Shown here: positions 1 to 64,000 of the stretch, piece by piece
Position numbering within the stretch: position 1 is the first letter of the stretch
Layout: every line of letters begins with the position of its first letter
Source: Anaerostipes rhamnosivorans
Lineage (GTDB): Bacteria; Bacillota; Clostridia; Lachnospirales; Lachnospiraceae
Assembly (NCBI RefSeq): GCF_005280655.1
Contig: NZ_CP040058.1
Location: 1,464,001 to 1,528,000 of the forward strand
Direction of reading: 5' to 3'
Length of the DNA: 64,000 nt
Translations under genes and position numbers: made by a program
The notes under the pieces: model-generated
The model's input: only the letters and a program-made list of their open reading frames with translations
Database searches by the model: none
Told to the model about the DNA's origin: nothing

Positions 1-1246
1 GGTTGACCTGCCGAAAGATATCCAGCAGGAGCTTGGTCCTGATCTGTATTCTGCCAATGGGAAACTGCGGCCGGAGGCGGATATTCCCCCGGAACAGATC
101 CGGCAGGTAGAAGATATTCTGGGAACATGCCGAAGACCTTTATTTTTGGCAGGAGGAGGTGTCAACATCGCCCATGCCGGCAAGGAAATGACGCACTTAG
201 CAGAGAAAACAGGGATTCCAGTGGTAACGACAATTATGGGCAAAGGAGCCGTTCCCACTAGCCATCCTCTTTACATTGGAAATCTGGGCATACACGGGAG
301 CTTTGCCGCCAACACAGCGGTCAGCCAATGTGATGTATTGTTTGCCATCGGCACCAGATTTAATGACCGCATCATTGGAAATGCAGATGAGTTTGCCAGG
401 CAGGCAGTGGTGATCCATGCAGATATAGAACCAAAGATGATTTCACGAAATATCGGCGTCGATGTGCCAATCACAGCAGATGCAAAAGGCGTCATCTCTG
501 CACTGTCTGAACATGCCAAAATCCTGGACATTGAAGACTGGAAAAACAAGATCACACTTTGGAAACAGCAGCATCCGCTGGTGTTGAGAACAAAGTACCC
601 TGATAAGATCAACGCCTGGGATGTGATAGGTGAAATCAATACGATATTCGAACGAGCGGTCATTACGACAGACGTGGGGCAGAACCAGATGTGGACAACA
701 CAGTTTCTTGAATTGAATGATAAAAAGCAGCTGATCACATCCGGAGGTTTAGGTACGATGGGATATGGTTTTCCCGCCGCCATAGGAGCAAAGCTGGGCA
801 ACCCGGACAAGGATGTGATCTCCATCTGCGGGGACGGGGGATTCCAGATGAATCTTCAGGAGATTGCCACGGCAGCAGCCTATGAGCTTCCGGTGGTTGT
901 CTGTATTTTAAATAACGGATATTTGGGAAATGTCCGTCAATGGCAGGAGATGTTTTATGACAAACATTATGCTTCCACCTGTACCCGCTACCGTCAGAGC
1001 TGTCCTTTGGAGTGCAGCGGCCCATCAGCAGATTGTCCTGAGTTTTTTCCGGATTTCGTGCGTCTGGCAGAGAGTTATGGGTCAAAAGGGATTCGAGTAC
1101 AGAGAACAGAAGACATAGGAGATGCATTATTAGAGGCTAAGAAAACAAAAAAGGTTCCCACAGTCATTGAATTTATTCTGGGACGGGAGGATAATGTCCT
1201 GCCTATTGTTCCTCCTGGGAATCCATTGAACAGTATGATTGAGTGA
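1..1246 (+). CDS. ilvB: Acetolactate synthase large subunit, 3' part
   Basis: Thiamine-diphosphate enzyme that condenses two pyruvates (or pyruvate and 2-ketobutyrate), the first shared step of valine, leucine and isoleucine synthesis. The frame is open from base 2, so the start lies before the window; about 414 residues are visible. Seen: the central domain (LAGGGVN, then GTRFNDR) and the C-terminal cofactor domain with the Mg/ThDP signature GDGGFQMN followed by NNGYLG. A cysteine-rich stretch (CTRYRQSCPLECSG, about codons 325-345 of the visible part) precedes the usual PDFVRLAESYG segment and looks longer than in the best-known homologues. A terminator hairpin follows the stop; no small subunit (ilvN) follows. 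Family assignment is certain; biosynthetic rather than catabolic type is inferred from sequence style. Confidence 0.95.
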   Translation, partial: VDLPKDIQQELGPDLYSANGKLRPEADIPPEQIRQVEDILGTCRRPLFLAGGGVNIAHAGKEMTHLAEKTGIPVVTTIMGKGAVPTSHPLYIGNLGIHGSFAANTAVSQCDVLFAIGTRFNDRIIGNADEFARQAVVIHADIEPKMISRNIGVDVPITADAKGVISALSEHAKILDIEDWKNKITLWKQQHPLVLRTKYPDKINAWDVIGEINTIFERAVITTDVGQNQMWTTQFLELNDKKQLITSGGLGTMGYGFPAAIGAKLGNPDKDVISICGDGGFQMNLQEIATAAAYELPVVVCILNNGYLGNVRQWQEMFYDKHYASTCTRYRQSCPLECSGPSADCPEFFPDFVRLAESYGSKGIRVQRTEDIGDALLEAKKTKKVPTVIEFILGREDNVLPIVPPGNPLNSMIE

Positions 1247-1289
1247 GAAACTGTGGACTGTAATACATATAATAAATGAGAATAGATAC

Positions 1290-1325
1290 AAAAACAGCCC
1301 TCCAAAATGGAGAGCTGTTTTTGTA
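1290..1325 (+). terminator. Rho-independent terminator after ilvB
   Basis: The arms AAAACAGC...CTCC and GGAG...GCTGTTTT form a hairpin with an A-tract before and a T-tract after it. It can therefore stop transcription from both sides: ilvB on + and the tRNA-Leu on -. Confidence 0.85.
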
Positions 1326-1347
1326 TTAAAACCTGTCTTTTGATATA

Positions 1348-1431
1348 TGCCGGCAATGGGACTCGAACCCATACGCCCGTAAGGACAACAGATTTTGAGT
1401 CTGTCTCGTCTGCCAATTCCGACACGCCGGC
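1348..1431 (-). tRNA. tRNA-Leu (CAA)
   Basis: 84-nt class II tRNA on the minus strand. The acceptor arm GCCGGCG pairs with TGCCGGC, the discriminator is A, the anticodon stem ACAGA/TCTGT encloses the loop CTCAAAA with anticodon CAA (reads TTG), there is a long variable arm, and the T arm contains GGTTCGAGTCC. CCA is not encoded. It sits alone, with a terminator just downstream. Confidence 0.97.
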
Positions 1432-1552
1432 TTACTGTCATAACGACCTTGACTATAATATCATCTCTAATTAAGATTGTCAATAATAAACGTTCAGTTT
1501 TGTGAACATATCTTTCCAGACAGGGGCCTTATCTAAAATAGAGAAAAACACT

Positions 1553-1581
1553 TTGACAGATGACACAGGATTCTTTACAAT
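1553..1581 (+). promoter_or_regulatory. Sigma-A promoter of the Rrf2 regulator gene
   Basis: -35 TTGACA (1553-1558), 17-bp spacer, -10 TACAAT (1576-1581). The ATG at 1624 follows after a GGGGGA ribosome site. Confidence 0.8.
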
Positions 1582-1623
1582 AAGAATATAACATAGAGAA
1601 AAAGTAGGAATAAGGGGGAACCC

Positions 1624-2061
1624 ATGAAGATCTCAACAAAAGGAAGATATGCGGTTCGTCTGTTATATGATTTGGCACAGCATAATACTGGAGAATGGAT
1701 TTCATTAAAAGATGTCTCTAAACGTCAGGGAATCTCTATCAAGTATTTAGAACAGATCGTGCGCCAGCTCAGTGTGTGCGGATATTTAAAAAGCCTGAGA
1801 GGACCAAGGGGAGGATACCAGCTTTCCAAAAAGCCTTCAGAATATACGATCGCAGATGTACTGGAGATCACAGAGGGGAGCATCGCCCCGGTGGCATGTC
1901 TGGATGATGAGACCAACCAGTGTGACCGCTATTATGACTGTCCCACCATTTTTATCTGGGAGGGGCTTGAAAGGGTTGTCCGGGATTATTTAAACAGTGT
2001 TACAATTCAGGATATCTTAGATCGCGCCGCTGCTAAGGGCGGCAATGATTTTGTCATATAG
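1624..2061 (+). CDS. Rrf2/IscR-family transcriptional regulator
   Basis: 145 residues, the usual size of the family. The N-terminal winged helix is typical: MKISTKGRYAVR, then GISIKYLEQIVRQL as recognition helix and LRGPRGGYQL as the wing. Three cysteines follow at about residues 98-112 (CLDDETNQC...DC), placed like the cluster ligands of IscR/NsrR-type members, so Fe-S or redox sensing is possible. The Firmicutes relative CymR controls cysteine metabolism, and cysK lies 1.6 kb downstream, but a MATE gene on the other strand stands between, so a link to cysK is only inference. Own promoter, own terminator (2074-2097). Confidence 0.93.
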   Translation: MKISTKGRYAVRLLYDLAQHNTGEWISLKDVSKRQGISIKYLEQIVRQLSVCGYLKSLRGPRGGYQLSKKPSEYTIADVLEITEGSIAPVACLDDETNQCDRYYDCPTIFIWEGLERVVRDYLNSVTIQDILDRAAAKGGNDFVI

Positions 2062-2073
2062 AAAGGCTTGGCA

Positions 2074-2106
2074 GGCTTCCCGGTATCCTGGGAAGCCGAG
2101 ACTTTT
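2074..2106 (+). terminator. Terminator after the Rrf2 gene
   Basis: Stem GGCTTCCC (2074-2081) / GGGAAGCC (2090-2097) followed by ACTTTTGTT. The convergent MATE gene ends 9 bp further on and may share it. Confidence 0.8.
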
Positions 2107-2114
2107 GTTCTATA

Positions 2115-3449
2115 TTAATTTTTATTTTGGAAGGAAACCTTTTTCTTCCACAGGATACGTGATACATACAGTAAAAACAAAACACCCCAGGAGCCGGCTT
2201 CCGCATATGCAATGATCATATTTTGGCATACTCCAACAAAAGCATAAGAAAATATAATACGGGAAATCAACGCAATCATTCCCGATATACTTGAGTATAA
2301 GACATCTCCAATTCCTTCTATATAACCACGGATTGACATCGCGAGGCCATAAATCACATAAAATGCGGCAATTCTCTGAAAAAAGTCCTTTCCAATCTCC
2401 GCTGAAGCAGGACTTACTCCAAACATGGAAATTAAATATCCGCCGGTTTCTAATACAAGCCACGTTAGCAACAAAGATACACAAATCATCATAGCAGTTC
2501 CAGCATATACAATCTTAGTAATCTGTTTTCTTTTTCCCGCTCCAAAATTTTGTGCAACCATTGTAGATATTCCAGAACCAAGGTTTATGATTGGGAGCAG
2601 TATGATCGTATCGACACGATATGCTGTTGTGATAGCCGCAACTGTCTGAGTACCGAATCCATTCATGAAGTTTTGCAGGATAAGGCCGCCGAATGAGCTG
2701 ATGCAAGATTGAATCATAGGAGGTATCCCCAGGTGAAGTCCTTCTCTCAAGACCATAGAGTCCAGTGACCATTTCTTTATAGTGAAACACAGGAATGGAT
2801 ATTTCTTTACGCTGTACAATATGATAAATACTGTCATTACAGCCTGAGAGATCACTGTTGCAGCGGCCGCCCCGGTAACACCCCAATGCAGTCCCCCAAC
2901 AAACATAATATCTAATATGACATTTACGACAGAGGAACAGAGCACAGATCCAAAAGGTGCGCGGCTGTTTCCAATTCCGCGGAGCGCTGAAGCATATACG
3001 TTATATATGGCAAGAAGCGGTATTCCAATCAGTATGATCTGAAGATAGGCCTTTGCCATATGAATGGTTTCCTGTGTGGTGTTCATGATGCGGAGCAATG
3101 GATATGCCCCGGCAATGCCTATGACTGATATGAATAAGAAAGTTCCGCCCAGGACTACAGAAAATACTGAGAGGATTTTGGATATATGATCATTTCTCCC
3201 GCCTCCGAATTTCTGTGCAAATAAAATAGAAAGTCCAAGAGTAAAACCCGTAATCGCGGTAAGAAATAGATTGATGATGGTACTTGTTGATCCGATTGCT
3301 GCCAGTGCGTTTTCTCCTGCTACATTCCCAACGATAAATGCATCCACCCAATTATAAAGCTGCTGTAGGATACCGCTTAAAATAAGGGGGATGCAGAACT
3401 TTATCAATGTAAAGACTGGACTTTCTGCTTTATGTATTTCTCTTTTCAT
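2115..3449 (-). CDS. MATE-family multidrug/cation antiporter
   Basis: 444-residue polytopic membrane protein with about 12 predicted membrane segments. MATE exporters use Na+ or H+ gradients to expel cationic drugs. Family hallmarks: the N-terminal PLILSGILQQLYNWVDAFIVG segment and repeated SALRGIGNSRAPF and SIRGYIEGIGDVLYSS-like motifs in each half. The ATG at 3449 is chosen because it has TTTAGGAG 9 bases upstream and gives the normal family N-terminus; a longer frame would start at 3539 but runs through the attenuator hairpin. It is transcribed alone and regulated by the leader described at 3446-3503. Substrate not predictable. Confidence 0.93.
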   Translation of the reverse strand: MKREIHKAESPVFTLIKFCIPLILSGILQQLYNWVDAFIVGNVAGENALAAIGSTSTIINLFLTAITGFTLGLSILFAQKFGGGRNDHISKILSVFSVVLGGTFLFISVIGIAGAYPLLRIMNTTQETIHMAKAYLQIILIGIPLLAIYNVYASALRGIGNSRAPFGSVLCSSVVNVILDIMFVGGLHWGVTGAAAATVISQAVMTVFIILYSVKKYPFLCFTIKKWSLDSMVLREGLHLGIPPMIQSCISSFGGLILQNFMNGFGTQTVAAITTAYRVDTIILLPIINLGSGISTMVAQNFGAGKRKQITKIVYAGTAMMICVSLLLTWLVLETGGYLISMFGVSPASAEIGKDFFQRIAAFYVIYGLAMSIRGYIEGIGDVLYSSISGMIALISRIIFSYAFVGVCQNMIIAYAEAGSWGVLFLLYVSRILWKKKVSFQNKN

Positions 3450-3503
3450 GTAAAAACTCCTAAAAGACAAAAACCGCATGCAAGAAAATAGCCTCGCATA
3501 CGG
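3446..3503 (-). promoter_or_regulatory. Transcription attenuator with leader peptide before the MATE gene
   Basis: On the minus strand CCGTATGC (3503-3496) pairs over 8 bp with GCATGCGG (3481-3474), followed at once by TTTTT: an intrinsic terminator upstream of the MATE start. A 17-codon reading frame starts inside the stem (ATG at 3499, MRGYFLACGFC...) and its TGA overlaps the MATE ATG (ATGA). This layout matches ribosome-stalling attenuators found before drug-resistance genes. Hairpin seen; the induction mechanism is inferred. Confidence 0.6.
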
Positions 3504-3529
3504 TAGGTGCTCACCCGGTAACAATATAG

Positions 3530-3558
3530 AATATACCAAAGGAAGGAACCTTTTTCAA
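3530..3558 (-). promoter_or_regulatory. Promoter of the MATE gene
   Basis: Minus-strand -35 TTGAAA (3558-3553), 17-bp spacer, -10 TATATT (3535-3530). It places the attenuator hairpin in the transcribed leader. Confidence 0.7.
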
Positions 3559-3600
3559 GTTAAAGGTCTTAGACTATTTTCAAATTATCTTAAAAAAATC

Positions 3601-3629
3601 TTGACAAACAAAGAAGTGGTACATATAAT
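3601..3629 (+). promoter_or_regulatory. Sigma-A promoter of cysK
   Basis: -35 TTGACA (3601-3606), 17-bp spacer, -10 TATAAT (3624-3629): a full consensus promoter. The leader is about 48 nt long and shows no obvious riboswitch. Confidence 0.85.
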
Positions 3630-3682
3630 TAAAACATACTAAACACGTAGGAAATATAGGAATATAGAAAAGGAGAACCATT

Positions 3683-4612
3683 ATGGCAGGAATCTATCAG
3701 AATGTGACAGAGTTAATAGGAAACACACCGCTGGTGCGCTTAAACCGTCTGGAAAAGGAATATGGAGCAGACGCACAGATCATTGCTAAGCTGGAATACT
3801 TTAATCCGGCAGGAAGCGTCAAAGACCGTGTAGCGGCACAGATGATCGAGGATGCAGAGGCGGCTGGAAAGTTAAAAGAAGGATCTGTGATCATTGAGCC
3901 AACCTCCGGAAATACTGGGATCGGACTGGCGTCTATCGCGGCTTCCAGAGGATACCGCATTATTCTTACAATGCCGGAAACCATGAGCGTAGAGCGCAGG
4001 AATCTGTTAAAGGCATATGGAGCGGAAGTTGTACTTACAGACGGCACCAAAGGCATGAATGGAGCCATCGCCAAGGCTGAGGAACTGGCAGAAGAACTTG
4101 AGAACAGCTTCATCCCAGGACAGTTTGTGAATGCTTCAAATCCGAAACGCCATAAAAAAACAACAGGGCCTGAAATCTGGAACGATACGGACGGAGAAAT
4201 TGATTTCTTTGTCTCCGGCATTGGAACCGGCGGAACCATCACCGGAACCGGAGAATATCTGAAGGAAAAAAATCCTGACATTCAGATCGTGGCAGTAGAG
4301 CCTACAGGATCCCCAGTGCTCTCAAAGGGTCAGAGCGGACCTCATAAAATCCAGGGTATTGGAGCAGGATTTGTGCCGGACGTGCTGAATACAAAGATCT
4401 ACGATGAGATCATTGCCGTGGAGGATGCGGATGCATTTGAATTGGGAAGAGCCATTGCAAGAAAAGAAGGAATTCTTGTTGGAATCTCCTCAGGAGCGGC
4501 TCTCTGGGCTGCCATTCAGCTGGCAAAACGTCCAGAGAACAAAGGAAAGAAGATCGTAGCACTGCTTCCGGATACCGGTGACAGATATCTCTCTACACCA
4601 ATGTTTTCCTGA
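3683..4612 (+). CDS. cysK: Cysteine synthase (O-acetylserine sulfhydrylase)
   Basis: 309 residues. PLP enzyme that converts O-acetylserine and sulfide to cysteine and acetate in the cytoplasm. Seen: the PLP lysine in GSVKDR (Lys47), the substrate loop PTSGNTG, the phosphate-binding [10 protein letters not shown], and the C-terminal [17 protein letters not shown] lies 8 bp before the ATG. Single-gene unit with its own strong promoter. The sulfide could come from the asrABC sulfite reductase at the other end of the window; that pairing is inference. Confidence 0.97.
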
Positions 4613-4668
4613 ACTCAAGATGACAGAAGCAACAGTTAAAAATAAAATATAGGAAAGACCCGGGGACG

Positions 4669-4720
4669 GTTGAATTCTTTTCAGTGTATGTCGAAAGGAA
4701 TTCAACTGTTCTAATTTTTT
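4669..4720 (+). terminator. Long inverted repeat / terminator after cysK
   Basis: GTTGAATTC (4669-4677) and GAATTCAAC (4698-4706) form a 9-bp stem, followed after a few bases by TTTTTT. It lies between cysK and polA. The GGGGACGG run just before it recalls dispersed Clostridia repeats, but a repeat nature cannot be tested from one window. Confidence 0.6.
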
Positions 4721-4820
4721 GCACAGGAAAAGAGAAAAAGTCCGTTTTGTGTCTGCCCCCTTTCTTTTCATTTTTCCTTATGCTAAAATGACTCATAGAA
4801 ATAAAGGAGAAGACAGACTT

Positions 4821-7454
4821 ATGGAAAAAAAATTAATGCTGATCGATGGCCACAGCATCCTGAACCGGGCGTTTTATGCGCTGCCGGATATGACCAACAG
4901 CCAGGGACTGCATACAAATGCAATCCTCGGATTTTTAAATATCATGTTTAAGTTCCTGGATGAGGAAAAGCCCACCCACTTTGCTGTAGCATTTGACTTG
5001 AAAGCGCCTACGTTCAGGCACGAAATGTTTAAGGAATACAAAGGCACCAGAAAACCTATGCCAGAGGAACTGAGGGAACAGGTTCCGGTGATAAAAGACG
5101 TGCTGAAGGCTATGGATATCCCGCTAATGATGGAAGAAGGCTATGAGGCGGATGACCTGCTCGGAACAATGTCTGTGGTTGGTGAAAAAGAGGGCTACCA
5201 GGTAAGGATCATTTCTGGGGACCGGGATCTTTTACAACTGGCCACAGAAAATGTACAGATCCGCATTCCAAAGACAAAGGGCGGCGGAAATGTAGTAGAA
5301 GATTATTTTGCAAAGGACGTCATGGAAGCTTACGGGGTGACCCCAAAAGAATTCATCGACATGAAAGCGTTGATGGGCGATGCCTCCGACAATATTCCGG
5401 GGATCCCGGGGATTGGGGAAAAGACAGCGGCTAAGATCATCAAGGAGTTTAAGAGTATTGAAAATGCCCACGAACACATTGAGGATGTGATGCCAAAGAG
5501 GGCGAAAAACAAGCTGGAAGAGTTTTACGATCAGGGTGTTTTAAGCAAAGAACTGGCAACCATTAAGCTGGACTGCCCCATTGAGCTTTCATTTGAGGAC
5601 GCGAAGATCAATGATATTTTTACAGGGGAGGCTTATCAGCTGCTGAAAAAGCTGGAATTCAAGTCTGTCTTAAAGAAGTTTGAGGGAGAACATGGAGAAG
5701 AGTTTTCCGTGGACATCCGCAAGGTTTCAAATCTGGATGAAGCAGACCAGATTTTTACCAAGGCGAAAAAAAGCCAGGCTGCAGGACTTGCGCTGTACCA
5801 TGAACAAGACAGCACATTTCTCGGGCTCTGCACGGGAGGAACCGAAGTATTTCTGTTTCAGACAGAAGGGTTTCTCACAGATGAATATCTGATGGGACAG
5901 GCGGGAGAACTGTACCGTTTGGTGCCGGAAGTGAGTATGATGGATGTGAAAGAGTTTCTGAATGAGCTTTCTCTGAGTGAGGAAGACAGGAGTATTTTTG
6001 ACGCGGCTCTGGCGGCCTATCTCTTAAATCCTTTAAAGAGCACTTACGAGTATGACGATATTTCTAGAGATTATCTGGGGGTTCTGCTTCCATCCAAAAA
6101 GGAACTTTTGGACAAGAGAAAAAGTATATTTGAACAGGGTGAGTTGATCCCGGAAGGGGAACAGATCATTGGTTACGAAGCCTATGTTGCATGTGCGTGT
6201 GTGGAGCCTCTGAAGAAGAAGCTGAAAGAGACCGGTATGCTTTCTTTATATGAAGAGATTGAGATTCCAACCATGGTGGCCCTCCATGATATGGAAGTGC
6301 GGGGTATCCATGTGGACAGACAAGCGCTGAAACAGTATGGGGATCAGCTGGTAGGGCGGATCGAGGAACTCAAGGACCTGATCTATAAAGAAGCCGGCGA
6401 GGAATTTAATATCAATTCACCGAAGCAGCTGGGTGTGGTTCTCTTTGAGCACATGAAGCTGGAAGGCGGAAAAAAGACAAAGACCGGCTATTCCACCAGT
6501 GTGGATGTATTAGAAAAGATCGAGCATTTATATCCGATCATCTCTTATATCCTTGAGTACCGGCAGTTGACCAAACTGAAATCCACGTATGCGGATGGAC
6601 TGGCCAATTATATTGGGGAGGATGAGAGGATTCACGGAAAGTTCAACCAGACCATCACGGCTACAGGAAGGATCAGCAGCACAGAGCCGAATCTGCAGAA
6701 TATCCCTGCCAGAGTAGAACTTGGAAGGGCTATCCGAAAAGTGTTTTTGCCAGAGGAAGGTTATACGTTTGTGGATGCGGATTATTCACAGATCGAGCTT
6801 CGGGTGCTGGCCCACCTCTCAGGAGATGAAAATCTTATCCATGCATATGAGATGGAGCAGGACATTCATGCCAGAACGGCCTCTGAGGTGTTTGGAGTGC
6901 CGATTGATCAGGTCACCAGCATTCAGAGAAGGGATGCCAAGGCAGTCAACTTTGGGATCGTCTACGGACTCAGCGCATTTGGCTTAAGCCAGGATTTGAA
7001 GATCACGAGAAAGCAGGCACAGGAATATATTGACAAGTACTTTGAGACGTACCCGAAGGTAAAGGAATATTTGAATCGGGAAGTGGAAAAAGGAAAAGAA
7101 GAGGGCTTTGTGACCACGATGTTCCAGCGCATCCGTCCAATACCGGAGTTAAAGTCCAGCAACTTTATGCAGAGGAATTTCGGGGAGCGTGTTGCCATGA
7201 ACTCACCGATCCAGGGAACAGCGGCGGATATTATTAAGATCGCCATGATCCGGGTCAATATGGAACTGAAAAAAAGGAAACTGAAGTCCCGCCTGATCCT
7301 GCAGATCCACGATGAGCTTCTGATCGAGGCCTATGACAGTGAGGTGGAAGAAGTGAAAGAAATCCTTACAAAAGAGATGATGAGCGCAGCAAAGCTTTCT
7401 GTACCGCTGAGTATTGATATTCACACAGGAAGCAGCTGGTATGAGGCTAAATAA
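4821..7454 (+). CDS. polA: DNA polymerase I
   Basis: 877 residues. Fills gaps and removes RNA primers during lagging-strand synthesis and repair. Domains in order: 5'-nuclease (about 1-290, with SGDRDLLQL and GIPGIGEKTA), a 3'-5' exonuclease-like fold whose DxE catalytic acids are not present (so presumably no proofreading, usual in Firmicutes), then the polymerase with motif A DYSQIELR (about 653), motif B RRDAKAVNFGIVYG (about 702) and motif C QIHDELLIEA (about 826). The ATG at 4821 has AAAGGAG 10 bases upstream; an in-frame start at 4719 lacks a ribosome site and adds non-homologous residues. coaE begins directly after the stop. Confidence 0.97.
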   Translation: MEKKLMLIDGHSILNRAFYALPDMTNSQGLHTNAILGFLNIMFKFLDEEKPTHFAVAFDLKAPTFRHEMFKEYKGTRKPMPEELREQVPVIKDVLKAMDIPLMMEEGYEADDLLGTMSVVGEKEGYQVRIISGDRDLLQLATENVQIRIPKTKGGGNVVEDYFAKDVMEAYGVTPKEFIDMKALMGDASDNIPGIPGIGEKTAAKIIKEFKSIENAHEHIEDVMPKRAKNKLEEFYDQGVLSKELATIKLDCPIELSFEDAKINDIFTGEAYQLLKKLEFKSVLKKFEGEHGEEFSVDIRKVSNLDEADQIFTKAKKSQAAGLALYHEQDSTFLGLCTGGTEVFLFQTEGFLTDEYLMGQAGELYRLVPEVSMMDVKEFLNELSLSEEDRSIFDAALAAYLLNPLKSTYEYDDISRDYLGVLLPSKKELLDKRKSIFEQGELIPEGEQIIGYEAYVACACVEPLKKKLKETGMLSLYEEIEIPTMVALHDMEVRGIHVDRQALKQYGDQLVGRIEELKDLIYKEAGEEFNINSPKQLGVVLFEHMKLEGGKKTKTGYSTSVDVLEKIEHLYPIISYILEYRQLTKLKSTYADGLANYIGEDERIHGKFNQTITATGRISSTEPNLQNIPARVELGRAIRKVFLPEEGYTFVDADYSQIELRVLAHLSGDENLIHAYEMEQDIHARTASEVFGVPIDQVTSIQRRDAKAVNFGIVYGLSAFGLSQDLKITRKQAQEYIDKYFETYPKVKEYLNREVEKGKEEGFVTTMFQRIRPIPELKSSNFMQRNFGERVAMNSPIQGTAADIIKIAMIRVNMELKKRKLKSRLILQIHDELLIEAYDSEVEEVKEILTKEMMSAAKLSVPLSIDIHTGSSWYEAK

Positions 7455-8060
7455 ATGAAGAAAAAAGTCATTGGAATCACCGGTGGTGTGGGCTCCGGCA
7501 AGAGCGAAGTTTTAAATATTTTAAAGAATGATTACGGTGCCGGCCTTATTGAGGCAGACCGGGTAGCCCATGAGCTGATGGAGCCGGGAGCAGTAAACTT
7601 TAAAGCATTGGTGAAGCAGCTCGGTGAACAAATCCTTACAGAGAAGGGGAGCATTGACCGTGCTGCCCTGGGTGCCATTGTATTTGGCGATGAAGAAAAA
7701 TTGAAGCTGTTAAACAGCCTGACGCATCCCAATGTAGTAAAAGCGATCGAACACCGGATAGATGAGATGGAGAAGGATTCTAAGGTCCGGTTCATAGTAT
7801 ATGAAGCGGCCCTGCTCACAGGGGCGGAATTTGAGCAGAGATTTGACCAGCTTTGGTATGTGTTTGCCAGAGAAGAGCTGAGATATCAGAGGCTTAAGGA
7901 GGGAAGAGGCTACTCCGATGAGAAGACAGCCTCTATGATTAAGAGTCAGCCGGGTGAAGACAGCTTCAGAACAGCCGCTACCCATGTCATCGACAACTCC
8001 GGAAGTCTTCATGAGACAAGGCAGCAGATCGCCGATATTCTAAGGCTGGAAGGCCTATAG
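7455..8060 (+). CDS. coaE: Dephospho-CoA kinase
   Basis: 201 residues. Phosphorylates dephospho-CoA at the 3'-OH, the last step of coenzyme A synthesis. Seen: P-loop GGVGSGKS (residues 10-17), EADRVAHELM, and LTHPNV, all typical of CoaE. The ATG follows the polA TAA without a gap, so the two genes form an operon, a common order in Clostridia. The 3' end overlaps the convergent yoaP-like gene by 6 bp. Confidence 0.96.
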   Translation: MKKKVIGITGGVGSGKSEVLNILKNDYGAGLIEADRVAHELMEPGAVNFKALVKQLGEQILTEKGSIDRAALGAIVFGDEEKLKLLNSLTHPNVVKAIEHRIDEMEKDSKVRFIVYEAALLTGAEFEQRFDQLWYVFAREELRYQRLKEGRGYSDEKTASMIKSQPGEDSFRTAATHVIDNSGSLHETRQQIADILRLEGL

Positions 8061-8831
8061 GGAAGGGAGAACAGTCTCCTGAATAAATTTTTCAAATTTT
8101 TTCTCTGACAGGATCTCATTTGTGACAAACAATCCCTGGTAAAATAGGCTGAAAGCAGTAAATGGAGCAGGAGCATTTTGTGCCTGCTTGGTTGTTTCGA
8201 TTTTATGGACGGTGAGAGGCAGCCCATGAAGCTTAGCGACATCCTGAAGGAGAGGGATATATTTTGCAGTGTGCGGACATTGATTGGTATAATAGATCAC
8301 CATACCGTCCTCGTTGATCTTTCCATCTTTTGCACAGCCCTTAAATGTGGGAATCGGTGCATTCTCATCGAAGGGCAGATAGAGCAGTTCAAAGAAAGGA
8401 TGTGCGGTATCCGCAGTGAGAAATCCTCTGTGTCTCAGATAACCTGGATCAGACAGAAATGGTTTTTTCTTTGCGGAGGAAAGTGCGGTGAGGCCGGATT
8501 TTCCTGCTTTTTTGGCATCTTCTATACACTGGTTCAAAAGCTGGTCAGAAAGCCCCTGCCCCTTGAATTTTCCTGAAACCCAGAGACAGTTGATGTGCAT
8601 ATATTGTTCTGCTGTCACAGGCAGCCAGGCATTTTCAGCGGGAATATATTCGATGAACACTTTTCCGCGGGCATCCAGCTTACGAAATACCAAGCCGTCA
8701 GCAAAACGCTGCTTCATCCAGGTTTTTTTTGAGGAAACACAAGTTTCACCTTTCTTTTCTGTTATGGCACAGCAAATGTGTTCCTTATCAATATTGCTTT
8801 GGTCCACAGAGATAAATGTTAAGTCATTCAT
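8055..8831 (-). CDS. GNAT acetyltransferase with C-terminal YoaP domain
   Basis: 258 residues. N-terminal GNAT fold (about 40-150): INCLWVSGKFKGQGLSDQLL carries the acetyl-CoA loop (GKFKGQG). The C-terminal half (about 170-258), with VIYYTNQCPHTAKYIPLL, resembles the YoaP domain, a thioredoxin-like module in which a CxxT-type motif is present (CPHT). AAAGGAGTCTTCCC precedes the ATG. Substrate unknown. Monocistronic, convergent with coaE. Confidence 0.9.
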   Translation of the reverse strand: MNDLTFISVDQSNIDKEHICCAITEKKGETCVSSKKTWMKQRFADGLVFRKLDARGKVFIEYIPAENAWLPVTAEQYMHINCLWVSGKFKGQGLSDQLLNQCIEDAKKAGKSGLTALSSAKKKPFLSDPGYLRHRGFLTADTAHPFFELLYLPFDENAPIPTFKGCAKDGKINEDGMVIYYTNQCPHTAKYIPLLQDVAKLHGLPLTVHKIETTKQAQNAPAPFTAFSLFYQGLFVTNEILSEKKFEKFIQETVLPSL

Positions 8832-8874
8832 GGGAAGACTCCTTTCTTTTCGTTTGATACATCTATTATAACAG

Positions 8875-8906
8875 AAAGAACCTGACAGCAGTCTGTCAGG
8901 TTCTTT
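8875..8906 (-). terminator. Terminator after the rsiV-like gene
   Basis: A 14-bp perfect stem (8875-8888 / 8893-8906) with a 4-nt loop ends in TTCTTT on the minus strand, just after the stop of the anti-sigma gene. The yoaP -10 (TATAAT, 8870-8865 on minus) begins only a few bases beyond. Confidence 0.85.
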
Positions 8907-8909
8907 GCA

Positions 8910-9800
8910 TCACTTTAAAATAGAGGAAAGCAGTTTTTTTGAGATCGTAAATTCTGGAGTTCCCATGTATCCGGGAGCAGCCTCATATTTGTCAAAGACG
9001 ATGACAAGGTCACCAGACGGTTTCAGGTAAAAGTTCTGTGAAGCAGAGATCTTTTTGAACTCATCTACGGGAACATCGTCTTTTTTTGTATCAATAAAAT
9101 AAGATTTGGAAGGATCCTGTTTCATTTGCTGCCGCATCTGTCTTTTGATCTCTTTGGATATGACCGTTTGATAGTCGGCATTTTTATGAAACAGGCCGCG
9201 AAGCTTCATGATCTTGCCGGTTTTTTTATTGATATTATAAATGCGGCTGTAGGCGTTTGAGCTTCCCTCAGAGGTTTCAGTGCGGATCTGTATGGAAAGG
9301 AAGGAGTTGTTGTTCAACAGGACTTTATAGTCTGTGGTGAGACTTTTGTGGGTTTTGCTGTTTTTTCGGAGATCCTTTGCAAATTCCTTTTTTATTATAT
9401 CTGTGTACTGTGCCATCTCTTTGTTTAATTCTTTCTGGGTCTTTTTATCTTTCAGACCGGTTACTTTCGGTGTTTTGATCTTTGCTTCCATATTGTTTTC
9501 CTTTTCCTCATAGGAACGGAAGGTGACCACCTTGACAATGCTTTTCAGCACAGGAACCTTTGTCATAGCATAGGCAATGTTCTGGTTTGTGTTTGCGGCC
9601 ACGGTGATGACAAAAAGAGCAGCCGCGGCAGATAATCCTAATTTTGTTCCAAACGCCGTAAAACGTGCTTTTTTTCGGGCTCTTTCATTTTCCGCTTTTC
9701 CTTTCTCGATGGAATCCATCACTTTTTGGTGCAGCTCTTTTGGAATTTCAATGTCTTCATACTGTTGTTTGAGACGATCCATTTTCTTTTTATTTTCCAT
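8910..9800 (-). CDS. rsiV: RsiV-like anti-sigma factor (DUF3298-type lysozyme-sensor fold)
   Basis: 296 residues. A cytoplasmic N-terminus (about 1-45, charged, sigma-binding), one membrane segment (LGLSAAAALFVITVAA, about 52-68), then an extracellular domain. The segment after the membrane helix (NIAYAMTKVPVLKSIVKVV) matches RsiV of Bacillus, where signal peptidase cuts near AYA and lysozyme binds the C-terminal DUF3298 domain to release SigV. The C-terminal part here (DFKKISASQNFYLKPSGDLVIVFDKYEAAPGYMG-like) fits that domain. The start overlaps the sigma gene by 11 bp, so the two are translationally coupled. Lysozyme as the signal is inferred from the family. Confidence 0.88.
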   Translation of the reverse strand: MENKKKMDRLKQQYEDIEIPKELHQKVMDSIEKGKAENERARKKARFTAFGTKLGLSAAAALFVITVAANTNQNIAYAMTKVPVLKSIVKVVTFRSYEEKENNMEAKIKTPKVTGLKDKKTQKELNKEMAQYTDIIKKEFAKDLRKNSKTHKSLTTDYKVLLNNNSFLSIQIRTETSEGSSNAYSRIYNINKKTGKIMKLRGLFHKNADYQTVISKEIKRQMRQQMKQDPSKSYFIDTKKDDVPVDEFKKISASQNFYLKPSGDLVIVFDKYEAAPGYMGTPEFTISKKLLSSILK

Positions 9801-10284
9801 GATATGATTCTCCTTCTGACAATTCGACTTTTAATTTTTTCAGGCTTCGGTAGAGCAGAGATTTTACTGAGTTTAAATTCTCATTTAGTATTTCAGCGAT
9901 CTCCGAAAGCTTCAGATCCTCAAAGAAACGCAGGATGACTACCTGTTTTTCTCTGGGGCTCAATACATTTAACGCGTCTAACGTATCAAAATCCCGGTAG
10001 GAATCCTCAGATCCGTATTCGTAATCCTCGATCCCTATGACTTCCTTTTTGTTTTTCCTGATCAGGTCAATTGCAGTGTTTATGGTGATCCGGTAAAGCC
10101 ATGTCTTTACATATTGAGGCTTTACCGTGTGGCATTTTGTGATGGCCTTGCAGGCACTCTCCTGAACGATGTCCATGGCGTCACTCTCATTGTGCACATA
10201 AGTATATGCCATACGGTAAAGGCTCTCATATTCAGAGACAATGATGTCTGCTGTCAGGCTTTCCATCTCCGATGTCTTTTTCAT
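9790..10284 (-). CDS. sigV: ECF sigma factor, SigV-like
   Basis: 164 residues. Region 2 (SEYESLYRMAYTYVHNESDAMDIVQES) and region 4 (LSPREKQVVILRFFEDLKLSEIAEIL, then SVKSLLYRSLKKLK) are complete. AAGGAGG lies before the ATG. It directs RNA polymerase to cell-envelope stress genes; in relatives this gives lysozyme resistance. Upstream, on the same strand, a TGAAAC-N17-CGTC promoter of the ECF type indicates positive autoregulation. Overlaps the anti-sigma gene by 11 bp. Confidence 0.93.
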   Translation of the reverse strand: MKKTSEMESLTADIIVSEYESLYRMAYTYVHNESDAMDIVQESACKAITKCHTVKPQYVKTWLYRITINTAIDLIRKNKKEVIGIEDYEYGSEDSYRDFDTLDALNVLSPREKQVVILRFFEDLKLSEIAEILNENLNSVKSLLYRSLKKLKVELSEGESYHGK

Positions 10285-10320
10285 GAATGAAACCTCCTTG
10301 ATTTGTAGCTACAAAAATTA

Positions 10321-10347
10321 GACGCAGCAGAAAGAGAAATAGTTTCA
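10321..10347 (-). promoter_or_regulatory. ECF-type autoregulatory promoter of sigV-rsiV
   Basis: On the minus strand -35 TGAAAC (10347-10342), 17-bp spacer, -10 CGTC (10324-10321). This matches the extracytoplasmic-function promoter consensus known for SigV/SigX-type factors and lies 37 bp before the sigma gene. Confidence 0.75.
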
Positions 10348-10351
10348 AGGG

Positions 10352-10414
10352 AGTTTTTCTCCGTTGTCTCCAGTCAGCTCTGGAAAGGCCTCCATACGAC
10401 AACGGAGAAAAACT
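10352..10414. repeat. Hairpin repeat, copy A
   Basis: Perfect 17-bp arms (10352-10368 and 10398-10414) enclose a 29-nt loop that itself holds a small TCCAG/CTGGA stem. It lies 4 bp upstream of the sigV promoter. Copy B (10510-10582) is an inverted, diverged copy. The 410-bp stretch 10285-10694 holds no gene; it contains the sigV promoter, these two hairpins and the yycJ promoter (-10 TATAAT at 10639). Confidence 0.85.
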
Positions 10415-10509
10415 TTTGTAGGCAGTAACAGTTATTCGGCTTGCTTTTTCAGATAGGTCATAAATTATTTATTAAATAAATGAGCCAGCTAAACATTAGG
10501 TACCGATCT

Positions 10510-10582
10510 GAGATAGTTTTTGTTCATTATCGGAAGGAGGCCTTACCAGAGTCGACTGGAGATAATGAACAAAAACTGTCTC
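10510..10582. repeat. Hairpin repeat, copy B (inverted relative to A)
   Basis: 22-bp arms (10510-10531 and 10561-10582, one G:T pair) enclose a 29-nt loop. Reversed and complemented, the loop of copy A matches this loop at 24 of 29 positions, and the inner 17 bp of the stems differ at 4 positions with matching changes in both arms. It ends in TCTCTTTC on the + strand, upstream of yycJ. Confidence 0.85.
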
Positions 10583-10694
10583 TTTCAATTATCACAGAGT
10601 ACGGATAAAAAAACTATACAATTTTCCTAACCTTATGATATAATGGCAGATAGATTCGGACCGCGCTTTTATGCGGACGAAGATGAATTGAGGT

Positions 10695-11480
10695 ATGAGA
10701 ATGGAATTATCAAGTATTGCAAGCAGCAGTGAGGGAAACTCTATCTTTGTAGGGGCAAAGGATACGAAGCTTTTGGTGGACTGCGGCATCAGTGCAAAGA
10801 GAATAGAAAAGTCCCTGGGGGAACTGGATACCAGGGCCGATGAGCTTACCGGGATCTTGGTTACCCATGAGCACTCTGACCATATCAAGGGGCTGGGAGT
10901 GATGATGAGGAGATACGGCCTGCCGGTTTTTGCCACGGCAAAAACCATCGATGCGGTTTTAGGAAGCAGGCATATTGGAAAAGTGGAGAAGAGCTTGTTC
11001 CATCCCATTGAAGCAGATCACCCGTTTAGGCTTGACGACATTACTGTGGAAGCATCCCATGTGTGGCATGACGCGGCAGATCCTGTGTGCTATTCCTTCT
11101 ATTCAGAAGGGTTTAAGGCAAGCATTGCCACAGACCTGGGAGACTATGACGAATATCTGGTGGAAAAGATCAGGGATTCCCATATTTTATTTGTGGAAGC
11201 AAACCACGACGTGAACATGCTCCAGGTGGGAAGCTATCCATATTATCTGAAGCGGCGCATACTGGGCGACCATGGGCATCTATCCAACGAGCGGTGTGCC
11301 CAGCTGATTGAAGATACCGTGACCCAAAAGACCCAGAAGGTATATCTGGGACATTTAAGCAAGGAGAACAACTTTGCCGAGCTTGCCTATGAGACCGTAA
11401 AGGTAGCACTGACAAAGCCGGATTTTCTGATGGAAGTGGCAAAGAGAGACTGCATTTCATCCATCACCAAAGTCAGTTAA
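10695..11480 (+). CDS. yycJ: Metallo-beta-lactamase-fold hydrolase, YycJ/WalJ type
   Basis: 261 residues. Cytoplasmic metal-dependent hydrolase/nuclease. Seen: SSSEGNS near the N-terminus (typical of YycJ), metal ligands THEHSDH (about 56-62), H in EASHVWHDA, D in IATDLGD, and H in LGDHGHLS and YLGHLS. In Bacillus the gene sits with walKR and affects genome stability; here walKR is absent nearby. First gene of a likely run yycJ - ACT - PFL - pepD, with short gaps (26, 12 and 2 bp). Confidence 0.93.
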   Translation: MRMELSSIASSSEGNSIFVGAKDTKLLVDCGISAKRIEKSLGELDTRADELTGILVTHEHSDHIKGLGVMMRRYGLPVFATAKTIDAVLGSRHIGKVEKSLFHPIEADHPFRLDDITVEASHVWHDAADPVCYSFYSEGFKASIATDLGDYDEYLVEKIRDSHILFVEANHDVNMLQVGSYPYYLKRRILGDHGHLSNERCAQLIEDTVTQKTQKVYLGHLSKENNFAELAYETVKVALTKPDFLMEVAKRDCISSITKVS

Positions 11481-11506
11481 GATACATATTTTTAGGAGGA
11501 TTAAAA

Positions 11507-11779
11507 ATGGATAAGACAGTAATTACAGTGGTAGGGAAAGATAATGTTGGGATTATCGCAAAGGTCTGCACCTATCTGGCCAATAACCATGTGAACATTC
11601 TGGATATTTCCCAGACGATCACAGGGGGATTCTTCAATATGATGATGGTTGTGGACTCTTCCGAGGCCACAAAGGATATCACAGTATTTTCAGAAGAACT
11701 GAAACAGATCGGGGAAGAACTGGGCGTTGTCATTCAGGCACAGAACGAAAAGATTTTTAATGTTATGCACAGGATTTAA
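11507..11779 (+). CDS. ACT-domain protein (UPF0237 family)
   Basis: 90 residues, one ACT domain: TVVGKDNVGIIAKVCTYLANNHVNILDISQTI is the classical ligand-binding beta-alpha-beta start. Such proteins bind small molecules, often amino acids. It is followed after 12 bp by the PFL-family gene, a pairing seen across Firmicutes, so the two probably act together. AGGAGG ribosome site. Precise ligand unknown. Confidence 0.92.
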   Translation: MDKTVITVVGKDNVGIIAKVCTYLANNHVNILDISQTITGGFFNMMMVVDSSEATKDITVFSEELKQIGEELGVVIQAQNEKIFNVMHRI

Positions 11780-11791
11780 CGGGGGTCTGAA

Positions 11792-13156
11792 ATGATAAAT
11801 ATTAACGAAGTAATTGAAACCAATAAGATGATCTCAGAGATGAACCTGGATGTGCGTACGATCACTATCGGGATCAGTCTTTTAGACTGCGTAGGTTCCA
11901 CACTCTCTGAAGTAAAAGAAAATATTTATACAAAGATCACCACAGTTGCGAAAGATCTGGTGAAAACAGGGAAGGATATAGAGAAGGAGTTTGGCATTCC
12001 TATCGTCAACAAGAGGATCTCCATCACTCCGATTGCACTGGTGGGCGGAAATGTCTGCAAGACTTCCGATGATTTCGTAGAGCTTGCCAAGGTGCTGGAT
12101 AAGGCGGCTAAGGAGGTAGGCGTCAACTTCCTGGGCGGTTACTCCGCGCTGGTGAGTAAAGGAATGACAAAAGCAGACGAGCTCTTGATCCGTTCCATTC
12201 CGAAAGCCATGGCATCTACAGATTTTGTGTGCTCCTCCGTGAATGTGGGAAGTACTAAGACTGGAATCAACATGGACGCAGTGAAGCTGATCGGTGAGAT
12301 GATTAAGGAGACTGCTGAATTAACAAAGGAAACTGACTGTCTGGGATGCGGAAAGTTTGTCGTATTCTGCAATGCCCCGGATGATAATCCATTTATGGCG
12401 GGTGCGTTCCACGGAGTGACAGAGACAGATTCTGTCATCAACGTTGGAGTCAGCGGACCGGGAGTTGTAAAACGTGCCATTGAACTTGTGCACGGGGAGA
12501 ACTTTGAGGTTCTGTGTGAGACGATCAAGAAGACTGCATTTAAGATCACCCGTGTGGGACAGCTGGTAGCGAAAGAGGCTTCCAAACGTCTCGGAATCCC
12601 GTTTGGGATCATTGACCTTTCCCTTGCACCGACCCCGGCTGTGGGCGACAGTGTGGGAGAGATCTTAGAGGAGATCGGACTTGAGTTTACAGGTGCCCCG
12701 GGAACAACGGCAGCGCTTGCCATGTTAAATGACCAGGTGAAGAAGGGCGGAGTTATGGCTTCTTCTTACGTGGGAGGTTTAAGCGGAGCGTTTATTCCAG
12801 TAAGCGAGGACCAGAGAATGATCGATGCGGTCAACGCAGGCGCATTGACACTGGAAAAACTGGAGGCCATGACCTGTGTATGTTCTGTAGGACTTGATAT
12901 GATCGCAATTCCTGGAAAAACAAAGGCATCCACGATTGCAGGAATGATCGCCGATGAGATGGCTCTGGGAATGATCAACCAAAAGACAACCGCAGTCCGC
13001 ATCATACCGGCTATCGGAAAAGATGTGGGAGACCAGGTAGAGTTCGGCGGTCTTTTAGGATACGCACCAGTTATGCCGGTCAATGAATTCTCCTGTGATG
13101 ACTTTATTAACCGCGGCGGCAGGATTCCTGCGCCGATCCACAGTTTTAAAAATTAG
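11792..13156 (+). CDS. PFL family protein (UPF0210/DUF711)
   Basis: 454 residues, full length for the family, which is distantly related to pyruvate formate-lyase but has no proven reaction. Seen: [44 protein letters not shown] and the conserved [16 protein letters not shown]. No glycyl-radical loop (RVSGY-like) is visible, so radical chemistry is not supported. Operon with the ACT gene before it and pepD after it (GTG 2 bp beyond the stop). Confidence 0.93.
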
Positions 13157-13158
13157 AG

Positions 13159-14607
13159 GTGAAGACTTTTGGGGTATTAAGCCATTTAGAACCAAAAAAA
13201 GTTTTTGAATATTTTGAAATCCTTACCGGAATTCCTCACGGCTCTTACAACTGTAAGGCTGTGAGTGATTTCTGTGTGGATTTTGCCAGACAGAGAGGCC
13301 TTTTTGTACTGCAGGACGATCACTATAATGTGATCATCAAAAAGGAGGCCTCTCCTTCTTGTGCCCATAAGCCTGCTCTGATCCTTCAGGGACATTTGGA
13401 TATGGTATGCCAGAAGGAGCCTGGCAGTCCAGTGGATTTTACAAAGGATGGACTGGAACTGGAAATTGACGGGGACTTTGTCCGGGCAAAAGGAACAACC
13501 TTAGGAGGAGATGACGGTATTGCTGTAGCATACTGCCTTGCCCTCTTAGATGATGACACGGTTTCGCATCCTCCTTTGGAAGTCGTGTTTACAACGGAGG
13601 AAGAAGTAGGCATGGAGGGAGCCACGGCCCTTGATACCTCCGTCCTTGAAGGAAGATATCTTTTAAATATTGATTCTGAGGAGGAAGGGATTCTCCTTGC
13701 AGGGTGCGCGGGAGGTACCACAGTTAAGGTTACCCTGCCTCTTGAATATGAGAAGAGACAGGGCAGCATCTGCCAGATCTCTATCACAGGACTTTTGGGC
13801 GGACACTCTGGCACAGAGATTGACAAAAACCATGGAAACGCCCATATTTTAATGGGGCGGATGCTTGAGTACATGGAAGGGATCCATTTGATCCGCATCT
13901 ATGGTGCCCAGGAACAGAAGGACAACGCTATCCCAAACGAATGCTATGCCAAGCTGGTCTATGAGGACAGGGATGCTATAGAAGAGGCCGCAGCGAAACT
14001 GCTTTTATACTGCAAGGAGCAGTTCCAGGATACGGATGATGGAATTGAAGTCAACCTTGAGTTTTTTGATGCGGAGGCTGAAGAATGTCTGACATCTGAG
14101 GCACAGGAGAGAGTCCTTTATTTCCTGACCCATACGCCCAACGGAATCCATACGATGAGCAGGGATATTGAGGGGCTTGTGGAGAGTTCCTTGAATCTTG
14201 GGATTCTTAAGATGGAGGCCGGAAAGATCTCCTTTTCCTTTGGAGTCCGGAGTTCAGCCCCGGTTTATAAGGAGGAACTGGCCGGAAATCTTAAGTCACT
14301 GGCAGAGAAGCTTCATGGAAGCTATGAGCGGACCAATGATTATCCGGCCTGGGAGTACAAAAAGGATTCTGTGCTGAGAGAGGTATTTCTGGATAAGTAC
14401 TGTCAGATCTACGGAAAAGATATGAAGGTGGAGATGATTCATGCAGGTCTTGAGTGCGGTATTTTTGCTTCCAAGATCAAGGGGCTGGATATCGTTGCCT
14501 TCGGACCGGATATCTTTGACATCCACACCACATATGAGAGGCTTTCGATTTCTTCTGTGAAGCGGACGTGGGAGCTGCTGTTAAAGATCATTGAAGAGTT
14601 CCCGTAA
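13159..14607 (+). CDS. pepD: Aminoacyl-histidine dipeptidase (M20 family)
   Basis: 482 residues. Zinc peptidase that splits Xaa-His and other dipeptides in the cytoplasm. Seen: LQGHLDMVCQ (metal His-x-Asp), GGDDGIAVAYCLALL, the catalytic EE pair in FTTEEEVGMEGA, and LLGGHSGTEIDKNHGNA of the lid domain. Starts with GTG; the AGAGG before it is very close, so initiation probably depends on coupling to the preceding PFL gene, whose stop is 2 bp upstream. Confidence 0.94.
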   Translation: MKTFGVLSHLEPKKVFEYFEILTGIPHGSYNCKAVSDFCVDFARQRGLFVLQDDHYNVIIKKEASPSCAHKPALILQGHLDMVCQKEPGSPVDFTKDGLELEIDGDFVRAKGTTLGGDDGIAVAYCLALLDDDTVSHPPLEVVFTTEEEVGMEGATALDTSVLEGRYLLNIDSEEEGILLAGCAGGTTVKVTLPLEYEKRQGSICQISITGLLGGHSGTEIDKNHGNAHILMGRMLEYMEGIHLIRIYGAQEQKDNAIPNECYAKLVYEDRDAIEEAAAKLLLYCKEQFQDTDDGIEVNLEFFDAEAEECLTSEAQERVLYFLTHTPNGIHTMSRDIEGLVESSLNLGILKMEAGKISFSFGVRSSAPVYKEELAGNLKSLAEKLHGSYERTNDYPAWEYKKDSVLREVFLDKYCQIYGKDMKVEMIHAGLECGIFASKIKGLDIVAFGPDIFDIHTTYERLSISSVKRTWELLLKIIEEFP

Positions 14608-14672
14608 AGGACCATGCAGTCAGACAGCTGAAATAAATAGGAAAAGAACCATTTAGATAAAGGAGTAGACGA

Positions 14673-15905
14673 ATGAGTGAAAATGTATATGATATTTTAC
14701 AAGAAAGAGGATTTATCGCTCAGACCACCCATGAGGAACTGCGCGATCTGCTTGGCAAAGAGAAGGTAACGTTTTATATCGGATTTGACGCTACCGCAGA
14801 CAGTCTCACAGCAGGCCACTTCCTGACGGTCATGGCTATGATGCACATGCAGAAGGCAGGCCACAGACCCATAGCGCTTTTGGGCGGAGGAACGACCATG
14901 ATCGGGGATCCCTCCGGAAAATCCGACATGCGGAATATGATGACCAAGGAAACCATCGAACACAATGCCATGCGCTTTAAAGAGCAGTTATCCCGGTTCA
15001 TCTCGTTTGATGATGACAAGGCGATTCTTGCAAACAATGCAGATTGGCTTTTAGACCTTAATTACGTAGAATTTCTCCGGGAGATCGGAGTTCATTTTTC
15101 CGTCAACAAAATGCTGACAGCGGAGTGTTATAAACAGCGTATGGAAAGGGGTCTTACATTCTTTGAGTTTAACTATATGCTCATGCAGGCCTATGACTTC
15201 CTGGAACTGAACCGCAGATATGGATGTACATTAGAGATGGGCGGCAATGACCAGTGGAACAACATTCTGGCCGGAGCGGACTTGATCCGCCGCAAGGAAC
15301 AGAAGAACGCATTTGGACTGACCCTGACTCTGCTCACAAGAAGTGACGGAGTTAAAATGGGAAAAACAATGTCAGGCGCAGTATGGCTGGATCCGGATAA
15401 AACTTCTCCTTATGAATTTTATCAGTACTGGAGAAATATTGAGGATGTAAAGGTGGAAGAGTGTCTGGGACTGCTGACCTTCCTGCCGATGGAAGAGGTA
15501 AGGTCTTTGGGCGCACTTCAGGATGCCGAGATCAACAAGGCAAAAGAAGTGCTGGCATACGAAGTGACAAAGATCGTCCACGGAGAAGAGGAAGCAAAGA
15601 AGGCACAGGCCGGTGCGAAGGCCATGTTTGTCAAAGGTGCGGCCAGTGAGGATGCGCCGATACATGAATATCCAAAGGCACAGCTTGAGGAAGGCCTTGA
15701 TATCCTGACGCTTTTGGTGGATGCAAAGCTTTGTTCCACAAGATCCGACGCCAGAAGAACCGTGACCCAGGGCGGGGTTTCTGTGAACGGTGAAAAGGTC
15801 ACAGACTTTAAGAAGGTTTATTCTTCCGCGGACTTTGACGATAAAGAACGTCTGTTGCTGAAAAAGGGAAAGAAAAGCTTCTGCCAGATAAAAGAAGAGA
15901 AATAA
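14673..15905 (+). CDS. tyrS: Tyrosyl-tRNA synthetase
   Basis: 410 residues. Class Ic synthetase charging tRNA-Tyr. Seen: the HIGH-like loop TAGHFL (about 45), the KMSKS-like loop KMGKTMSG (about 230), tyrosine-pocket [12 protein letters not shown], and a C-terminal S4-like RNA-binding domain (about 345-405). AAAGGAG precedes the ATG. The 65-bp gap to pepD is too short for a T-box leader. A strong terminator follows. Confidence 0.97.
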
Positions 15906-15916
15906 AGAAAAGATTC

Positions 15917-15949
15917 AGGAACAGGACATACAGGTGTCCTGTTCCTTTT
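15917..15949 (+). terminator. Terminator after tyrS
   Basis: 12-bp perfect stem (15917-15928 / 15935-15946) with a 6-nt loop followed by TTTT. Confidence 0.9.
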
Positions 15950-15981
15950 GATATTCTATGTGCAGGATGGGAGGTGAGCGT

Positions 15982-16302
15982 ATGGCATCAAGTGCTGAAT
16001 TTGTAGAGTATGTATGCGGACAGCTGGAAGATACGGGAAATGTCCGCTGCCGGAAGATGTTCGGGGAATATGGTGTGTATCTGGACGGAAAATTTATCGG
16101 TGTCATCTGCGGCAATCAGCTGTTTGTAAAGATCACGCAAGCAGGGGAAAAGATTCTGCCGGACTGTGCAAAGGAACCGCCCTATGAGGGGGCAAAGCCC
16201 TATTTTCTCATAGAGGAACTGGAAAATACGGAGCTGGTCAGCCAGTTTTTAAGAGCTACCTTTGAGGAACTTCCGTTTCCAAAACCAAAAAAGAAAAAAT
16301 GA
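15982..16302 (+). CDS. TfoX/Sxy N-terminal domain protein
   Basis: 106 residues. It carries the TfoX N-terminal domain: VRCRKMFGEYGVYLDGKFIG and FVKITQAGEKIL. The C-terminal TfoX domain is absent, as is usual for short Firmicutes versions, so a competence role is not implied. The ATG at 15982 has GGGAGGTG in good position; an upstream in-frame start at 15958 lacks one. Confidence 0.88.
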   Translation: MASSAEFVEYVCGQLEDTGNVRCRKMFGEYGVYLDGKFIGVICGNQLFVKITQAGEKILPDCAKEPPYEGAKPYFLIEELENTELVSQFLRATFEELPFPKPKKKK

Positions 16303-16340
16303 AAACAGCCGCTTTCCTTTTAATGGAAAGCGGCTGTTTT
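16302..16340. terminator. Bidirectional terminator
   Basis: 16-bp perfect stem (16302-16317 / 16325-16340) with A-tract and T-tract ends, between the tfoX-like gene and the convergent small membrane gene. Confidence 0.92.
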
Positions 16341-16351
16341 GCTGACCGGAG

Positions 16352-16642
16352 TCAGCGGAAATTTTTTTGGATTTCATTCAGGGCTTTTTGGGTATAGGGA
16401 TCCCTCTGGTCGATGTGCTGAATGACGGACTTGATCTTTTGGGCATCCTTGTTGCCTGCAGTTTTAGACAGGGATAAAACAAACAGCAGAAGGATGACGG
16501 AAAAGATTGTGCGCAGCTTCAGAAAAGACCAATAGCTGGCGCCCTCTTCCGGGTCTGTGTGAAACGGATCGGAATGGGAGCTGTATTTTTGATTCAGTTT
16601 CAGTTTTTCCTGTTCCATACGAAGCCTTGTTAAATCTGTCAT
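16352..16642 (-). CDS. Small single-pass membrane protein, unknown function
   Basis: 96 residues. Cytoplasmic N-terminus with charged residues, one membrane segment (TIFSVILLLFVLSLS, about 53-67), then a short outside tail (IQHIDQRDPYTQKALNEIQKNF). The ATG at 16642 follows AAAGGAGATGATGAG; another in-frame ATG lies at 16663. No family recognised. Confidence 0.75.
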   Translation of the reverse strand: MTDLTRLRMEQEKLKLNQKYSSHSDPFHTDPEEGASYWSFLKLRTIFSVILLLFVLSLSKTAGNKDAQKIKSVIQHIDQRDPYTQKALNEIQKNFR

Positions 16643-16745
16643 CTCATCATCTCCTTTGTTCATTATATGAAAAAGGGAAATTTCTATGACACAAAAAGTT
16701 CAGACATTTTATAATTTCTTTATGTTTTCTAGTAAATGAAAATGC

Positions 16746-16816
16746 TATAATGGTATCTATACCCTCAGGGCACCCCGTATTTTATAACCCTCGGGTGAGC
16801 GCGCTTTGCGCGGTAT
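16746..16816 (+). promoter_or_regulatory. Promoter -10 and structured leader of the zinc-ribbon/J/Hsp70 operon
   Basis: A -10 TATAAT (16746-16751) is followed by a region that can fold as a three-way junction: ATACC (16759)/GGTAT (16812), CACCC (16771)/GGGTG (16793) and CGCGC (16800)/GCGCG (16808). The operon starts about 30 bp later. No known riboswitch class was recognised; the fold is read by eye. Confidence 0.45.
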
Positions 16817-16847
16817 GGGTTCAGTTTTTAAGAAAAAGAAAGGTGAG

Positions 16848-17249
16848 ATGATGAGAGATAAGATTCAAAATTTTTTAAGGGGACGCTATGGGGCGGATTC
16901 CCTTTCCAAATTTTTAATGGTTGTGGCTTTGATTGCCATGTTTGTTCCTGTTTTTATAAAGAAGTTTTTTCTTCTCTATGATCTGGGAATTGTTTTGCTG
17001 GTGTATAGTTATTTCAGGGTTCTTTCCAGAAATATCTCTAAAAGATCAGCGGAAAATGCGGCATTCTTAAGAAGGACCAGTAAGATCACAGGCTTTTTTG
17101 CAAAGAAGAAGCTGCACTTTCAGCAGCGTAAGACACATAAGTTTTTCCGCTGTCCGGGATGCGGCCAGGATATCAGGGTGCCGAAGGGCAAGGGAAAGAT
17201 TGTGATCACCTGCCCAAAGTGCCGCAAAGAGTTCCAGGCAAGATCATAA
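16848..17249 (+). CDS. Membrane protein with C-terminal zinc ribbon
   Basis: 133 residues. Two closely spaced membrane segments (about 22-58), a basic linker, and a C-terminal zinc ribbon CPGCGQDIRVPKGKGKIVITCPKC (CxxC...CxxC). The start ATG-ATG at 16848/16851 follows AAAGGTGAG; an upstream TTG at 16806 is less likely. First gene of an operon with DUF5685, J-domain and Hsp70 genes, so it may be an accessory of that chaperone system; that is inference. Confidence 0.82.
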   Translation: MMRDKIQNFLRGRYGADSLSKFLMVVALIAMFVPVFIKKFFLLYDLGIVLLVYSYFRVLSRNISKRSAENAAFLRRTSKITGFFAKKKLHFQQRKTHKFFRCPGCGQDIRVPKGKGKIVITCPKCRKEFQARS

Positions 17250-17261
17250 AAGGAGGTTTAC

Positions 17262-18107
17262 ATGTTTGGGTATTTGACCGTCAATAGACCGGAGATGAAG
17301 ATTAAGGATTTTGAGCGGTACCGCGCCTATTACTGCGGCTTGTGCCGGCGCCTTTATAAGAATTACGGGAAAAGGGGTCAGCTGACGCTGAGTTATGATA
17401 TGACATTTTTAACGATCCTGCTGAATGGGCTCTATGAACCGAAGCTTTGTTCCGGTAAGCATTTCTGTGGACTGCACCCCACCAAAAGGCAGAAGGTGCT
17501 GTGCAATCAGCTGAGTGACTACGCAGCGGATATGGGGATGCTTCTTACTTATTATAATCTGCTGGATGACTGGCAGGATGAAAGAAAACTAAAAAGCCTT
17601 TTATTGGCAGACAGTATTAAGAAAGCCTGTTCAGAGATCAGCGGCAGATATCCGAGACAGAGCAGGGCGGTCCGGAACTATATTAAGAAGCTTTCCATGT
17701 GCGAACAAGAGGAGGTGAACCAGCTGGACCGGGTGGCGGGACTCACGGGAGAGATGCTGGGGGAGATCTTTGTGTGCAGGGAAGATGAGTGGTCTGAGGA
17801 TCTGAGAAAAATGGGATTTTTCTTAGGGAAGTTTATTTATCTCATGGACGCCTATGAGGACCTGGCGGAAGACCAGGAGCACGGACGATATAATCCTTGG
17901 AGTTTTTATGAGGAGGATGCGGGATTTGAACAGAAGGCAGAGACAATCCTGACGATGATGATGACAGAGTGTGCCGCAGTGCTGGAGCGTCTTCCGATCC
18001 TCAAGGATATTGAAATTCTCAGGAATATCATTTATTCTGGTGTATGGACCAAGTTTGAGATCGCAAAGAACAAAAGAAAAGGCAATGAGGAAGATAGAGA
18101 TGGATGA
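17262..18107 (+). CDS. DUF5685 family protein
   Basis: 281 residues, mostly helical. Typical family start [21 protein letters not shown] with a CGLC motif (about 27-30), and an internal [20 protein letters not shown] segment whose acidic pattern recalls isoprenoid-synthase-like all-helical folds. Function unknown. AAAGGAGG ribosome site; its 3' end overlaps the J-domain gene by 8 bp, indicating coupling. Confidence 0.87.
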
Positions 18108-18717
18108 AGCATATAGAATCCTCGGCGTATCACAGGATGCGACCGATGAGGAGATTAAAAAAGCATACCGGAGACTGAGCAAAAAGTATCACCCGGATGC
18201 CAACTTAAACCAGCCGGAATATGCGGAGCGGAAGTTTAAAGAAGTCCAGGAGGCGTACAAGAAGGTCATGGACTTTAGAAAATACGGTTCAGCGGGAGGC
18301 AATCCATACGGAAATCCGTATCAGGGAGGACAGTCTTCCTACGGAGGGTACCAAAACGCCGGAACCGGTTCAGCGGAGATGGCGGCGGCGCTTAATTATC
18401 TGCGGGCGGGCCATTATCAGGAGGCTTTACAGGTGCTCAGCCGCATTTCCCAGAGGAGTGCTCAGTGGTATTATTTCAGTGCTGTAGCCAATTTAGGCAT
18501 TGGCAACAACGTGACAGCTTTGGAACATGCCCAGACAGCAGTACAGATGGAACCCTCCAATATGGAATACCAGATGTTCTTAAAACAGATGCAGCAAGGT
18601 GGAAATTGGTATCAAAATATGGGTTCCGGCTACGGAAGGAGCAGTATGGGAGGCAGCTGCTGTATGCAGCTTTGTATGCTGAATCTTTTGATCAACTGCT
18701 GCTGCAGACCTTATTAA
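18100..18717 (+). CDS. J-domain co-chaperone with TPR-like region and cysteine-rich tail
   Basis: 205 residues. J domain at 1-65 with helix [18 protein letters not shown] and the HPD motif that activates Hsp70 ATPase. Then a Gly/Tyr/Asn linker, a TPR-like helical repeat ([46 protein letters not shown]) and a tail with [16 protein letters not shown]. The ATG at 18100 follows GAGGAAG; an ATG at 18085 is also in frame. It sits 25 bp before a second Hsp70 gene, so it is very probably that protein's partner. Confidence 0.88.
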
Positions 18718-18742
18718 CAAAAGAACACAAACAGGAGGACTT

Positions 18743-20482
18743 ATGGGTAAGATCATAGGGATTGATTTAGGAACGACCAACAGTTGCACCGCAGTAATGG
18801 AAGGCGGAAAAGCGGTGGTCATACACAATGCGGAGGGATCAAGGACAACCCCTTCCGTTATGGCATTGACGAAAAACGGAGAGCGGCTCATCGGAGACGC
18901 CGCCAAAAGACAATCAGCGGCCAATCCGGAACGCACTGTTGCCTCCATCAAAAGACATATGGGGACAGACTACAGGGTGAAACTTGACGGAAAGAAATAT
19001 CTTCCCCAGGAGATCTCTGCACAGATTCTGAGGAAATTAAAGGACGATGCAGAGAGCTATCTGGGAACCCAGGTGACAGAGGCAGTGATCACAGTACCGG
19101 CTTATTTTAATGACGCTCAGAGGCAGGCGACCAAAGACGCGGGAAGGATCGCAGGGCTGGATGTGAAGAGGATCATCAACGAGCCCACGGCTGCGGCACT
19201 GGCTTATGGCCTGGACAACGGAACAGAACAAAAGATCATGGTCTATGACCTGGGAGGCGGAACCTTTGACGTGTCGGTTATCCAGATTGAGGACGGAGTC
19301 ATTGAGGTTCTGGCAACCTCAGGGAACAATCATCTGGGCGGGGATGATTTTGACCAGGCAGTGGCAGATTATCTGGTGGAGACCTTCAAAAAAACAGACA
19401 GGATTGATCTTAAGTCTGATGTACAGGCTATGCAGAGGATCAGGGAGGCTGCGGAGAAGGCCAAGATCGAGCTGTCCAGCATGTCAGAGACCAATGTGAA
19501 CCTGCCGTTCATCGTGGTAGACCGGGGAGAGACACACCATATGGACATTCAGCTTACCAGGACCAAGTTTGAAGAGCTGACCTACGGACTTGTGGCTAAG
19601 ACAGAGGAACCGGTCAGAAACGCACTAAAAGATGCAGGGCTGTCTGCAGGAGAATTGAGCCGTGTGCTCATGGTGGGAGGTTCCACAAGAATCCCTGCGG
19701 TCCAGAGGAAAGTTGGGGAGATCACAGGGAAGCGTCCGGACCAGTCCTTAAACCCTGACGAGTGTGTTGCGCTGGGAGCTGCCATCCAGGGAGGAAAGCT
19801 GGCGGGAGAGGCAGGGACCAACGAAGTACTTTTGATGGATGTGACTCCGCTCTCCCTCTCTATTGAGACTATGGGAGGCATGGCCACAAGGATCATTGAG
19901 AGAAACTCTACCATTCCCACACGCCACAGCCAGGTCTTTACCACAGGGGCAAACTTCCAGACTGCCGTAGATATTAAAGTCTTGCAGGGTGAGCGCATGA
20001 TGGCCAAAGAGAATAAGGTCATCGGAAACTTCCGGTTAAAGGGCATCAAACGTGCCGTGAGGGGAGTGCCTCAGATCGAGGTGACCTTCGATATCGATGT
20101 CAACGGGATCCTGAAAGTGTCGGCAAAAGATCTGGGAACGGGCAAGGAGCAGAGTGTCGTGATCACTTCGAGTTCCAATATGTCTGAGGACGAGATTGAA
20201 CAGGCCATCCGTGACGCACAGGAAAATGCAGCGTTTGACGAGGAGCACAAAGAGGCAGTTCAGGCCTACCACGAGGCAGAGCAGGCCCTTGCACAGGCAG
20301 AACAGTATCTTGTCGAACACAAGAAGGATATTGAAAAAGAAAAAAAGAAAGCCATCAAGGATGCGGCCACTTCTATGAAAAAGGCCATGAAGCATGTGAA
20401 GATTGATAAGATCAACGGGGAGCAGGCGGCGGAACTGAATGCGGCAAAAGAGGAACTGCTTTCTGTCTTTCCGGAAGCTTAG
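18743..20482 (+). CDS. Second Hsp70 (DnaK paralogue)
   Basis: 579 residues. ATPase domain complete: [10 protein letters not shown] (phosphate loop 1), [26 protein letters not shown]. The substrate domain (about 380-500) with [13 protein letters not shown] follows. The C-terminal lid is short and lacks the EEVD-like disordered tail of the main DnaK at 57224-59083. It has no CIRCE element and sits with its own J protein, so it is probably a specialised chaperone rather than the general heat-shock one. A terminator follows. Confidence 0.93.
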
Positions 20483-20504
20483 AATATAGTATTCTATAAT
20501 ATAG

Positions 20505-20548
20505 TAGGAACCGTTCTTTTAAAAGAGCAGGTTCCTATTCTATTTTAT
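20505..20548 (+). terminator. Terminator of the second Hsp70 operon
   Basis: TAGGAACC (20505-20512) pairs with GGTTCCTA (20530-20537), with an inner TTCTTTTAAAAGAG stem, followed by TTCTATTTTA. Last chromosomal feature before the mobile element. Confidence 0.85.
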
Positions 20549-20564
20549 GAGGTTTTTTGGAGAG

Positions 20565-20577
20565 AAATTTAAAAAAA
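20565..20577 (+). repeat. Left flanking direct repeat
   Basis: AAATTTAAAAAAA, then C and GTA. The same 13 bases, then T and GTA, occur at 55418-55430. Candidate duplicated target or recombination core. Low complexity weakens the case, but both copies sit exactly outside the inverted repeats. Confidence 0.55.
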
Positions 20578-20583
20578 CGTAAG

Positions 20584-20604
20584 TTGTATAATGAAATTGA
20601 ACTA
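20584..20604 (+). repeat. Left terminal inverted repeat
   Basis: TTGTATAATGAAATTGAACTA. The reverse complement of 55391-55411 matches it at 16 of 21 positions, with the inner 11 (AAATTGAACTA) identical. The left copy also forms one arm of the hairpin at 20592-20637. Confidence 0.6.
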
Positions 20605-20637
20605 AAGGAGAAGTCCTAGTTCGGTTTCATTTTTTTG
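20592..20637 (+). terminator. Strong hairpin plus T-tract at the left end of the element
   Basis: TGAAATTGAACTA (20592-20604) pairs throughout with TAGTTCGGTTTCA (20617-20629, some G:T), with an inner GGA/TCC, followed by seven T. It could insulate the element from read-through of the Hsp70 operon. Confidence 0.75.
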
Positions 20638-20673
20638 ATTTAGGCAGTGAAGTGATTGCCAGATTGAATTAAA

Positions 20674-20712
20674 TAAAAAAAGAGATTCCAAGTTGGCGCT
20701 TGAAACCTCTTT
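20674..20712 (-). terminator. Minus-strand terminator
   Basis: A 14-bp stem (20679-20692 / 20699-20712, two G:T pairs) ends in a T-rich run on the minus strand. It implies leftward transcription from within 20.7-21.4 kb, for which no convincing gene is visible. Confidence 0.7.
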
Positions 20713-21391
20713 GGGACTTATCTTTCGATAAGACAATATAATAACAACTTTATTCTAAAGTATTATGTCTTAGAAATCAAGGAACGTTCGTTCTAAAAAT
20801 CCCATTTTAATTTCGGAAATACTGTGAACATTGACAACTGAATGAGTGCCGTCTGAGGATATAGTAATGTCGTACATAGAAATGTGTTTGAGACTTTTAA
20901 GTTGGTTTTATGTATTACCGAGATAACGCCAGCGTTGGCTGGGCTGTAAGGGATATTGCAGAATAATACGTGCCTTTAAGAGAGTAGGGAATAAACCGTG
21001 GGCATAGGAAAGACAAGACAGAGAACAGCACCGCCTCATTCCCAGAGGTAAAAGGGAGGAAGGAGGTTCAATTACAGATTATTTTAAAAATACTTTTTTT
21101 AGATTGCTTAATGGCATAAACAATAAAATCATTCATTTTATTCTCTATCCCCATAGATGTTATTAAGCAATCTATATATTTCTATAAATCTAAGATAATT
21201 ATATTTAGTAAATTATTTTAGGTTTGTAGAAAAAAATCACAACTGCAAAAAAGAAGAATAAAAAATCAAAATCAACGACCGAAGACACCCAAAAGACGAC
21301 AAGTGGCCACGGCCTACGACAACCAGAAAGCTGAAACCGACTACAACGGAGCGGTTCGATGTAAATTATGGTCCTGAATAGGAGGAGAATT
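20713..21391. other. Gene-free left arm of the element
   Basis: About 680 bp without a supported gene. It holds a GC-richer block (about 20930-21075) with small palindromes such as GCCAGCGTTGGC, a long nested palindrome (21100-21174), and a Lys/Thr-coding-like stretch (about 21235-21385) open in several frames that ends just before the first small gene. It may be a control, replication or untranslated RNA region, or remnants; the sequence does not decide. Confidence 0.5.
21100..21174. repeat. Nested palindrome
   Basis: Perfect 13-bp outer arms TAGATTGCTTAAT (21100-21112) / ATTAAGCAATCTA (21162-21174) enclose a second hairpin AATAAAAT (21122) / ATTTTATT (21135). No T-tract follows on either strand, so it is not a simple terminator. 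Confidence 0.8.
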
Positions 21392-21574
21392 ATGGAGAAA
21401 ATCATAAACGTTTTATTTATAGGAAATATTATTCTTTATATATTCATATTTTTAGAGTATTTAATATATCTAAAAAAGAATAATGAAAGTATTCTGGAGG
21501 ATAGAAATTTTGCAATGTTGGTATCTGGAATGTCATTTCTTCTAACTATGTCTCTGGCATTAAAATGGAGATAG
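21392..21574 (+). CDS. Small two-segment membrane protein, unknown
   Basis: 60 residues. Two hydrophobic stretches (NVLFIGNIILYIFIFLEYLI and FAMLVSGMSFLLTMSLAL). GGAGGAG lies 7 bases before the ATG at 21392. First gene of the element's left cluster. No family recognised. Confidence 0.65.
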   Translation: MEKIINVLFIGNIILYIFIFLEYLIYLKKNNESILEDRNFAMLVSGMSFLLTMSLALKWR

Positions 21575-21643
21575 GAGTAAAAAAGCATTGGGAAAATACT
21601 AAAAGATAAGAATAAAACAAAAATTAGAATTTAAGGAGGAGAT

Positions 21644-22018
21644 ATGACAATTATTTACTTTGTTGTTTTGTCTATTGTGATTATGTTTTTAGGCATGTTG
21701 ATTTGTATTTGTGTAGATTTTTTTAGTCTTAATGAATCTATTTTATCCGTATTTTGTGTTATTATCATGGGTGTTTTGTCTTTTAGTCTGTCTCTTTCCA
21801 TTTCAAATGTTGACAAACAGAAAAAGGAAGAAATAAAACAATCTCTAAGTTCCATAGAGAATAAATTGTCATCTGGATATTCATTAAAATATGAGGATGA
21901 TGTAATTACTTCAAAGGGAACCAAAAAAGATGTATTGAGGGAATATGAAAAGTCCCCATCTGATTATTATATAGATTATGATGCTAAAGATAAAATTGTA
22001 AAAATAATTAAAAAATAG
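21644..22018 (+). CDS. Membrane protein with cytoplasmic C-terminal domain, unknown
   Basis: 124 residues. Two membrane segments (about 3-25 and 32-52), then a charged soluble domain (KQKKEEIKQSLSSIENKLSSG ... DYYIDYDAKDKIVKIIKK). AAGGAGGAG ribosome site. No family recognised; it precedes the DUF961 pair and leader. A 19-codon frame with a weak ribosome site (22037-22096) follows and may be a leader peptide. Confidence 0.7.
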   Translation: MTIIYFVVLSIVIMFLGMLICICVDFFSLNESILSVFCVIIMGVLSFSLSLSISNVDKQKKEEIKQSLSSIENKLSSGYSLKYEDDVITSKGTKKDVLREYEKSPSDYYIDYDAKDKIVKIIKK

Positions 22019-22110
22019 AGAAGTGAGAGGAGTATTATGGGAAAAGTTTTATTTTCAATGAATTTTATAGTTTTATATTATTATTTATTGATATAAAGGA
22101 GGGAAAAAAT

Positions 22111-22210
22111 ATGAGGATTCGAGAGCCGCCTAATAATACGACATTTGGAAGCAGATTCTACTTGCTGGAAAATGCCGTAAACTAGGGGTTTGGGGAGCGT
22201 AACTCCCCAA
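22111..22210 (+). promoter_or_regulatory. Leader peptide plus GGGGAG hairpin, copy 1
   Basis: After AAAGGAGGG a 24-codon frame (22111-22185) reads MRIREPPNN...GSRFYLL. Its stop lies in CTAGGGG, followed by the hairpin TTGGGGAG (22190-22197) / CTCCCCAA (22203-22210). The same arrangement recurs at 41999-42102 before the pilin genes. Here it precedes the DUF961 pair that opens the transfer operon, so it is probably a regulatory leader. Confidence 0.7.
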
Positions 22211-22266
22211 GTAGAGAATAATTAAAAGAATGAAGAAATATCAAAATTATTAAAGGAGGAAAATTA

Positions 22267-22581
22267 ATGAATTTAAAACATGTAATACCAGATATGGAGA
22301 AAACATTTGGAACTCTGGAATTTGCCGGAGAAGGAGAAGTTGAACAGGGTCGGGTAAATAATCGTATGACTGTTATTGGTCGTACATATAATCTGTTTTC
22401 TGAGGTGCAGAAAGCAGATGATGTTATGGTTTTACTCCCTGCTTCGGTGGGAGAGAAACATTTTGAATTTGAAGAAAAGGTAAAACTGGTAAATCCACGT
22501 ATTGTGGCAGAAGGATACAACATTAATGGTCGTGGATTTACAAAATACAAAATGTTGGCAGATGACATGGTAAAAGCGTAA
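22267..22581 (+). CDS. DUF961 family protein (Tn916 Orf23/YdcP type)
   Basis: 104 residues. Typical small ICE protein that opens the Tn916/ICEBs1 transfer region. Seen: FGTLEFAGEGEVE...NRMTVIGRTYNLFSEVQKADDVMVLLPA, and KHFEFEEKVKLVNPRI. In ICEBs1 related proteins (HelP) help unwinding of the element during rolling-circle replication; that role is inferred here. 13 bp before a second member. Confidence 0.88.
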   Translation: MNLKHVIPDMEKTFGTLEFAGEGEVEQGRVNNRMTVIGRTYNLFSEVQKADDVMVLLPASVGEKHFEFEEKVKLVNPRIVAEGYNINGRGFTKYKMLADDMVKA

Positions 22582-22594
22582 GAAGGAGGAAAAT

Positions 22595-22978
22595 ATGAGA
22601 TTACCAGAGGGAATTGTAGTAGATAAAGAAAGGACGTTTGGGCAACTAAAGTTTTCGGCATTACGCCGGGAGGTTCGGTTGACAAATGAGGATGGAACAG
22701 TATCAGATGAAATTAAAGAACGCACTTATGATCTGAAATGCAGGGAACAAGGCTGCATGATTCAAGTTAGTATCCCGGCTGATGTGCCTGTGAAAGAATA
22801 CGAATATAATTCGTTTGTTGAATTGATAAATCCTGTTATTGATACCGTTGCGAATGCAACATTTAGAGGTGCCGATGTTGACTGGTATCTAAAAGCGGAT
22901 GATATTGTTTTGAAAGGAAAAGGGCAGAATAATTCAAATCAACCACCTAAAAAAGAGGTGTCGGGAAAGAAGGAATAA
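22595..22978 (+). CDS. DUF961 family protein (Tn916 Orf22 type)
   Basis: 127 residues. Same family as the preceding gene: FGQLKFSALRREVRLTNEDGTVSDEIKERTYDLKCREQGCMIQVSIPA and a C-terminal VDWYLKADDIVLKGK, followed by a short basic tail. AGAAGGAGG ribosome site. The tandem pair is the usual arrangement in Tn916-like elements. Confidence 0.88.
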   Translation: MRLPEGIVVDKERTFGQLKFSALRREVRLTNEDGTVSDEIKERTYDLKCREQGCMIQVSIPADVPVKEYEYNSFVELINPVIDTVANATFRGADVDWYLKADDIVLKGKGQNNSNQPPKKEVSGKKE

Positions 22979-22983
22979 AAAAA

Positions 22984-23229
22984 ATGAGTAATATTATAAT
23001 CTTGGATCAATATATCAAGGATTTTGAAAGTGTTGTGTTACCAGAATTTAAATCTAGGGCAGAAGAGTTGCTCTATGATGCTGTGGAAACTTGTGATCCG
23101 GGTGAGAATCTTGAAGTTTCTGTAGAAAGCGATATGTGTAAGGATCACATAGAGCATATTTTTCGGTTTTACGAACAGCCAGACGAAGAAACAGGCGGCC
23201 TTGTAATCTGTTATGGAGGATTTTATTAA
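22984..23229 (+). CDS. Small acidic protein, unknown
   Basis: 81 residues, acidic, no membrane segment. Between the DUF961 pair and the FtsK-like gene, whose ATG at 23213 overlaps its last 17 bp. No strong ribosome site is visible in front of its ATG (6 bp after the previous stop), so it may depend on coupling. Confidence 0.7.
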   Translation: MSNIIILDQYIKDFESVVLPEFKSRAEELLYDAVETCDPGENLEVSVESDMCKDHIEHIFRFYEQPDEETGGLVICYGGFY

Positions 23230-24622
23230 AAAAATGAGATTTTTTGCAAAAGGAAAGCGGATCAGGATAAGAGATAAAAACCTGATCTTTTCTTTTGTCT
23301 TTTTTTTGCTATCTCCTATCTTCCTTAGCGTTTTTTTGCTATTGAATTGGTGGCAAATTTCGGATTTTAGTGGGATTAGTTTGCATAACTTGGACCAGAT
23401 CAAATGGAATATCAATTTTCCGTTTGTCCTTTTTTCTTTCTGTGTGACTGTACTTGTCTGTGTGGCGGTTGCATGGTCTTATCATTATTTTCGGATAGAT
23501 CAATGGAAACAACGGGTGCATCGTCAGGAAATAGCCCGGATGTTGCTTCAAAATGGATGGTATGAATCAGAGGCGGTACAGTCTCAGGATTCGTTTTTTA
23601 AAGATCTTCCGGGCGGTAGTAAAAGCAAAGAGAAGATTACATATTTTCCCAAAGTCTATTATACGCTGGATAATGGAATTATCCGAATTAATGTAAGAAT
23701 CACGATGGGAAAATATCAAGATCAACTTTTGCATTTGGAAAAGAAATTGGAAACGGGGCTATTTTGTGAGTTGATTGTAAAAGAACTTAAGGAATCCTAT
23801 GTGGAGTACGAGCTTTTGTATGATACGATTGGAAGCCGGATCAGTATAGAAGAAATGGAGATTTCAAACGGCTGTCTAAAATTAATGGATAATGTTTACT
23901 GGGAATATGACACATTGCCACATATGTTGATTGCTGGAGCGACTGGAGGAGGGAAGACGTATTTTCTTCTTTGTATCATTTGGATGTTACTTCATACAAA
24001 TGCTGTGTTGACGATTCTTGATCCGAAAAATGCCGATCTTGCCGATTTGGAAACGGTTCTGCCAGATGTTCATCACAGGAAAGAAGAAATGATTTCTTGT
24101 ATTGAACACTTTTGTGATGAAATGCTAGAAAGGAACGAAGCAATGAAGCGGATGCCGGGTTATAAGACCGGGGAAAATTATGCCTATTTAGGCTTGGAGC
24201 CACATTTCCTCGTCTTTGACGAATATGTGGCTTTTATGAATTTGTTAGGGAATAAGGCAAGTATGCCAGTAATGGAGAAATTGAACCAGATTGCGATGTT
24301 GGGTCGGCAGTCTGGTTATTTTATTATCTTAGCTTGTCAAAGACCAGACGCAAAATATCTACAAGATGGGATGCGTGACCAGTTCAATTTTCGTGTGGCA
24401 TTAGGCCGCATGAGTGAATTAGGCTACTCCATGATGTTTGGAGAGCAGGATAAGGATTTCTTTTTCAAGCGGACAAAAGGCCGTGGATATGTAGATGCTG
24501 GAAATGGGGTCATTTCTGAGTTTTATACTCCGTTAGTCCCAAAAGGATATGATTTTTTAAGGGAAATCGGGAAATTACAAAGACAAAGAGTCGGACAACA
24601 CAAAGAAAGGATAGAAGAATGA
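23213..24622 (+). CDS. FtsK/SpoIIIE-type coupling ATPase (Tn916 Orf21, TcpA/ConQ-like)
   Basis: 469 residues. Links the relaxase-DNA complex to the secretion channel. Two N-terminal membrane segments (about 23-45 and 68-92), then the FtsK motor: Walker A GATGGGKTY (about 242-250), DPKNADLADLE, and Walker B FLVFDEYVAF, with LACQRPDAKYLQDGMRDQFNFRVALGR typical of Orf21. An ATG at 23234, just after the previous stop, is an alternative start. Its 3' end overlaps the next gene by 4 bp. Confidence 0.95.
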   Translation: MEDFIKKMRFFAKGKRIRIRDKNLIFSFVFFLLSPIFLSVFLLLNWWQISDFSGISLHNLDQIKWNINFPFVLFSFCVTVLVCVAVAWSYHYFRIDQWKQRVHRQEIARMLLQNGWYESEAVQSQDSFFKDLPGGSKSKEKITYFPKVYYTLDNGIIRINVRITMGKYQDQLLHLEKKLETGLFCELIVKELKESYVEYELLYDTIGSRISIEEMEISNGCLKLMDNVYWEYDTLPHMLIAGATGGGKTYFLLCIIWMLLHTNAVLTILDPKNADLADLETVLPDVHHRKEEMISCIEHFCDEMLERNEAMKRMPGYKTGENYAYLGLEPHFLVFDEYVAFMNLLGNKASMPVMEKLNQIAMLGRQSGYFIILACQRPDAKYLQDGMRDQFNFRVALGRMSELGYSMMFGEQDKDFFFKRTKGRGYVDAGNGVISEFYTPLVPKGYDFLREIGKLQRQRVGQHKERIEE

Positions 24623-25002
24623 TCGAAAAGAATGTGGAATTTCTAAAAATCACAGTTGGGTATTTGGATACAGAAGAAAGGATGTGTGGTCTTTGCGTTA
24701 ATTACGGGCAGTTTGCAGAAGATATGTATAAGATTATGGATTCCGAAGTTTTACAATGCCTGTTGACTTATGCTGGAAGTAAGAGTTTGAAAGAATATTT
24801 CTCTGACAACGTGCATGATCTTCTGGCGGAAGTATTGGATAAAAAAGGGGAATTCTCTGATCGGTTTTATTTAAGATTAGGGGAAGCTGTTTGTGATTTT
24901 GAATTATCTTTTCCCAATCAAGACAGCGATCTTTCCAAAGAAGAGAAGAAAATTTTGGAAGATGTTGATGTGATCTTGCGGTATCTTAGGGTCCGTATGT
25001 AA
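24619..25002 (+). CDS. Hypothetical protein between coupling ATPase and oriT
   Basis: 127 residues, acidic, soluble. Contains MCGLCVNYGQFAEDMYKIM and helical segments. Starts inside the end of the FtsK-like gene (ATGA overlap), so it is co-translated and may be an accessory of DNA processing. No family recognised. Confidence 0.75.
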   Translation: MIEKNVEFLKITVGYLDTEERMCGLCVNYGQFAEDMYKIMDSEVLQCLLTYAGSKSLKEYFSDNVHDLLAEVLDKKGEFSDRFYLRLGEAVCDFELSFPNQDSDLSKEEKKILEDVDVILRYLRVRM

Positions 25003-25024
25003 GTAAATAGGTAGCACAGGCGGC

Positions 25025-25121
25025 ACAGGCGGCGTGCGAAGCGGAAGCCGTAGGTGTCGCCTGTTGCTGGTGCGGCTTGCCGCACCAGCAAATTAAAACC
25101 CCCGGACACTAACAGGGGGGT
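25025..25121 (+). other. Origin of transfer (oriT), MobT/NicK type
   Basis: Located as in Tn916, between the FtsK-like gene and the relaxase. Seen: direct GGCACAGGC repeats, ACAGGCGGC (25025)/GTCGCCTGT (25056), a 13-bp palindrome TTGCTGGTGCGGC (25064-25076)/GCCGCACCAGCAA (25079-25091), and the short repeat CCCCC-GGACACTAACA-GGGGGG (25099-25120). TAACAGGGGG is the conserved nick-region core I know from Tn916 and ICEBs1. The exact nick site is inferred. Confidence 0.82.
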
Positions 25122-25144
25122 ACAAATGCAACTGTCAACAGTCT

Positions 25145-25223
25145 AAAAGTCCTGTAAACATCAGGGCTTAGAGGACTTTTTCAGGGTGTCAACAAGAATG
25201 CCTCTAGTTGACACTTTTTTTTT
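25145..25223 (+). promoter_or_regulatory. Two hairpins before mobT, one a terminator
   Basis: AAAAGTCCT (25145)/AGGACTTTT (25172) with a competing CCTG/CAGG, followed by GTGTCAAC (25186)/GTTGACAC (25207) and nine T. The second is an intrinsic terminator 22 bp before the relaxase start, so mobT expression may be attenuated or separated from read-through. Confidence 0.65.
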
Positions 25224-25245
25224 AATTGAGAATTGGGAGGTATGA

Positions 25246-26430
25246 ATGAATGCATGGGTACAAGAATTTAGAAAAAAGCGTCTTGATTACGGTATTTCGC
25301 AAAGCAAACTTTCCGTGGCACTAGGAATTAGTCGACAGTACCTAAATCAAATTGAAGGTGGAAAAGCTGTTCCACCGGATGATACAAAAAAAGTGATGGA
25401 AGAAATTTTGGAAAGGTTTAATCCAGAAGCGTCGCTGACACTTCTTTTTGATTACGTAAAAGTTCGATTTCCAACGACGGAAGTCGAATGGATCATCAAA
25501 GAAATTTTGAAACTGAATATTGATTTTATGGTGCATGAAGATCATGCACCAAACAATTATCAAGAAAGTTATGTTATCGGAAATATTTTTATCATGGCAT
25601 CGGATGATGTAGAGAAAGGAGTGTTGCTAGAGTTAAAAGGAAAGGGATGTCGGCAGTATGAAAGCTTCTTGGAAGCACAAGGCCGATCGTGGTTTGATTT
25701 TTTTCAAGCTTGTATGTCGGTTAAAGCCGTCATGAAACGGCTTGATTTGGCGATCAATGATATGACCGGGATCTTGAGTGTACCAGAACTGACAAGGAAA
25801 TGTCAGGATCGTGAGTGTATTACAAGGTTTCGTACCTTTAAGTCTTATCGCTCCGGAGAATTGATTAGAAACAGAGAAGAAGATCGTTTGGGAATGGGAA
25901 ATACACTCTATATTGGATCCTTAAAATCGGATGTTTACATCTGTTTATATGAGAAAGATTATGAGCAGTATATCAAGTTTGGTATTCCCGTAGATGAAAC
26001 GCCCATCAAAAATCGGTTTGAGCTAAGACTTAAAGATGATCGGGCACAGCATACTGTAGAGGATCTTTTATATCGTTACGATCTGGAAACAACAGTCTTT
26101 TCAATTATTAATTATTATATCCGGTTTATAGACCGGGATGATACAAAACGCCGGGCGGATTGGAAAACGAATATTCGTTGGGCGTGTTTTATTGGAGAAA
26201 ACCGGGGAAAGTTAAAACTTACAACTGCCCCGGAACCATACACATTGGATAGGACAATGAATTGGATTGCTAGACAGGTAGCTCCGACTTTAAAGATGGT
26301 TTTAGGTCTGGATGCCATACGGGAGACAGACCTATTGAATGAAATGGTAGAACATGCGGAATTGACAAAGAAGCAAAAGAAAATATTGGAACAGGAAAAA
26401 GCCTCCATTGAGGAGGTGATTTTAATGTAG
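25246..26430 (+). CDS. mobT: Relaxase MobT (Rep_trans family, Tn916 Orf20/NicK type)
   Basis: 394 residues. Nicks oriT and starts rolling-circle transfer. N-terminal XRE-type helix-turn-helix (1-60: SQSKLSVALGISRQYLNQIEGG), then the replication-initiation (Rep_trans) fold with SWFDFFQACMSV, RLDLAINDMTGILSV (metal-site region) and YLGS-like LYIGSLKSDVYICLYEKDYE, where the conserved catalytic tyrosine region lies. GGGAGG ribosome site; oriT lies directly upstream. Assignment from family resemblance is strong. Confidence 0.94.
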   Translation: MNAWVQEFRKKRLDYGISQSKLSVALGISRQYLNQIEGGKAVPPDDTKKVMEEILERFNPEASLTLLFDYVKVRFPTTEVEWIIKEILKLNIDFMVHEDHAPNNYQESYVIGNIFIMASDDVEKGVLLELKGKGCRQYESFLEAQGRSWFDFFQACMSVKAVMKRLDLAINDMTGILSVPELTRKCQDRECITRFRTFKSYRSGELIRNREEDRLGMGNTLYIGSLKSDVYICLYEKDYEQYIKFGIPVDETPIKNRFELRLKDDRAQHTVEDLLYRYDLETTVFSIINYYIRFIDRDDTKRRADWKTNIRWACFIGENRGKLKLTTAPEPYTLDRTMNWIARQVAPTLKMVLGLDAIRETDLLNEMVEHAELTKKQKKILEQEKASIEEVILM

Positions 26431-26493
26431 TTGAAAAATGGAAAATTAACGTAACTAAAAATTAATGAGATAATAATAGAAAGGAAATAGAAA

Positions 26494-26712
26494 ATGAATT
26501 TTGGTGCAAACATTCAGAGTTGGTTGACTAGTAATTTACAGCCTTTAGTGTTAGTTGGTATCTCTGTTATTGGTGTTTATCTACTTTTTAAAAGAGAGAT
26601 GACGAAACTTTTGGGGTTTGGCGTTGTTGCTCTTATTGCGGTAGGTTTAGTATTCAATACGGCGGGCGTAAAAACATTGTTATTAAATCTGTTTAAGAAA
26701 ATTATAGGATAG
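26494..26712 (+). CDS. TcpD-like membrane protein of the conjugation machine
   Basis: 72 residues with two membrane helices (LQPLVLVGISVIGVYLLF and LGFGVVALIAVGLVF) and a basic loop between. Matches the small TcpD family of Gram-positive conjugation operons. Follows mobT and precedes TcpE/VirB4, as in related elements. Confidence 0.8.
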   Translation: MNFGANIQSWLTSNLQPLVLVGISVIGVYLLFKREMTKLLGFGVVALIAVGLVFNTAGVKTLLLNLFKKIIG

Positions 26713-26727
26713 AGGGGGAAGTAAAAA

Positions 26728-26928
26728 ATGGATCAGGAATGTCGAATTTATCCTGAATGTAAGTCTATGGAGGAGTTGGCTTATCGAAAACTTATTATAG
26801 ATGGGGAATTAGGAGATATTCCGGATCCCATCCGAAAATACATAGATTATGCAGACTATGGAGATTTCTTGTACCGAACAGGAAATTATGAAGTAACAGA
26901 CTATGGAATCTGCGAATATAAAAGATAA
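26728..26928 (+). CDS. ArdA C-terminal-like small protein
   Basis: 66 residues, acidic. IPDPIRKYIDYADYGDFLYRTG...YGI resembles the C-terminal part of antirestriction protein ArdA (consensus around YIDYEAYGRD). ArdA mimics DNA and blocks type I restriction. In Tn916 ardA (orf18) sits at this place. Together with the next gene it looks like a split ArdA, in reverse domain order. Inference from motif only. Confidence 0.55.
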   Translation: MDQECRIYPECKSMEELAYRKLIIDGELGDIPDPIRKYIDYADYGDFLYRTGNYEVTDYGICEYKR

Positions 26929-27093
26929 GCCAAAACAAAAAAATGAGATTCCCCCTATGGGAGATGGGCATAGGGGGTAGGGGGTGAAGGAATGGTACAA
27001 AAGTAATTTATTTAAAATTTAATTGAGAAAGGAGGACGGAGTTGCGGCCGCATAGCTAGAGAAAAAATATGGAATAGAAAGAAAGGGGAAAAA

Positions 27094-27555
27094 GTGAGAG
27101 TTTGTTTAAAAAATAAAGAAAGTAAAGATGAAACAGGGACATGGTTTGTGATGCCTACGAATGTCACAGCAGTTGAATATATTTTAGGGAAAGGAAGTTA
27201 TGTAGTCGTAGATACAGAACTTCCTTTTTTCTTGGAAAAAGGGGAATATGATTTAGAGGAATTAAATCGTGCATGTGAACAAATAGAATCAATATCGGAT
27301 TTTATTCCGATAGAAGATATTGAAGAAATAAGGAAAAAGTGGTTCAGTAATATTTTTGAGTTGCTGAATCATGTTGATGAATTAGAATATTATCGATGTT
27401 GTAGGTCGATGTGGGATGTGGCAGAAAGGATGCTGGAAACTGAATTATCGGAAGCCCGGAGGAAGGACATTGACTTGGATGCTTATGCAACTGATCTGGA
27501 AGCAGAAAGAGATTTTCTGATTACAGAAACAAGTGTCATTGAAAGGAGAAAATAG
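27094..27555 (+). CDS. ArdA N-terminal-like protein
   Basis: 153 residues, very acidic. The region TGTWFVMPT...VVVDTELPFFLEKGEYDLEELNRACEQIES follows the pattern of ArdA domains 1-2 (GxWFxxP, then the ELPF and EINRLCE segments). GTG start with AAAGGGG. Position equals Tn916 orf18. Between this and the preceding gene lies a 165-bp gap holding a CCCCCTATG/CATAGGGGG hairpin (about 26952-26979). Confidence 0.6.
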   Translation: MRVCLKNKESKDETGTWFVMPTNVTAVEYILGKGSYVVVDTELPFFLEKGEYDLEELNRACEQIESISDFIPIEDIEEIRKKWFSNIFELLNHVDELEYYRCCRSMWDVAERMLETELSEARRKDIDLDAYATDLEAERDFLITETSVIERRK

Positions 27556-27945
27556 TTGAAAAAAGTAAAAAGTTTTACGAATATATGGAGTGTAGAAAAA
27601 GTTTTATATTCTATTAATGATTTTAAGCTTCCTTTTCCTGTTACATTTAGTCAAATGGCGTGGTTTGTGGCAATGTTTCTTTTCATTATTATGTTAGCGG
27701 ATGTGCCGCCATTCTCCATGATTCAAAATGTTTTGATTAAGTATATCTGTCTTCCTGTTGGGATAACGTGGTTCATGAGTCAAAAGGCTTTTGATGGGAA
27801 AAAACCATATCGTTTTATAAAATCGGTTTTTTCTTATTATCTACAGCCTAAAGTTACCTATGCGGGGAAAGCGGTCAAATTAAAAAAAGAAACTATGAAT
27901 GAATCAATTACATATGTAAGGAGTGATTTATATGTTCCCGATTAA
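27556..27945 (+). CDS. TcpE family conjugation membrane protein (Tn916 Orf17)
   Basis: 129 residues. Typical TcpE pattern: KSFTNIWSVEKVLYSINDFKLPFPVT, two membrane helices (about 30-75), then KAFDGKKPYRFIKSVFSYYL. TTG start with AAAGGAG. Overlaps the VirB4 gene by 14 bp. TcpE is thought to be part of the channel base beside VirB4. Confidence 0.88.
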   Translation: MKKVKSFTNIWSVEKVLYSINDFKLPFPVTFSQMAWFVAMFLFIIMLADVPPFSMIQNVLIKYICLPVGITWFMSQKAFDGKKPYRFIKSVFSYYLQPKVTYAGKAVKLKKETMNESITYVRSDLYVPD

Positions 27946-30376
27946 ATATATTGAAAACAATCTGATATGGAATCAAAGCGGTGAAGTCTATGCCTATTAT
28001 GAAATGATTCCATATAATTATTCTTTTCTTTCCTCGGAAGAAAAAGAACAGGTTCATAACAGGTTTCGTCAGTTGATTGCTCAGCAACGATCAGGAAATA
28101 TTCATGCGTTGCAGATCGCTACGGAATCAAGTATCCGGGCAACGCAGGAAAAATCAAAGGAATTAGTTACATCCGCATTATCGGATGTGGCAATGGAAAG
28201 AATTGATGCTCAGACGGATGCGCTTGTTGAAATGATTGGTGATAGCCAAGTGGCGTATCGCTATTTTTTTGGGTTTAAGTTGGTTTTAGATGATCAGGAA
28301 ATGAATTTGCAAAATTTCAAGGAGACTTTTAAGGAGACTATCCGAGATTTTATAGGCGAAGTAAATAGGAAAGTTATGGGTGATTTTCTGAGTATGAGCG
28401 ACAAAGAAATTCGCCGATATTCAAAAGCTGAAAAACTTTTGGAAAATAAGATTGGAAGGAGATTTCAGTTCCGAAAAGTTACCAAAAATGATATTGGATA
28501 TATTTTAGATCATCTTTATGGTCAGGTGTCGGTGCCATATGAAGAGTATGAATATTCTCTTCCGAAAGAAAAACTAAAAGGGGAAACGCTTGTAAAGAGG
28601 TATGATCTTCTACGTCCATCCCGATGTCTTATAGAAGAAAAACAACGGTCTATGAAGATTGTGGGAGAGAAACAGGAAACTTATGTTTCTTGCTTTACAA
28701 TTTCTAATATTGTTGGAGAGTTAGAATTTCCGGGATCGGAAATTTTTTATTATCAGCAACAGCAATTCAATTTTCCGGTTGATACTTCTATGAATATAGA
28801 AGTGATAGAAAATCGAAAAGCACTTACAAAAGTGAGAAATAAAAAGAAAGAGCTTAAGGATCTGGATGATCATGCCTATCAAAATGATAGTGAATCATCT
28901 GAGACAGTAGTAGAAGCTTTGGAGGATGTTACCGAACTGGAAACGGATTTGAATCAGACAAAAGATTCTATGTACAAGATTAGCTACGTGATCCGTGTTT
29001 GTGCAGACAGCGAAGACGAACTCAAAATGAGATGTGATGAAATTAGGGATTTTTACGATGATCTGGAAATCAAACTTGTTCGTCCGTTTGGCGATATGCG
29101 AGGCTTGTTTGAAGAATTTATTCCAGCAAGCAAACGTTTTGAGGACGACTATATTCAGTATGTCACTTCTGATTTTATCGCAAGTCTTGGGTTTGGTGCA
29201 ACGCAACAGCTTGGAGAAGATCATGGAATCTACATTGGGTACAATGTGGATACCGGAAAAAATGTCTATATTCAGCCAGCTCTTGCGGCACAGGGAGTAA
29301 AAGGTTCGGTAACGAATGCATTGGCTATGGCGTTTTTAGGTTCTTTAGGGGGTGGTAAATCGCTCTCTGCTAATATGATTATGTACTACGCCGCATTGTT
29401 TGGTGCTAAGGTTCTTATTCTGGATCCAAAATCCGAGCGTGGAGGATGGATAGAAAATCTTCCGGAAATCAGGGATCAGCTAAATATTGTAAATTTAACA
29501 TCAGAGCAAAAAAATCGCGGACTGTTAGATCCTTATATTATTTATGAGGATCGAGAGGAAGCAAAGAATCTTGTGGTGGATATTCTCACTTATTTAACAG
29601 GAATTTCCAACAAAGATCCTGAGAAATTTCCGATTTTGATGTCCGCTATCCGGGAAGTCACGGACAGTGAAAGACCAGGGCTTTTAAGCGTCATTGACGT
29701 ATTAAAAAAACAAGGGACAAGAGAAGCGTCCTTGATTGCAACGCATATAGAAAGCTTTGCGGACTGTGCTTTAGGAATCCTTTTGTTTTCATCTGGAAAG
29801 GTAGAAGGGTCTATCAGTCTTGATAAACAGCTAAATGTTTTGCAGGTTGCTGATCTGATACTCCCGGAACCGGATAAAGAAGCAGATAGTTATACAATCA
29901 CGGAGGTCCTCAGTATTGCAATGATGATCGTCATTGCATCGTTTGCGTTAAACTTCATTCAAGAAGACCGCTCTGTCTTTAAGGCGGTGGGTTTAGATGA
30001 AGCGTGGAGTTTCTTGCAGGTAACACAGGGAAAAGCACTTAGTAATAAACTCGTCCGTGCAGGACGTGCGATGAACGCAGGTGTTTATTTCATCACTCAG
30101 AATGTGGATGACCTTTTGGATGAAAAAATGAAAAATAACATTGGAATCAAGTTTGCGTTCAGAAGCACAGACTTGACAGAGATCAAAAAAACATTGGAAT
30201 TTTTTGGACTTGATCCAGAAGATAAAGGAAATCAGGAACGACTTCGGAACTTGGAGAATGGTCAGGCATTAATGCAGGATTTATATGGACATATTGGAGT
30301 CATTCAATTTCATCCGGTCTTTGCAGATTTGTTCCATGCGTTTGATACTCGTCCGCCAGTGGAAAAGGGGGCATGA
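27932..30376 (+). CDS. VirB4-like conjugation ATPase (Tn916 Orf16)
   Basis: 814 residues. Powers substrate passage through the type IV secretion channel. N-terminal domain (about 1-450), then the motor: Walker A GSLGGGKSLSANM (about 469), LILDPKSERGGW, Walker B VGLDEAWSFL and AGVYFITQNVDDLLDE. The ATG at 27932 has AAGGAG 10 bases upstream; a GTG 9 bases earlier sits on the ribosome site. Length matches the family. Confidence 0.96.
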   Translation: MFPIKYIENNLIWNQSGEVYAYYEMIPYNYSFLSSEEKEQVHNRFRQLIAQQRSGNIHALQIATESSIRATQEKSKELVTSALSDVAMERIDAQTDALVEMIGDSQVAYRYFFGFKLVLDDQEMNLQNFKETFKETIRDFIGEVNRKVMGDFLSMSDKEIRRYSKAEKLLENKIGRRFQFRKVTKNDIGYILDHLYGQVSVPYEEYEYSLPKEKLKGETLVKRYDLLRPSRCLIEEKQRSMKIVGEKQETYVSCFTISNIVGELEFPGSEIFYYQQQQFNFPVDTSMNIEVIENRKALTKVRNKKKELKDLDDHAYQNDSESSETVVEALEDVTELETDLNQTKDSMYKISYVIRVCADSEDELKMRCDEIRDFYDDLEIKLVRPFGDMRGLFEEFIPASKRFEDDYIQYVTSDFIASLGFGATQQLGEDHGIYIGYNVDTGKNVYIQPALAAQGVKGSVTNALAMAFLGSLGGGKSLSANMIMYYAALFGAKVLILDPKSERGGWIENLPEIRDQLNIVNLTSEQKNRGLLDPYIIYEDREEAKNLVVDILTYLTGISNKDPEKFPILMSAIREVTDSERPGLLSVIDVLKKQGTREASLIATHIESFADCALGILLFSSGKVEGSISLDKQLNVLQVADLILPEPDKEADSYTITEVLSIAMMIVIASFALNFIQEDRSVFKAVGLDEAWSFLQVTQGKALSNKLVRAGRAMNAGVYFITQNVDDLLDEKMKNNIGIKFAFRSTDLTEIKKTLEFFGLDPEDKGNQERLRNLENGQALMQDLYGHIGVIQFHPVFADLFHAFDTRPPVEKGA

Positions 30377-30379
30377 TAA

Positions 30380-32446
30380 GTGAAGAAAAAGAAGGTATTG
30401 AAAATCCTTGGAATTATCATTGCTGTTGCAATTGGTATTGTGATTGCTTTGGCATGTTTGGGCAATGTTGCCCAGGCGGCTGGACTGGTTGATTCTACGA
30501 TTGATAAAAACCATGCGTATTCTCGTTATGGACTTGATAATTACCAGCTTGATTTCTATGTAGATACGGGATGGGATTGGCTTCCTTGGAACTGGGGAGA
30601 CGGGATTGGAAAAAGTGTCATGTACGGCGTGTACATGATTACAAACTTTATTTGGCGTTTGAGTTTATATATCTCGAATGCTACGGGATACCTCGTTTCC
30701 GAAGCGTTTAAATTAGATTTTATTACCAAAATGGCTGAGACGGTTGGAAAAAATATTCAGACACTTGCGGGGGTTACAAAGAAAGGAATTTCTACCGATG
30801 GTTTTTATGCTGGATTTTTATTGTTCTTTATTGTGATTGTGGGTGCTTATGTGATTTATACAGGGCTTTTAAAGAGAGAAACAACAAAGGCGGTTCATGC
30901 AGTGGTCAATTTTGTTGTTGTGTTTTTAGTGTCTGCGTCATTTATTGCTTATGCCCCTGATCTTATCAAAAAGGTGAATGGTTTTTCTACGGACATAAGC
31001 AGTGCGGCATTAAGTTTAGGAACGAAAATCACAATACCGGATAGTTCTGTAAAAGGAACGGACAGTGTGGATCTTATCCGGGATAACTTATTTTCGATCC
31101 AAGTCCGACAGCCGTGGCTGATCCTTCAGTATGGTTCCACGGATGTAAAAAAGTTAGGAAAAGACCGGGTGAAAGAACTGGAATCAACCAGTCCAAACAA
31201 AAATGACGGAGAAGACCGGGAGAAGGTTGTAAAAAAAGAGATTGAGGAAAAGAAAAATAATAATTTAACAACAACGCAAGTAGGGAATCGGCTGGGAACT
31301 GTGGTATTTTTGTTTTTGTTTAATATCGGAGTTTCTTTTTTTGTAGCTTTATTTGCCGGAATGATGATTCTTTCTCAAGTTTTGTTCATCATTTTTGCAA
31401 TGTTTTTACCGATCAGTGCTCTTTTGTCTATGATCCCTGGATATGAGGGAACTGTCCGAAGAGGTGTTGAAAAGTTGTTTAATACGATTATGAGCCGGGC
31501 CGGGATCACGTTAATCATTACGGTTGCATTTAGTATTTCCACGATGTTTTATTCGGTATCGAAAAGCTATCCATTTTTTATGACAGCATTTTTACAGGTT
31601 CTTACCTATGCAGGTATCTATACGAAACTACCTGATATTCTGGGCATGTTTAAGCTGGAAAACGATGGACAACAGACAGGAGGAAGAATTTTCAGGAAGC
31701 CACAAATGTTTTTGCGGCGGCAGACACGACGTATGGAACGCAGGCTTAGAAATGTTGTTACCGCAGGTGCGGCTGGAGCCGTAGGAGGTGCTGTTGGAGC
31801 CAGCCTGAGCAGACAGGAAACAGGAGGAAAACGAGATAATGTAGGGGCACGGACTGGACAAAAAATAGGTGCTGTCTTAGATACGCCGCAAAAAGTTGTT
31901 GATAAAGCAAAAATGGCAGGAGAGAAGATCAAAAGTGTTCCTACACAAGCCAAATATGCGGTTTATAGCAATGTAGAGAACTTGAAAGAAGGTATAAAAG
32001 AAGAGCCGAAAGAACGTAAAGAAAAAAGGGAAGAAAAACTTCAAAACCATCGTAAAACGGTTGGAGAAAAGCGCCGGGAAATGGAACAGAAGAAACAAAA
32101 CCGGAAAGAAGAGCCACAGAGAGAACAAGTCCATAAACGCCCGGTAACGTCTTCGGAGCAGATGCAAAGTAAGAATCGGAATCGGGGAAATGTCCCTGTA
32201 GGAGAAAAAAACTCTTCTCAGGATTCTGTAATGAAAAATGAACAGAGAAGACAAAATGTTTCAAACGATACTTCTACGGGCAGAGGAACTTCTTTTGTAG
32301 AAAAAGAAAGAAGTAGAGAACGTGCTTCTGGTAACTTTGCATCAAAAGAATTGAATAAGGAACGTTCTTCTATTAATACGGGGCATCAGGATAAAACAAG
32401 TCAGCCGATGCCAAGAAGACAGAATAGAGGGAGGAATAAGCAATGA
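30380..32446 (+). CDS. VirB6-like polytopic channel protein (Tn916 Orf15)
   Basis: 688 residues. Signal-anchor at the start, about six to seven membrane segments up to residue 435, with a long outside loop (about 200-300), then a hydrophilic tail of about 230 residues rich in Lys, Arg, Gln and Glu (MERRLRNVVTAGAAGAVGGAV, then many KEERKEKREE-like runs). GTG start 3 bp after the VirB4 stop. The 3' end overlaps the hydrolase gene by 4 bp. Confidence 0.9.
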   Translation: MKKKKVLKILGIIIAVAIGIVIALACLGNVAQAAGLVDSTIDKNHAYSRYGLDNYQLDFYVDTGWDWLPWNWGDGIGKSVMYGVYMITNFIWRLSLYISNATGYLVSEAFKLDFITKMAETVGKNIQTLAGVTKKGISTDGFYAGFLLFFIVIVGAYVIYTGLLKRETTKAVHAVVNFVVVFLVSASFIAYAPDLIKKVNGFSTDISSAALSLGTKITIPDSSVKGTDSVDLIRDNLFSIQVRQPWLILQYGSTDVKKLGKDRVKELESTSPNKNDGEDREKVVKKEIEEKKNNNLTTTQVGNRLGTVVFLFLFNIGVSFFVALFAGMMILSQVLFIIFAMFLPISALLSMIPGYEGTVRRGVEKLFNTIMSRAGITLIITVAFSISTMFYSVSKSYPFFMTAFLQVLTYAGIYTKLPDILGMFKLENDGQQTGGRIFRKPQMFLRRQTRRMERRLRNVVTAGAAGAVGGAVGASLSRQETGGKRDNVGARTGQKIGAVLDTPQKVVDKAKMAGEKIKSVPTQAKYAVYSNVENLKEGIKEEPKERKEKREEKLQNHRKTVGEKRREMEQKKQNRKEEPQREQVHKRPVTSSEQMQSKNRNRGNVPVGEKNSSQDSVMKNEQRRQNVSNDTSTGRGTSFVEKERSRERASGNFASKELNKERSSINTGHQDKTSQPMPRRQNRGRNKQ

Positions 32447-33612
32447 AAAAACTTGGAAAAGTTGCTGGTGCTACTCTTCCTTTTTTTGCGCTTGTTTTAT
32501 TCATGTGTGTGCTGGTTGCAGATGATGATGATGATTCTGGTTCTTCCAGTAACTTTGGGGCAATCGGGATTTCACAGGAAGTTGAAGCCCGCCGTCCTAT
32601 GGTCCAAAAATATTGTGACAAGTATAAAATATCTGAATATTGCGATCTTGCACTTGCACTTATGATGGCAGAGAGTGGAGGAAGAGAACCAGACCCGATG
32701 CAGGCCGCAGAAGGAGCCTATGGTCTGTATTGTTTGGTAACAAAAAATAAAAGCGGCGGCCATGTTCAAGGGCCAAACGGAATTCCGACAGGCCATGCGG
32801 AGTGTTCGATTAACGCCGGGGTACAGGAATTAAGGGATGCCCTAAAAAAAGCGGATGTGGATTCTCCTACGGATATCGATCATATCAAAGTAGCGATTCA
32901 GGGATACAATTACGGTATGGATCGCTGGATTGCATGGATTAAGAAGCATGGTGGGATTTACACTCTTGCACTTTCAGAACAGTATAGCCGGGAGTGTATG
33001 CCCGCCGGGGCGAAAGGAACCCCGAACCATGCGGAAAAAGTCATGCGGTATTATTCCACCAGCACTGGAGATTCTTCCGCAGAGGTTGGGACGCTGGAAG
33101 GGAACTGTGGTCTTAAGGTTGTGTACTATAATCAAGGAGATGCCGCATGGTGGAAACTTCCATATGGTACTGGAACAATTAAAAGTGGCGGCTGTGGGCC
33201 AACGTCAATGGCAATCTGTATTTCCACGCTAACCGGAAAAAAAGTAAATCCACGGCAGACATGTGCTTGGTCGGAGAAACATGGATACTGTCAGGGAAAC
33301 GCAACGATGCATGCTATAGTTCCGGCACTTTCAAAGGAATATCACCTAAAGTGTAAGGCAGTGAAAAAAAATAAAAAGCAGGTGATCAATGCTTTAAAAA
33401 CGGGGAAATTAGTTGTGGCTCTTATGGGGCCAGGACATTTCACAAATAATGGGCACTTTATTGTGTTAACGGGAATAAAAGATGGAAAAATCACAGTAGC
33501 AGATTGTGGATCAAGAAAAAGAACGCAACAGACATGGAGCCTTGATCTTATCGCCAGTGAAGCCAAATCTGATGCCAGTGCCGGTGGGCCATTTTGGATA
33601 ATTTCAAAATAA
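32443..33612 (+). CDS. Two-domain cell-wall hydrolase (lysozyme-like plus C39-like peptidase), Tn916 Orf14 position
   Basis: 389 residues. Signal anchor (about 1-27). Domain 1 (about 45-200) is lysozyme-like: LALALMMAESGGREPDPMQAAEG has the catalytic Glu, as in CwlT. Domain 2 (about 220-389) is C39-like: GGCGPTSMAICISTLTG with the catalytic Cys and GHFIVLTGIKDGKITVADC with the His. Tn916 and ICEBs1 carry NlpC/P60 in place of domain 2. It opens the wall for the conjugation channel. Overlap of 4 bp with the previous gene. Confidence 0.88.
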   Translation: MKKLGKVAGATLPFFALVLFMCVLVADDDDDSGSSSNFGAIGISQEVEARRPMVQKYCDKYKISEYCDLALALMMAESGGREPDPMQAAEGAYGLYCLVTKNKSGGHVQGPNGIPTGHAECSINAGVQELRDALKKADVDSPTDIDHIKVAIQGYNYGMDRWIAWIKKHGGIYTLALSEQYSRECMPAGAKGTPNHAEKVMRYYSTSTGDSSAEVGTLEGNCGLKVVYYNQGDAAWWKLPYGTGTIKSGGCGPTSMAICISTLTGKKVNPRQTCAWSEKHGYCQGNATMHAIVPALSKEYHLKCKAVKKNKKQVINALKTGKLVVALMGPGHFTNNGHFIVLTGIKDGKITVADCGSRKRTQQTWSLDLIASEAKSDASAGGPFWIISK

Positions 33613-33630
33613 AAGAAAGGAAATGTGTAA

Positions 33631-33882
33631 ATGAAAAAAATAGGAATAGGGATTGTGGTTTTGGTGGTATGTGTGTTTGTTGCCTGTACGATATGGAAAC
33701 CAAGAGAAGAAAAAAAGACAAAGGCAACGACTGAAATAGCAACAGAGGATGAAACTATGACGGAAGCACCTGTAGAGACAACTACAGAGGAAGAATATAC
33801 CGAAGCACCGCATGACACTTCGGATTGGGAGGTACATAAACCAGCAGATACCAGCCCCGATACCGGAGCACCGATTGAATAG
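33631..33882 (+). CDS. Small Thr/Glu-rich secreted or lipoprotein
   Basis: 83 residues. Hydrophobic start (IGIGIVVLVVCVFVAC, possible lipobox ending in Cys at about 20), then a basic patch and a tail of repeated Thr-Glu-Ala-Pro (TEIATEDETMTEAPVETTTEE). Likely anchored at the membrane surface next to the channel. No family recognised. Confidence 0.72.
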   Translation: MKKIGIGIVVLVVCVFVACTIWKPREEKKTKATTEIATEDETMTEAPVETTTEEEYTEAPHDTSDWEVHKPADTSPDTGAPIE

Positions 33883-33895
33883 GAAAGGAGCTTAT

Positions 33896-34807
33896 ATGAA
33901 AGGCATAAAAAAGCAAAAAAAAGAAAAAAAGCAGAAACCGGAAAAAGTCCGGGTAATGAAAGTTGGGGTCCACAGAAAATCAGTAATTTTTCTGTGGATT
34001 CTTTTGATTTGTAGTGTCGCTTTTGGAATCTACAAGAATTTTACTGCGATTGACATGCATACGGTGCATGAGAGGAAAGTAGAAAAAGAAAAACTAGTGG
34101 ACACAAACGGGATAGAAAACTTTGTTCGAAACTTTGCAGAAGCGTATTATACGTGGAGTGCCGGAGACAGCGGCGTAGGTGATCGTTCGGAAAAGGCAGG
34201 AAAGTTCTTGACAGAAGAACTTCAGACCTTGAATGCGGATGTGTTAGGACAAAAAGTTTCTACGTCTTCCAGTGTGAAAGACGTGGAAATTTGGTCTGTT
34301 TCGCCGTCCGAAAAGGACAATGAGTACAAAGTGATTTTCTCTTTAAAACAGGAGATCAAAGAGGGAAGTAAACAAAAGGAAGTATCTTCTGTATATCGTG
34401 TGGTCGTGCATGTAGATACAAGTGGAAATCTGGTCATTGTTCAAAATCCAACGATCAGCAGTGTGCCGGAGAAAAGCGGCTATCAGCCGGAAATTGCGGA
34501 GGTAGATGGATCAGTCGATTCCAAAACTTCACAAGAGGTAACAGATTTCCTTAAAACATTCTTCAAACTGTATCCACAAGCACAGGCAAAAGAACTCAGC
34601 TACTATGTCAAAGGGGATGTTTTAAAACCTGTGAATAAGGAAAGTTATTCCTTTATGGAACTTTTAAATCCGGTGATACAGAAAGACGGAGAGAAGATCA
34701 AAGTTTCTGTGGCGGTCAAATATCTGGATCAGGAGACAAAGGCAGTACAGATCAGTCAGTTTAACTTGAAGCTTCAAAAGGATGGGAACTGGATGATTGT
34801 AAGGTGA
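33896..34807 (+). CDS. TcpC-like conjugal transfer protein (Tn916 Orf13, VirB8-like)
   Basis: 303 residues. Very basic cytoplasmic start, one membrane helix (SVIFLWILLICSVAFGIY, about 27-44), then two NTF2-like outside domains (about 70-175 and 195-303), as in TcpC of pCW3 and Orf13. The start at 33896 follows AAAGGAG; an in-frame upstream start lies inside the preceding gene. Last gene of the canonical transfer core. Confidence 0.9.
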   Translation: MKGIKKQKKEKKQKPEKVRVMKVGVHRKSVIFLWILLICSVAFGIYKNFTAIDMHTVHERKVEKEKLVDTNGIENFVRNFAEAYYTWSAGDSGVGDRSEKAGKFLTEELQTLNADVLGQKVSTSSSVKDVEIWSVSPSEKDNEYKVIFSLKQEIKEGSKQKEVSSVYRVVVHVDTSGNLVIVQNPTISSVPEKSGYQPEIAEVDGSVDSKTSQEVTDFLKTFFKLYPQAQAKELSYYVKGDVLKPVNKESYSFMELLNPVIQKDGEKIKVSVAVKYLDQETKAVQISQFNLKLQKDGNWMIVR

Positions 34808-34809
34808 GG

Positions 34810-34995
34810 TTAAGATTCTCGCCGATAGAAGTAAACAATGACCACAAGCAAAAGAAATAGGAGATAGCCTCCTAGTAATGATGTTAGGAGGTGCTCCCAC
34901 TTTTCTTTGTAATAAGTAGTTTTAAGAGAGATGAACAGGAAAGAAGCAGAAGTAAAATTGAAAATGAATTTTTTTAAAAAAGAAAGAAGATTCAT
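34810..34995 (-). CDS. Possible small membrane peptide, minus strand
   Basis: 61 codons on the minus strand with AGGAG 9 bases before the ATG. The C-terminal half is strongly hydrophobic (LLGGYLLFLLLVVIVYFYRR), reminiscent of type I toxin peptides, and the CCTCCTA/TAGGAGG hairpin (34870-34893) lies inside the frame. It is the only content of the 200-bp gap between the transfer core and the next gene. It may be spurious. Confidence 0.35.
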   Translation of the reverse strand: MNLLSFLKKFIFNFTSASFLFISLKTTYYKEKWEHLLTSLLGGYLLFLLLVVIVYFYRRES

Positions 34996-35011
34996 GGAAA
35001 GGAACTCCTAA

Positions 35012-35386
35012 ATGGACTTTATTTATTTTGTTTTAGGTTTTTTTTTGATGCCGGCTGTGTTATATGCACTTAATAAATGTTATGGACCGCAGAAATATCA
35101 GGTGCAAATTTATTTTGAACATTTTGAATCAGTAGAAGTTGTATTATCTTCTGAAAAGTTATACGAAAATTCTTATCCTAGTATAACAGAACTTCTGAAA
35201 AATGAAAATATGATCCATGGGGATTATTTCGTTTACAAAAAAGAAGAGGAATGGATTGAAATTCCTATGAGGGAGGTGACACAAATAAAAATGAAAAAAA
35301 TAGGTGGAAAGGTAACAAAAGAAAGTGATTGTAGTTTCACAGAAAAAGCAAAGATACTATTTAGAAAAATTTGGACAAAGAAATAA
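35012..35386 (+). CDS. Single-pass membrane protein, unknown
   Basis: 124 residues. N-terminal helix (IYFVLGFFLMPAVLYAL), then a soluble basic domain. The ribosome site is AAGGAACTCC. Starts a run of small genes between the transfer core and the pilus module. No family recognised. Confidence 0.72.
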   Translation: MDFIYFVLGFFLMPAVLYALNKCYGPQKYQVQIYFEHFESVEVVLSSEKLYENSYPSITELLKNENMIHGDYFVYKKEEEWIEIPMREVTQIKMKKIGGKVTKESDCSFTEKAKILFRKIWTKK

Positions 35387-35396
35387 GAAGATTTGT

Positions 35397-35525
35397 TTGA
35401 ATTTTTTAAATCGTTGGATTTGTGTCGGAAAGTATCGAAGCATTATGAGGACTACACAAGTCATGAGTGAACTTTATGATGCTTTTGTTTCCGGGGAAAT
35501 AGAATTTTATATGCCGGAGGAATGA
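35397..35525 (+). CDS. Possible small protein (TTG start)
   Basis: 42 codons ending RTTQVMSELYDAFVSGEIEFYMPEE. It begins with TTG and has no convincing ribosome site, but its composition looks protein-like and the next gene starts 4 bp after its stop. Weak call. Confidence 0.3.
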   Translation: MNFLNRWICVGKYRSIMRTTQVMSELYDAFVSGEIEFYMPEE

Positions 35526-35529
35526 AGGA

Positions 35530-35757
35530 ATGAATATGGTTGAGGGAGATTTGATCGAATTTGCAAAAGAAGTTATGAAGATGCATCAAAAAGCACTTGG
35601 AGGTCGCTGGGAGGAAGGAGCGATTCACAGTGCTTTTTGTGATTCTAATGGAGATTTTTGTATTCAATATCAAAGCGGGAATATTTATCACTATGAAGTC
35701 ACTCCCTATTTTGAGGCTGAGACAGACAAGGAGTTTTTAGACCTGGAGTGGTGGTAG
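35530..35757 (+). CDS. Small soluble protein, unknown
   Basis: 75 residues. LIEFAKEVMKMHQKALGGRWEEGAIHSAF, ending LDLEWW. Ribosome site GGAGGAATGAAGG. No family recognised; such genes are common in Clostridia mobile elements. Confidence 0.65.
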   Translation: MNMVEGDLIEFAKEVMKMHQKALGGRWEEGAIHSAFCDSNGDFCIQYQSGNIYHYEVTPYFEAETDKEFLDLEWW

Positions 35758-35784
35758 AAAGGAGATTGTTTAAAAGAGGTAATC

Positions 35785-35946
35785 ATGATTAGATGGGATA
35801 AACGAATGAGGGAAAAAGTAGCCGGAAAATGTTGTCCGGTCTGTGGAAAAGCAGTAGATGAAACAACACAAGGTTTGGAATACATACGAACAAGACAGCG
35901 AAAAGATGTTTTTATTCACAAGGATTGTATCAAAAAATGGAGGTGA
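35785..35946 (+). CDS. Small zinc-finger-like protein
   Basis: 53 residues. CCPVCGK (residues 16-22) and HKDCIKKW (45-52) give a CxxC...HxxC metal-binding pattern. GAGGT lies before the ATG. Ends in TGGAGGTGA, which provides the ribosome site for the next gene. Confidence 0.6.
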   Translation: MIRWDKRMREKVAGKCCPVCGKAVDETTQGLEYIRTRQRKDVFIHKDCIKKWR

Positions 35947-35953
35947 AAAAAAA

Positions 35954-36127
35954 TTGAAACAAGCAAAGAAGCTGACAAGGAAACAGAAAGAGATTGTTTC
36001 GGAACATCGGTTAAATCCGGGAAACTGGATGGCCTTAGAGGATTCTAAGGACTGTTTAATTATTTGGCATAAGAAAACAGGAACGGTAAAGAAAATAAGA
36101 AAGGAGGATGTATGGAACACTTTTTAA
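35954..36127 (+). CDS. DUF6906-like small protein
   Basis: 57 residues. KKLTRKQKEIVSEHRLNPGNWMALEDSKDCLIIWHKKTGTVKKI matches the pattern of a small family found in Clostridia phages and ICEs. TTG start, GGAGGTG 9 bases upstream. Overlaps the next gene by 16 bp. Function unknown. Confidence 0.7.
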   Translation: MKQAKKLTRKQKEIVSEHRLNPGNWMALEDSKDCLIIWHKKTGTVKKIRKEDVWNTF

Positions 36128-36387
36128 TAGAGTTGTTAAAGGGAATTCGTTTTATTGTACAGATCTTTAGTCGTTTGTTTCAACGTGTCATGAATTGTTT
36201 TTCTTTTGCTGTTTTGTTTTGTGTTGTTTGTCAAAATGGATGGCTTCCATGGCTTGTAAAAGGGAATGTTTCAGCAGAAGATTTTCAAAACTTTTTTGCT
36301 AGTGTTTTGGTCATATACTCAGTAATTTATGTTGTAAAGCTCCCGTTTTTTTTAATTCGATTGGGTGAAGGAGGTTTAGACAATTAA
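36112..36387 (+). CDS. Membrane protein, unknown
   Basis: 91 residues with two to three hydrophobic segments (about 8-45 and 62-82). AAGGAGG before the ATG. Its stop codon lies within the start of the XRE gene that follows. Confidence 0.68.
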   Translation: MEHFLIELLKGIRFIVQIFSRLFQRVMNCFSFAVLFCVVCQNGWLPWLVKGNVSAEDFQNFFASVLVIYSVIYVVKLPFFLIRLGEGGLDN

Positions 36388-36838
36388 AAAGGAATATCGT
36401 AAAAATATAGCCAGAAATATAAAAGAATATCGGCAACGAGAAGGAATGAATCAAAAAGAATTTGCGAAAACCATAGAAATGAATTATCAAAACTATTCTC
36501 AAATGGAGCGCGGTTTATATTTTCCATCATTAAATAGGCTAATGGATATTTGTAAAACATTACAGATTACACCGAATGACTTATTATTAGAACAGATGGA
36601 TAATGAGAGTAAAGAAATGACATTAGGTGATGTTTTTGTAGGTAATACGAGAGAAAGGAGACATTCTATGAGATATGATGTAAGGCCTGTTGTTTGTGAT
36701 TATGGAGTGTTTGAAGATGGACGATTAATATTGATTTGTAACTGTAGTAAAAACGCATTGCTGATTCAAAAAATTTTACAAACGGATTGTGAAAGAGAAG
36801 TATATGTAGAAGAAAATAAAAAAGGAGAAGAAAAATGA
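36383..36838 (+). CDS. XRE-family regulator with probable ATT start
   Basis: 151 residues if translation starts at ATT 36383, 9 bp after GGAGG. The N-terminal helix-turn-helix (RKNIARNIKEYRQREGMN, QKEFAKTIEMNYQNYSQMERG) is complete only with this start; the first ATG (36446) would cut helix 1. There is no in-frame ATG, GTG or TTG between the upstream stop (36377) and 36446. The C-terminal part (SMRYDVRPVVCDYGVFEDGRLILIC) is a separate small domain. Overlaps the next gene by 4 bp. It probably controls the pilus region. Confidence 0.75.
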   Translation: MKKEYRKNIARNIKEYRQREGMNQKEFAKTIEMNYQNYSQMERGLYFPSLNRLMDICKTLQITPNDLLLEQMDNESKEMTLGDVFVGNTRERRHSMRYDVRPVVCDYGVFEDGRLILICNCSKNALLIQKILQTDCEREVYVEENKKGEEK

Positions 36839-37116
36839 AGAAAAGAATGATGATGTTGGTTATGGTATGCATGATGATGTTTGGAAGCGTATCTGTGATG
36901 GCGGCTCCGAAAAAGGTGACAGCAGAAAAACAGAATGTAGTGGAATGGGTAAAAGAAGCGGCTGATTTTTCAAAAGACACTGCAAAGGAACGTCATGTCC
37001 GGTATATGGGAATTGGAGCGATGGTATTTTCAGCACTTGGAGTTTTTGTTCTTGTTCCTCTTGCAAAGCGTCATGTTGCAAAAGGTGTCGGAGGGGAAGA
37101 AGAAGACGAAGAATAG
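36835..37116 (+). CDS. Small secreted/membrane protein before the pilus ATPase
   Basis: 93 residues. Met-rich signal peptide (MLVMVCMMMFGSVSVMAA, cut after about residue 24), a short outside segment, one membrane helix (MGIGAMVFSALGVFVLVPLA) and an acidic end. Overlaps the XRE gene by 4 bp and precedes the ATPase by 12 bp. Possibly a pilus assembly accessory; no family recognised. Confidence 0.7.
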   Translation: MKKRMMMLVMVCMMMFGSVSVMAAPKKVTAEKQNVVEWVKEAADFSKDTAKERHVRYMGIGAMVFSALGVFVLVPLAKRHVAKGVGGEEEDEE

Positions 37117-37128
37117 GAGAGCAAAAAA

Positions 37129-38208
37129 ATGAGTGAAAAACAATTAGCAGGGTTAAGGCCGGAACAGTTTGGCCCATTGCTTCCCTTTGTAGAGAATGAC
37201 CAGATTACAGACATCAACTGGGCCAATGGTCAGTTGATCGTTGACGATGTGAAAAAAGGTCGTTATCTGGTGGAAAACGTTCATTTGACGGATGAATTTT
37301 TGAATCAGTTTTCCAGCCATGTTGGAAACATTCCATCTGTCAATGCAAACCTGACTTCTGTGAATCCTGTCGTGGAAGCGGAAGGGAATGGGTTAAGAAT
37401 AGAAATTGTCCATGAATCTGCGGCAGTCAATGGAAAGACTATCTCGATTCGGAAGTCTCTTCCGTATGCGAAACTTACGGATGAATCTATAATCAAAGAC
37501 GGTTACTGTACAAAGGAAATACAGTATTTTTTAAAAAGTATGGTTTTGGCACAGGTAAACATAGCGATTGCAGGACTTGTGGGAGCTGGAAAAACAGAGT
37601 TGTTAAAGTATTTGACTTTAACGATTCCGGCGATGACCAGAGTGGTCACGATTGAGGATAACTTGGAAGTACATTATTCCAAACTGAATCCGGGGAAAGA
37701 TTGTGTGGAATTAAAAGTAAATCCTTCCTTTGGTTATGTAGATGCACTTGTGACTTGTTTAAGACTTCGGACAGACTGGATTCTTCTTTCGGAAGCCCGG
37801 AGTACGGAAGCAAAGTATCTGATTGAAAATATTTCTACGGGAAACAACTGCATCACGACGCTTCATGCGGATGATGCTAGAAAAATCCCGGTCCGGCTCC
37901 GAAACATGATGGATGATCCAATCATTGGGGAGAAGATGGAAAGTGATACTTATAGCTATTTGAATCTTGGTATTTATGTTCGGCGTAAAATGTTGGCAGA
38001 TGGTCGTATTATTCGCCGAATCGAACAGATTGTTTGTTTTGGAAAAAACCAGGAAGATCGCAATGTGTGTCAGTTGATCGTTAACGATGGAAAGTTGATT
38101 TCCAGAGACTTGACAGAGGAAATTGAAAAGAAATTGAAACGGGTAGGGATTCAGAATCCATTTAAAAATCCTTATCCACAGATGGAAGAATTTATGAGAA
38201 AGGAGTAG
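37129..38208 (+). CDS. CpaF/TadA-like secretion ATPase
   Basis: 359 residues. Hexameric ATPase of the type II/type IV pilus superfamily. N-terminal domain (about 1-130) with VVEAEGNGLRIEIVHESAAVNGKTISIRKS (Tad/CpaF pattern), Walker A GLVGAGKTELLKYL (about 148), Asp box TIEDNLEVH, the Walker B-like ILLSEARSTEAKYL in place of the usual VGEVRGxEA, and His box ITTLHADDA. It directly precedes the inner-membrane platform gene (2-bp gap). In an ICE that already has VirB4 and FtsK-like motors, this third ATPase points to a separate pilus. Confidence 0.9.
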   Translation: MSEKQLAGLRPEQFGPLLPFVENDQITDINWANGQLIVDDVKKGRYLVENVHLTDEFLNQFSSHVGNIPSVNANLTSVNPVVEAEGNGLRIEIVHESAAVNGKTISIRKSLPYAKLTDESIIKDGYCTKEIQYFLKSMVLAQVNIAIAGLVGAGKTELLKYLTLTIPAMTRVVTIEDNLEVHYSKLNPGKDCVELKVNPSFGYVDALVTCLRLRTDWILLSEARSTEAKYLIENISTGNNCITTLHADDARKIPVRLRNMMDDPIIGEKMESDTYSYLNLGIYVRRKMLADGRIIRRIEQIVCFGKNQEDRNVCQLIVNDGKLISRDLTEEIEKKLKRVGIQNPFKNPYPQMEEFMRKE

Positions 38209-38210
38209 AT

Positions 38211-39734
38211 ATGGGAAAAAAGAAAGGAAAGAAAAAGAAGAAAAAAATCAGTACCTTGCAACTGCTTAATTTTAAAAATCTTCAGACGGAGATTTATGGA
38301 TATGGTTATGAGTATACGTTTACAAAGTATGTCAGCAACCTGTTTTTGTATCTGTTTGCAGTTTTCTGTTTTGGAAAACTGTATCAGTTGGAAATTAAAT
38401 ATATCCTGATTTTGTGTGCAATTTTCTTTTTGCTTCTGCCACGGGTGTTTTTATCTGAGTTCAAACGCCTGCATGAGCAGAAGCGGTTTGATGATACTGT
38501 AAAATATATGCGCCAGCTAATCAACTGTTACGATCGGGAGCCGCACAAGATTCTGCCGGCGTTAAAGGAAACGAGAAAGGTTTTTCAGGAAGAAGAGCCG
38601 ATGTATGAATGTATTACAAAAGCAATTCAACTGATCGAGACAAATGTCGATGATCCTGACATGTATCAACATGCTTTTAAGATCATAGAAAAAGAATACC
38701 ACTGTGATGAAATCAGGCGGCTTCACTCTTATCTAATCCGGGTGGAAGAAGAAGGTGGAAACTTCCATCAAATGCTTCATATTCTTTTGAATGATACGAT
38801 CCGATGGCAACAGCGGGTTTATAAATTTCAGAAGGATAAACAATGGCAGAGAGTCCTTGCCGTTGTCATGATTTTTGTTTGCATGATTTTAGGCTTGGCA
38901 ATGTCTATCATGTTCATGCAGTTAAGGGATCAGATCAATATTTTTAAGGAATTGTCTTACCAGATATCACAGGCTCTTTTCCTTGGATGTTATATGTTTA
39001 TCTTTGCAAAAGTACAACGATCCACAGATTATTCCTGGCTTACAGTCGCAACCAAGGGAAATACAGAACAGATCAGCCGGGATTGGGAACTTGTTCGTCA
39101 TATGGATAAGAAAAAGGAACGAAAACAGGCAATGTTGAAAACGTTGATTTCGGTTCCTTTTTTTCTTGCAGGCATTTTTCTAAAAAATGTTTACTTAGGG
39201 ATTGCTGGCGTAGGAATTGTTTATTTTATGCTGACCAGTCCAGCAAGAAAGTTAAATAATGCAAAAAAACGGTTGAGAAAACTTGTGGAAATGAAATTCC
39301 CGGTGTGGCTGACCAATGTGATTTTATCTTTGCAGGGAAAAAACCTGTACTTATCCATTAAAGAGTCTTTAAACAAATGTCCGTTTGTTTTAAAAGACGA
39401 AGTAAAAAAGATGCTTTCTGAAATGGAAGAGCATCCAAAATCCAGTCTTCCGTTTGACCATTTCGCCAATGAGGTGACAACACCGGAGATTCAAACAGCG
39501 ATGGGAAATCTCTATAGCATTGGTGACAGCGGGGAAAATTCTGACCAGCTGGCAATCTTGATTGAAAACAATAATCAGTTGGTTGACCGGGCGGAAAACT
39601 TGAAAAATGAAAACAAGGTAGCGCTTTTTGGCTCTAATATGTATATCCCGTCGTTTGTTATGGTCATGCAGATCGGCACGATCATGATTATTTTGTGTAT
39701 GGGATTTTTAAAGATGATGTTAAAAGCAGTATAG
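38211..39734 (+). CDS. TadB/TadC-like pilus platform protein (type II secretion F family)
   Basis: 507 residues. Basic start, membrane segments near 42-80, 210-260, 305-340 and 480-503, and two cytoplasmic helical parts: RFDDTVKYMRQLINCYDREPHKILPALKET (TadB-like first half) and MKFPVWLTNVILSLQGKNLYLSIKESL...NLYSIGDSGENSDQLAILIENN (TadC-like second half). Tad loci normally have two ~300-residue proteins; here one longer protein may serve both. Follows the ATPase by 2 bp. Confidence 0.82.
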   Translation: MGKKKGKKKKKKISTLQLLNFKNLQTEIYGYGYEYTFTKYVSNLFLYLFAVFCFGKLYQLEIKYILILCAIFFLLLPRVFLSEFKRLHEQKRFDDTVKYMRQLINCYDREPHKILPALKETRKVFQEEEPMYECITKAIQLIETNVDDPDMYQHAFKIIEKEYHCDEIRRLHSYLIRVEEEGGNFHQMLHILLNDTIRWQQRVYKFQKDKQWQRVLAVVMIFVCMILGLAMSIMFMQLRDQINIFKELSYQISQALFLGCYMFIFAKVQRSTDYSWLTVATKGNTEQISRDWELVRHMDKKKERKQAMLKTLISVPFFLAGIFLKNVYLGIAGVGIVYFMLTSPARKLNNAKKRLRKLVEMKFPVWLTNVILSLQGKNLYLSIKESLNKCPFVLKDEVKKMLSEMEEHPKSSLPFDHFANEVTTPEIQTAMGNLYSIGDSGENSDQLAILIENNNQLVDRAENLKNENKVALFGSNMYIPSFVMVMQIGTIMIILCMGFLKMMLKAV

Positions 39735-39747
39735 GCAGGTGATAGAA

Positions 39748-39852
39748 GTGAAATTAGACCGGATCATACAGGAACTAGCGGAAAATGGGATTGGAATTGT
39801 TTTTGGAGCAATTCTGATCGGGGTTTTTAAAGTACTTTGTGACTCACTATAG
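39748..39852 (+). CDS. 34-residue pilin-like peptide
   Basis: GTG start after GGTGATAGAA. It reads LAENGIGIVFGAILIGVFKVL, which follows the same AE-N/S-G-hydrophobic-G-LIG pattern as the four tandem 52-residue genes (VAESGVSVFAGVFLIG). Very probably a minor member of the same pilin-like family. It lies directly after the platform gene. Confidence 0.65.
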   Translation: MKLDRIIQELAENGIGIVFGAILIGVFKVLCDSL

Positions 39853-39865
39853 GGAGGTGTTTTAT

Positions 39866-40066
39866 GTGACGCAGAAAGAGATTATGGAGCGATCTAATGA
39901 AGAAATAACGATAGATGAATTGCAGGAAATGGAAGAGTATTGTGTGGATCTTTGCCGGACAGATTGTTTAGGAAGCAGTGGTTCTCACAGAGGGTGTACT
40001 TGGTATTCTCTTAGTTTTTTGAATGGAGAACAGGTGGATGTTTTTGTGAGAGGAAAATATGAATAA
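39866..40066 (+). CDS. Small cysteine-rich soluble protein
   Basis: 66 residues. Acidic N-terminus, then CVDLCRTDCLGSSGSHRGC with four Cys and one His in 19 residues. GTG start with GGGAGG 9 bases upstream; an earlier in-frame GTG (39839) overlaps the preceding gene. May bind metal or act as a small regulator in the pilus operon. No family recognised. Confidence 0.62.
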   Translation: MTQKEIMERSNEEITIDELQEMEEYCVDLCRTDCLGSSGSHRGCTWYSLSFLNGEQVDVFVRGKYE

Positions 40067-40080
40067 AAAGGAGATTAAAA

Positions 40081-40221
40081 ATGGAAGATGAAGAGATCAG
40101 TGAGGTAGGCTCTATGGGGCTTAACGTTTTTGTGACAATCTTGTTTGTTGCCTTTTTTTCAGGGGCAATCCTCTTTTTGAAACACTCAGGGCTGGACTTT
40201 TTAAAAGCCCTGTGTGGGTAA
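40081..40221 (+). CDS. 46-residue membrane peptide of the pilus region
   Basis: Acidic start (MEDEEISEVGSMGLN), one membrane helix (VFVTILFVAFFSGAILFL), short tail. Followed after 9 bp by another pilin-like gene. The layout (short N-terminus with Gly before a long helix) suits a minor pilin or assembly peptide. Confidence 0.58.
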   Translation: MEDEEISEVGSMGLNVFVTILFVAFFSGAILFLKHSGLDFLKALCG

Positions 40222-40230
40222 GGAGGGCGT

Positions 40231-40707
40231 ATGAAACAAGTCATAAAGCTGGTAAAACAAGCGACGGTGGAACTTGTGGTTGCGGGGATCATTCTTGCCG
40301 CATTTTGGGGCATTTTTATGTATCAACTGTCAGACCAGAGTAAGATAAATGATACTGTGAAGTCAAAAAGTAATCAAGAACTGCTGGAAAGAGGGTTTCC
40401 GGCTATTACAGCAAAGAAAACAGTAAAACTGGAAGTAAAAAAAGAGGATATCGTGGATGCCCGTACTTTTGCTAAGGCAGAGGATCAAGAAGACGGCGAT
40501 TTGACGGGTCAAATCAAAACCTATCTTGTAACGGTAGAGGATGGCAAAGAAAAAAAGACGCTGTATGAAGGAAGCAATTTAAATACGGGATCTTCTGTTA
40601 AAGAGTATTCCATTCTCTATGTTGTAAAAAATTCAAGGGGATTAAAAGATTCCAAACGTCTAAAACTGTTACTTATCAATATGGATGGGATATCCTCAGA
40701 AAGGTAG
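40231..40707 (+). CDS. Minor-pilin-like protein with Ig-like outside domain
   Basis: 158 residues. Short basic N-terminus, ATVELVVAGIILAAFWGIFMY as a TadE-like helix (Glu at the start of the helix, as in type IV pilin-like proteins), then an outside domain with VKKEDIVDARTFAKAEDQEDGDLTGQI...YEGSNLNTGSSVKEYSILYVVKNSRG, the pattern of bacterial Ig-like (DUF5011-type) domains. AAGGAGG ribosome site. Candidate minor pilin or tip subunit. Confidence 0.7.
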   Translation: MKQVIKLVKQATVELVVAGIILAAFWGIFMYQLSDQSKINDTVKSKSNQELLERGFPAITAKKTVKLEVKKEDIVDARTFAKAEDQEDGDLTGQIKTYLVTVEDGKEKKTLYEGSNLNTGSSVKEYSILYVVKNSRGLKDSKRLKLLLINMDGISSER

Positions 40708-40719
40708 AAAGGAGGAATT

Positions 40720-41049
40720 ATGAAGCAGATTATGTCACAGGTTACAACCGTATTGTTTTTAGTGTTTGTTGCTTTTTTCTTCCTTTCCATCCTGCTTACC
40801 GGGGCAACCGTCAGTGAAGCGCAGAAGTTTCAAACGGAAGCAGTGGAAGAGATGCAGGCCAGCCATTTTTCATCAGAAGTTATAGATGAATGGCTTTTGA
40901 AAGCAAGAGAAAAAGAGTATACCTTAACCGTTACAAGTGACGGTTTTTACGAAGACCGTCCTTGTTATCGGCTGGAATTAAAATATCCAATCCAGATTTT
41001 CTTTTTCCGGTATCAGACGAAAAATGAGTTGGAAGCTTATGCGCTCTAA
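40720..41049 (+). CDS. Pseudopilin-like membrane protein
   Basis: 109 residues. N-terminal helix (VTTVLFLVFVAFFFLSILLTGATVSEAQKFQTEAVEEM) that runs on into an amphipathic helix, then a small beta-rich domain. The shape is that of TadE/pseudopilin or DUF4320-type proteins. Paralogous to the next gene (A-x-KFQ-A--M, then ADF/SHF-S---I). Confidence 0.68.
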   Translation: MKQIMSQVTTVLFLVFVAFFFLSILLTGATVSEAQKFQTEAVEEMQASHFSSEVIDEWLLKAREKEYTLTVTSDGFYEDRPCYRLELKYPIQIFFFRYQTKNELEAYAL

Positions 41050-41061
41050 AGGAGGGATAGA

Positions 41062-41400
41062 ATGGACAATTTGCCAAAGGCCATCATTGTTTTTATGGGA
41101 ACGATTCTGTTTGGCCTGTTTTTGGTTTCTTACAGCAATACACAAGTATCGGTAAACAATGCAAAGAAATTTCAAGCGGCGATGTCCCAAAAGATGAAAG
41201 CCGCTGATTTTTCAGATTACATCATACAAGAGTGTAAAGAAGAAACAAGGGAAGCTGGATATGAAGCATTGGAAGTAACAAAAGAAAGTGACGACTTGTT
41301 CGTTGTTACTCTAAAGTATCAGGTCAAAAATACGTTATTTTCCGCTGACAAAACATATGAGCGAAAAAGCTATGTTAGATTGGCACAATCAAGTGAGTAG
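41062..41400 (+). CDS. Pseudopilin-like membrane protein (paralogue)
   Basis: 112 residues. Same architecture as the gene before it: helix (IIVFMGTILFGLFLVSY), NNAKKFQAAMSQKMKAADFSDYII, then a beta-rich domain ending VTLKYQVKNTLFSADKTYER. The pair probably builds a heterocomplex below or at the tip of the pilus; inference from Tad systems. Confidence 0.68.
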   Translation: MDNLPKAIIVFMGTILFGLFLVSYSNTQVSVNNAKKFQAAMSQKMKAADFSDYIIQECKEETREAGYEALEVTKESDDLFVVTLKYQVKNTLFSADKTYERKSYVRLAQSSE

Positions 41401-41416
41401 AAGAAGGAGGTAAGCT

Positions 41417-41542
41417 ATGGAAAAAATGTCTATGACTTCAATAACATCGTTGATTTTAAAAGAATGTGAAAAGGGTCACATTCTTTTATTTGATTCAAAA
41501 TCAGATTATAGAAAAGGGTCTGTAAATCAGGAGGTGCTATGA
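41417..41542 (+). CDS. 41-residue peptide coupled to an XRE gene
   Basis: MEKMSMTSITSLILKECEKG...SDYRKGSVNQEVL. AAGGAGG 7 bases upstream; its TGA overlaps the ATG of the next gene (ATGA). No family recognised. Confidence 0.55.
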   Translation: MEKMSMTSITSLILKECEKGHILLFDSKSDYRKGSVNQEVL

Positions 41543-41931
41543 TACTGGATCGTGAAGAAATAGGGAGAAGAATTTATAAGATCAGGAAAGAGAATGGTTA
41601 TACGTTAGAGGAATTTGGACAGATAATAGGAGGTGTTACAAAAGCGTCTGCTTTTGCTTGGGAACATGGTATTCATCTGACAAAAGAAGAACGATTAGAG
41701 AAGATCGCTGATCTTGGAGGGATTTCTCTTTCTGAATTACTTTTTGGTCACCCGGAGAGTTGTTTTAAAAAGAAGTGCTTTGATGTAGAACACTATGGAA
41801 CACTTATAGATGATTATGAGAAGGAATGTGCAGGAAAGTGGATTAGACAAAAAATTTACGTTTATGAAGAAAAAATGTATTTGGAAACATGGTATAACGG
41901 AGATCGAATTCAATTTGTAGAACTGTGGTAA
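41539..41931 (+). CDS. XRE-family regulator
   Basis: 130 residues. Helix-turn-helix at 1-68 (RRIYKIRKENGYTLEEFGQIIG, SAFAWEHGIHL), then a small acidic/aromatic C-terminal domain. Lies between the minor-pilin genes and the tandem pilin genes and ends at a terminator, so it may set the expression boundary between them. Confidence 0.82.
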   Translation: MILDREEIGRRIYKIRKENGYTLEEFGQIIGGVTKASAFAWEHGIHLTKEERLEKIADLGGISLSELLFGHPESCFKKKCFDVEHYGTLIDDYEKECAGKWIRQKIYVYEEKMYLETWYNGDRIQFVELW

Positions 41932-41946
41932 CCAGATGAAGGCTAA

Positions 41947-41976
41947 AGATTGTAAAAATATTTACAGTCTTTTTTT
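41947..41976 (+). terminator. Terminator after the XRE gene
   Basis: AGATTGTAAA / TTTACAGTCT stem (one G:T) followed by seven T. Separates the minor-pilin operon from the tandem pilin genes. Confidence 0.85.
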
Positions 41977-41998
41977 GTTACAGAAAACAGGAGGAATT

Positions 41999-42102
41999 AT
42001 GAGGATTCGTGCGCCGCCAAAAAAAAACACGACACCTGGAAGCATGTTTCACTTGCTGTAAGGTGCTGAAACACTAGGGGTTTGGGGAGCGTAACTCCCC
42101 AA
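41999..42102 (+). promoter_or_regulatory. Leader peptide plus GGGGAG hairpin, copy 2
   Basis: After ACAGGAGG a 20-codon frame (41999-42061) reads MRIRAPPKK...GSMFHLL. Then CACTAGGGGTTTGGGGAGCG with the hairpin TTGGGGAG (42082-42089)/CTCCCCAA (42095-42102), identical to copy 1 (22111-22210) over about 27 bases. It precedes the four tandem pilin-like genes. Confidence 0.72.
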
Positions 42103-42145
42103 GAAACAAAAACAATAGATTCATAAAGAAAAGGAGAAAAGAAGA

Positions 42146-42304
42146 ATGGAGAAAATCATAGGAGTAGTAGCAGAAAGTGGAGTAGCAGTATTTGCTGGAG
42201 TGTTTCTTATTGGAGCAGTGACAGCAGTCTTGGGACCAGCGGTTCAGACAGCATTACAGACAATGATCACAACAATTACAAACAAAGCAGTATCAGTATC
42301 GTAA
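42146..42304 (+). CDS. Pilin-like 52-residue protein, copy 1
   Basis: MEKIIGVVAESGVAVFAGVF then LIGAVTAVLGPAVQTALQTM and a Thr/Ser-rich end. A short hydrophilic start with Glu at position 9-10 before a long hydrophobic helix resembles Flp-type pilins; it has no separate leader and no classical prepilin peptidase site. AAAGGAG before the ATG. First of four tandem genes with exact 179-bp spacing. The 5' half differs from copies 2-4; the 3' half equals copies 2 and 3. Confidence 0.8.
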   Translation: MEKIIGVVAESGVAVFAGVFLIGAVTAVLGPAVQTALQTMITTITNKAVSVS

Positions 42305-42324
42305 AGAAAAGGAGATAGAAAAAC

Positions 42325-42483
42325 ATGGAAAAAATAATTGGGATTGTAGCAGAGAGTGGAGTATCCGTATTCGCCGGGGTATTTTTAATCGGAGCAGTGA
42401 CAGCAGTCTTGGGGCCAGCAGTACAAACGGCCTTACAGACAATGATCACAACAATTACAAACAAAGCAGTATCAGTATCGTAA
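42325..42483 (+). CDS. Pilin-like 52-residue protein, copy 2
   Basis: Protein identical to copy 3. Compared with copy 1, GVVAESGVAV is GIVAESGVSV. AAAGGAGATAGAAAAAC precedes the ATG. Its 5' half is like copy 4 and its 3' half like copy 1, so it is a hybrid. Confidence 0.8.
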   Translation: MEKIIGIVAESGVSVFAGVFLIGAVTAVLGPAVQTALQTMITTITNKAVSVS

Positions 42484-42503
42484 AGAAAAGGAGATAGAAA
42501 AAC

Positions 42504-42662
42504 ATGGAAAAAATAATTGGGATTGTAGCAGAGAGTGGAGTATCCGTATTCGCCGGGGTATTTTTAATCGGAGCAGTAACAGCAGTCTTGGGGCCAGCAG
42601 TACAAACGGCCTTACAGACAATGATCACAACAATTACAAACAAAGCAGTATCAGTATCGTAA
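42504..42662 (+). CDS. Pilin-like 52-residue protein, copy 3
   Basis: Differs from copy 2 by one silent base (GTG/GTA in the AVTAV segment). Same ribosome site and spacing. The near identity over the whole 179-bp unit shows very recent duplication. Confidence 0.8.
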   Translation: MEKIIGIVAESGVSVFAGVFLIGAVTAVLGPAVQTALQTMITTITNKAVSVS

Positions 42663-42682
42663 AGAAAAGGAGATAGAAAAAC

Positions 42683-42841
42683 ATGGAAAAAATAATTGGG
42701 ATTGTAGCAGAGAGTGGAGTATCCGTATTCGCCGGGGTATTTTTAATCGGAGCAGTAACAGCAGTTCTTGGACCAGCAGTCCGGGACGCTTTAGACACGA
42801 TGATTACAACAATCGTACAGAAAGCAACAACAGCTTCATAG
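42683..42841 (+). CDS. Pilin-like 52-residue protein, copy 4
   Basis: N-terminal half equals copies 2-3; the C-terminal half diverges (GPAVRDALDTMITTIVQKATTAS). Followed after 12 bp by a minor-pilin-like gene. Probably one of the two ancestral genes of the array. Confidence 0.8.
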   Translation: MEKIIGIVAESGVSVFAGVFLIGAVTAVLGPAVRDALDTMITTIVQKATTAS

Positions 42842-42853
42842 AAAGGAGCGGCT

Positions 42854-43216
42854 ATGAAAAATGCAATCATTGGGTTGATCGTGGTTGTCCTTGGACTTCT
42901 TACCATCGTTGCATTTTCAAAAATGTCCAGTACCAGCACCAGAGACACGGAACTTAGTACTTGTGTCTCTGAGGCGGTGAAGAACACGATGGATGGAACT
43001 TCGGAATTTCATTCCGACGCAGAAATGGCGCAGGATTTTGAGCGCAATTTAAAAGCAGGAATGAACTCAAAAGGAAAAATAAAAATCATCTATTATGGTG
43101 TGGATTATCAGAAAGGGTTGTTAGATGTGGAGGTGGTACAGACCCATCAAATGGATGGGAAAACAAAAACGATGAAATGTCGCAAAACTTCTGTTTTGGA
43201 AGAAAAGGAACGGTGA
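42854..43216 (+). CDS. Pseudopilin-like protein after the pilin array
   Basis: 120 residues. N-terminal helix (AIIGLIVVVLGLLTIVAF), then STSTRDTELSTCVSEAVKNTMDG and a beta-rich domain (KIKIIYYGVDYQKGLLDVEVVQTH). The pattern resembles DUF4320/TadE-like ICE proteins and the pair at 40720-41400. AAAGGAG ribosome site. Followed after 7 bp by the large secreted protein. Confidence 0.72.
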   Translation: MKNAIIGLIVVVLGLLTIVAFSKMSSTSTRDTELSTCVSEAVKNTMDGTSEFHSDAEMAQDFERNLKAGMNSKGKIKIIYYGVDYQKGLLDVEVVQTHQMDGKTKTMKCRKTSVLEEKER

Positions 43217-43223
43217 TGTAAAG

Positions 43224-45650
43224 ATGAAAGGAAAGAAAAAACAATGGTGGAAACGGCTTTTGTGTATAGTTTTGGGATGTACCATGTTACTTCCGGGGAC
43301 TGTTCCAGTTCTGGCATACAGTTCCGAAACAGCGGACTGGAAAACTATGAACAAGTCTGGGAAATTTTATTTCCAGATCAAGGGAGACGGGAAAACCAGT
43401 AAAGTCTGGATTAATGTAAAACATTCTAAGGATATTGGATGGGACTATTTTACGAATAACTCATCCACATGGACCTGCTCCTTATCTGGAACGAACAACC
43501 ATAACATCAAGCTGAAGGTAAGCAGTGTAAAAACAAAGCAATCTTCGGACAATGCATATACGGTTTTTGTATTTACTTTGTCTTATACTCAGTCTGCACA
43601 CTATAAAAAGAGTTCAGCAGACTATGACAAGCCAGACGGACTTAGATTAAACTATCGGGAGTATACAAAGGACGGGGGTGATGGTGACATTACTTCTGAC
43701 GCTCCTTTGGTTCATAGTAATACAACTAGGAACATTACCATTCAGGTGAACTCCCGCTGTATGGGCATTAATAATACAGACAGCAAAGGTGGAAATAAAA
43801 AACTTTATACAGGTTGCGGAACGACGCTTAATTTCACTCGTCCTAATCGAACGGTTACATTTTCTAATGGTTATGGAGGAAATGTAGCAACAAAGACGGT
43901 TGCGGATGGGGCTTATGTAACTGCTCCGGGAAATCCTACACGTTATGGTTATAACTTTACAAGCTGGACGGGGACTGTAGGGGCAATCGTCTGTGCGAAC
44001 CGCACACATACGGCACAATGGACACCATGGCGACACACGGTAGCCTACAACGCCAATGGAGGTACAGGAACGCCGGGAAGCCAGACAAAAACCTATGGAC
44101 AAAGCCTAAGCATTAGCCAGACAACGCCGATTAGACATGGCTATAACTTTAAGAACTGGAATACGGCTCAGAATGGCACCGGGACAGCCTATGGAAAAAA
44201 CAGCAACTATGCCCATGACCAGAATGGCGGTACAGTTACATTGTATGCTCAGTGGAATCCATGGAAAGGAACGATTGCGTATAATGCCAATGGTGGCAAT
44301 GGGGCACCGGGAAATCAGACTAAAATCTATGGACAATCCTTAACTTTAACAGGAAGTGTACCGATTAGGGCTGGTTATGAGTTTGTCTGCTGGAATACAA
44401 AACAGGACGGAACGGGAACTTCTTATCTGCCGGGTCAGATATATGGTGGAGAAATAATCAAGGATAATGATACGATTCCTTTATATGCCCAGTGGAAAGA
44501 AATCTATCGGGTACAGTATGAATCAGCGGAAGATGCAAAGGGTGATGTCCCAGAGCAAGTACAAACCGTAGAAAAAGACGTAAGGCTTCAGAAAAATAAT
44601 TTTGAAGTATCAAACGCAAAATTCATGAGTTGGAATCTGTTTAAATCAGGGATAACAAGTCCTAAAAAACATGCAGAAGGTGAGACAATGTCTTATGAAC
44701 AGTTACGGGAAGAATCTGATAATTCTGTAAAAGGCACGGTAACCCGGATGTATGCAAAAAGTGTTCAGATGTCCAGTCAGCCAGCATCCGTAAAAAGCAT
44801 GGCAGGAAGTATTCTGCCAACCAATGATTTTACAATGCAGGCTCAATGGGATCGTTTTCCTGAGTTATATCTGAACGATCCTGTTACTGTATTAGAGAAT
44901 GAAAAAGTAACAGGTAAAGATCTAAGGAAGCTAATTAAAATTTGTACTGATAATGAAGATGGCGATATGTTAGACCATGTAAAACTTATAAAAATAGAAT
45001 ATGACAAATCTTCTATGGGATATCAGCCAGAAACAAAGACTTTTGATAACATACCAGAAACGGAAACCATTGATACTTATTTCAAACATTTGAAGAAAGA
45101 TGAAATGGTAGATATTCATGTCACCTTCCGGGTAGAAGACAGTGCTGGAAATGTGACAGAGAAAAAAGGAATTGTTCATGTGAAGTATAATCATCCTCCA
45201 GTGATCAAGGCTCATGATCTTGGCTATTTTGACCAAGAACTGTCTGATGCAGAAAAAGTATTACAGGAAATTCAAAAGAATCCGGTAGTGACGGATAAGG
45301 AAGATGATGAACAAGGTAAAAAGCTGGAAGCTGTAATTTGTGATCCTGAAAAGTTTGGAAAGGAAGAAGTGAAAAATCTTCATCGTGGAACGCAGGCAAT
45401 CATTTATTCAGCGACAGATTCTTTGGGAAAAACAAGTACCTTGAAGGTACAAGTTTACATTGCTGGAAGTAATCCTTATGAAAATGCACCGTTGAGATAT
45501 AGCCGATTCATTAGTAAGAAATTTTTGAACACGTTGGATGAAAACAGTCGTTGGAGAACGAAAGAAGAGTACAAAGAAGCCTTGGAGACTTCTTTGAATC
45601 GGACAGAACCAGTCATGACAGTGGAGTTTCAGTCAGGAAGTACAAACTAG
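43224..45650 (+). CDS. Large secreted protein with InlB B-type (Listeria-Bacteroides) repeats
   Basis: 808 residues. Signal peptide (1-31, LLCIVLGCTMLLPGTVPVLA). A beta-rich first domain (about 35-200), three InlB B repeats (about 205-420; e.g. VAYNANGGTGTPGSQTKTYG ... YGYNFTSWTG ... AQW), then Ig/cadherin-like segments (DNEDGDMLDHVKLIKIEY, VTDKEDDEQGKKLEAVIC). No LPxTG motif or C-terminal anchor. As the last gene of the pilus run it may be a pilus-tip adhesin held by the pilus itself; inference from position. Confidence 0.85.
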   Translation: MKGKKKQWWKRLLCIVLGCTMLLPGTVPVLAYSSETADWKTMNKSGKFYFQIKGDGKTSKVWINVKHSKDIGWDYFTNNSSTWTCSLSGTNNHNIKLKVSSVKTKQSSDNAYTVFVFTLSYTQSAHYKKSSADYDKPDGLRLNYREYTKDGGDGDITSDAPLVHSNTTRNITIQVNSRCMGINNTDSKGGNKKLYTGCGTTLNFTRPNRTVTFSNGYGGNVATKTVADGAYVTAPGNPTRYGYNFTSWTGTVGAIVCANRTHTAQWTPWRHTVAYNANGGTGTPGSQTKTYGQSLSISQTTPIRHGYNFKNWNTAQNGTGTAYGKNSNYAHDQNGGTVTLYAQWNPWKGTIAYNANGGNGAPGNQTKIYGQSLTLTGSVPIRAGYEFVCWNTKQDGTGTSYLPGQIYGGEIIKDNDTIPLYAQWKEIYRVQYESAEDAKGDVPEQVQTVEKDVRLQKNNFEVSNAKFMSWNLFKSGITSPKKHAEGETMSYEQLREESDNSVKGTVTRMYAKSVQMSSQPASVKSMAGSILPTNDFTMQAQWDRFPELYLNDPVTVLENEKVTGKDLRKLIKICTDNEDGDMLDHVKLIKIEYDKSSMGYQPETKTFDNIPETETIDTYFKHLKKDEMVDIHVTFRVEDSAGNVTEKKGIVHVKYNHPPVIKAHDLGYFDQELSDAEKVLQEIQKNPVVTDKEDDEQGKKLEAVICDPEKFGKEEVKNLHRGTQAIIYSATDSLGKTSTLKVQVYIAGSNPYENAPLRYSRFISKKFLNTLDENSRWRTKEEYKEALETSLNRTEPVMTVEFQSGSTN

Positions 45651-45705
45651 AAAGATGGGGCGGTAAGTTGCCGTCCCTATTTCTTTTATTTTGAGGAGGA
45701 GATTT

Positions 45706-45975
45706 ATGAAAAAAGTAGATCGTAAGAAGTTGAATCGTGTGTTGGATGGTTGTTGTTTTGTAATAGACTGTCTTCTTATTTTTTGTTTTAATTTGGTACA
45801 GTTGTTCGGAATGGGAATGTATGCGATTGGTGTTGTGTTTTATTCGGCGCATATATCTTTGTGGGGAATTTTGTTTTTAATATTTAACGTAATTGTCATT
45901 TGTGTTATGAGATTTTTTGTGGTTAATTATTTGCCATCAAAAAATCACGAAAATAGAGGAGGAAATATAAAATGA
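45706..45975 (+). CDS. Membrane protein, unknown
   Basis: 89 residues, two to three hydrophobic helices (CCFVIDCLLIFCFNLVQLFG, HISLWGILFLIFNVIVICVM). GAGGAGGAG before the ATG at 45706. Overlaps the next gene by 4 bp (ATGA). Confidence 0.68.
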   Translation: MKKVDRKKLNRVLDGCCFVIDCLLIFCFNLVQLFGMGMYAIGVVFYSAHISLWGILFLIFNVIVICVMRFFVVNYLPSKNHENRGGNIK

Positions 45976-46382
45976 ATTATCTTGTATTATTTATCATGAT
46001 AGTAAGTATTTGTTGTACGATGTATGACTTAATAAAAATTTTTTGTATGTGCTTGAGGCAGTTGTTCATAAAAAAGTATCGAACAGAGAATATAGCAAGC
46101 GTGATTTTTAATATGATGATGTATGGAATTTTCCTTTTATTTTTTTCTTTCATATTTTTTTTATTGTTAGTAGGTGAATCAGATTTTTCTTTGGGTGAAA
46201 ACTTAGTGTCAGCAATACTGGTTACTTATATTTATGTGGGTATTTATCGGACTCTTACTGTTTGTCTTCGACCAAGGGAACAAGAGTTTCATAATTTAAA
46301 AGAATTTATGAAAATATTTTTTATTGATTTTATTTATGTGCTTGTAGGATTGAATATAAAATTCCATAAAAAAATATGTTAG
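45972..46382 (+). CDS. Membrane protein, unknown
   Basis: 136 residues with about four hydrophobic segments and a basic loop. Coupled to the preceding membrane gene. Neither has a recognised family; together they may form a small membrane complex. Confidence 0.66.
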   Translation: MNYLVLFIMIVSICCTMYDLIKIFCMCLRQLFIKKYRTENIASVIFNMMMYGIFLLFFSFIFFLLLVGESDFSLGENLVSAILVTYIYVGIYRTLTVCLRPREQEFHNLKEFMKIFFIDFIYVLVGLNIKFHKKIC

Positions 46383-46819
46383 CAAAAATTATACTTAGTA
46401 TTGTATCTCTTAAATCTTTATTTTCTAGTAAAGTATAAGGTTTATGGAAGAGCAGAGCAATAAATAAATGAATAAAAATTTTGATATAGTCACGAAGAAG
46501 TAGTATTATAGTCGCAATTTGGAACATAAAGTAAAAAAAACACGCTGGTTGTTGTCTGACCATAAAGTCCAGGAACTTCTTAAGAGTGTGTATATTAAGT
46601 GAAGTATAAGACTTAGAAGCAACAAGATAGTCACTATAATTGCTAGGTGCAAATAAGTTTAGACTTCCAATAGTGAGAACTGTAATGGAAAAGAGAAAGT
46701 AAAATATTAATTATAAGGTTATTGTTGTATATAAATTGTTTTTTATTTGATAAAAGTGTAGTAAGGAAAAACATAAAACAGTACATAAAACAAAAAAATA
46801 TAGAAAATTTCTATATTGA
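46383..46819. other. AT-rich gap without supported gene
   Basis: About 440 bp. A minus-strand hydrophobic frame (46330-46563) lacks a ribosome site and overlaps the end of the plus-strand gene, so it is not called. A short imperfect repeat (ATAGTCAC near 46486 and 46628) is the only structure noticed. Confidence 0.5.
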
Positions 46820-47050
46820 TTAAACCAAAACATAAGCCTTTGCAAGAATATTACTATGTTTAGTAATTATAGTAGAATAATCGTTGTAAATTGAATTTGA
46901 AATATTGACTTGTTGTATTTGTGATTGATTGTTGATAATAGGAAGATCATTGGATAATGATTTAATTTGGATAAATAATTGAATAATAGTAGCTAAACTT
47001 CCTAATAAAGTAATTATACTTAAAAATGTATTAAAATAATAAAGATTCAT
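46820..47050 (-). CDS. Small single-pass membrane protein, minus strand
   Basis: 76 residues: FNTFLSIITLLGSLATIIQLFIQI as membrane helix, then an Asn/Ser/Gln-rich tail. AAAAGGAG lies before the ATG and a full promoter (47074-47102) further up, so it is a real independent gene. No family recognised. Confidence 0.62.
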   Translation of the reverse strand: MNLYYFNTFLSIITLLGSLATIIQLFIQIKSLSNDLPIINNQSQIQQVNISNSIYNDYSTIITKHSNILAKAYVLV

Positions 47051-47073
47051 AAAATTTTACTCCTTTTCATATG

Positions 47074-47102
47074 ATGTTAAATTTTTTTGATTTAATTGTC
47101 AA
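47074..47102 (-). promoter_or_regulatory. Promoter of the small membrane gene
   Basis: Minus-strand -35 TTGACA (47102-47097), 17-bp spacer, -10 TAACAT (47079-47074). Confidence 0.7.
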
Positions 47103-47267
47103 GAAAAAGTCTTTAACATGGAATAATGAGAAAAAAATACATTAAATGAAATTCCTTAAATGTTTATATGGATAAATCACTTTAATAAGAGATTTATGAC
47201 TGAAAAATAATATATAATAGAAGAAAAATATATAAATATAATCATTTAAAAAAGAGAAAATAAGATT

Positions 47268-47296
47268 GACTTTTTTGTATAAATATGATATAATAA
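47268..47296 (+). promoter_or_regulatory. Promoter of the XRE/leucine-rich protein operon
   Basis: -35 TTGACT (47268-47273), 17-bp spacer, -10 TATAAT (47291-47296), 23 bp before the XRE gene. Confidence 0.75.
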
Positions 47297-47318
47297 AAAC
47301 AAAAAAGGAATTTTTTAT

Positions 47319-47588
47319 ATGATACAATATAAGATAGATGTAATAAAGGAATTAAAGAGAGTAGGCATTAATACCACAGTAGCAAAGAGGACAGGAGTCT
47401 TTAGTCAGGTAACAATGCGTAGATTTAAGGAAGGAAATACCGCAATCTCTATTGGAGCATTAAATCGTTTGTGTTGTATTTTGGAGATGCAACCGAGAGA
47501 CATTTTAAAGTTTGTAGAAACGGATCAAGACCGAGAACAAATCTTGCAAGTGTTAGAAGAATATCGACAGAAAAGAAAAGGAGAATAA
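47319..47588 (+). CDS. Small XRE-type regulator
   Basis: 89 residues. YKIDVIKELKRVGINTTVAKRTGV (helix 1-2), MRRFKEGNTAISIGALNRLCCILEMQPRDILKFV: the compact YozG-like helix-turn-helix. Paralogous to the minus-strand regulator at 50592-50798 (both start with YKIDV and end with QP-DILK/EY/F). Cotranscribed with the surface protein that follows 2 bp later, which it probably controls. Confidence 0.85.
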   Translation: MIQYKIDVIKELKRVGINTTVAKRTGVFSQVTMRRFKEGNTAISIGALNRLCCILEMQPRDILKFVETDQDREQILQVLEEYRQKRKGE

Positions 47589-47590
47589 GT

Positions 47591-49999
47591 ATGAAAAGAT
47601 TAGGGGTATATATGTTAGTTTTGTGTATGTTTTTTTCTGTGTTGGTGCCAGTGCAGGTGAAAGCGAATAATAATGATAGGATAACCGTAAATGGATATAG
47701 ATATGAAATATTGAATGACCATGAGGTTAAACTATGGGATTATTTTTCAGGAGCCGCAGAACATGGTGATGTTACGAATCCTGATATTCCGTCTGAGATT
47801 ACTTGCGATAATAAAAAATACAAAGTGGTTGAGTTCTATGATTCTGGTAATGTGAATTTGAGAAAGTTAATTCTGCCAGAAGGTATTAGAAGCATTACAT
47901 TAAATGAGTTTAAAAGCTTTAAAAACTTAGAAGAACTCCATCTTCCAAGCACGTTGGAAAGCATCAATACCGGGTTTTGTTCTAGCATGGCAAATTTGAA
48001 AAAGATTGTTTTTGCCGGACAAGAAGGAGATTATGAAAACAATTTTTATCAATTAAAAGATGGAGTACTGATTGATAAGAAGAATAAAGAATTGCTTTGT
48101 TATCCTGCGGCGTCTCCGAAGAGAACGGATTATACTGTGCCAGATGGAATAAAAACTGTTGTAAGTGGATGCTTTGCAAATGTAAAAAATTTAGAGAATA
48201 TCATGATGTCTTCTACGGTCAAAGAAGTATATGGAGGGGCTTTAACTTCTGCAAATATAAAAAGCATTGATTTTAATAATGTAGAGTCATTTGGTGTATC
48301 TTCTCTTTTTCGCTCAGAATGTTTTGACAAGTGCAAGAAGCTAGAAACAGTTAAAATGGGTTCTAAAATGAAAACGGGTGGATCGCCGTTTTATGAAAAT
48401 GATTCACTTAAGAGAATAGAAGTTGCACAAGGAAATCCATATTTTCATACAGAAGATGGAGTTTTATTTGGCAGGACAGATGGAGGAAAAACACTGATTT
48501 GCTATCCGGCAGGAAAAACAGAGGATGAATATGTTATTCCAGAGGATACTCAGGTTTTAATGTCTTATTCTTTTAGTATGTGCAACTTAAAAAAACTTGT
48601 GGTTCCTAAAGGAGTATCAAAGATTACAGGAGCATTTAATTATGGAGATGCAGGAGAAAGTAAGAATCCAATAGAAATAGATTTTCTAGGGGATACTTTG
48701 CCGCAGATGGGTAAATGGAATTTTCAGGATCTGTACAATGGAAGCAAGCTTTTATTTAAAAATCAGAACCTTGTAGATCAATTTAATCAGGGAAACAAGG
48801 AAAATCAATATATTTATGCACAGGATCAAACGAAACAGGTGTCCGTATCTGTTTTGCCAAAAGTTACGGCTGAATCCATAACATTAAACCAACATAAAAT
48901 TTCCGCAGTGATGGATTATCCAAGGGAAAAGGTATGGCATTTAATTGCACGTGTTAATCCATCGCTTTCTACGGATACTGTGAAGTTTGTAAGTAGTAAT
49001 CCATCTATTGTGACCGTAGATGATTTTGGCGTTGTGAAAGCTGGTAAAAAATTAGGTAGTGCAACGATAACGGCAACGGCTGGGACAAAACAGGATACTT
49101 GTACAGTCATAGTAAAAGGAAATATGAATCATACTAATGGTGAAAGTAATGATATAATAATTTCTGCACAAGAAAAAGGGGGCGAAACAGGAAAGCCAGT
49201 AGAAGCGTGGCTTTATGTTTATTATGATCGTGAGCTTTTGGTTGAAGGAAAAGATTATACGGTATCATACCGTAATAACATTGGTGGTAAAAATGGAACC
49301 TGTAAGGAATTATCAAGGGAAAAAGTGAATGGCGGTTATTGTATTAAAGGGATGGCAACAGTTATTATCACAGGAATTGGCAATTTTACAGGAAAAGCAG
49401 AACAGCAATATGAAATAAGCTGGTGGGAATATACCTCTGGCGGCCAAACTCCACAGCCTACACCATCAACTACGGAACAGACGAAACCAACAGTTTCAAC
49501 GAAACGTAAGATTACTTATGTGTCAAATCCTACTAATGCTACTTATACAGGCAAGAATATTGTGAAAAGTTTGTCTGTTAAGGCAGGAAAGACAAAGCTA
49601 AAATTAAATCGGGATTATACGGTTTCTTACAGCAGGAATAAAAGCTGTGGAAAAGCGAAAATGGCAATTCGGGGAAAAGGAAATTATACTGGAAACTATA
49701 TTAGATACTTTAAGATTTATCCGAAAAAGGCGAAAATCAAGAAGTTAAAAGCTGGAAAGAAAAAAGTAACAGTATATATTTCTAAAAGTCCTGGCGGTGT
49801 GTCTGGCTATCAGGTTCGATATTCATCTTACAAGAACTTTAAGAAGTCGAAGTATAAGACGAGTAGAAAAACTTCTTATACGATAAAGGGCCTGAAAAGA
49901 AAGAAAAATTGTTATGTGAAAGTGCGGGCCTATAAAATCATAGATGGAAGGAAATATTATGGGTCTTATAGTAGTTACAAGAAAATTAAGGTAAGATAA
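47591..49999 (+). CDS. Secreted BspA-type leucine-rich repeat protein with Ig-like domains
   Basis: 802 residues. Signal peptide (1-25, LVLCMFFSVLVPVQVKA). BspA-like LRR_5 repeats (about 70-350: VNLRKLILPEGIRSITLNEFK, KNLEELHLPSTLESI, KLETVKMGSKMKTGG), a Big_2 Ig-like domain (about 415-515: VNPSLSTDTVKFVSSNPSIVTVDDFGVVKAGKKLGSATITATAG), two beta-sandwich repeats of the YTVSYxxN type, a Pro/Thr linker (about 616-640) and a Lys/Tyr-rich Fn3-like end. No LPxTG. Probable adhesin, perhaps wall-bound by its basic tail. Start at 47591 with AAAGGAG. Confidence 0.87.
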   Translation: MKRLGVYMLVLCMFFSVLVPVQVKANNNDRITVNGYRYEILNDHEVKLWDYFSGAAEHGDVTNPDIPSEITCDNKKYKVVEFYDSGNVNLRKLILPEGIRSITLNEFKSFKNLEELHLPSTLESINTGFCSSMANLKKIVFAGQEGDYENNFYQLKDGVLIDKKNKELLCYPAASPKRTDYTVPDGIKTVVSGCFANVKNLENIMMSSTVKEVYGGALTSANIKSIDFNNVESFGVSSLFRSECFDKCKKLETVKMGSKMKTGGSPFYENDSLKRIEVAQGNPYFHTEDGVLFGRTDGGKTLICYPAGKTEDEYVIPEDTQVLMSYSFSMCNLKKLVVPKGVSKITGAFNYGDAGESKNPIEIDFLGDTLPQMGKWNFQDLYNGSKLLFKNQNLVDQFNQGNKENQYIYAQDQTKQVSVSVLPKVTAESITLNQHKISAVMDYPREKVWHLIARVNPSLSTDTVKFVSSNPSIVTVDDFGVVKAGKKLGSATITATAGTKQDTCTVIVKGNMNHTNGESNDIIISAQEKGGETGKPVEAWLYVYYDRELLVEGKDYTVSYRNNIGGKNGTCKELSREKVNGGYCIKGMATVIITGIGNFTGKAEQQYEISWWEYTSGGQTPQPTPSTTEQTKPTVSTKRKITYVSNPTNATYTGKNIVKSLSVKAGKTKLKLNRDYTVSYSRNKSCGKAKMAIRGKGNYTGNYIRYFKIYPKKAKIKKLKAGKKKVTVYISKSPGGVSGYQVRYSSYKNFKKSKYKTSRKTSYTIKGLKRKKNCYVKVRAYKIIDGRKYYGSYSSYKKIKVR

Positions 50000-50059
50000 G
50001 TAATAATATTGAAAATTATGCTTAAATATGTTAAAATCTCCCTAAAGGAGGATAAATAA

Positions 50060-50404
50060 ATGAATCTACTTGCTTTATTGTTAAATGCCGAATATGTAAA
50101 TATGGGATTGACTCGTATTGTAAAAGAAGACTTTGCTTTTGCGGTATTAACGTTCATAGTAACTTGGGGTAATACACAAAGTTTTAAAACAGCCATTATT
50201 GCTGCTATTTGTGTGTTTTTGGTTATGTCAATTCTTTGGTTTATTCCAATAATTAATATCATCATGATTTTTTTCTGTTCATTTGCCTGGGCATTTTGCT
50301 GTGGTGGTTTTATTGCAGCATTTGATGTGACTGTTGGAATCATAGTTGGTATTATAACTTTTATTAGTTCCGTATGTTTACATATAGCTTGTATTTTTAG
50401 TTAA
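50060..50404 (+). CDS. Polytopic membrane protein, unknown
   Basis: 114 residues with three to four hydrophobic helices (about 25-108). AAAGGAGG before the ATG. Followed by a strong terminator. No family recognised. Confidence 0.68.
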   Translation: MNLLALLLNAEYVNMGLTRIVKEDFAFAVLTFIVTWGNTQSFKTAIIAAICVFLVMSILWFIPIINIIMIFFCSFAWAFCCGGFIAAFDVTVGIIVGIITFISSVCLHIACIFS

Positions 50405-50455
50405 TGAAAGTTTAGGGATTATTAGAAGAGTAATATAAGACATATTTAAATAATA

Positions 50456-50498
50456 AAAAATACTTAGTTTGCACAAACATGTAAACTAAGTATTTTTT
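50456..50498. terminator. Bidirectional terminator
   Basis: AAAAATACTTAGTTT / AAACTAAGTATTTTT stem with a 12-nt loop and T-tract; A-tract on the other side. Between the membrane gene and the convergent XRE gene. Confidence 0.88.
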
Positions 50499-50591
50499 TG
50501 CTTAAATTTTTATCTAATGAAAATTATGAATTTAGCAGAATAGCAAAGAAAAGGGAACTTGAAAATTTAAGATTTTCTTTAGATGAAAAAA

Positions 50592-50798
50592 TTAAGAGTG
50601 TTTTTTATACTCTAAAATGTCGCCTGGCTGACAGTCTAATAGTTCACAGATTTTGTCGAGTACCTTTGCGCTTATGGGTTTCTTTTCTCTTAGGTATTGA
50701 ATGGAATTTTCTCCAAGAAGTTTTTCTTTGCGTAATCTATTTGTGTTGTATCCTGCCTTTTTTAAAGCATCTAGTACGTCTATTTTGTAAATTAGCAT
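50592..50798 (-). CDS. Small XRE-type regulator, minus strand
   Basis: 68 residues. LIYKIDVLDALKKAGYNTNRLRKEK, IQYLREKKPISAKVLDKICELLDCQPGDILEY: YozG-like helix-turn-helix. The ATG at 50798 has TTGGAG 8 bases upstream. Divergently transcribed from the gene block at 51 kb, with an array of palindromes (50861-50948) between, its likely binding sites. Confidence 0.85.
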   Translation of the reverse strand: MLIYKIDVLDALKKAGYNTNRLRKEKLLGENSIQYLREKKPISAKVLDKICELLDCQPGDILEYKKHS

Positions 50799-50823
50799 AT
50801 GATTTTCTCCAATCTTTTTTTTA

Positions 50824-50853
50824 ATCATACATTGAATATTGTGCAAAAGTCAA
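50824..50853 (-). promoter_or_regulatory. Promoter of the minus-strand XRE gene
   Basis: -35 TTGACT (50853-50848), 18-bp spacer containing a TGTGCA half site, -10 TATGAT (50829-50824). Confidence 0.7.
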
Positions 50854-50860
50854 GAGGAAA

Positions 50861-50950
50861 TGCACAAAAATCTGTGTAAAAAAGAACGAATAATTACACA
50901 TAATTTTGTGTAAAATACCAATAGACATTACACAGAAAAAGGTGTAATAT
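50861..50950 (+). promoter_or_regulatory. Operator array and plus-strand promoter
   Basis: Three related palindromes: TGCACA-N6-TGTGTAA (50861-50879), TTACACA-N6-TGTGTAA (50894-50913) and ATTACAC-N8-GTGTAAT (50927-50948). The last covers the spacer and -10 of a promoter: -35 TAGACA (50922), 17 bp, -10 TAATAT (50945-50950). Likely autoregulation by the divergent XRE protein. Confidence 0.7.
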
Positions 50951-51024
50951 ATAAATATAAAGAAAAGGAAGTTAAGAACTCCACTTCTTAACTCCCTAAT
51001 CTTTATAGAAAGGAGGTGATACCC

Positions 51025-51126
51025 TTGAAAGGATATTACACATCCTTTGGATATATGGGGAACGTAAACGGCATTTACATCTTGTTTGCAACAGAAGCCG
51101 AATACATCGAACATATCCAAGGATAA
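51025..51126 (+). CDS. 33-residue peptide, KGYYTSFGYMG type
   Basis: TTG start after a perfect AAAGGAGGTGATACC ribosome site. It reads KGYYTSFGYMGNVNGIYILF..., a short peptide pattern I recall from Clostridia mobile elements. A hairpin GGGG..GTCGG (51133-51144)/CCGAC..CCCC (51152-51162) follows, a layout like the MRIR leaders. Confidence 0.6.
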   Translation: MKGYYTSFGYMGNVNGIYILFATEAEYIEHIQG

Positions 51127-51132
51127 CTCCAA

Positions 51133-51162
51133 GGGGTTTGTCGGATAGCCACCGACCGCCCC
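51133..51162 (+). promoter_or_regulatory. Hairpin after the small peptide
   Basis: GGGG (51133-51136) with CCCC (51159-51162) and GTCGG (51140-51144) with CCGAC (51152-51156). No T-tract; probably an RNA leader structure. Confidence 0.55.
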
Positions 51163-51226
51163 ATTTCAAATAAAATACATATTAATTGTAATGCTGAGAG
51201 ACTGAGAAGTCAAGGAGGATACGAAG

Positions 51227-51533
51227 ATGAAAAATTTATTTGAAATAACCGGGGAAGAGTTACGTAAGGAATTAGAAGAAGCGTGGTTAAAGTTTGAAAG
51301 TAGTTGTTATTTTAAAATGGACGTATATGGCTCTTTAGAAGACGAATATTGTGATAATCCTCAATTAATTTTAGGTTGTGAATGTAAAGAATCAAGCTAT
51401 TATTTTTTTCAGATTCTTTGATGTTCTTGGAAGCCCACAAATTCATTGGCATTACATAGATGGTTGGGGAGAAATTACATTGGATCGCCTTGTAGAAAAA
51501 TTAATGTACATCATTAAAAGATATTATCAATAA
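51227..51533 (+). pseudogene. Small soluble protein gene with frameshift in a T7 run
   Basis: The first frame (51227-51421, 64 residues: MKNLFEITGEELRKELEEAW...) ends shortly after TATTATTTTTTTC. Removing one T joins it to a second open frame that reads FFDVLGSPQIHWHYIDGWG... to a TAA at 51531-51533, giving about 101 residues. It is either a phase-variable or disrupted gene or a sequencing slip. AAGGAGG ribosome site. Confidence 0.65.
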
Positions 51534-51550
51534 AATAATCCGACCGGGAG

Positions 51551-51575
51551 CGGTTTTTCTCCCGGAGAAAGAAGG
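51551..51575 (+). promoter_or_regulatory. Hairpin CCGGGAG/CTCCCGG
   Basis: 7-bp GC stem with loop CGGTTTTT, ending just before the ribosome site of the gene at 51582. A short intergenic RNA structure. Confidence 0.5.
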
Positions 51576-51581
51576 AAATAA

Positions 51582-51770
51582 ATGAAGTTAAATGAAATTC
51601 TTGAATTAGGAGTGATTAATGATAATACAAAAATATCAATTCGTGATAATAATTTACGTTTGATTACATGGGGGAATTGGTATCAGGATAATATTCTAAA
51701 GAAAGGAGAACGTGAGGTTGAAAGTTTTGAATGGCGAAACAATGGGGAGTTTTTTATTAAGTTGAAATAA
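51582..51770 (+). CDS. Small protein, unknown
   Basis: 62 residues: MKLNEILELGVINDNTKISIRD...TWGNWYQDNIL. AGAAGGAAATAA before the ATG. Soluble, no family named; similar short proteins occur in Clostridia elements. Confidence 0.65.
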   Translation: MKLNEILELGVINDNTKISIRDNNLRLITWGNWYQDNILKKGEREVESFEWRNNGEFFIKLK

Positions 51771-52097
51771 GAGTGTAGTGTTTTTAGTTGAAACTTGTCC
51801 TATCGAGTATACGGGGAGAAAGGGAAAACATGAACTTTAAAAAGATGTTTAGATGATATAGGGATCTTGAAATATGAAAAAGTGAAATAGAAGACAAAAG
51901 AAGTGTCAAGGGACAAGGCGAAGCCGATACGCCGTAGGGCAACCCTTGACACTTTGAATAAAATAAACTTTCCCGAAGGGAAGCAACCAGAGAGTTGCTT
52001 TCCCTGCCTAACGGCGAGTGTTAATAAGGTTAAGGAACTTAGTTCCTTATAGGGGTATGGGGGCAACGCCACCATGAATTGTAAAGGAGTGATGAGC
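51771..52097. other. Gap with a structured RNA-like element
   Basis: No gene. It holds a 12-bp perfect stem AAGTGTCAAGGG (51901-51912)/CCCTTGACACTT (51943-51954) whose 30-nt loop contains a GGCG/CGCC inner stem, a CTTTCCCGAAGGGAAG hairpin (about 51968), and AGGGGTATGGGGGCAACGCC (52051-52070), which resembles the AGGGGTTTGGGGAGCG of the MRIR leaders. Confidence 0.6.
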
Positions 52098-52334
52098 ATG
52101 AATGATTATAAAGATATACTTTTTAGCGAGTGTTTGGAAGAGATTGATAATCAAAAAGTTCAATTAACTTCTGACGAATACGAAAAATATGCAGAAGAAG
52201 TTGTTTCTGATTTAAAACAAAGGAATAAACTTTCAAATTTACGCACAAATTATGGGGTCGAGTGTAAAAAAGCTGGATGGTATTCTGGCTTTTATACTGC
52301 AATACAAATTTTAAGAGAATTATTGATTTACTAA
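52098..52334 (+). CDS. Small acidic protein, unknown
   Basis: 78 residues: MNDYKDILFSECLEEIDNQK...VECKKAGWYSGFYTAIQILRELL. The ATG at 52098 lies 8 bp after GGAG; nearer in-frame starts are too close. No family recognised. Confidence 0.65.
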   Translation: MNDYKDILFSECLEEIDNQKVQLTSDEYEKYAEEVVSDLKQRNKLSNLRTNYGVECKKAGWYSGFYTAIQILRELLIY

Positions 52335-52350
52335 AAAAGGAGATGATTAT

Positions 52351-52560
52351 ATGACAACACAGTTTTTAAAAGACGCACTTCCAGCATTTCTTACTGCATT
52401 TCTTATGGCATGGGGATATTCAGATATAATTCAAGAAAAACATAAACTATCATTTGATAAAACTTTGATAGTTTATATCGGATTACATATAGCACTTTTT
52501 GTTCCGCTTTATTGTCTTTCTGTTTTTCTTAGATGGGCAGAAATTTTACCAAGTTACTAA
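52351..52560 (+). CDS. Small membrane protein, unknown
   Basis: 69 residues with two hydrophobic helices (PAFLTAFLMAWGYSDII and TLIVYIGLHIALFVPLYCLSVFL). AAAGGAG before the ATG. Its 3' end overlaps the convergent gene by 32 bp. Confidence 0.62.
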   Translation: MTTQFLKDALPAFLTAFLMAWGYSDIIQEKHKLSFDKTLIVYIGLHIALFVPLYCLSVFLRWAEILPSY

Positions 52561-53155
52561 AGAAATAAATAACAATAATCCCAAAGGTTAAATCTAAAAC
52601 AATTCTTTTTTTGAGGGGGAATTCTTTATCGTTTATTTTTATCAATAAACGTAGGAGATTAGCACAGTAGGATACACAAAAAATAGAAGCAAATAAACCG
52701 GCAGAAACTATAACAAAAGGATAATACAAACCAGTGAAATGAACGGGAACGGAATGGATCATTATTCTTGGACTGTAAAGGGAATTATAGATCAATACAG
52801 TTAAAAGGATGATAGAGTTTAGATGAAAAAGGACTGCCCCGCCTGATCCAATTATGATGTAATCGTAATCTTTTGAGAACTGCTCAAGGGCTGTTAGAGC
52901 GAAAGTAATGGCATGAGTCACTAATAAAAATGCCCAGATGGTTAAGAGGTCTTTTTGTGAGAGATTAAGTTCTGTAAAAAAATTGATGGTAGATTCAGGC
53001 AATATCATCTGAATTTTAGAACTAAGTATGTTTTTAATAGTTGCGGCTTCGTTTTGAAATAAGGTTGTAAATATTAAAATTACAATCATAGCTTGAGGAA
53101 TTTTATAAATCTGTTTTGTAGACCAATAGCTGATTTTTTCAAGAAAAGTAAACAT
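52529..53155 (-). CDS. Polytopic membrane protein, minus strand
   Basis: 208 residues with about four to five hydrophobic helices. AAGGAG before the ATG and an extended -10 (TGGTATAAT, near 53190 on minus) upstream, so it is an independent gene. No family recognised. One of the few leftward genes of the element. Confidence 0.7.
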   Translation of the reverse strand: MFTFLEKISYWSTKQIYKIPQAMIVILIFTTLFQNEAATIKNILSSKIQMILPESTINFFTELNLSQKDLLTIWAFLLVTHAITFALTALEQFSKDYDYIIIGSGGAVLFHLNSIILLTVLIYNSLYSPRIMIHSVPVHFTGLYYPFVIVSAGLFASIFCVSYCANLLRLLIKINDKEFPLKKRIVLDLTFGIIVIYFFSNLVKFLPI

Positions 53156-53273
53156 AGGATTCTCCTTACAAAAGTTTAGTTAAATTATACCAGAAGCTAT
53201 GGTGAAAGAAAAGTGAACGAATAAAGATGTCTTTTGATACAAAAACAAGAATAGAAAGGTGAGGGTGTTCATT

Positions 53274-54059
53274 ATGGTATTAAAAGAATTAGATCAAGAG
53301 TTGGTTAATAAGGCGAATAAAAATAGTTCATCAGGGGAAAGGGGATTTTTATCTGAGTCAGAATACAAAACGTATGTAAAAAAAGTATTATCATGGAAAA
53401 TATCAGATGAAAGAAAAGAAAAAATTCTAAATGAACTATATAAAAAATGGAATGAAAAGCTGAAATATGAAGCACAGCATATATCCAAGAAGGTTGCCGG
53501 GCCTGCAAGATATAATGCAAAGCGGATGGATAAATCGGATAAGATTTTTAAGTGTGCTTTAAACATAGCTTACTGGTTTGAGGATGTAGAGAAACAGGTA
53601 AGAGATGCTCAAAGGAAAGAAAATGAGGATGTAATTGAACTATATGAAAAAATTAAATTTTGCAGGAAGAATGATTCGTCTTATAATCCTGCAAAAGATT
53701 TAGAAAAGTTGGCGTATCGTGAAAATAAGCTGTTTATAAGGCTGTATAAGAGGTTTTATAAACAATATCAATGGAGAAAAAACAGTAACGTGGCTAAATT
53801 ATATGAGAAATCTCTTGCCGGAGAAATTAAGGAGATTAGAAAAGAGATTTTCTATGAGGATGCTAATATTACTGCTTACACGGAAGGAGATCGGGCATAC
53901 ATAAAGTTTTTAATGTGTCCAAAACGTCAGCTGGTTCTTGCGTTAGGACATCATGGTTGGTGGTGGAATAGCCATCAAAGAGCATGGAGTACCTATACAG
54001 AGAAGTTGGACGAAAAATGGGTATCGACAATTAGTACTCGATATGCGCCCTATGTTTAA
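53274..54059 (+). CDS. Soluble helical protein, unknown (ICE-associated)
   Basis: 261 residues, rich in Lys and Glu, mostly helical. Contains KKVAGPARYNAKRMDKSDKI, reminiscent of a segment in ICE/phage-borne proteins (xGPA-Y/F-x-A-K), and ends WWWNSHQRAWSTYTEKLDEKWV. The ATG at 53274 follows AAAGGTGAGG; a GTG at 53259 is also possible. Function unknown. Last cargo gene before the transposase. Confidence 0.72.
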   Translation: MVLKELDQELVNKANKNSSSGERGFLSESEYKTYVKKVLSWKISDERKEKILNELYKKWNEKLKYEAQHISKKVAGPARYNAKRMDKSDKIFKCALNIAYWFEDVEKQVRDAQRKENEDVIELYEKIKFCRKNDSSYNPAKDLEKLAYRENKLFIRLYKRFYKQYQWRKNSNVAKLYEKSLAGEIKEIRKEIFYEDANITAYTEGDRAYIKFLMCPKRQLVLALGHHGWWWNSHQRAWSTYTEKLDEKWVSTISTRYAPYV

Positions 54060-54166
54060 TTTGGGAATAAATGAATATGAATCAATCGAATCTGATTGGG
54101 AGAGAGGTTCTTCTGATCAGAAATGTTACTTTGTAAGTTTTTAAATTGTCATATGGAAACAAATAT

Positions 54167-54195
54167 GGGGGAGAGTATTTTCTCTCTCCTTTGTT
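54167..54195 (+). terminator. Terminator before the transposase gene
   Basis: GGAGAG / CTCTCC stem with loop TATTTTCT, followed by TTTGTT. Confidence 0.65.
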
Positions 54196-54282
54196 ACATT
54201 AGAAAATAGTAGTTAGGCAGGAAATTCTTTGCCAAAAATAATTGGTCAGTGATACAATATTTTTGGGGAAAAGGGGGATATT

Positions 54283-55332
54283 ATGCTTGATTATGCAAGT
54301 AACATTGGGGATTTTAGAAAGAACAAACATCTATCGCCAATCGAACGTGGGCAGATAGCGGCCTTGCATGCACAAGGGTATACGCCGTATAGGATAGGAA
54401 AATTATTAGGTCGTGCAAGTAATACAATAAGAAATGAGTTAAAAAGAGGTTCTACAATAAGCGTGGATAAGGGAAACTATAAAAAAATACGATATTTCCC
54501 TGAGCGTGGACAAATAGCATATGAAAATAATAGAAAGCGTTGTAGACAAGATTACAAGGCGTTTAAGTGCGAAAAATTTATTAAATATGTAGAGAGTAAG
54601 GTATTAGAAGAAAAACGCTCGTTAGATTCTATTTATGGTCGTGTACTGAAACAAGGGTATTTTAAAAAGGAAGAAGTAGTGTGCACAAAAACGCTCTACA
54701 ATTATGTAGAAGCAGGTGTTATAAAAGTTAAAAATATTGATTTGCCAGAAAAAGTGAAACGACGCACAAAAAAGAAGACCTATTCAAAGCGTTATAAACG
54801 AACGGATGGGAGAAGTATAGAAGAAAGAGCAGAACAGATTAATAATAGAGAAGAGTTTGGACATTGGGAGATTGACCTGGTGATCGGAAAGAAAGATAAA
54901 GAGGACAATGTTCTGTTGACTCTTACAGAGCGGAAAACACGAAAAGAAATTATACGTAAGATTGAGGGCAAGACCATAGAAGCCGTACAAGAGTGTTTGG
55001 ATCAGATTATAAAAGAGGTTCCTAGGGAAGCACTGAAAAGTATTACGTCTGATAATGGACAAGAATTTGCACGTTTATATAATATAGAAGAAAAGGGGAT
55101 TAAGGTGTACTATGCGCATCCTTATTCCTCTTATGAAAGAGGGCAAAATGAGAATACAAATGGTATTATTCGCCGCTTTATTCCGAAGGGAATGGAAATC
55201 AAAAAATTTAGTGATGAGAAATTAAAGAAGATTGAGAAGTGGATCAATACGATGCCACGGAGAAATCTGGGATATTCTACGGCAGAGGAATTGTATCAGG
55301 AGGAGGTGGAGAATCTCGAGATATGTGCATAA
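54283..55332 (+). CDS. IS30-family DDE transposase, candidate recombinase of the element
   Basis: 349 residues. N-terminal HTH typical of IS30 (LSPIERGQIAALHAQGYTPYRIGKLLGRASNTIRNELKRG), then the DDE domain: first Asp in FGHWEIDLVIGKK, second Asp in ITSDNGQEF, Glu in YERGQNENTNGIIRRFIPKG. All catalytic residues are present. It lies about 60 bp from the right inverted repeat and no other recombinase was found, so it may move the whole element, as the IS30-like transposase does in ICE6013. It could also be a plain insertion sequence; no clear private inverted repeats were found. Confidence 0.93.
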   Translation: MLDYASNIGDFRKNKHLSPIERGQIAALHAQGYTPYRIGKLLGRASNTIRNELKRGSTISVDKGNYKKIRYFPERGQIAYENNRKRCRQDYKAFKCEKFIKYVESKVLEEKRSLDSIYGRVLKQGYFKKEEVVCTKTLYNYVEAGVIKVKNIDLPEKVKRRTKKKTYSKRYKRTDGRSIEERAEQINNREEFGHWEIDLVIGKKDKEDNVLLTLTERKTRKEIIRKIEGKTIEAVQECLDQIIKEVPREALKSITSDNGQEFARLYNIEEKGIKVYYAHPYSSYERGQNENTNGIIRRFIPKGMEIKKFSDEKLKKIEKWINTMPRRNLGYSTAEELYQEEVENLEICA

Positions 55333-55390
55333 TGTATATATCTTGCGTTTGTATTTGTTAAAAGTAACTAAAATGAAGAAAAATGCAAAA

Positions 55391-55411
55391 TAGTTCAATT
55401 TGGTATTGCAA
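55391..55411 (-). repeat. Right terminal inverted repeat
   Basis: Reads TTGCAATACCAAATTGAACTA on the minus strand; matches the left repeat (20584-20604) at 16 of 21 positions, 11 of them contiguous. Confidence 0.6.
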
Positions 55412-55417
55412 TCCGCC

Positions 55418-55430
55418 AAATTTAAAAAAA
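55418..55430 (+). repeat. Right flanking direct repeat
   Basis: AAATTTAAAAAAA, identical to 20565-20577. It lies 14 bp before the -35 of the hrcA promoter. Confidence 0.55.
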
Positions 55431-55443
55431 TGTATAGGAGGGG

Positions 55444-55511
55444 TTGACAACAAAATTTAAAAGTGATAACTTATGTTATAGATATTAGCACTCGTCTAAG
55501 TTGAGTGCTAA
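55444..55511 (+). promoter_or_regulatory. hrcA operon promoter and CIRCE operator
   Basis: -35 TTGACA (55444-55449), 17 bp, -10-like TAACTT (55467-55472). The CIRCE element TTAGCACTC-N9-GAGTGCTAA (55485-55511) is perfect. HrcA binds it and represses the operon until heat titrates GroEL away from HrcA. Confidence 0.95.
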
Positions 55512-55530
55512 TAATGAAAGGAAAGATACC

Positions 55531-56559
55531 ATGGATTTAAATGATCGTAAAAGATTAATATTAAAAGCGATTATAGCCAATTATCTGGAGACCGGGGAAC
55601 CTGTTGGTTCCAGGACCATCTCCAAGATGGAGGGACTGAATCTGAGTTCAGCCACGATCCGCAATGAGATGGCGGACTTGGAGGATCTGGGGTTCATTCT
55701 GCAGCCACATACTTCTGCCGGGCGTATCCCATCTGACATGGGATATCGATTTTATGTGGATCAGCTGATGCAGGACAGAGAGTCGGACGAAGAAGAACGG
55801 CTCGAACTTGTGCAGAAGGTCGACAAGATGGAAGTGATGTTAAAGCAGGTTGCCAATGTCCTGGCGTCCAGTACAAATTATGCTACAATGGTATCTGCCC
55901 CTCAGTACAAGAACACAAAACTCAAGTTTGTGCAGCTTTCCCAAGTAGATGATTATAGTCTGCTGGCGGTCATCGTGGCAGACGGCAATATTGTGAAAAA
56001 CCAGATCATCGACGTGGAAAAACCACTGGCAAATGACGAAGTCCTAAAGCTGAACGTATTGCTCAATTCTTTTCTGCAGGGTCTGACACTGAAGGAGATC
56101 AATCTGGAACTGATCCAGACCATGAATGAGCAGGCAGGGATTCACAGCAAGATCCTGGAAAAGATCCTGGAGGAGATCGCAGTTGTTATACACAATGCGG
56201 ACCAGCTGGAGATTTATACGGGAGGCGCTTCTAATATCCTGAAGTATCCGGAACTTGGCGCGCCGGAGACGGCCACTGAACTTTTGGACGCTTTAGTAGA
56301 GAAGAAGGCACTGAACAAGCTGGTGGATGATACATTGGGAAGTGATGACCACCACGGAATCCAGGTCTACATCGGAGATGAAGCTCCGGTGAAGAATATG
56401 AGTGACTGTAGTATTGTGACAGCCACTTATGAACTGGAGGAAGGCGGAACCGGAACAATCGGGATCATTGGTCCCAAACGGATGGATTATAAGCGGGTGG
56501 TAAAAACCCTGGAGAATCTTACCGATGAGATCAACGGCCTATTTAAGAAAAAACCATAG
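55531..56559 (+). CDS. hrcA: Heat-inducible transcription repressor HrcA
   Basis: 342 residues. N-terminal winged helix with GEPVGSRTISKMEGLNLSSATIRNEMADLEDLGFILQPHTSAGRIPSD (HrcA signature), followed by the GAF-like regulatory domain and ending GPKRMDYKRVVKTLENLTDEIN. Binds the CIRCE element just upstream, so it represses its own operon. The ATG at 55531 has GAAAGGAAAG; a longer in-frame start (55501) would lie inside the CIRCE. Confidence 0.97.
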   Translation: MDLNDRKRLILKAIIANYLETGEPVGSRTISKMEGLNLSSATIRNEMADLEDLGFILQPHTSAGRIPSDMGYRFYVDQLMQDRESDEEERLELVQKVDKMEVMLKQVANVLASSTNYATMVSAPQYKNTKLKFVQLSQVDDYSLLAVIVADGNIVKNQIIDVEKPLANDEVLKLNVLLNSFLQGLTLKEINLELIQTMNEQAGIHSKILEKILEEIAVVIHNADQLEIYTGGASNILKYPELGAPETATELLDALVEKKALNKLVDDTLGSDDHHGIQVYIGDEAPVKNMSDCSIVTATYELEEGGTGTIGIIGPKRMDYKRVVKTLENLTDEINGLFKKKP

Positions 56560-56574
56560 GAGGGAAGGTGCATT

Positions 56575-59083
<2,509 letters not shown>

Positions 59084-59105
59084 GGAAAAAAGAAGGTAGA
59101 CGATT

Positions 59106-60251
59106 ATGGCAGATAAACGAGATTACTATGAAGTGCTGGGCGTGAGCCGCAGCGCCTCAGAATCAGAAATAAAGAAAGCCTACCGTAAACTTGCGAAACA
59201 GTATCATCCAGATACGAACCCGGGAGATAAAGTAGCCGAGGCAAAGTTCAAAGAAGCTTCCGAGGCCTATGAAGTCTTAAGTGATCCTGAAAAAAAAGCG
59301 CAGTATGACCAGTTTGGTCATGCTGCCTTTGAGCAGGGCGGACCCGGAGGATTTAATGGAGGATTCGGCGGTTTTGATTTCGGCGGGGATATGGGTGATA
59401 TTTTCGGAGATATCTTCGGCGGTATGTTCGGCGGAGGCGGAAGAAGCCAGCGCGCGGCCAATACTCCGACCCAGGGTGCTCATGTGCGGGCAAGGATCCA
59501 TGTGACTTTTGAGGAAGCGGTCTTCGGAACCACAAAAAAACTGGAAATCTCTCTGAAAGAGGAATGTGCTTCCTGTCACGGAAGCGGTGCCAAAGCGGGC
59601 ACGCAGCCGGAAACCTGTCCGAAGTGCGGCGGTAAAGGCCAGGTAGTGTATACTCAGCAGTCCATGTTTGGCACGGTGAGAAATGTCCAGACCTGTCCGG
59701 ACTGTCACGGAACCGGCCAGGTCATCAAGGAAAAATGCCCGGACTGTCACGGAACTGGTTACACGAGCCAGAGAAAGACCATCGAGGTCACAGTGCCTGC
59801 CGGTATCAACAATGGACAGAGCATCAGGATTCGGGGAAAAGGAGAGCCTGGAACTCATGGCGGCCCAAGAGGAGATCTTCTTGTGGTTGTTTCTGTGGAC
59901 CGGCATCCGAAGTTCCAGAGACAGGAATACGATATTATTTCCACGGAGCCGATTTCCTTTACCCAGGCAGCTTTGGGGGCAACCATCAAGATCAATACGG
60001 TAGACGGTCCTTATGATTATACAATCAAAGCGGGAACCCAGACAGATACACGTGTGCGCCTGAAAGGAAAAGGTGTGCCGACTTTAAGGAATAAAAACGT
60101 CCGCGGTGACCACTATGTGACCTTAGTTGTCCAGGTGCCGGAGCATCTCAACGAAGAACAGAAGGATGCTTTGAAGAAGTTCCAAGAATCTATGGGTGAG
60201 ACACCGAAAAAAGAAGAACATAAAGGATTTTTTGGGAAACATAAAAAATAG
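59106..60251 (+). CDS. dnaJ: Chaperone DnaJ (Hsp40)
   Basis: 381 residues, class A. J domain with YHPDTNPG (HPD about 34-36), Gly/Phe region (about 75-115), four CxxCxGxG zinc repeats ([36 protein letters not shown], about 155-220) and the substrate-binding C-domain. Ends the operon before a terminator. Confidence 0.97.
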
Positions 60252-60255
60252 ATTA

Positions 60256-60300
60256 TGCAGGATTATGATTGAAACAACATCATAGTCCTGCATTTTTTAT
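60256..60300 (+). terminator. Terminator of the hrcA operon
   Basis: GCAGGATTATGAT / ATCATAGTCCTGC stem (one G:T pair) followed by ATTTTTTATT. Confidence 0.9.
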
Positions 60301-60475
60301 TCTATAGGAAAGTTCTGCGAACCTCCCTATGGAATAAAAAAGCCCTGCGGGCATTATGCACACAAATGCGTGAGGAAACTATTTGACTACGTCAAATCGC
60401 ATTTGGCGCGCAAAGGTGCCCAGCCCCTCAAAGAGTGAGGGGTTGGGGAGATGAAGTGGGCTTGCCCACTTTGTT
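60300..60475. repeat. Array of nested hairpins
   Basis: Consecutive perfect or near-perfect stems: TATTCTATAGG/CCTATGGAATA with an inner GTTC/GAAC; GCCC/GGGC (60342-60352); GGGCA (60349)/TGCCC (60417) enclosing AAATGCG (60364)/CGCATTT (60398) enclosing TTTGAC (60382)/GTCAAA (60391); CCCCTC (60424)/GAGGGG (60437); AAGTGGGC (60454)/GCCCACTT (60464). No gene. It looks like a mobile palindromic repeat or structured RNA. Confidence 0.7.
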
Positions 60476-60476
60476 C

Positions 60477-60971
60477 TTACCTGTTAATGTTCTCTCTGGC
60501 CAGGCAGTTGATAAATTCAGAAGGGGTACGCGCAGAGACAAGCTGTTTGATATTCTGCGGGTTTTCCAGGACACGCACGATCCCGTCGTACAGTTCCATA
60601 AATTTTTTCCGGTCTTCCTGATGGACTGCGATCATCATAACGATATGGATCATGTGCTCGTCCCATGGAATACCTTTTTCGCTGGTGAGAATACAGACCA
60701 TTGTCCTGCTTGCGTTCATATGGAGTGAATGGGGCACTGCAAAAGCATCCAAGAAACAGGTGGATGACAAACGTTCCCGTTCGAGAACAGAGTCGATAAA
60801 ATCATCTCCCGCAATTCCAAAGTCAACGATCTTTTCTCCAAGAAAGCGGATCACATTTTCTTTTGCAGAAAATTCAAGATTCTGAAAAAACAGAGGAATT
60901 AATTTTAGGAGTATGAATGCGCAGAGAGTATTTGATGAGGTGCTGGAACTATTAAAGTAGAAATAAACCAA
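60477..60971 (-). pseudogene. PTS EIIA domain (fructose/mannitol type), probably 5'-truncated
   Basis: The frame encodes a PTS IIA type-2 domain: FLGEKIVDFGIAGDDFIDSVLERERLSSTCFLDAFAVPHSL, with the phosphorylatable His in FAVPHS, and ending FINCLARENINR. The N-terminal 20 codons (SSSTSSNTLCAFILLK) are unlike the family, begin with TTG and have no ribosome site, and a terminator hairpin lies just upstream. It is best read as the 3' end of a longer gene (stand-alone EIIA, or a BglG/MtlR-type regulator that ends in EIIA) whose 5' part is lost. Confidence 0.65.
60914..60961 (+). pseudogene. 3' fragment of an unidentified gene
   Basis: On the + strand MNAQRVFDEVLELLK-stop reads like the C-terminal end of a helical protein and is directly followed by a terminator (60971-61004). 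No body of the gene is present upstream, where the EIIA remnant lies on the other strand. A deletion scar is suggested. Confidence 0.35.
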
Positions 60972-61004
60972 ACCCTGGAGAGAAGTTTTTTCTCCAGGGT
61001 TTTA
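60971..61004 (+). terminator. Terminator hairpin
   Basis: 11-bp perfect stem AACCCTGGAGA (60971-60981)/TCTCCAGGGTT (60991-61001) followed by TTT. It can also serve the HAD gene ending at 61012 on the minus strand. Confidence 0.85.
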
Positions 61005-61011
61005 TAAGTGC

Positions 61012-61815
61012 TTATAAAAGATGTTCCAGCGTATGTGCAATGCCGTCTTCATTATTGCCGAGTGTCACTTCATCAGCAATCTCTTTCAGAGCATCACAGG
61101 CATTTCCCATCGCCACTCCATGGCCTGCAAATTCTATCATTTCCAGGTCGTTCTCCGCATCTCCGAAGGCCATCACTTCCTCGGGAGAGATTTGAAGGAG
61201 CCCACAGGTACGCCTGAGACCTTCTGCCTTATTGATCCCTTTGGGCATGGCCTCTATGTAAAATGGTGCTGTCCTGACGAAAACAAGGTCGTCTTCAAAG
61301 GGTTTTCCAATCTCCGAAAGAACCTGCCAGAGCTGATCCGGCTGCACGGACATTAAGATCTTGACCAGATCAAAGTCGAGGAAATCAGCCAATGAAGGGA
61401 CTTCTGTACATTCCATCTGATTGTTCCAGCACTCATGCTGGACTTTGTAGCCATTCTTGTCCGTAACATAAAAGCGTTCGCCGTCATCGATGATAGGTAC
61501 CACCGGATAGTGTTCCAAGTGCCGCAGGACTTCCTTGGCGAAATCACAGGGGAAGGACTGCTGGTGGAGCACTGTCTTGTCATCGGCTCTAAGGATCTTT
61601 CCGCCGTTGTAGGCGATCAGCATTCCGTGGTATTTTTCCATCTCTAATATACGCATTTCTTTGTAAAGGCCCGGAACCGGACGGGCAGAACAGAGGGCTA
61701 CGGTAATGCCCTGTCTCTGTGCGGCAAGCAGGGCATCTCTGGTTTTTGGAGTGACCGTTTTTTCATCGGTGTTTAAGGTTCCGTCTAAATCCAGGGCGAT
61801 CAGTTTATATTTCAT
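61012..61815 (-). CDS. Cof-type HAD phosphatase
   Basis: 267 residues. HAD motif I ALDLDGTLN (about 6-14), motif II LCSARP, lysine motif III GINKAEGLRRT and motif IV FGDAENDLEMIEFAG; the C2B cap lies between. Such enzymes dephosphorylate sugar phosphates or cofactors. The start at 61815 is chosen because motif I then lies at the usual distance; AAAGGATGG is upstream. An in-frame start at 61854 adds an unlikely extension. Confidence 0.92.
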   Translation of the reverse strand: MKYKLIALDLDGTLNTDEKTVTPKTRDALLAAQRQGITVALCSARPVPGLYKEMRILEMEKYHGMLIAYNGGKILRADDKTVLHQQSFPCDFAKEVLRHLEHYPVVPIIDDGERFYVTDKNGYKVQHECWNNQMECTEVPSLADFLDFDLVKILMSVQPDQLWQVLSEIGKPFEDDLVFVRTAPFYIEAMPKGINKAEGLRRTCGLLQISPEEVMAFGDAENDLEMIEFAGHGVAMGNACDALKEIADEVTLGNNEDGIAHTLEHLL

Positions 61816-61922
61816 AAGTAGGTACCATCCTTTCTGTATGTAAATGATAGTCAAAAAATATTATAACATTAAGAGGGGCTGATTGAATATATAGATAAAA
61901 ATTTATTATGTTATGATAAAAA

Positions 61923-61959
61923 ACTATAATTATGAATAATTATAGTACAGCAGTATAAT
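61923..61959 (+). promoter_or_regulatory. Palindromic operator and promoter of asrABC
   Basis: ACTATAATTAT (61923-61933)-GA-ATAATTATAGT (61936-61946) is an 11-bp perfect palindrome. A -10 TATAAT follows at 61954-61959, so the palindrome covers the -35 position. It is a likely binding site of a regulator of sulfite respiration; the protein is not identifiable here. Confidence 0.6.
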
Positions 61960-62024
61960 AGAAGTAATGAAACCTGGAGATCTTAGATTAGGCTACACAG
62001 AGTATAAAATGGAGGGATGAGAAG

Positions 62025-63068
62025 ATGGAGTATTCACTTGACATTGCCCAGGCTGACCGGGTGTTGGAAGCGCTTCGCAGAGACTACCGCGTCTATGCCC
62101 CGAAACGTTTTCCAAAACAGGGGCGTTATTCTGACACGGATATCATACGCTACGATGAGGTAAGGAAATTTGAAGAAATTGTCTGGAAGGAAAAGTCAGA
62201 TTATCCGATGAAAGAGGTTGTAATGCCGATTCAGCAGACACTTTTCTATTACACAGAGGATGAGTACAGAACAAGCAAGAATCCTGTAAAGCCTGTTTTA
62301 ATCCTGGCCAGACCGTGTGATATCAATGCCCAGCATATCCAGGATGAAATATATGCAGGCAACGGAGGCTATACGGATTATTATTATGAGCGTATGCGCG
62401 GCCTTGTAAAGTTTGCCATGATGGAATGTACCGGCGGGGATGATACCTGTTTCTGTGTTTCTATGGGAAGCAATAAAACCGATGATTATTCCATGGCAGT
62501 CCGGTTCCGGGAGGACGGGGCCGATGTGCAGATCAAGGAGGATTCGTTCGATACATATTTTGAAGGAATGCCAAAAGGCAGCTATACCCCTGCTTTTGTG
62601 GAAGAAAATGAAACAAAAGTTACCATCCCTGACCTTTCTGACAAACAAGTGCGGCTGGCCCTTAAAAAGCATCCTATGTGGAGAGAATTCGACAAAAGGT
62701 GTATCTCCTGCGGCAGCTGTACGGTGGCCTGTTCTACCTGCACCTGTTTTTCCACGCGGGATCTGAGCTATGGAGATAATCCGGAGGCTGGCGAACGGCG
62801 CAGAGTGACCGCATCCTGCCAGATCGCAGGATTTGATCAGATGGCAGGCCAGAGAGAGTTTCGTGACACCGCAGGCGACAGGATGCGCTACAAGATCCTC
62901 CATAAGTTCCATGACTATAAAGCACGTTTCAAGACCAGGCACATGTGTGTGGGATGCGGCAGGTGTGCCCACCGCTGTCCGGAGCTGATCTCTATTTCAG
63001 CGACTGTTTCCAAGGTGAATGATGCGGTAAACGAGATAAAAGCCGAGATGGCACAGCAAGGGAGGTAA
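62025..63068 (+). CDS. asrA: Anaerobic sulfite reductase subunit A
   Basis: 347 residues. Electron-transfer subunit with ferredoxin-type clusters: CISCGSCTVACSTCTC (about 226-241) and CVGCGRCAHRCPE (about 306-318). Matches AsrA, which passes electrons to AsrC for six-electron reduction of sulfite to sulfide. GGAGGG ribosome site. First gene of asrABC; asrB begins 4 bp after its stop. Confidence 0.96.
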   Translation: MEYSLDIAQADRVLEALRRDYRVYAPKRFPKQGRYSDTDIIRYDEVRKFEEIVWKEKSDYPMKEVVMPIQQTLFYYTEDEYRTSKNPVKPVLILARPCDINAQHIQDEIYAGNGGYTDYYYERMRGLVKFAMMECTGGDDTCFCVSMGSNKTDDYSMAVRFREDGADVQIKEDSFDTYFEGMPKGSYTPAFVEENETKVTIPDLSDKQVRLALKKHPMWREFDKRCISCGSCTVACSTCTCFSTRDLSYGDNPEAGERRRVTASCQIAGFDQMAGQREFRDTAGDRMRYKILHKFHDYKARFKTRHMCVGCGRCAHRCPELISISATVSKVNDAVNEIKAEMAQQGR

Positions 63069-63072
63069 AGGT

Positions 63073-63864
63073 ATGGAAAATTTTGTTCAGCCCCAGCCAT
63101 GTACGATATTAAATGTAAAGCGGGAAAGCGAGCATGAATGGACGTTCCGGGTCGCTTCTGATGCCAGGCCGGACCACGGCCAGTTTATGCAGCTTTCCAT
63201 TCCGAAGACAGGGGAGGCTCCGATCTCAGTTTCCGCCCAGGGAGACGGCTGGCTGGAGTTCACCATCCGCTCTGTGGGCAGAGTGACCAACTGCATTTTC
63301 AGCAAGGAAAAGGGGGACACACTTTTTCTCAGAGGACCTTATGGCAACGGATGGCCGGTAGAAGAATTCAGAGGCAGGCATCTGGTGGTCATCACCGGTG
63401 GGACCGGATTGGCCCCTGTGCGCTCTCTTCTCCATAAATGTGCGGAGGATGTGGACTTTGTAAAAGATGTACACCTCATCTCCGGATTCAAAGACGAGGC
63501 CGGAATCGTATTCGGCAGAGAACTAGAAGAGTGGAAGGATCAATTCCACACAGTTTATACACTTGATCATGGGGAGAAAGATGGCTGGAGGACCGGGATG
63601 GTCACTGCTTTTGTAAAGGAGATCCCGTTTGAAAGTTTTGAAGAAGATTATGCTGTCATCGTGGTAGGGCCTCCCCCAATGATGAAATTTACAGGACTGG
63701 AACTTTTAAACTGCGGTGTGGACCCGGAAAAAATCTGGATGAGTTTTGAGAGAAAGATGTCCTGCGCCATCGGAAAGTGCGGGCACTGCCGCATCGATGA
63801 AGTCTATGTCTGTCTGGATGGACCGGTATTCCCTTACACAACAGCCAGGGATCTGGTGGATTAA
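63073..63864 (+). CDS. asrB: Anaerobic sulfite reductase subunit B
   Basis: 263 residues. Ferredoxin-NADP reductase-like: FAD-binding part (about 1-95), NAD(P)-binding VVITGGTGLAPVRSLL (about 101), and C-terminal [2Fe-2S] ligands CAIGKCGHCRIDEVYVCLDG. It delivers electrons from NADH to AsrA. GGAGG lies in the end of asrA. asrC follows after 17 bp. Confidence 0.96.
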   Translation: MENFVQPQPCTILNVKRESEHEWTFRVASDARPDHGQFMQLSIPKTGEAPISVSAQGDGWLEFTIRSVGRVTNCIFSKEKGDTLFLRGPYGNGWPVEEFRGRHLVVITGGTGLAPVRSLLHKCAEDVDFVKDVHLISGFKDEAGIVFGRELEEWKDQFHTVYTLDHGEKDGWRTGMVTAFVKEIPFESFEEDYAVIVVGPPPMMKFTGLELLNCGVDPEKIWMSFERKMSCAIGKCGHCRIDEVYVCLDGPVFPYTTARDLVD

Positions 63865-63881
63865 GGAAGGAGTGTGCAACA

Positions 63882-64000
63882 ATGAATCATGATATCAATG
63901 TGGGCAAAGTACGGCTGAACTGTTTCCGCCAATCCAAAGAACCTGGAGTGTTCATGCTTCAGATGAGGGTTCCCGGAGGAACCGTGGATGCCAAATACCT
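63882..64000 (+). CDS. asrC: Anaerobic sulfite reductase subunit C, 5' part
   Basis: 39 codons before the window ends. ATG after AAGGAGTG. It begins MNHDINVGKVRLNCFRQSKEP and continues MLQMRVPGG, the usual AsrC N-terminus before the nitrite/sulfite reductase ferredoxin-like half domain. The catalytic siroheme part lies outside the window. Identity rests on this start and on operon order. Confidence 0.85.
   Translation, partial: MNHDINVGKVRLNCFRQSKEPGVFMLQMRVPGGTVDAKY

Follow-up and report, generated by a model that had tools for sequence, protein, structure and literature searches.

What does a Tn916-type conjugative element gain from a second machine, and is that machine a part of the DNA transfer channel, a filament that aids mating, or a passenger? 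We addressed this question in a 64,000-nucleotide stretch of Anaerostipes rhamnosivorans DNA, hereafter the window, in which the 36.8–45.7 kb region encodes an ATPase, a membrane platform, several one-helix proteins, four genes for 52-residue proteins, and a large InlB-repeat protein; every gene that an earlier, sequence-only reading had listed here was found. At a probability of about one half, we favor the interpretation that the element acquired a Tad-like adhesive filament machine, probably for mating contact.

The module lies within an inserted element of 34.85 kb (20565..55430, no strand assigned). The two flanks of the insertion are contiguous in both sister species compared, G399 and G402, and the insertion is absent from them; this empty site confirms the claimed location of the Tad-like module inside a conjugative element and rules out that the module is a chromosomal neighbor outside it. 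A 13-nt direct repeat, AAATTTAAAAAAA, is read at the element junctions (20565–20577 and 55418–55430). Imperfect terminal inverted repeats (20584..20604, + strand, and 55391..55411, − strand; 16 of 21 positions matching) were seen by eye only and were not reported by automatic inverted-repeat searches. Family scans recognized the transfer set of a Tn916-family ICE, as had been claimed for this element, all on the + strand: a pair of DUF961 genes that open the transfer operon (22267..22978; PF06125, 6.6e-43 and 1.3e-31), an FtsK/TcpA-like coupling protein (23213..24622; PF01580, 2.1e-9), the MobT relaxase (25246..26430; NF041493, 2e-185, above its cut-off), TcpE (27556..27945; PF12648, 5.3e-35), a VirB4-type ATPase (27923..30376; PF12846, 2e-137), a VirB6-like membrane protein of the CD3337/EF1877 family (30380..32446; NF046089, 4.7e-167), a VirB1-like wall hydrolase with lysozyme-like and C39-type peptidase domains (32443..33612; PF13702, 3.4e-29; PF13529, 3.9e-19), and the VirB8-like TcpC (33812..34807; PF12642, 3e-66). 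The filament module is present in none of 30 related Tn916-type loci, examined as stretches that start within VirB4 and run downstream (8 of the 30 shorter than 12 kb). A conserved part of Tn916-type elements is thereby ruled out, the expectation of the same gene order in related ICEs fails in a manner that speaks against a conserved role in the ICE family, and the comparison indicates that this element probably acquired the module.

On another explanation, the module is a degenerate and silent island, trapped in an element that is dead, its integrase having been lost. Family scans of the 13 element ORFs of at least 200 residues recognized no tyrosine or serine recombinase (excisionase-sized ORFs were covered in part), a gap that the sequence-only reading did not mention, and an IS30-family transposase gene (54283..55332, + strand; NF033563, 2.3e-81) lies near the right end, both as this explanation would have it. 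The IS30 gene is itself ruled out as a repeated mobile unit of this genome, being present genome-wide in one copy. Against decay, 21 window genes translated as queries are free of inner stops, and the four genes for the 52-residue proteins are near-identical, so that the array was probably amplified recently. We consider a silent island unlikely.

The module begins with a 93-residue protein (36835..37116, + strand) that, by eye, possesses an apparent signal peptide and a later hydrophobic helix and that matched no family above cut-off in our scans. Directly downstream, the motor ATPase (37129..38208, + strand; T2SSE, PF00437, E = 2.9e-19) belongs clearly to the VirB11/CpaF superfamily, and Gly149, Gly154, Lys155, Thr156, and Glu157 of its Walker-A region are invariant across all 16 aligned rows, including that of the window. 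The sequence scores alike against CpaF, VirB11, and the archaeal-type 2oap. The sequence-only reading had placed the ATPase with CpaF/TadA and its neighbor with TadB/TadC; the ATPase sequence does not decide between CpaF and VirB11, and the expectation for the neighbor was upheld by a predicted fold of two repeats. This neighbor is a 507-residue membrane platform (38211..39734, + strand), which would be the equivalent of TadB and TadC in one chain. Its Pfam T2SSF match (E = 2e-9, one stretch) is confined to the N-terminal half; the structural model (pLDDT 90) comprises two six-helix repeats, and its best structural rows are OutF, EpsF, SpoIIIAB, and PilC, with scores that fall short of the Z recommended for helical folds. 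By its predicted fold, the platform is of the GspF/PilC kind, with two T2SSF-like repeats. Matches to alphaproteobacterial TadB and TadC profiles, built from two-row alignments, were weak (probabilities of 2.0% and 6.5%), and a search of the platform profile against PDB sequences gave no match under 0.001 other than a designed coiled coil.

Could the ATPase nevertheless be a genuine VirB11 and the motor of the conjugation channel, its neighbors being accessory channel proteins? The top NCBIfam score is indeed VirB11 (9.1e-30, under the cut-off of that family), with TadA scoring lower, and the pLS20 papers name the homologous ATPase VirB11. Phylogenetically, the ATPase groups with neither the VirB11/TrbB rows nor the CpaF rows; the separation from VirB11/TrbB is supported at 100/100, with long branches in four of the five VirB11/TrbB rows. 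We collected 41 related loci, mostly labeled as Lachnospiraceae. A GspF/PilC-type platform adjoins the ATPase in all 41, and neither VirB4 nor TcpC was found in the examined flanks of any; the window differs in holding both VirB4 and a T2SSF platform. No GspF/PilC-kind platform is known from a VirB11 conjugation channel. Because of the platform, the VirB4-free flanks of the 41 relatives, and the tree, and with the ATPase absent from related Tn916-type elements, we regard a T4SS VirB11 identity as improbable.

Returning to a Tad-like filament machine, the genes downstream of the platform, all on the + strand, supply its candidate subunits. The small proteins anticipated by the sequence-only reading, comprising one-helix proteins, a 34-residue peptide, and four 52-residue proteins, were all recovered as ORFs; the one-helix appearance of the proteins starting at 39739, 40081, 40231, 40720, 41062, and 42854 was judged by eye. 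A pilin-like peptide of 37 residues with a GTG start, or 34 residues from an internal GTG (39739..39852), resembles the first 52-residue protein (z = 7.0; 1000 shuffles produced no score as high). It is followed by a 46-residue one-helix ORF (40081..40221), which matches a chromosomal 48-residue protein at chance level, and by a 158-residue minor pilin candidate (40231..40707) with an N-terminal helix and, from the family alignment, a probable Ig-like domain; PF16403 was detected in 4 of 23 members of this p158 family, the window member being without a match. The 109-residue (40720..41049) and 112-residue (41062..41400) proteins are pseudopilin-like and belong to one family, p109/p112. The model of the latter (pLDDT 92) contains helices at residues 4–47 and 52–64 and three strands, and p112-type rows found no informative family in Pfam. 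Four tandem major-pilin candidates of 52 residues (42146..42841; starts at 42146, 42325, 42504, and 42683, spaced by 179 nt) precede a 120-residue one-helix protein of a conserved family (42854..43216). The 52-residue proteins possess no leader and by eye read AESG; a leader-bearing Flp pilin with E+5/Y+6 was not found among them. Chromosomal relatives retain EYG, yet they also start close to the motif.

The array is preceded by a sequence shared with the transfer genes. A structured leader upstream of the DUF961 genes (22108..22215, + strand) recurs directly before the pilin array (41996..42107, + strand), with a 31-nt identical run within a 112-column alignment, and these are the only two copies in the whole genome at up to one mismatch. 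An Rfam scan of the window for the leader found no family at gathering score, and a low-threshold scan of the second leader region returned matches far under cut-offs only. The shared leader suggests joint expression of the transfer genes and the pilin array, in which case pilin output should rise with transfer. The module also contains an HTH regulator (41539..41931, + strand; PF01381, 8.5e-9), for which the ORF list holds no counterpart at the corresponding place in the chromosomal copy of the host.

The last module gene encodes a secreted InlB-repeat protein of 808 residues with a conserved C-terminal domain (43224..45650, + strand; PF09479, E = 7.8e-27, three stretches), which may be the filament tip. 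A BspA-type LRR surface protein lies further downstream (47591..49999, + strand; PF13306, 3.2e-23); a BspA-type protein likewise adjoins the chromosomal module of the host, as a neighbor of the chromosomal InlB-like gene.

Proceeding beyond what was computed, that is, the gene set, its place in the insertion, the predicted two-repeat fold, the conservation in relatives, and the kinship to the pLS20-type VirB11 cluster, we infer a model of filament assembly, single-protein roles, joint regulation, and mating function. An ATPase hexamer would drive the one-chain, two-repeat platform, and the platform in turn would build a thin filament from the 52-residue one-helix proteins, with those of 109, 112, 120, and 158 residues serving as minor pilins. 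The InlB-repeat protein could act as the adhesin, exposed via its conserved C-terminal domain either along the filament or at the cell surface, and the most likely task of the filament in mating would be to hold on to recipient cells or to a surface.

The principal competitor to a mating role retains the same filament machine but treats it as colonization cargo, a fitness trait for attachment to mucus, food particles, or other cells that takes no part in DNA transfer. Here, the wide occurrence of the machine apart from transfer genes is relevant. Within the family of the host, ATPase relatives are encoded by 37 of the 299 genomes, this genome included, and the host itself carries a chromosomal copy of the machine at G000:C1:443.5 kb, followed by InlB-like and BspA-like proteins. 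Across the 41 related loci, the order of ATPase, platform, and small proteins, mostly with a large protein, recurs beyond chance. A strict recount, with p158 members counted at 125 residues or more, found the p109/p112 family in 40 loci, p120 in 38, and p158 in 37; we prefer it to a looser count (41, 38, and 40, respectively) because in the latter the iterated profiles had picked up short ORFs as well as members of one another's families. The C-terminal domain of the large protein is present in 31 of the 41. No plasmid DNA matching the module was found, and viral contigs yielded no confirmed ATPase relative. The loci without VirB4 or TcpC, the host's chromosomal copy, and the 30 related elements devoid of the module are all in keeping with cargo. 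Against cargo, the transfer leader has been duplicated precisely ahead of the pilin array, and in pLS20-type plasmids the related cluster sits within the transfer region or adjoins it, with a large surface protein as its neighbor, which in pLS20 itself is a mating adhesin. We hold cargo to be a serious contender, if the less probable one. The novelty foreseen by the sequence-only reading, an undescribed system, is not sustained, given the same gene set away from transfer genes in many relatives and the related cluster that pLS20-type plasmids hold in their transfer region.

That cluster, annotated merely as VirB11 and hypothetical proteins, comprises an ATPase beside two platform halves with DUF4320-like and 120-residue-like proteins, a combination that the module shares. 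The ATPase of the element groups with the "VirB11" of these plasmids; in profile comparisons, the halves of its platform pair with the two unnamed genes after the plasmid "VirB11", and p112 and p120 also find matches. In pBatNRS213, pHTbeta, pT1, and pLIS15, the order is large surface protein, small membrane protein, VirB11/CpaF ATPase, two platform-like proteins, and DUF4320-like protein, and pAW63 has the same order in a published table (PMC1196294). Tiny one-helix proteins are present in three of the four compared plasmids, the two in pBatNRS213 being identical; a plasmid tiny protein and the 52-residue protein of the element display no clear sequence match (z = 1.9). The plasmids differ from the element in a platform split over two genes, whose halves do not match alphaproteobacterial TadB/TadC profiles (0.15–0.55), in a surface protein of the thioester/SpaA/MucBP rather than InlB type, and in another T4SS gene set. 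Recent texts describe Gram-positive T4SSs as lacking VirB11 (PMC12857230) and as apparently forming no pili (PMC8092201). We tentatively propose that some Gram-positive conjugative elements build a mating pilus via a Tad-like machine with leaderless mini-pilins and not via the T4SS, that the pLS20-type "VirB11" might be the motor of that pilus and not a T4SS ATPase, and that the present element independently coupled such a machine to Tn916-type transfer through a shared structured leader.

With the Tn916 family, the element shares the transfer set (DUF961, TcpA, MobT, ArdA, TcpE, VirB4, VirB6-like, VirB1-like, and TcpC), its VirB4 being at most 67% identical to relatives; it differs in the filament module and in the integrase, of which none was recognized. 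With the chromosomal Tad-like loci (the host copy, G399, G402, and the 41 loci), it shares the ATPase, the fused platform, the p158, p109/p112, and p120 families, Flp-like small proteins, and a large protein bearing the same C-terminal domain. Those loci differ in having no transfer genes in the examined flanks, in the EYG of small proteins in at least 20 of the 41 where the element has ESG/ENG, in an extra CPBP protease gene within this genus, and, for the host copy, in having no transfer leader. Common to the module and a canonical Tad/type IVc pilus (CpaF/TadA, TadB, TadC, Flp) are a CpaF-superfamily ATPase, paired T2SSF-like platform units, and pilin-like proteins of very small size; minor pilins akin to TadE may be a further likeness. 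The module differs in its fused platform and in the lack of a cleavable leader. TadZ and CpaB/RcpC were not found in family scans of the 13 element ORFs of at least 200 residues (the IS30 ORF in one scan only), and the A24 prepilin peptidase TadV is not in the locus, the two A24 genes of the genome lying far from both the element and the chromosomal copy. Missing a leader-bearing Flp pilin, TadV, and TadZ, the module is therefore Tad-like and not a proven Tad system. The thin pilus of the conjugative plasmid R64, a type IVb pilus beside a T4SS, gathers recipients in liquid mating; it is Gram-negative and possesses a prepilin peptidase and a secretin. The likeness would lie in a type IV-like pilus machine beside a T4SS. 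Should a Tad-like machine serve mating both in this element and in plasmids of the pLS20 type, it becomes possible to test how donors keep hold of recipients, be it in liquid or in the gut, a step still missing from the picture of Gram-positive conjugation, and the isolated "VirB11" of pLS20 would be explained.

Every gene listed in the sequence-only reading was recovered at its coordinates. The host genome is a single contig of 3.59 Mb, of which the window is bases 1,464,001–1,528,000. Pfam assigned a T2SSE domain to the module ATPase (37129–38208; 2.9e-19) and a T2SSF domain to the 507-aa platform protein (38211–39734; 2e-9), while the large protein (43224–45650) possesses three stretches of List_Bact_rpt (InlB B); the small module proteins scanned gave no Pfam match above cut-off. 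The fused platform is notable because TadB and TadC are considered to derive by fission of a two-domain platform (PMC6668835).

The proposal that the module lies inside a conjugative element was borne out by an empty site in the two sister-species genomes, G399 and G402: there, the flank left of ~20,577 is fused directly to the flank right of ~55,417, with a dnaK-like gene on one side and hrcA on the other. In G243 and G401, which are more distantly related, ~11 kb of other sequence fills the site, making them uninformative. The direct repeat AAATTTAAAAAAA occupies both junctions (20,565–20,577 and 55,418–55,430), and imperfect inverted repeats of 21 nt, matching at 16/21 positions and read by eye, lie 6 nt inward of the junctions; they were not among the repeats reported by automatic inverted-repeat searches. 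Junction positions and terminal repeats together thus delimit an element of ~34.85 kb. Its transfer set comprises two DUF961 genes, FtsK/TcpA-like, MobT, ArdA, TcpE, VirB4, CD3337/EF1877 VirB6-like, a lysozyme-C39 hydrolase, and TcpC. Both ends of the element (20565–55430) are precise and carry a 13-nt direct repeat, yet it is without a recognisable integrase: none of its 13 ORFs of at least 200 aa could be recognised as a tyrosine or serine recombinase. An IS30 transposase, single copy in the genome, lies near the right end. Immediately left of the insertion sits a second dnaK-like gene (18743–20482), close to hrcA and to the main dnaK-type gene, which lie on the right.

The ATPase query matched 37/299 genomes of the host's family (E ≤ 1e-30) and 3/11 of the genus, host included in both; at class level, profile matches at 1e-60 were found in 4/391 genomes, the host and one other of its family among them. 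Species-representative contigs furnished 41 loci with ATPase relatives at 39–50% identity (ORF recovered whole or partial in 40/41), the platform following directly in all 41. A strict recount found members of the p109/p112 family of small proteins in 40 loci, of the p120 family in 38, and of the p158 family, counted only at ≥125 aa, in 37; among the 30 loci whose downstream sequence spans at least 6 kb, these values were 30, 29, and 27. The C-terminal domain of the large protein was detected in 31/41 loci and in 27 of those 30. A chromosomal copy of the module in the same host, at 443.5 kb, keeps this gene order and adds a gene for a CPBP-type protease; the two host ATPases are 47–49% identical. 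This CPBP (Rce1-like) membrane protease gene (L081:16834–17508; also at loci L136 and L138) occurs within the chromosomal module only in the host, G399, and G402, and in 0/41 other loci; it could be a candidate processor of the pilin-like proteins. A human-gut record of 83 kb (MT835474.1), labelled Bacteriophage sp., encodes the same ATPase and a platform-like protein (20001–22827); it also has an ORF at 27.7–28.9 kb that by eye resembles a ParM-type actin, and it may be another mobile carrier of the module.

A close VirB4 was present in 4/38 genomes (the 37 with the ATPase, and G243), and only in the host did ATPase and VirB4 lie within 10 kb. The flanks of the 41 module loci (≤10 kb each, shorter on some contigs) contained no match to VirB4, VirB6-like, wall-hydrolase, or TcpC. 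The idea that related Tn916-type loci share the gene set did not hold, with ATPase and platform in 0/30 stretches at other VirB4 genes (22/30 at least 12 kb long). Elements of Tn916 type thus do not usually include the module. Most likely, at roughly even odds, it builds a filament for mating contact. That it is cargo for colonisation is the next most likely reading, a possible but tentative one.

The best evidence for pilin expression tied to transfer, suggestive and drawn from two compared copies, is a shared leader. One copy (22108–22215) precedes the DUF961 genes and the other (41996–42107) the pilin array (42146–42841); they share a 31-nt identical run and are 89% identical over a 112-column alignment. 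The predicted fold of both is a nested stem with a strong hairpin after it (z −2.4 and −1.8), and two U-A pairs of one copy are C-G in the other; no Rfam family fits. The core pattern (≤1 mismatch) occurs twice in the host genome and in 1/199 other genomes searched, where it lies 1.5 kb upstream of a VirB4 gene of Tn916 type, and a related copy lies upstream of VirB4 in another locus (L098). The leader with hairpin UUGGGGAGCGUAACUCCCCAA is seen in a few Tn916-type transfer operons (the two window copies; L166:7464–7491; L098:5276).

Titles and abstract openings among the matches listed contained no description of a Tn916-type element carrying a Tad-like module, nor of the pLS20 VirB11 cluster recast as Tad-like. 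Monoderm T4SSs are said seemingly not to develop pili (PMC8092201) and Gram-positive T4SSs universally to lack VirB11 (PMC12857230); pLS20 is said to possess a VirB11 homologue that other monoderm T4SSs lack (PMC13037476), and an earlier pAW63 paper already lists VirB11 (PMC1196294). The best 30 of 4,604 plasmid records were from Terribacillus, Virgibacillus, Enterococcus, Niallia, and Bacillus, most annotated CpaF/VirB11; a Listeria plasmid appeared among relatives outside these 30. A record labelled Listeria phage (OR848116.1) carries a Tie-like adhesin together with the VirB11 cluster of pLS20 type, and looks like a mislabelled conjugative-plasmid piece. In an unrooted ATPase tree, the module type (22 rows, one from the phage-labelled gut record) and the pLS20 type (4 rows) each formed a single group, together opposite CpaF (2) and VirB11/TrbB (5, four on long branches) with support 100/100.

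In the four pLS20-type plasmids compared, a large surface protein and a small membrane protein lie upstream of the ATPase, with two 245–276-aa hypothetical proteins and a DUF4320-like protein downstream; three of the four have further tiny proteins, two of them identical in pBatNRS213. Pfam detected T2SSF in 0/8 plasmid halves, and against two-row alphaproteobacterial TadB/TadC profiles none matched (0.15–0.55). The two plasmid halves resemble one another at 1e-4. Profile comparison aligned the N-half of the module platform with the first hypothetical protein (P 1.9e-7), its C-half with the second (3.9e-6), the p112 family with DUF4320 (2.1e-4), and the p120 family with the protein upstream of the ATPase (3.8e-5), relative to 0.0072–0.94 for nine control pairs with unrelated transfer-protein alignments and 0.0085 and 0.053 for crossed half pairs. 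The same order is found in the published pAW63 table: a 1,416-aa surface protein, proteins of 125, 50, and 120 aa, VirB11 of 444 aa, and proteins of 278, 250, and 121 aa (PMC1196294).
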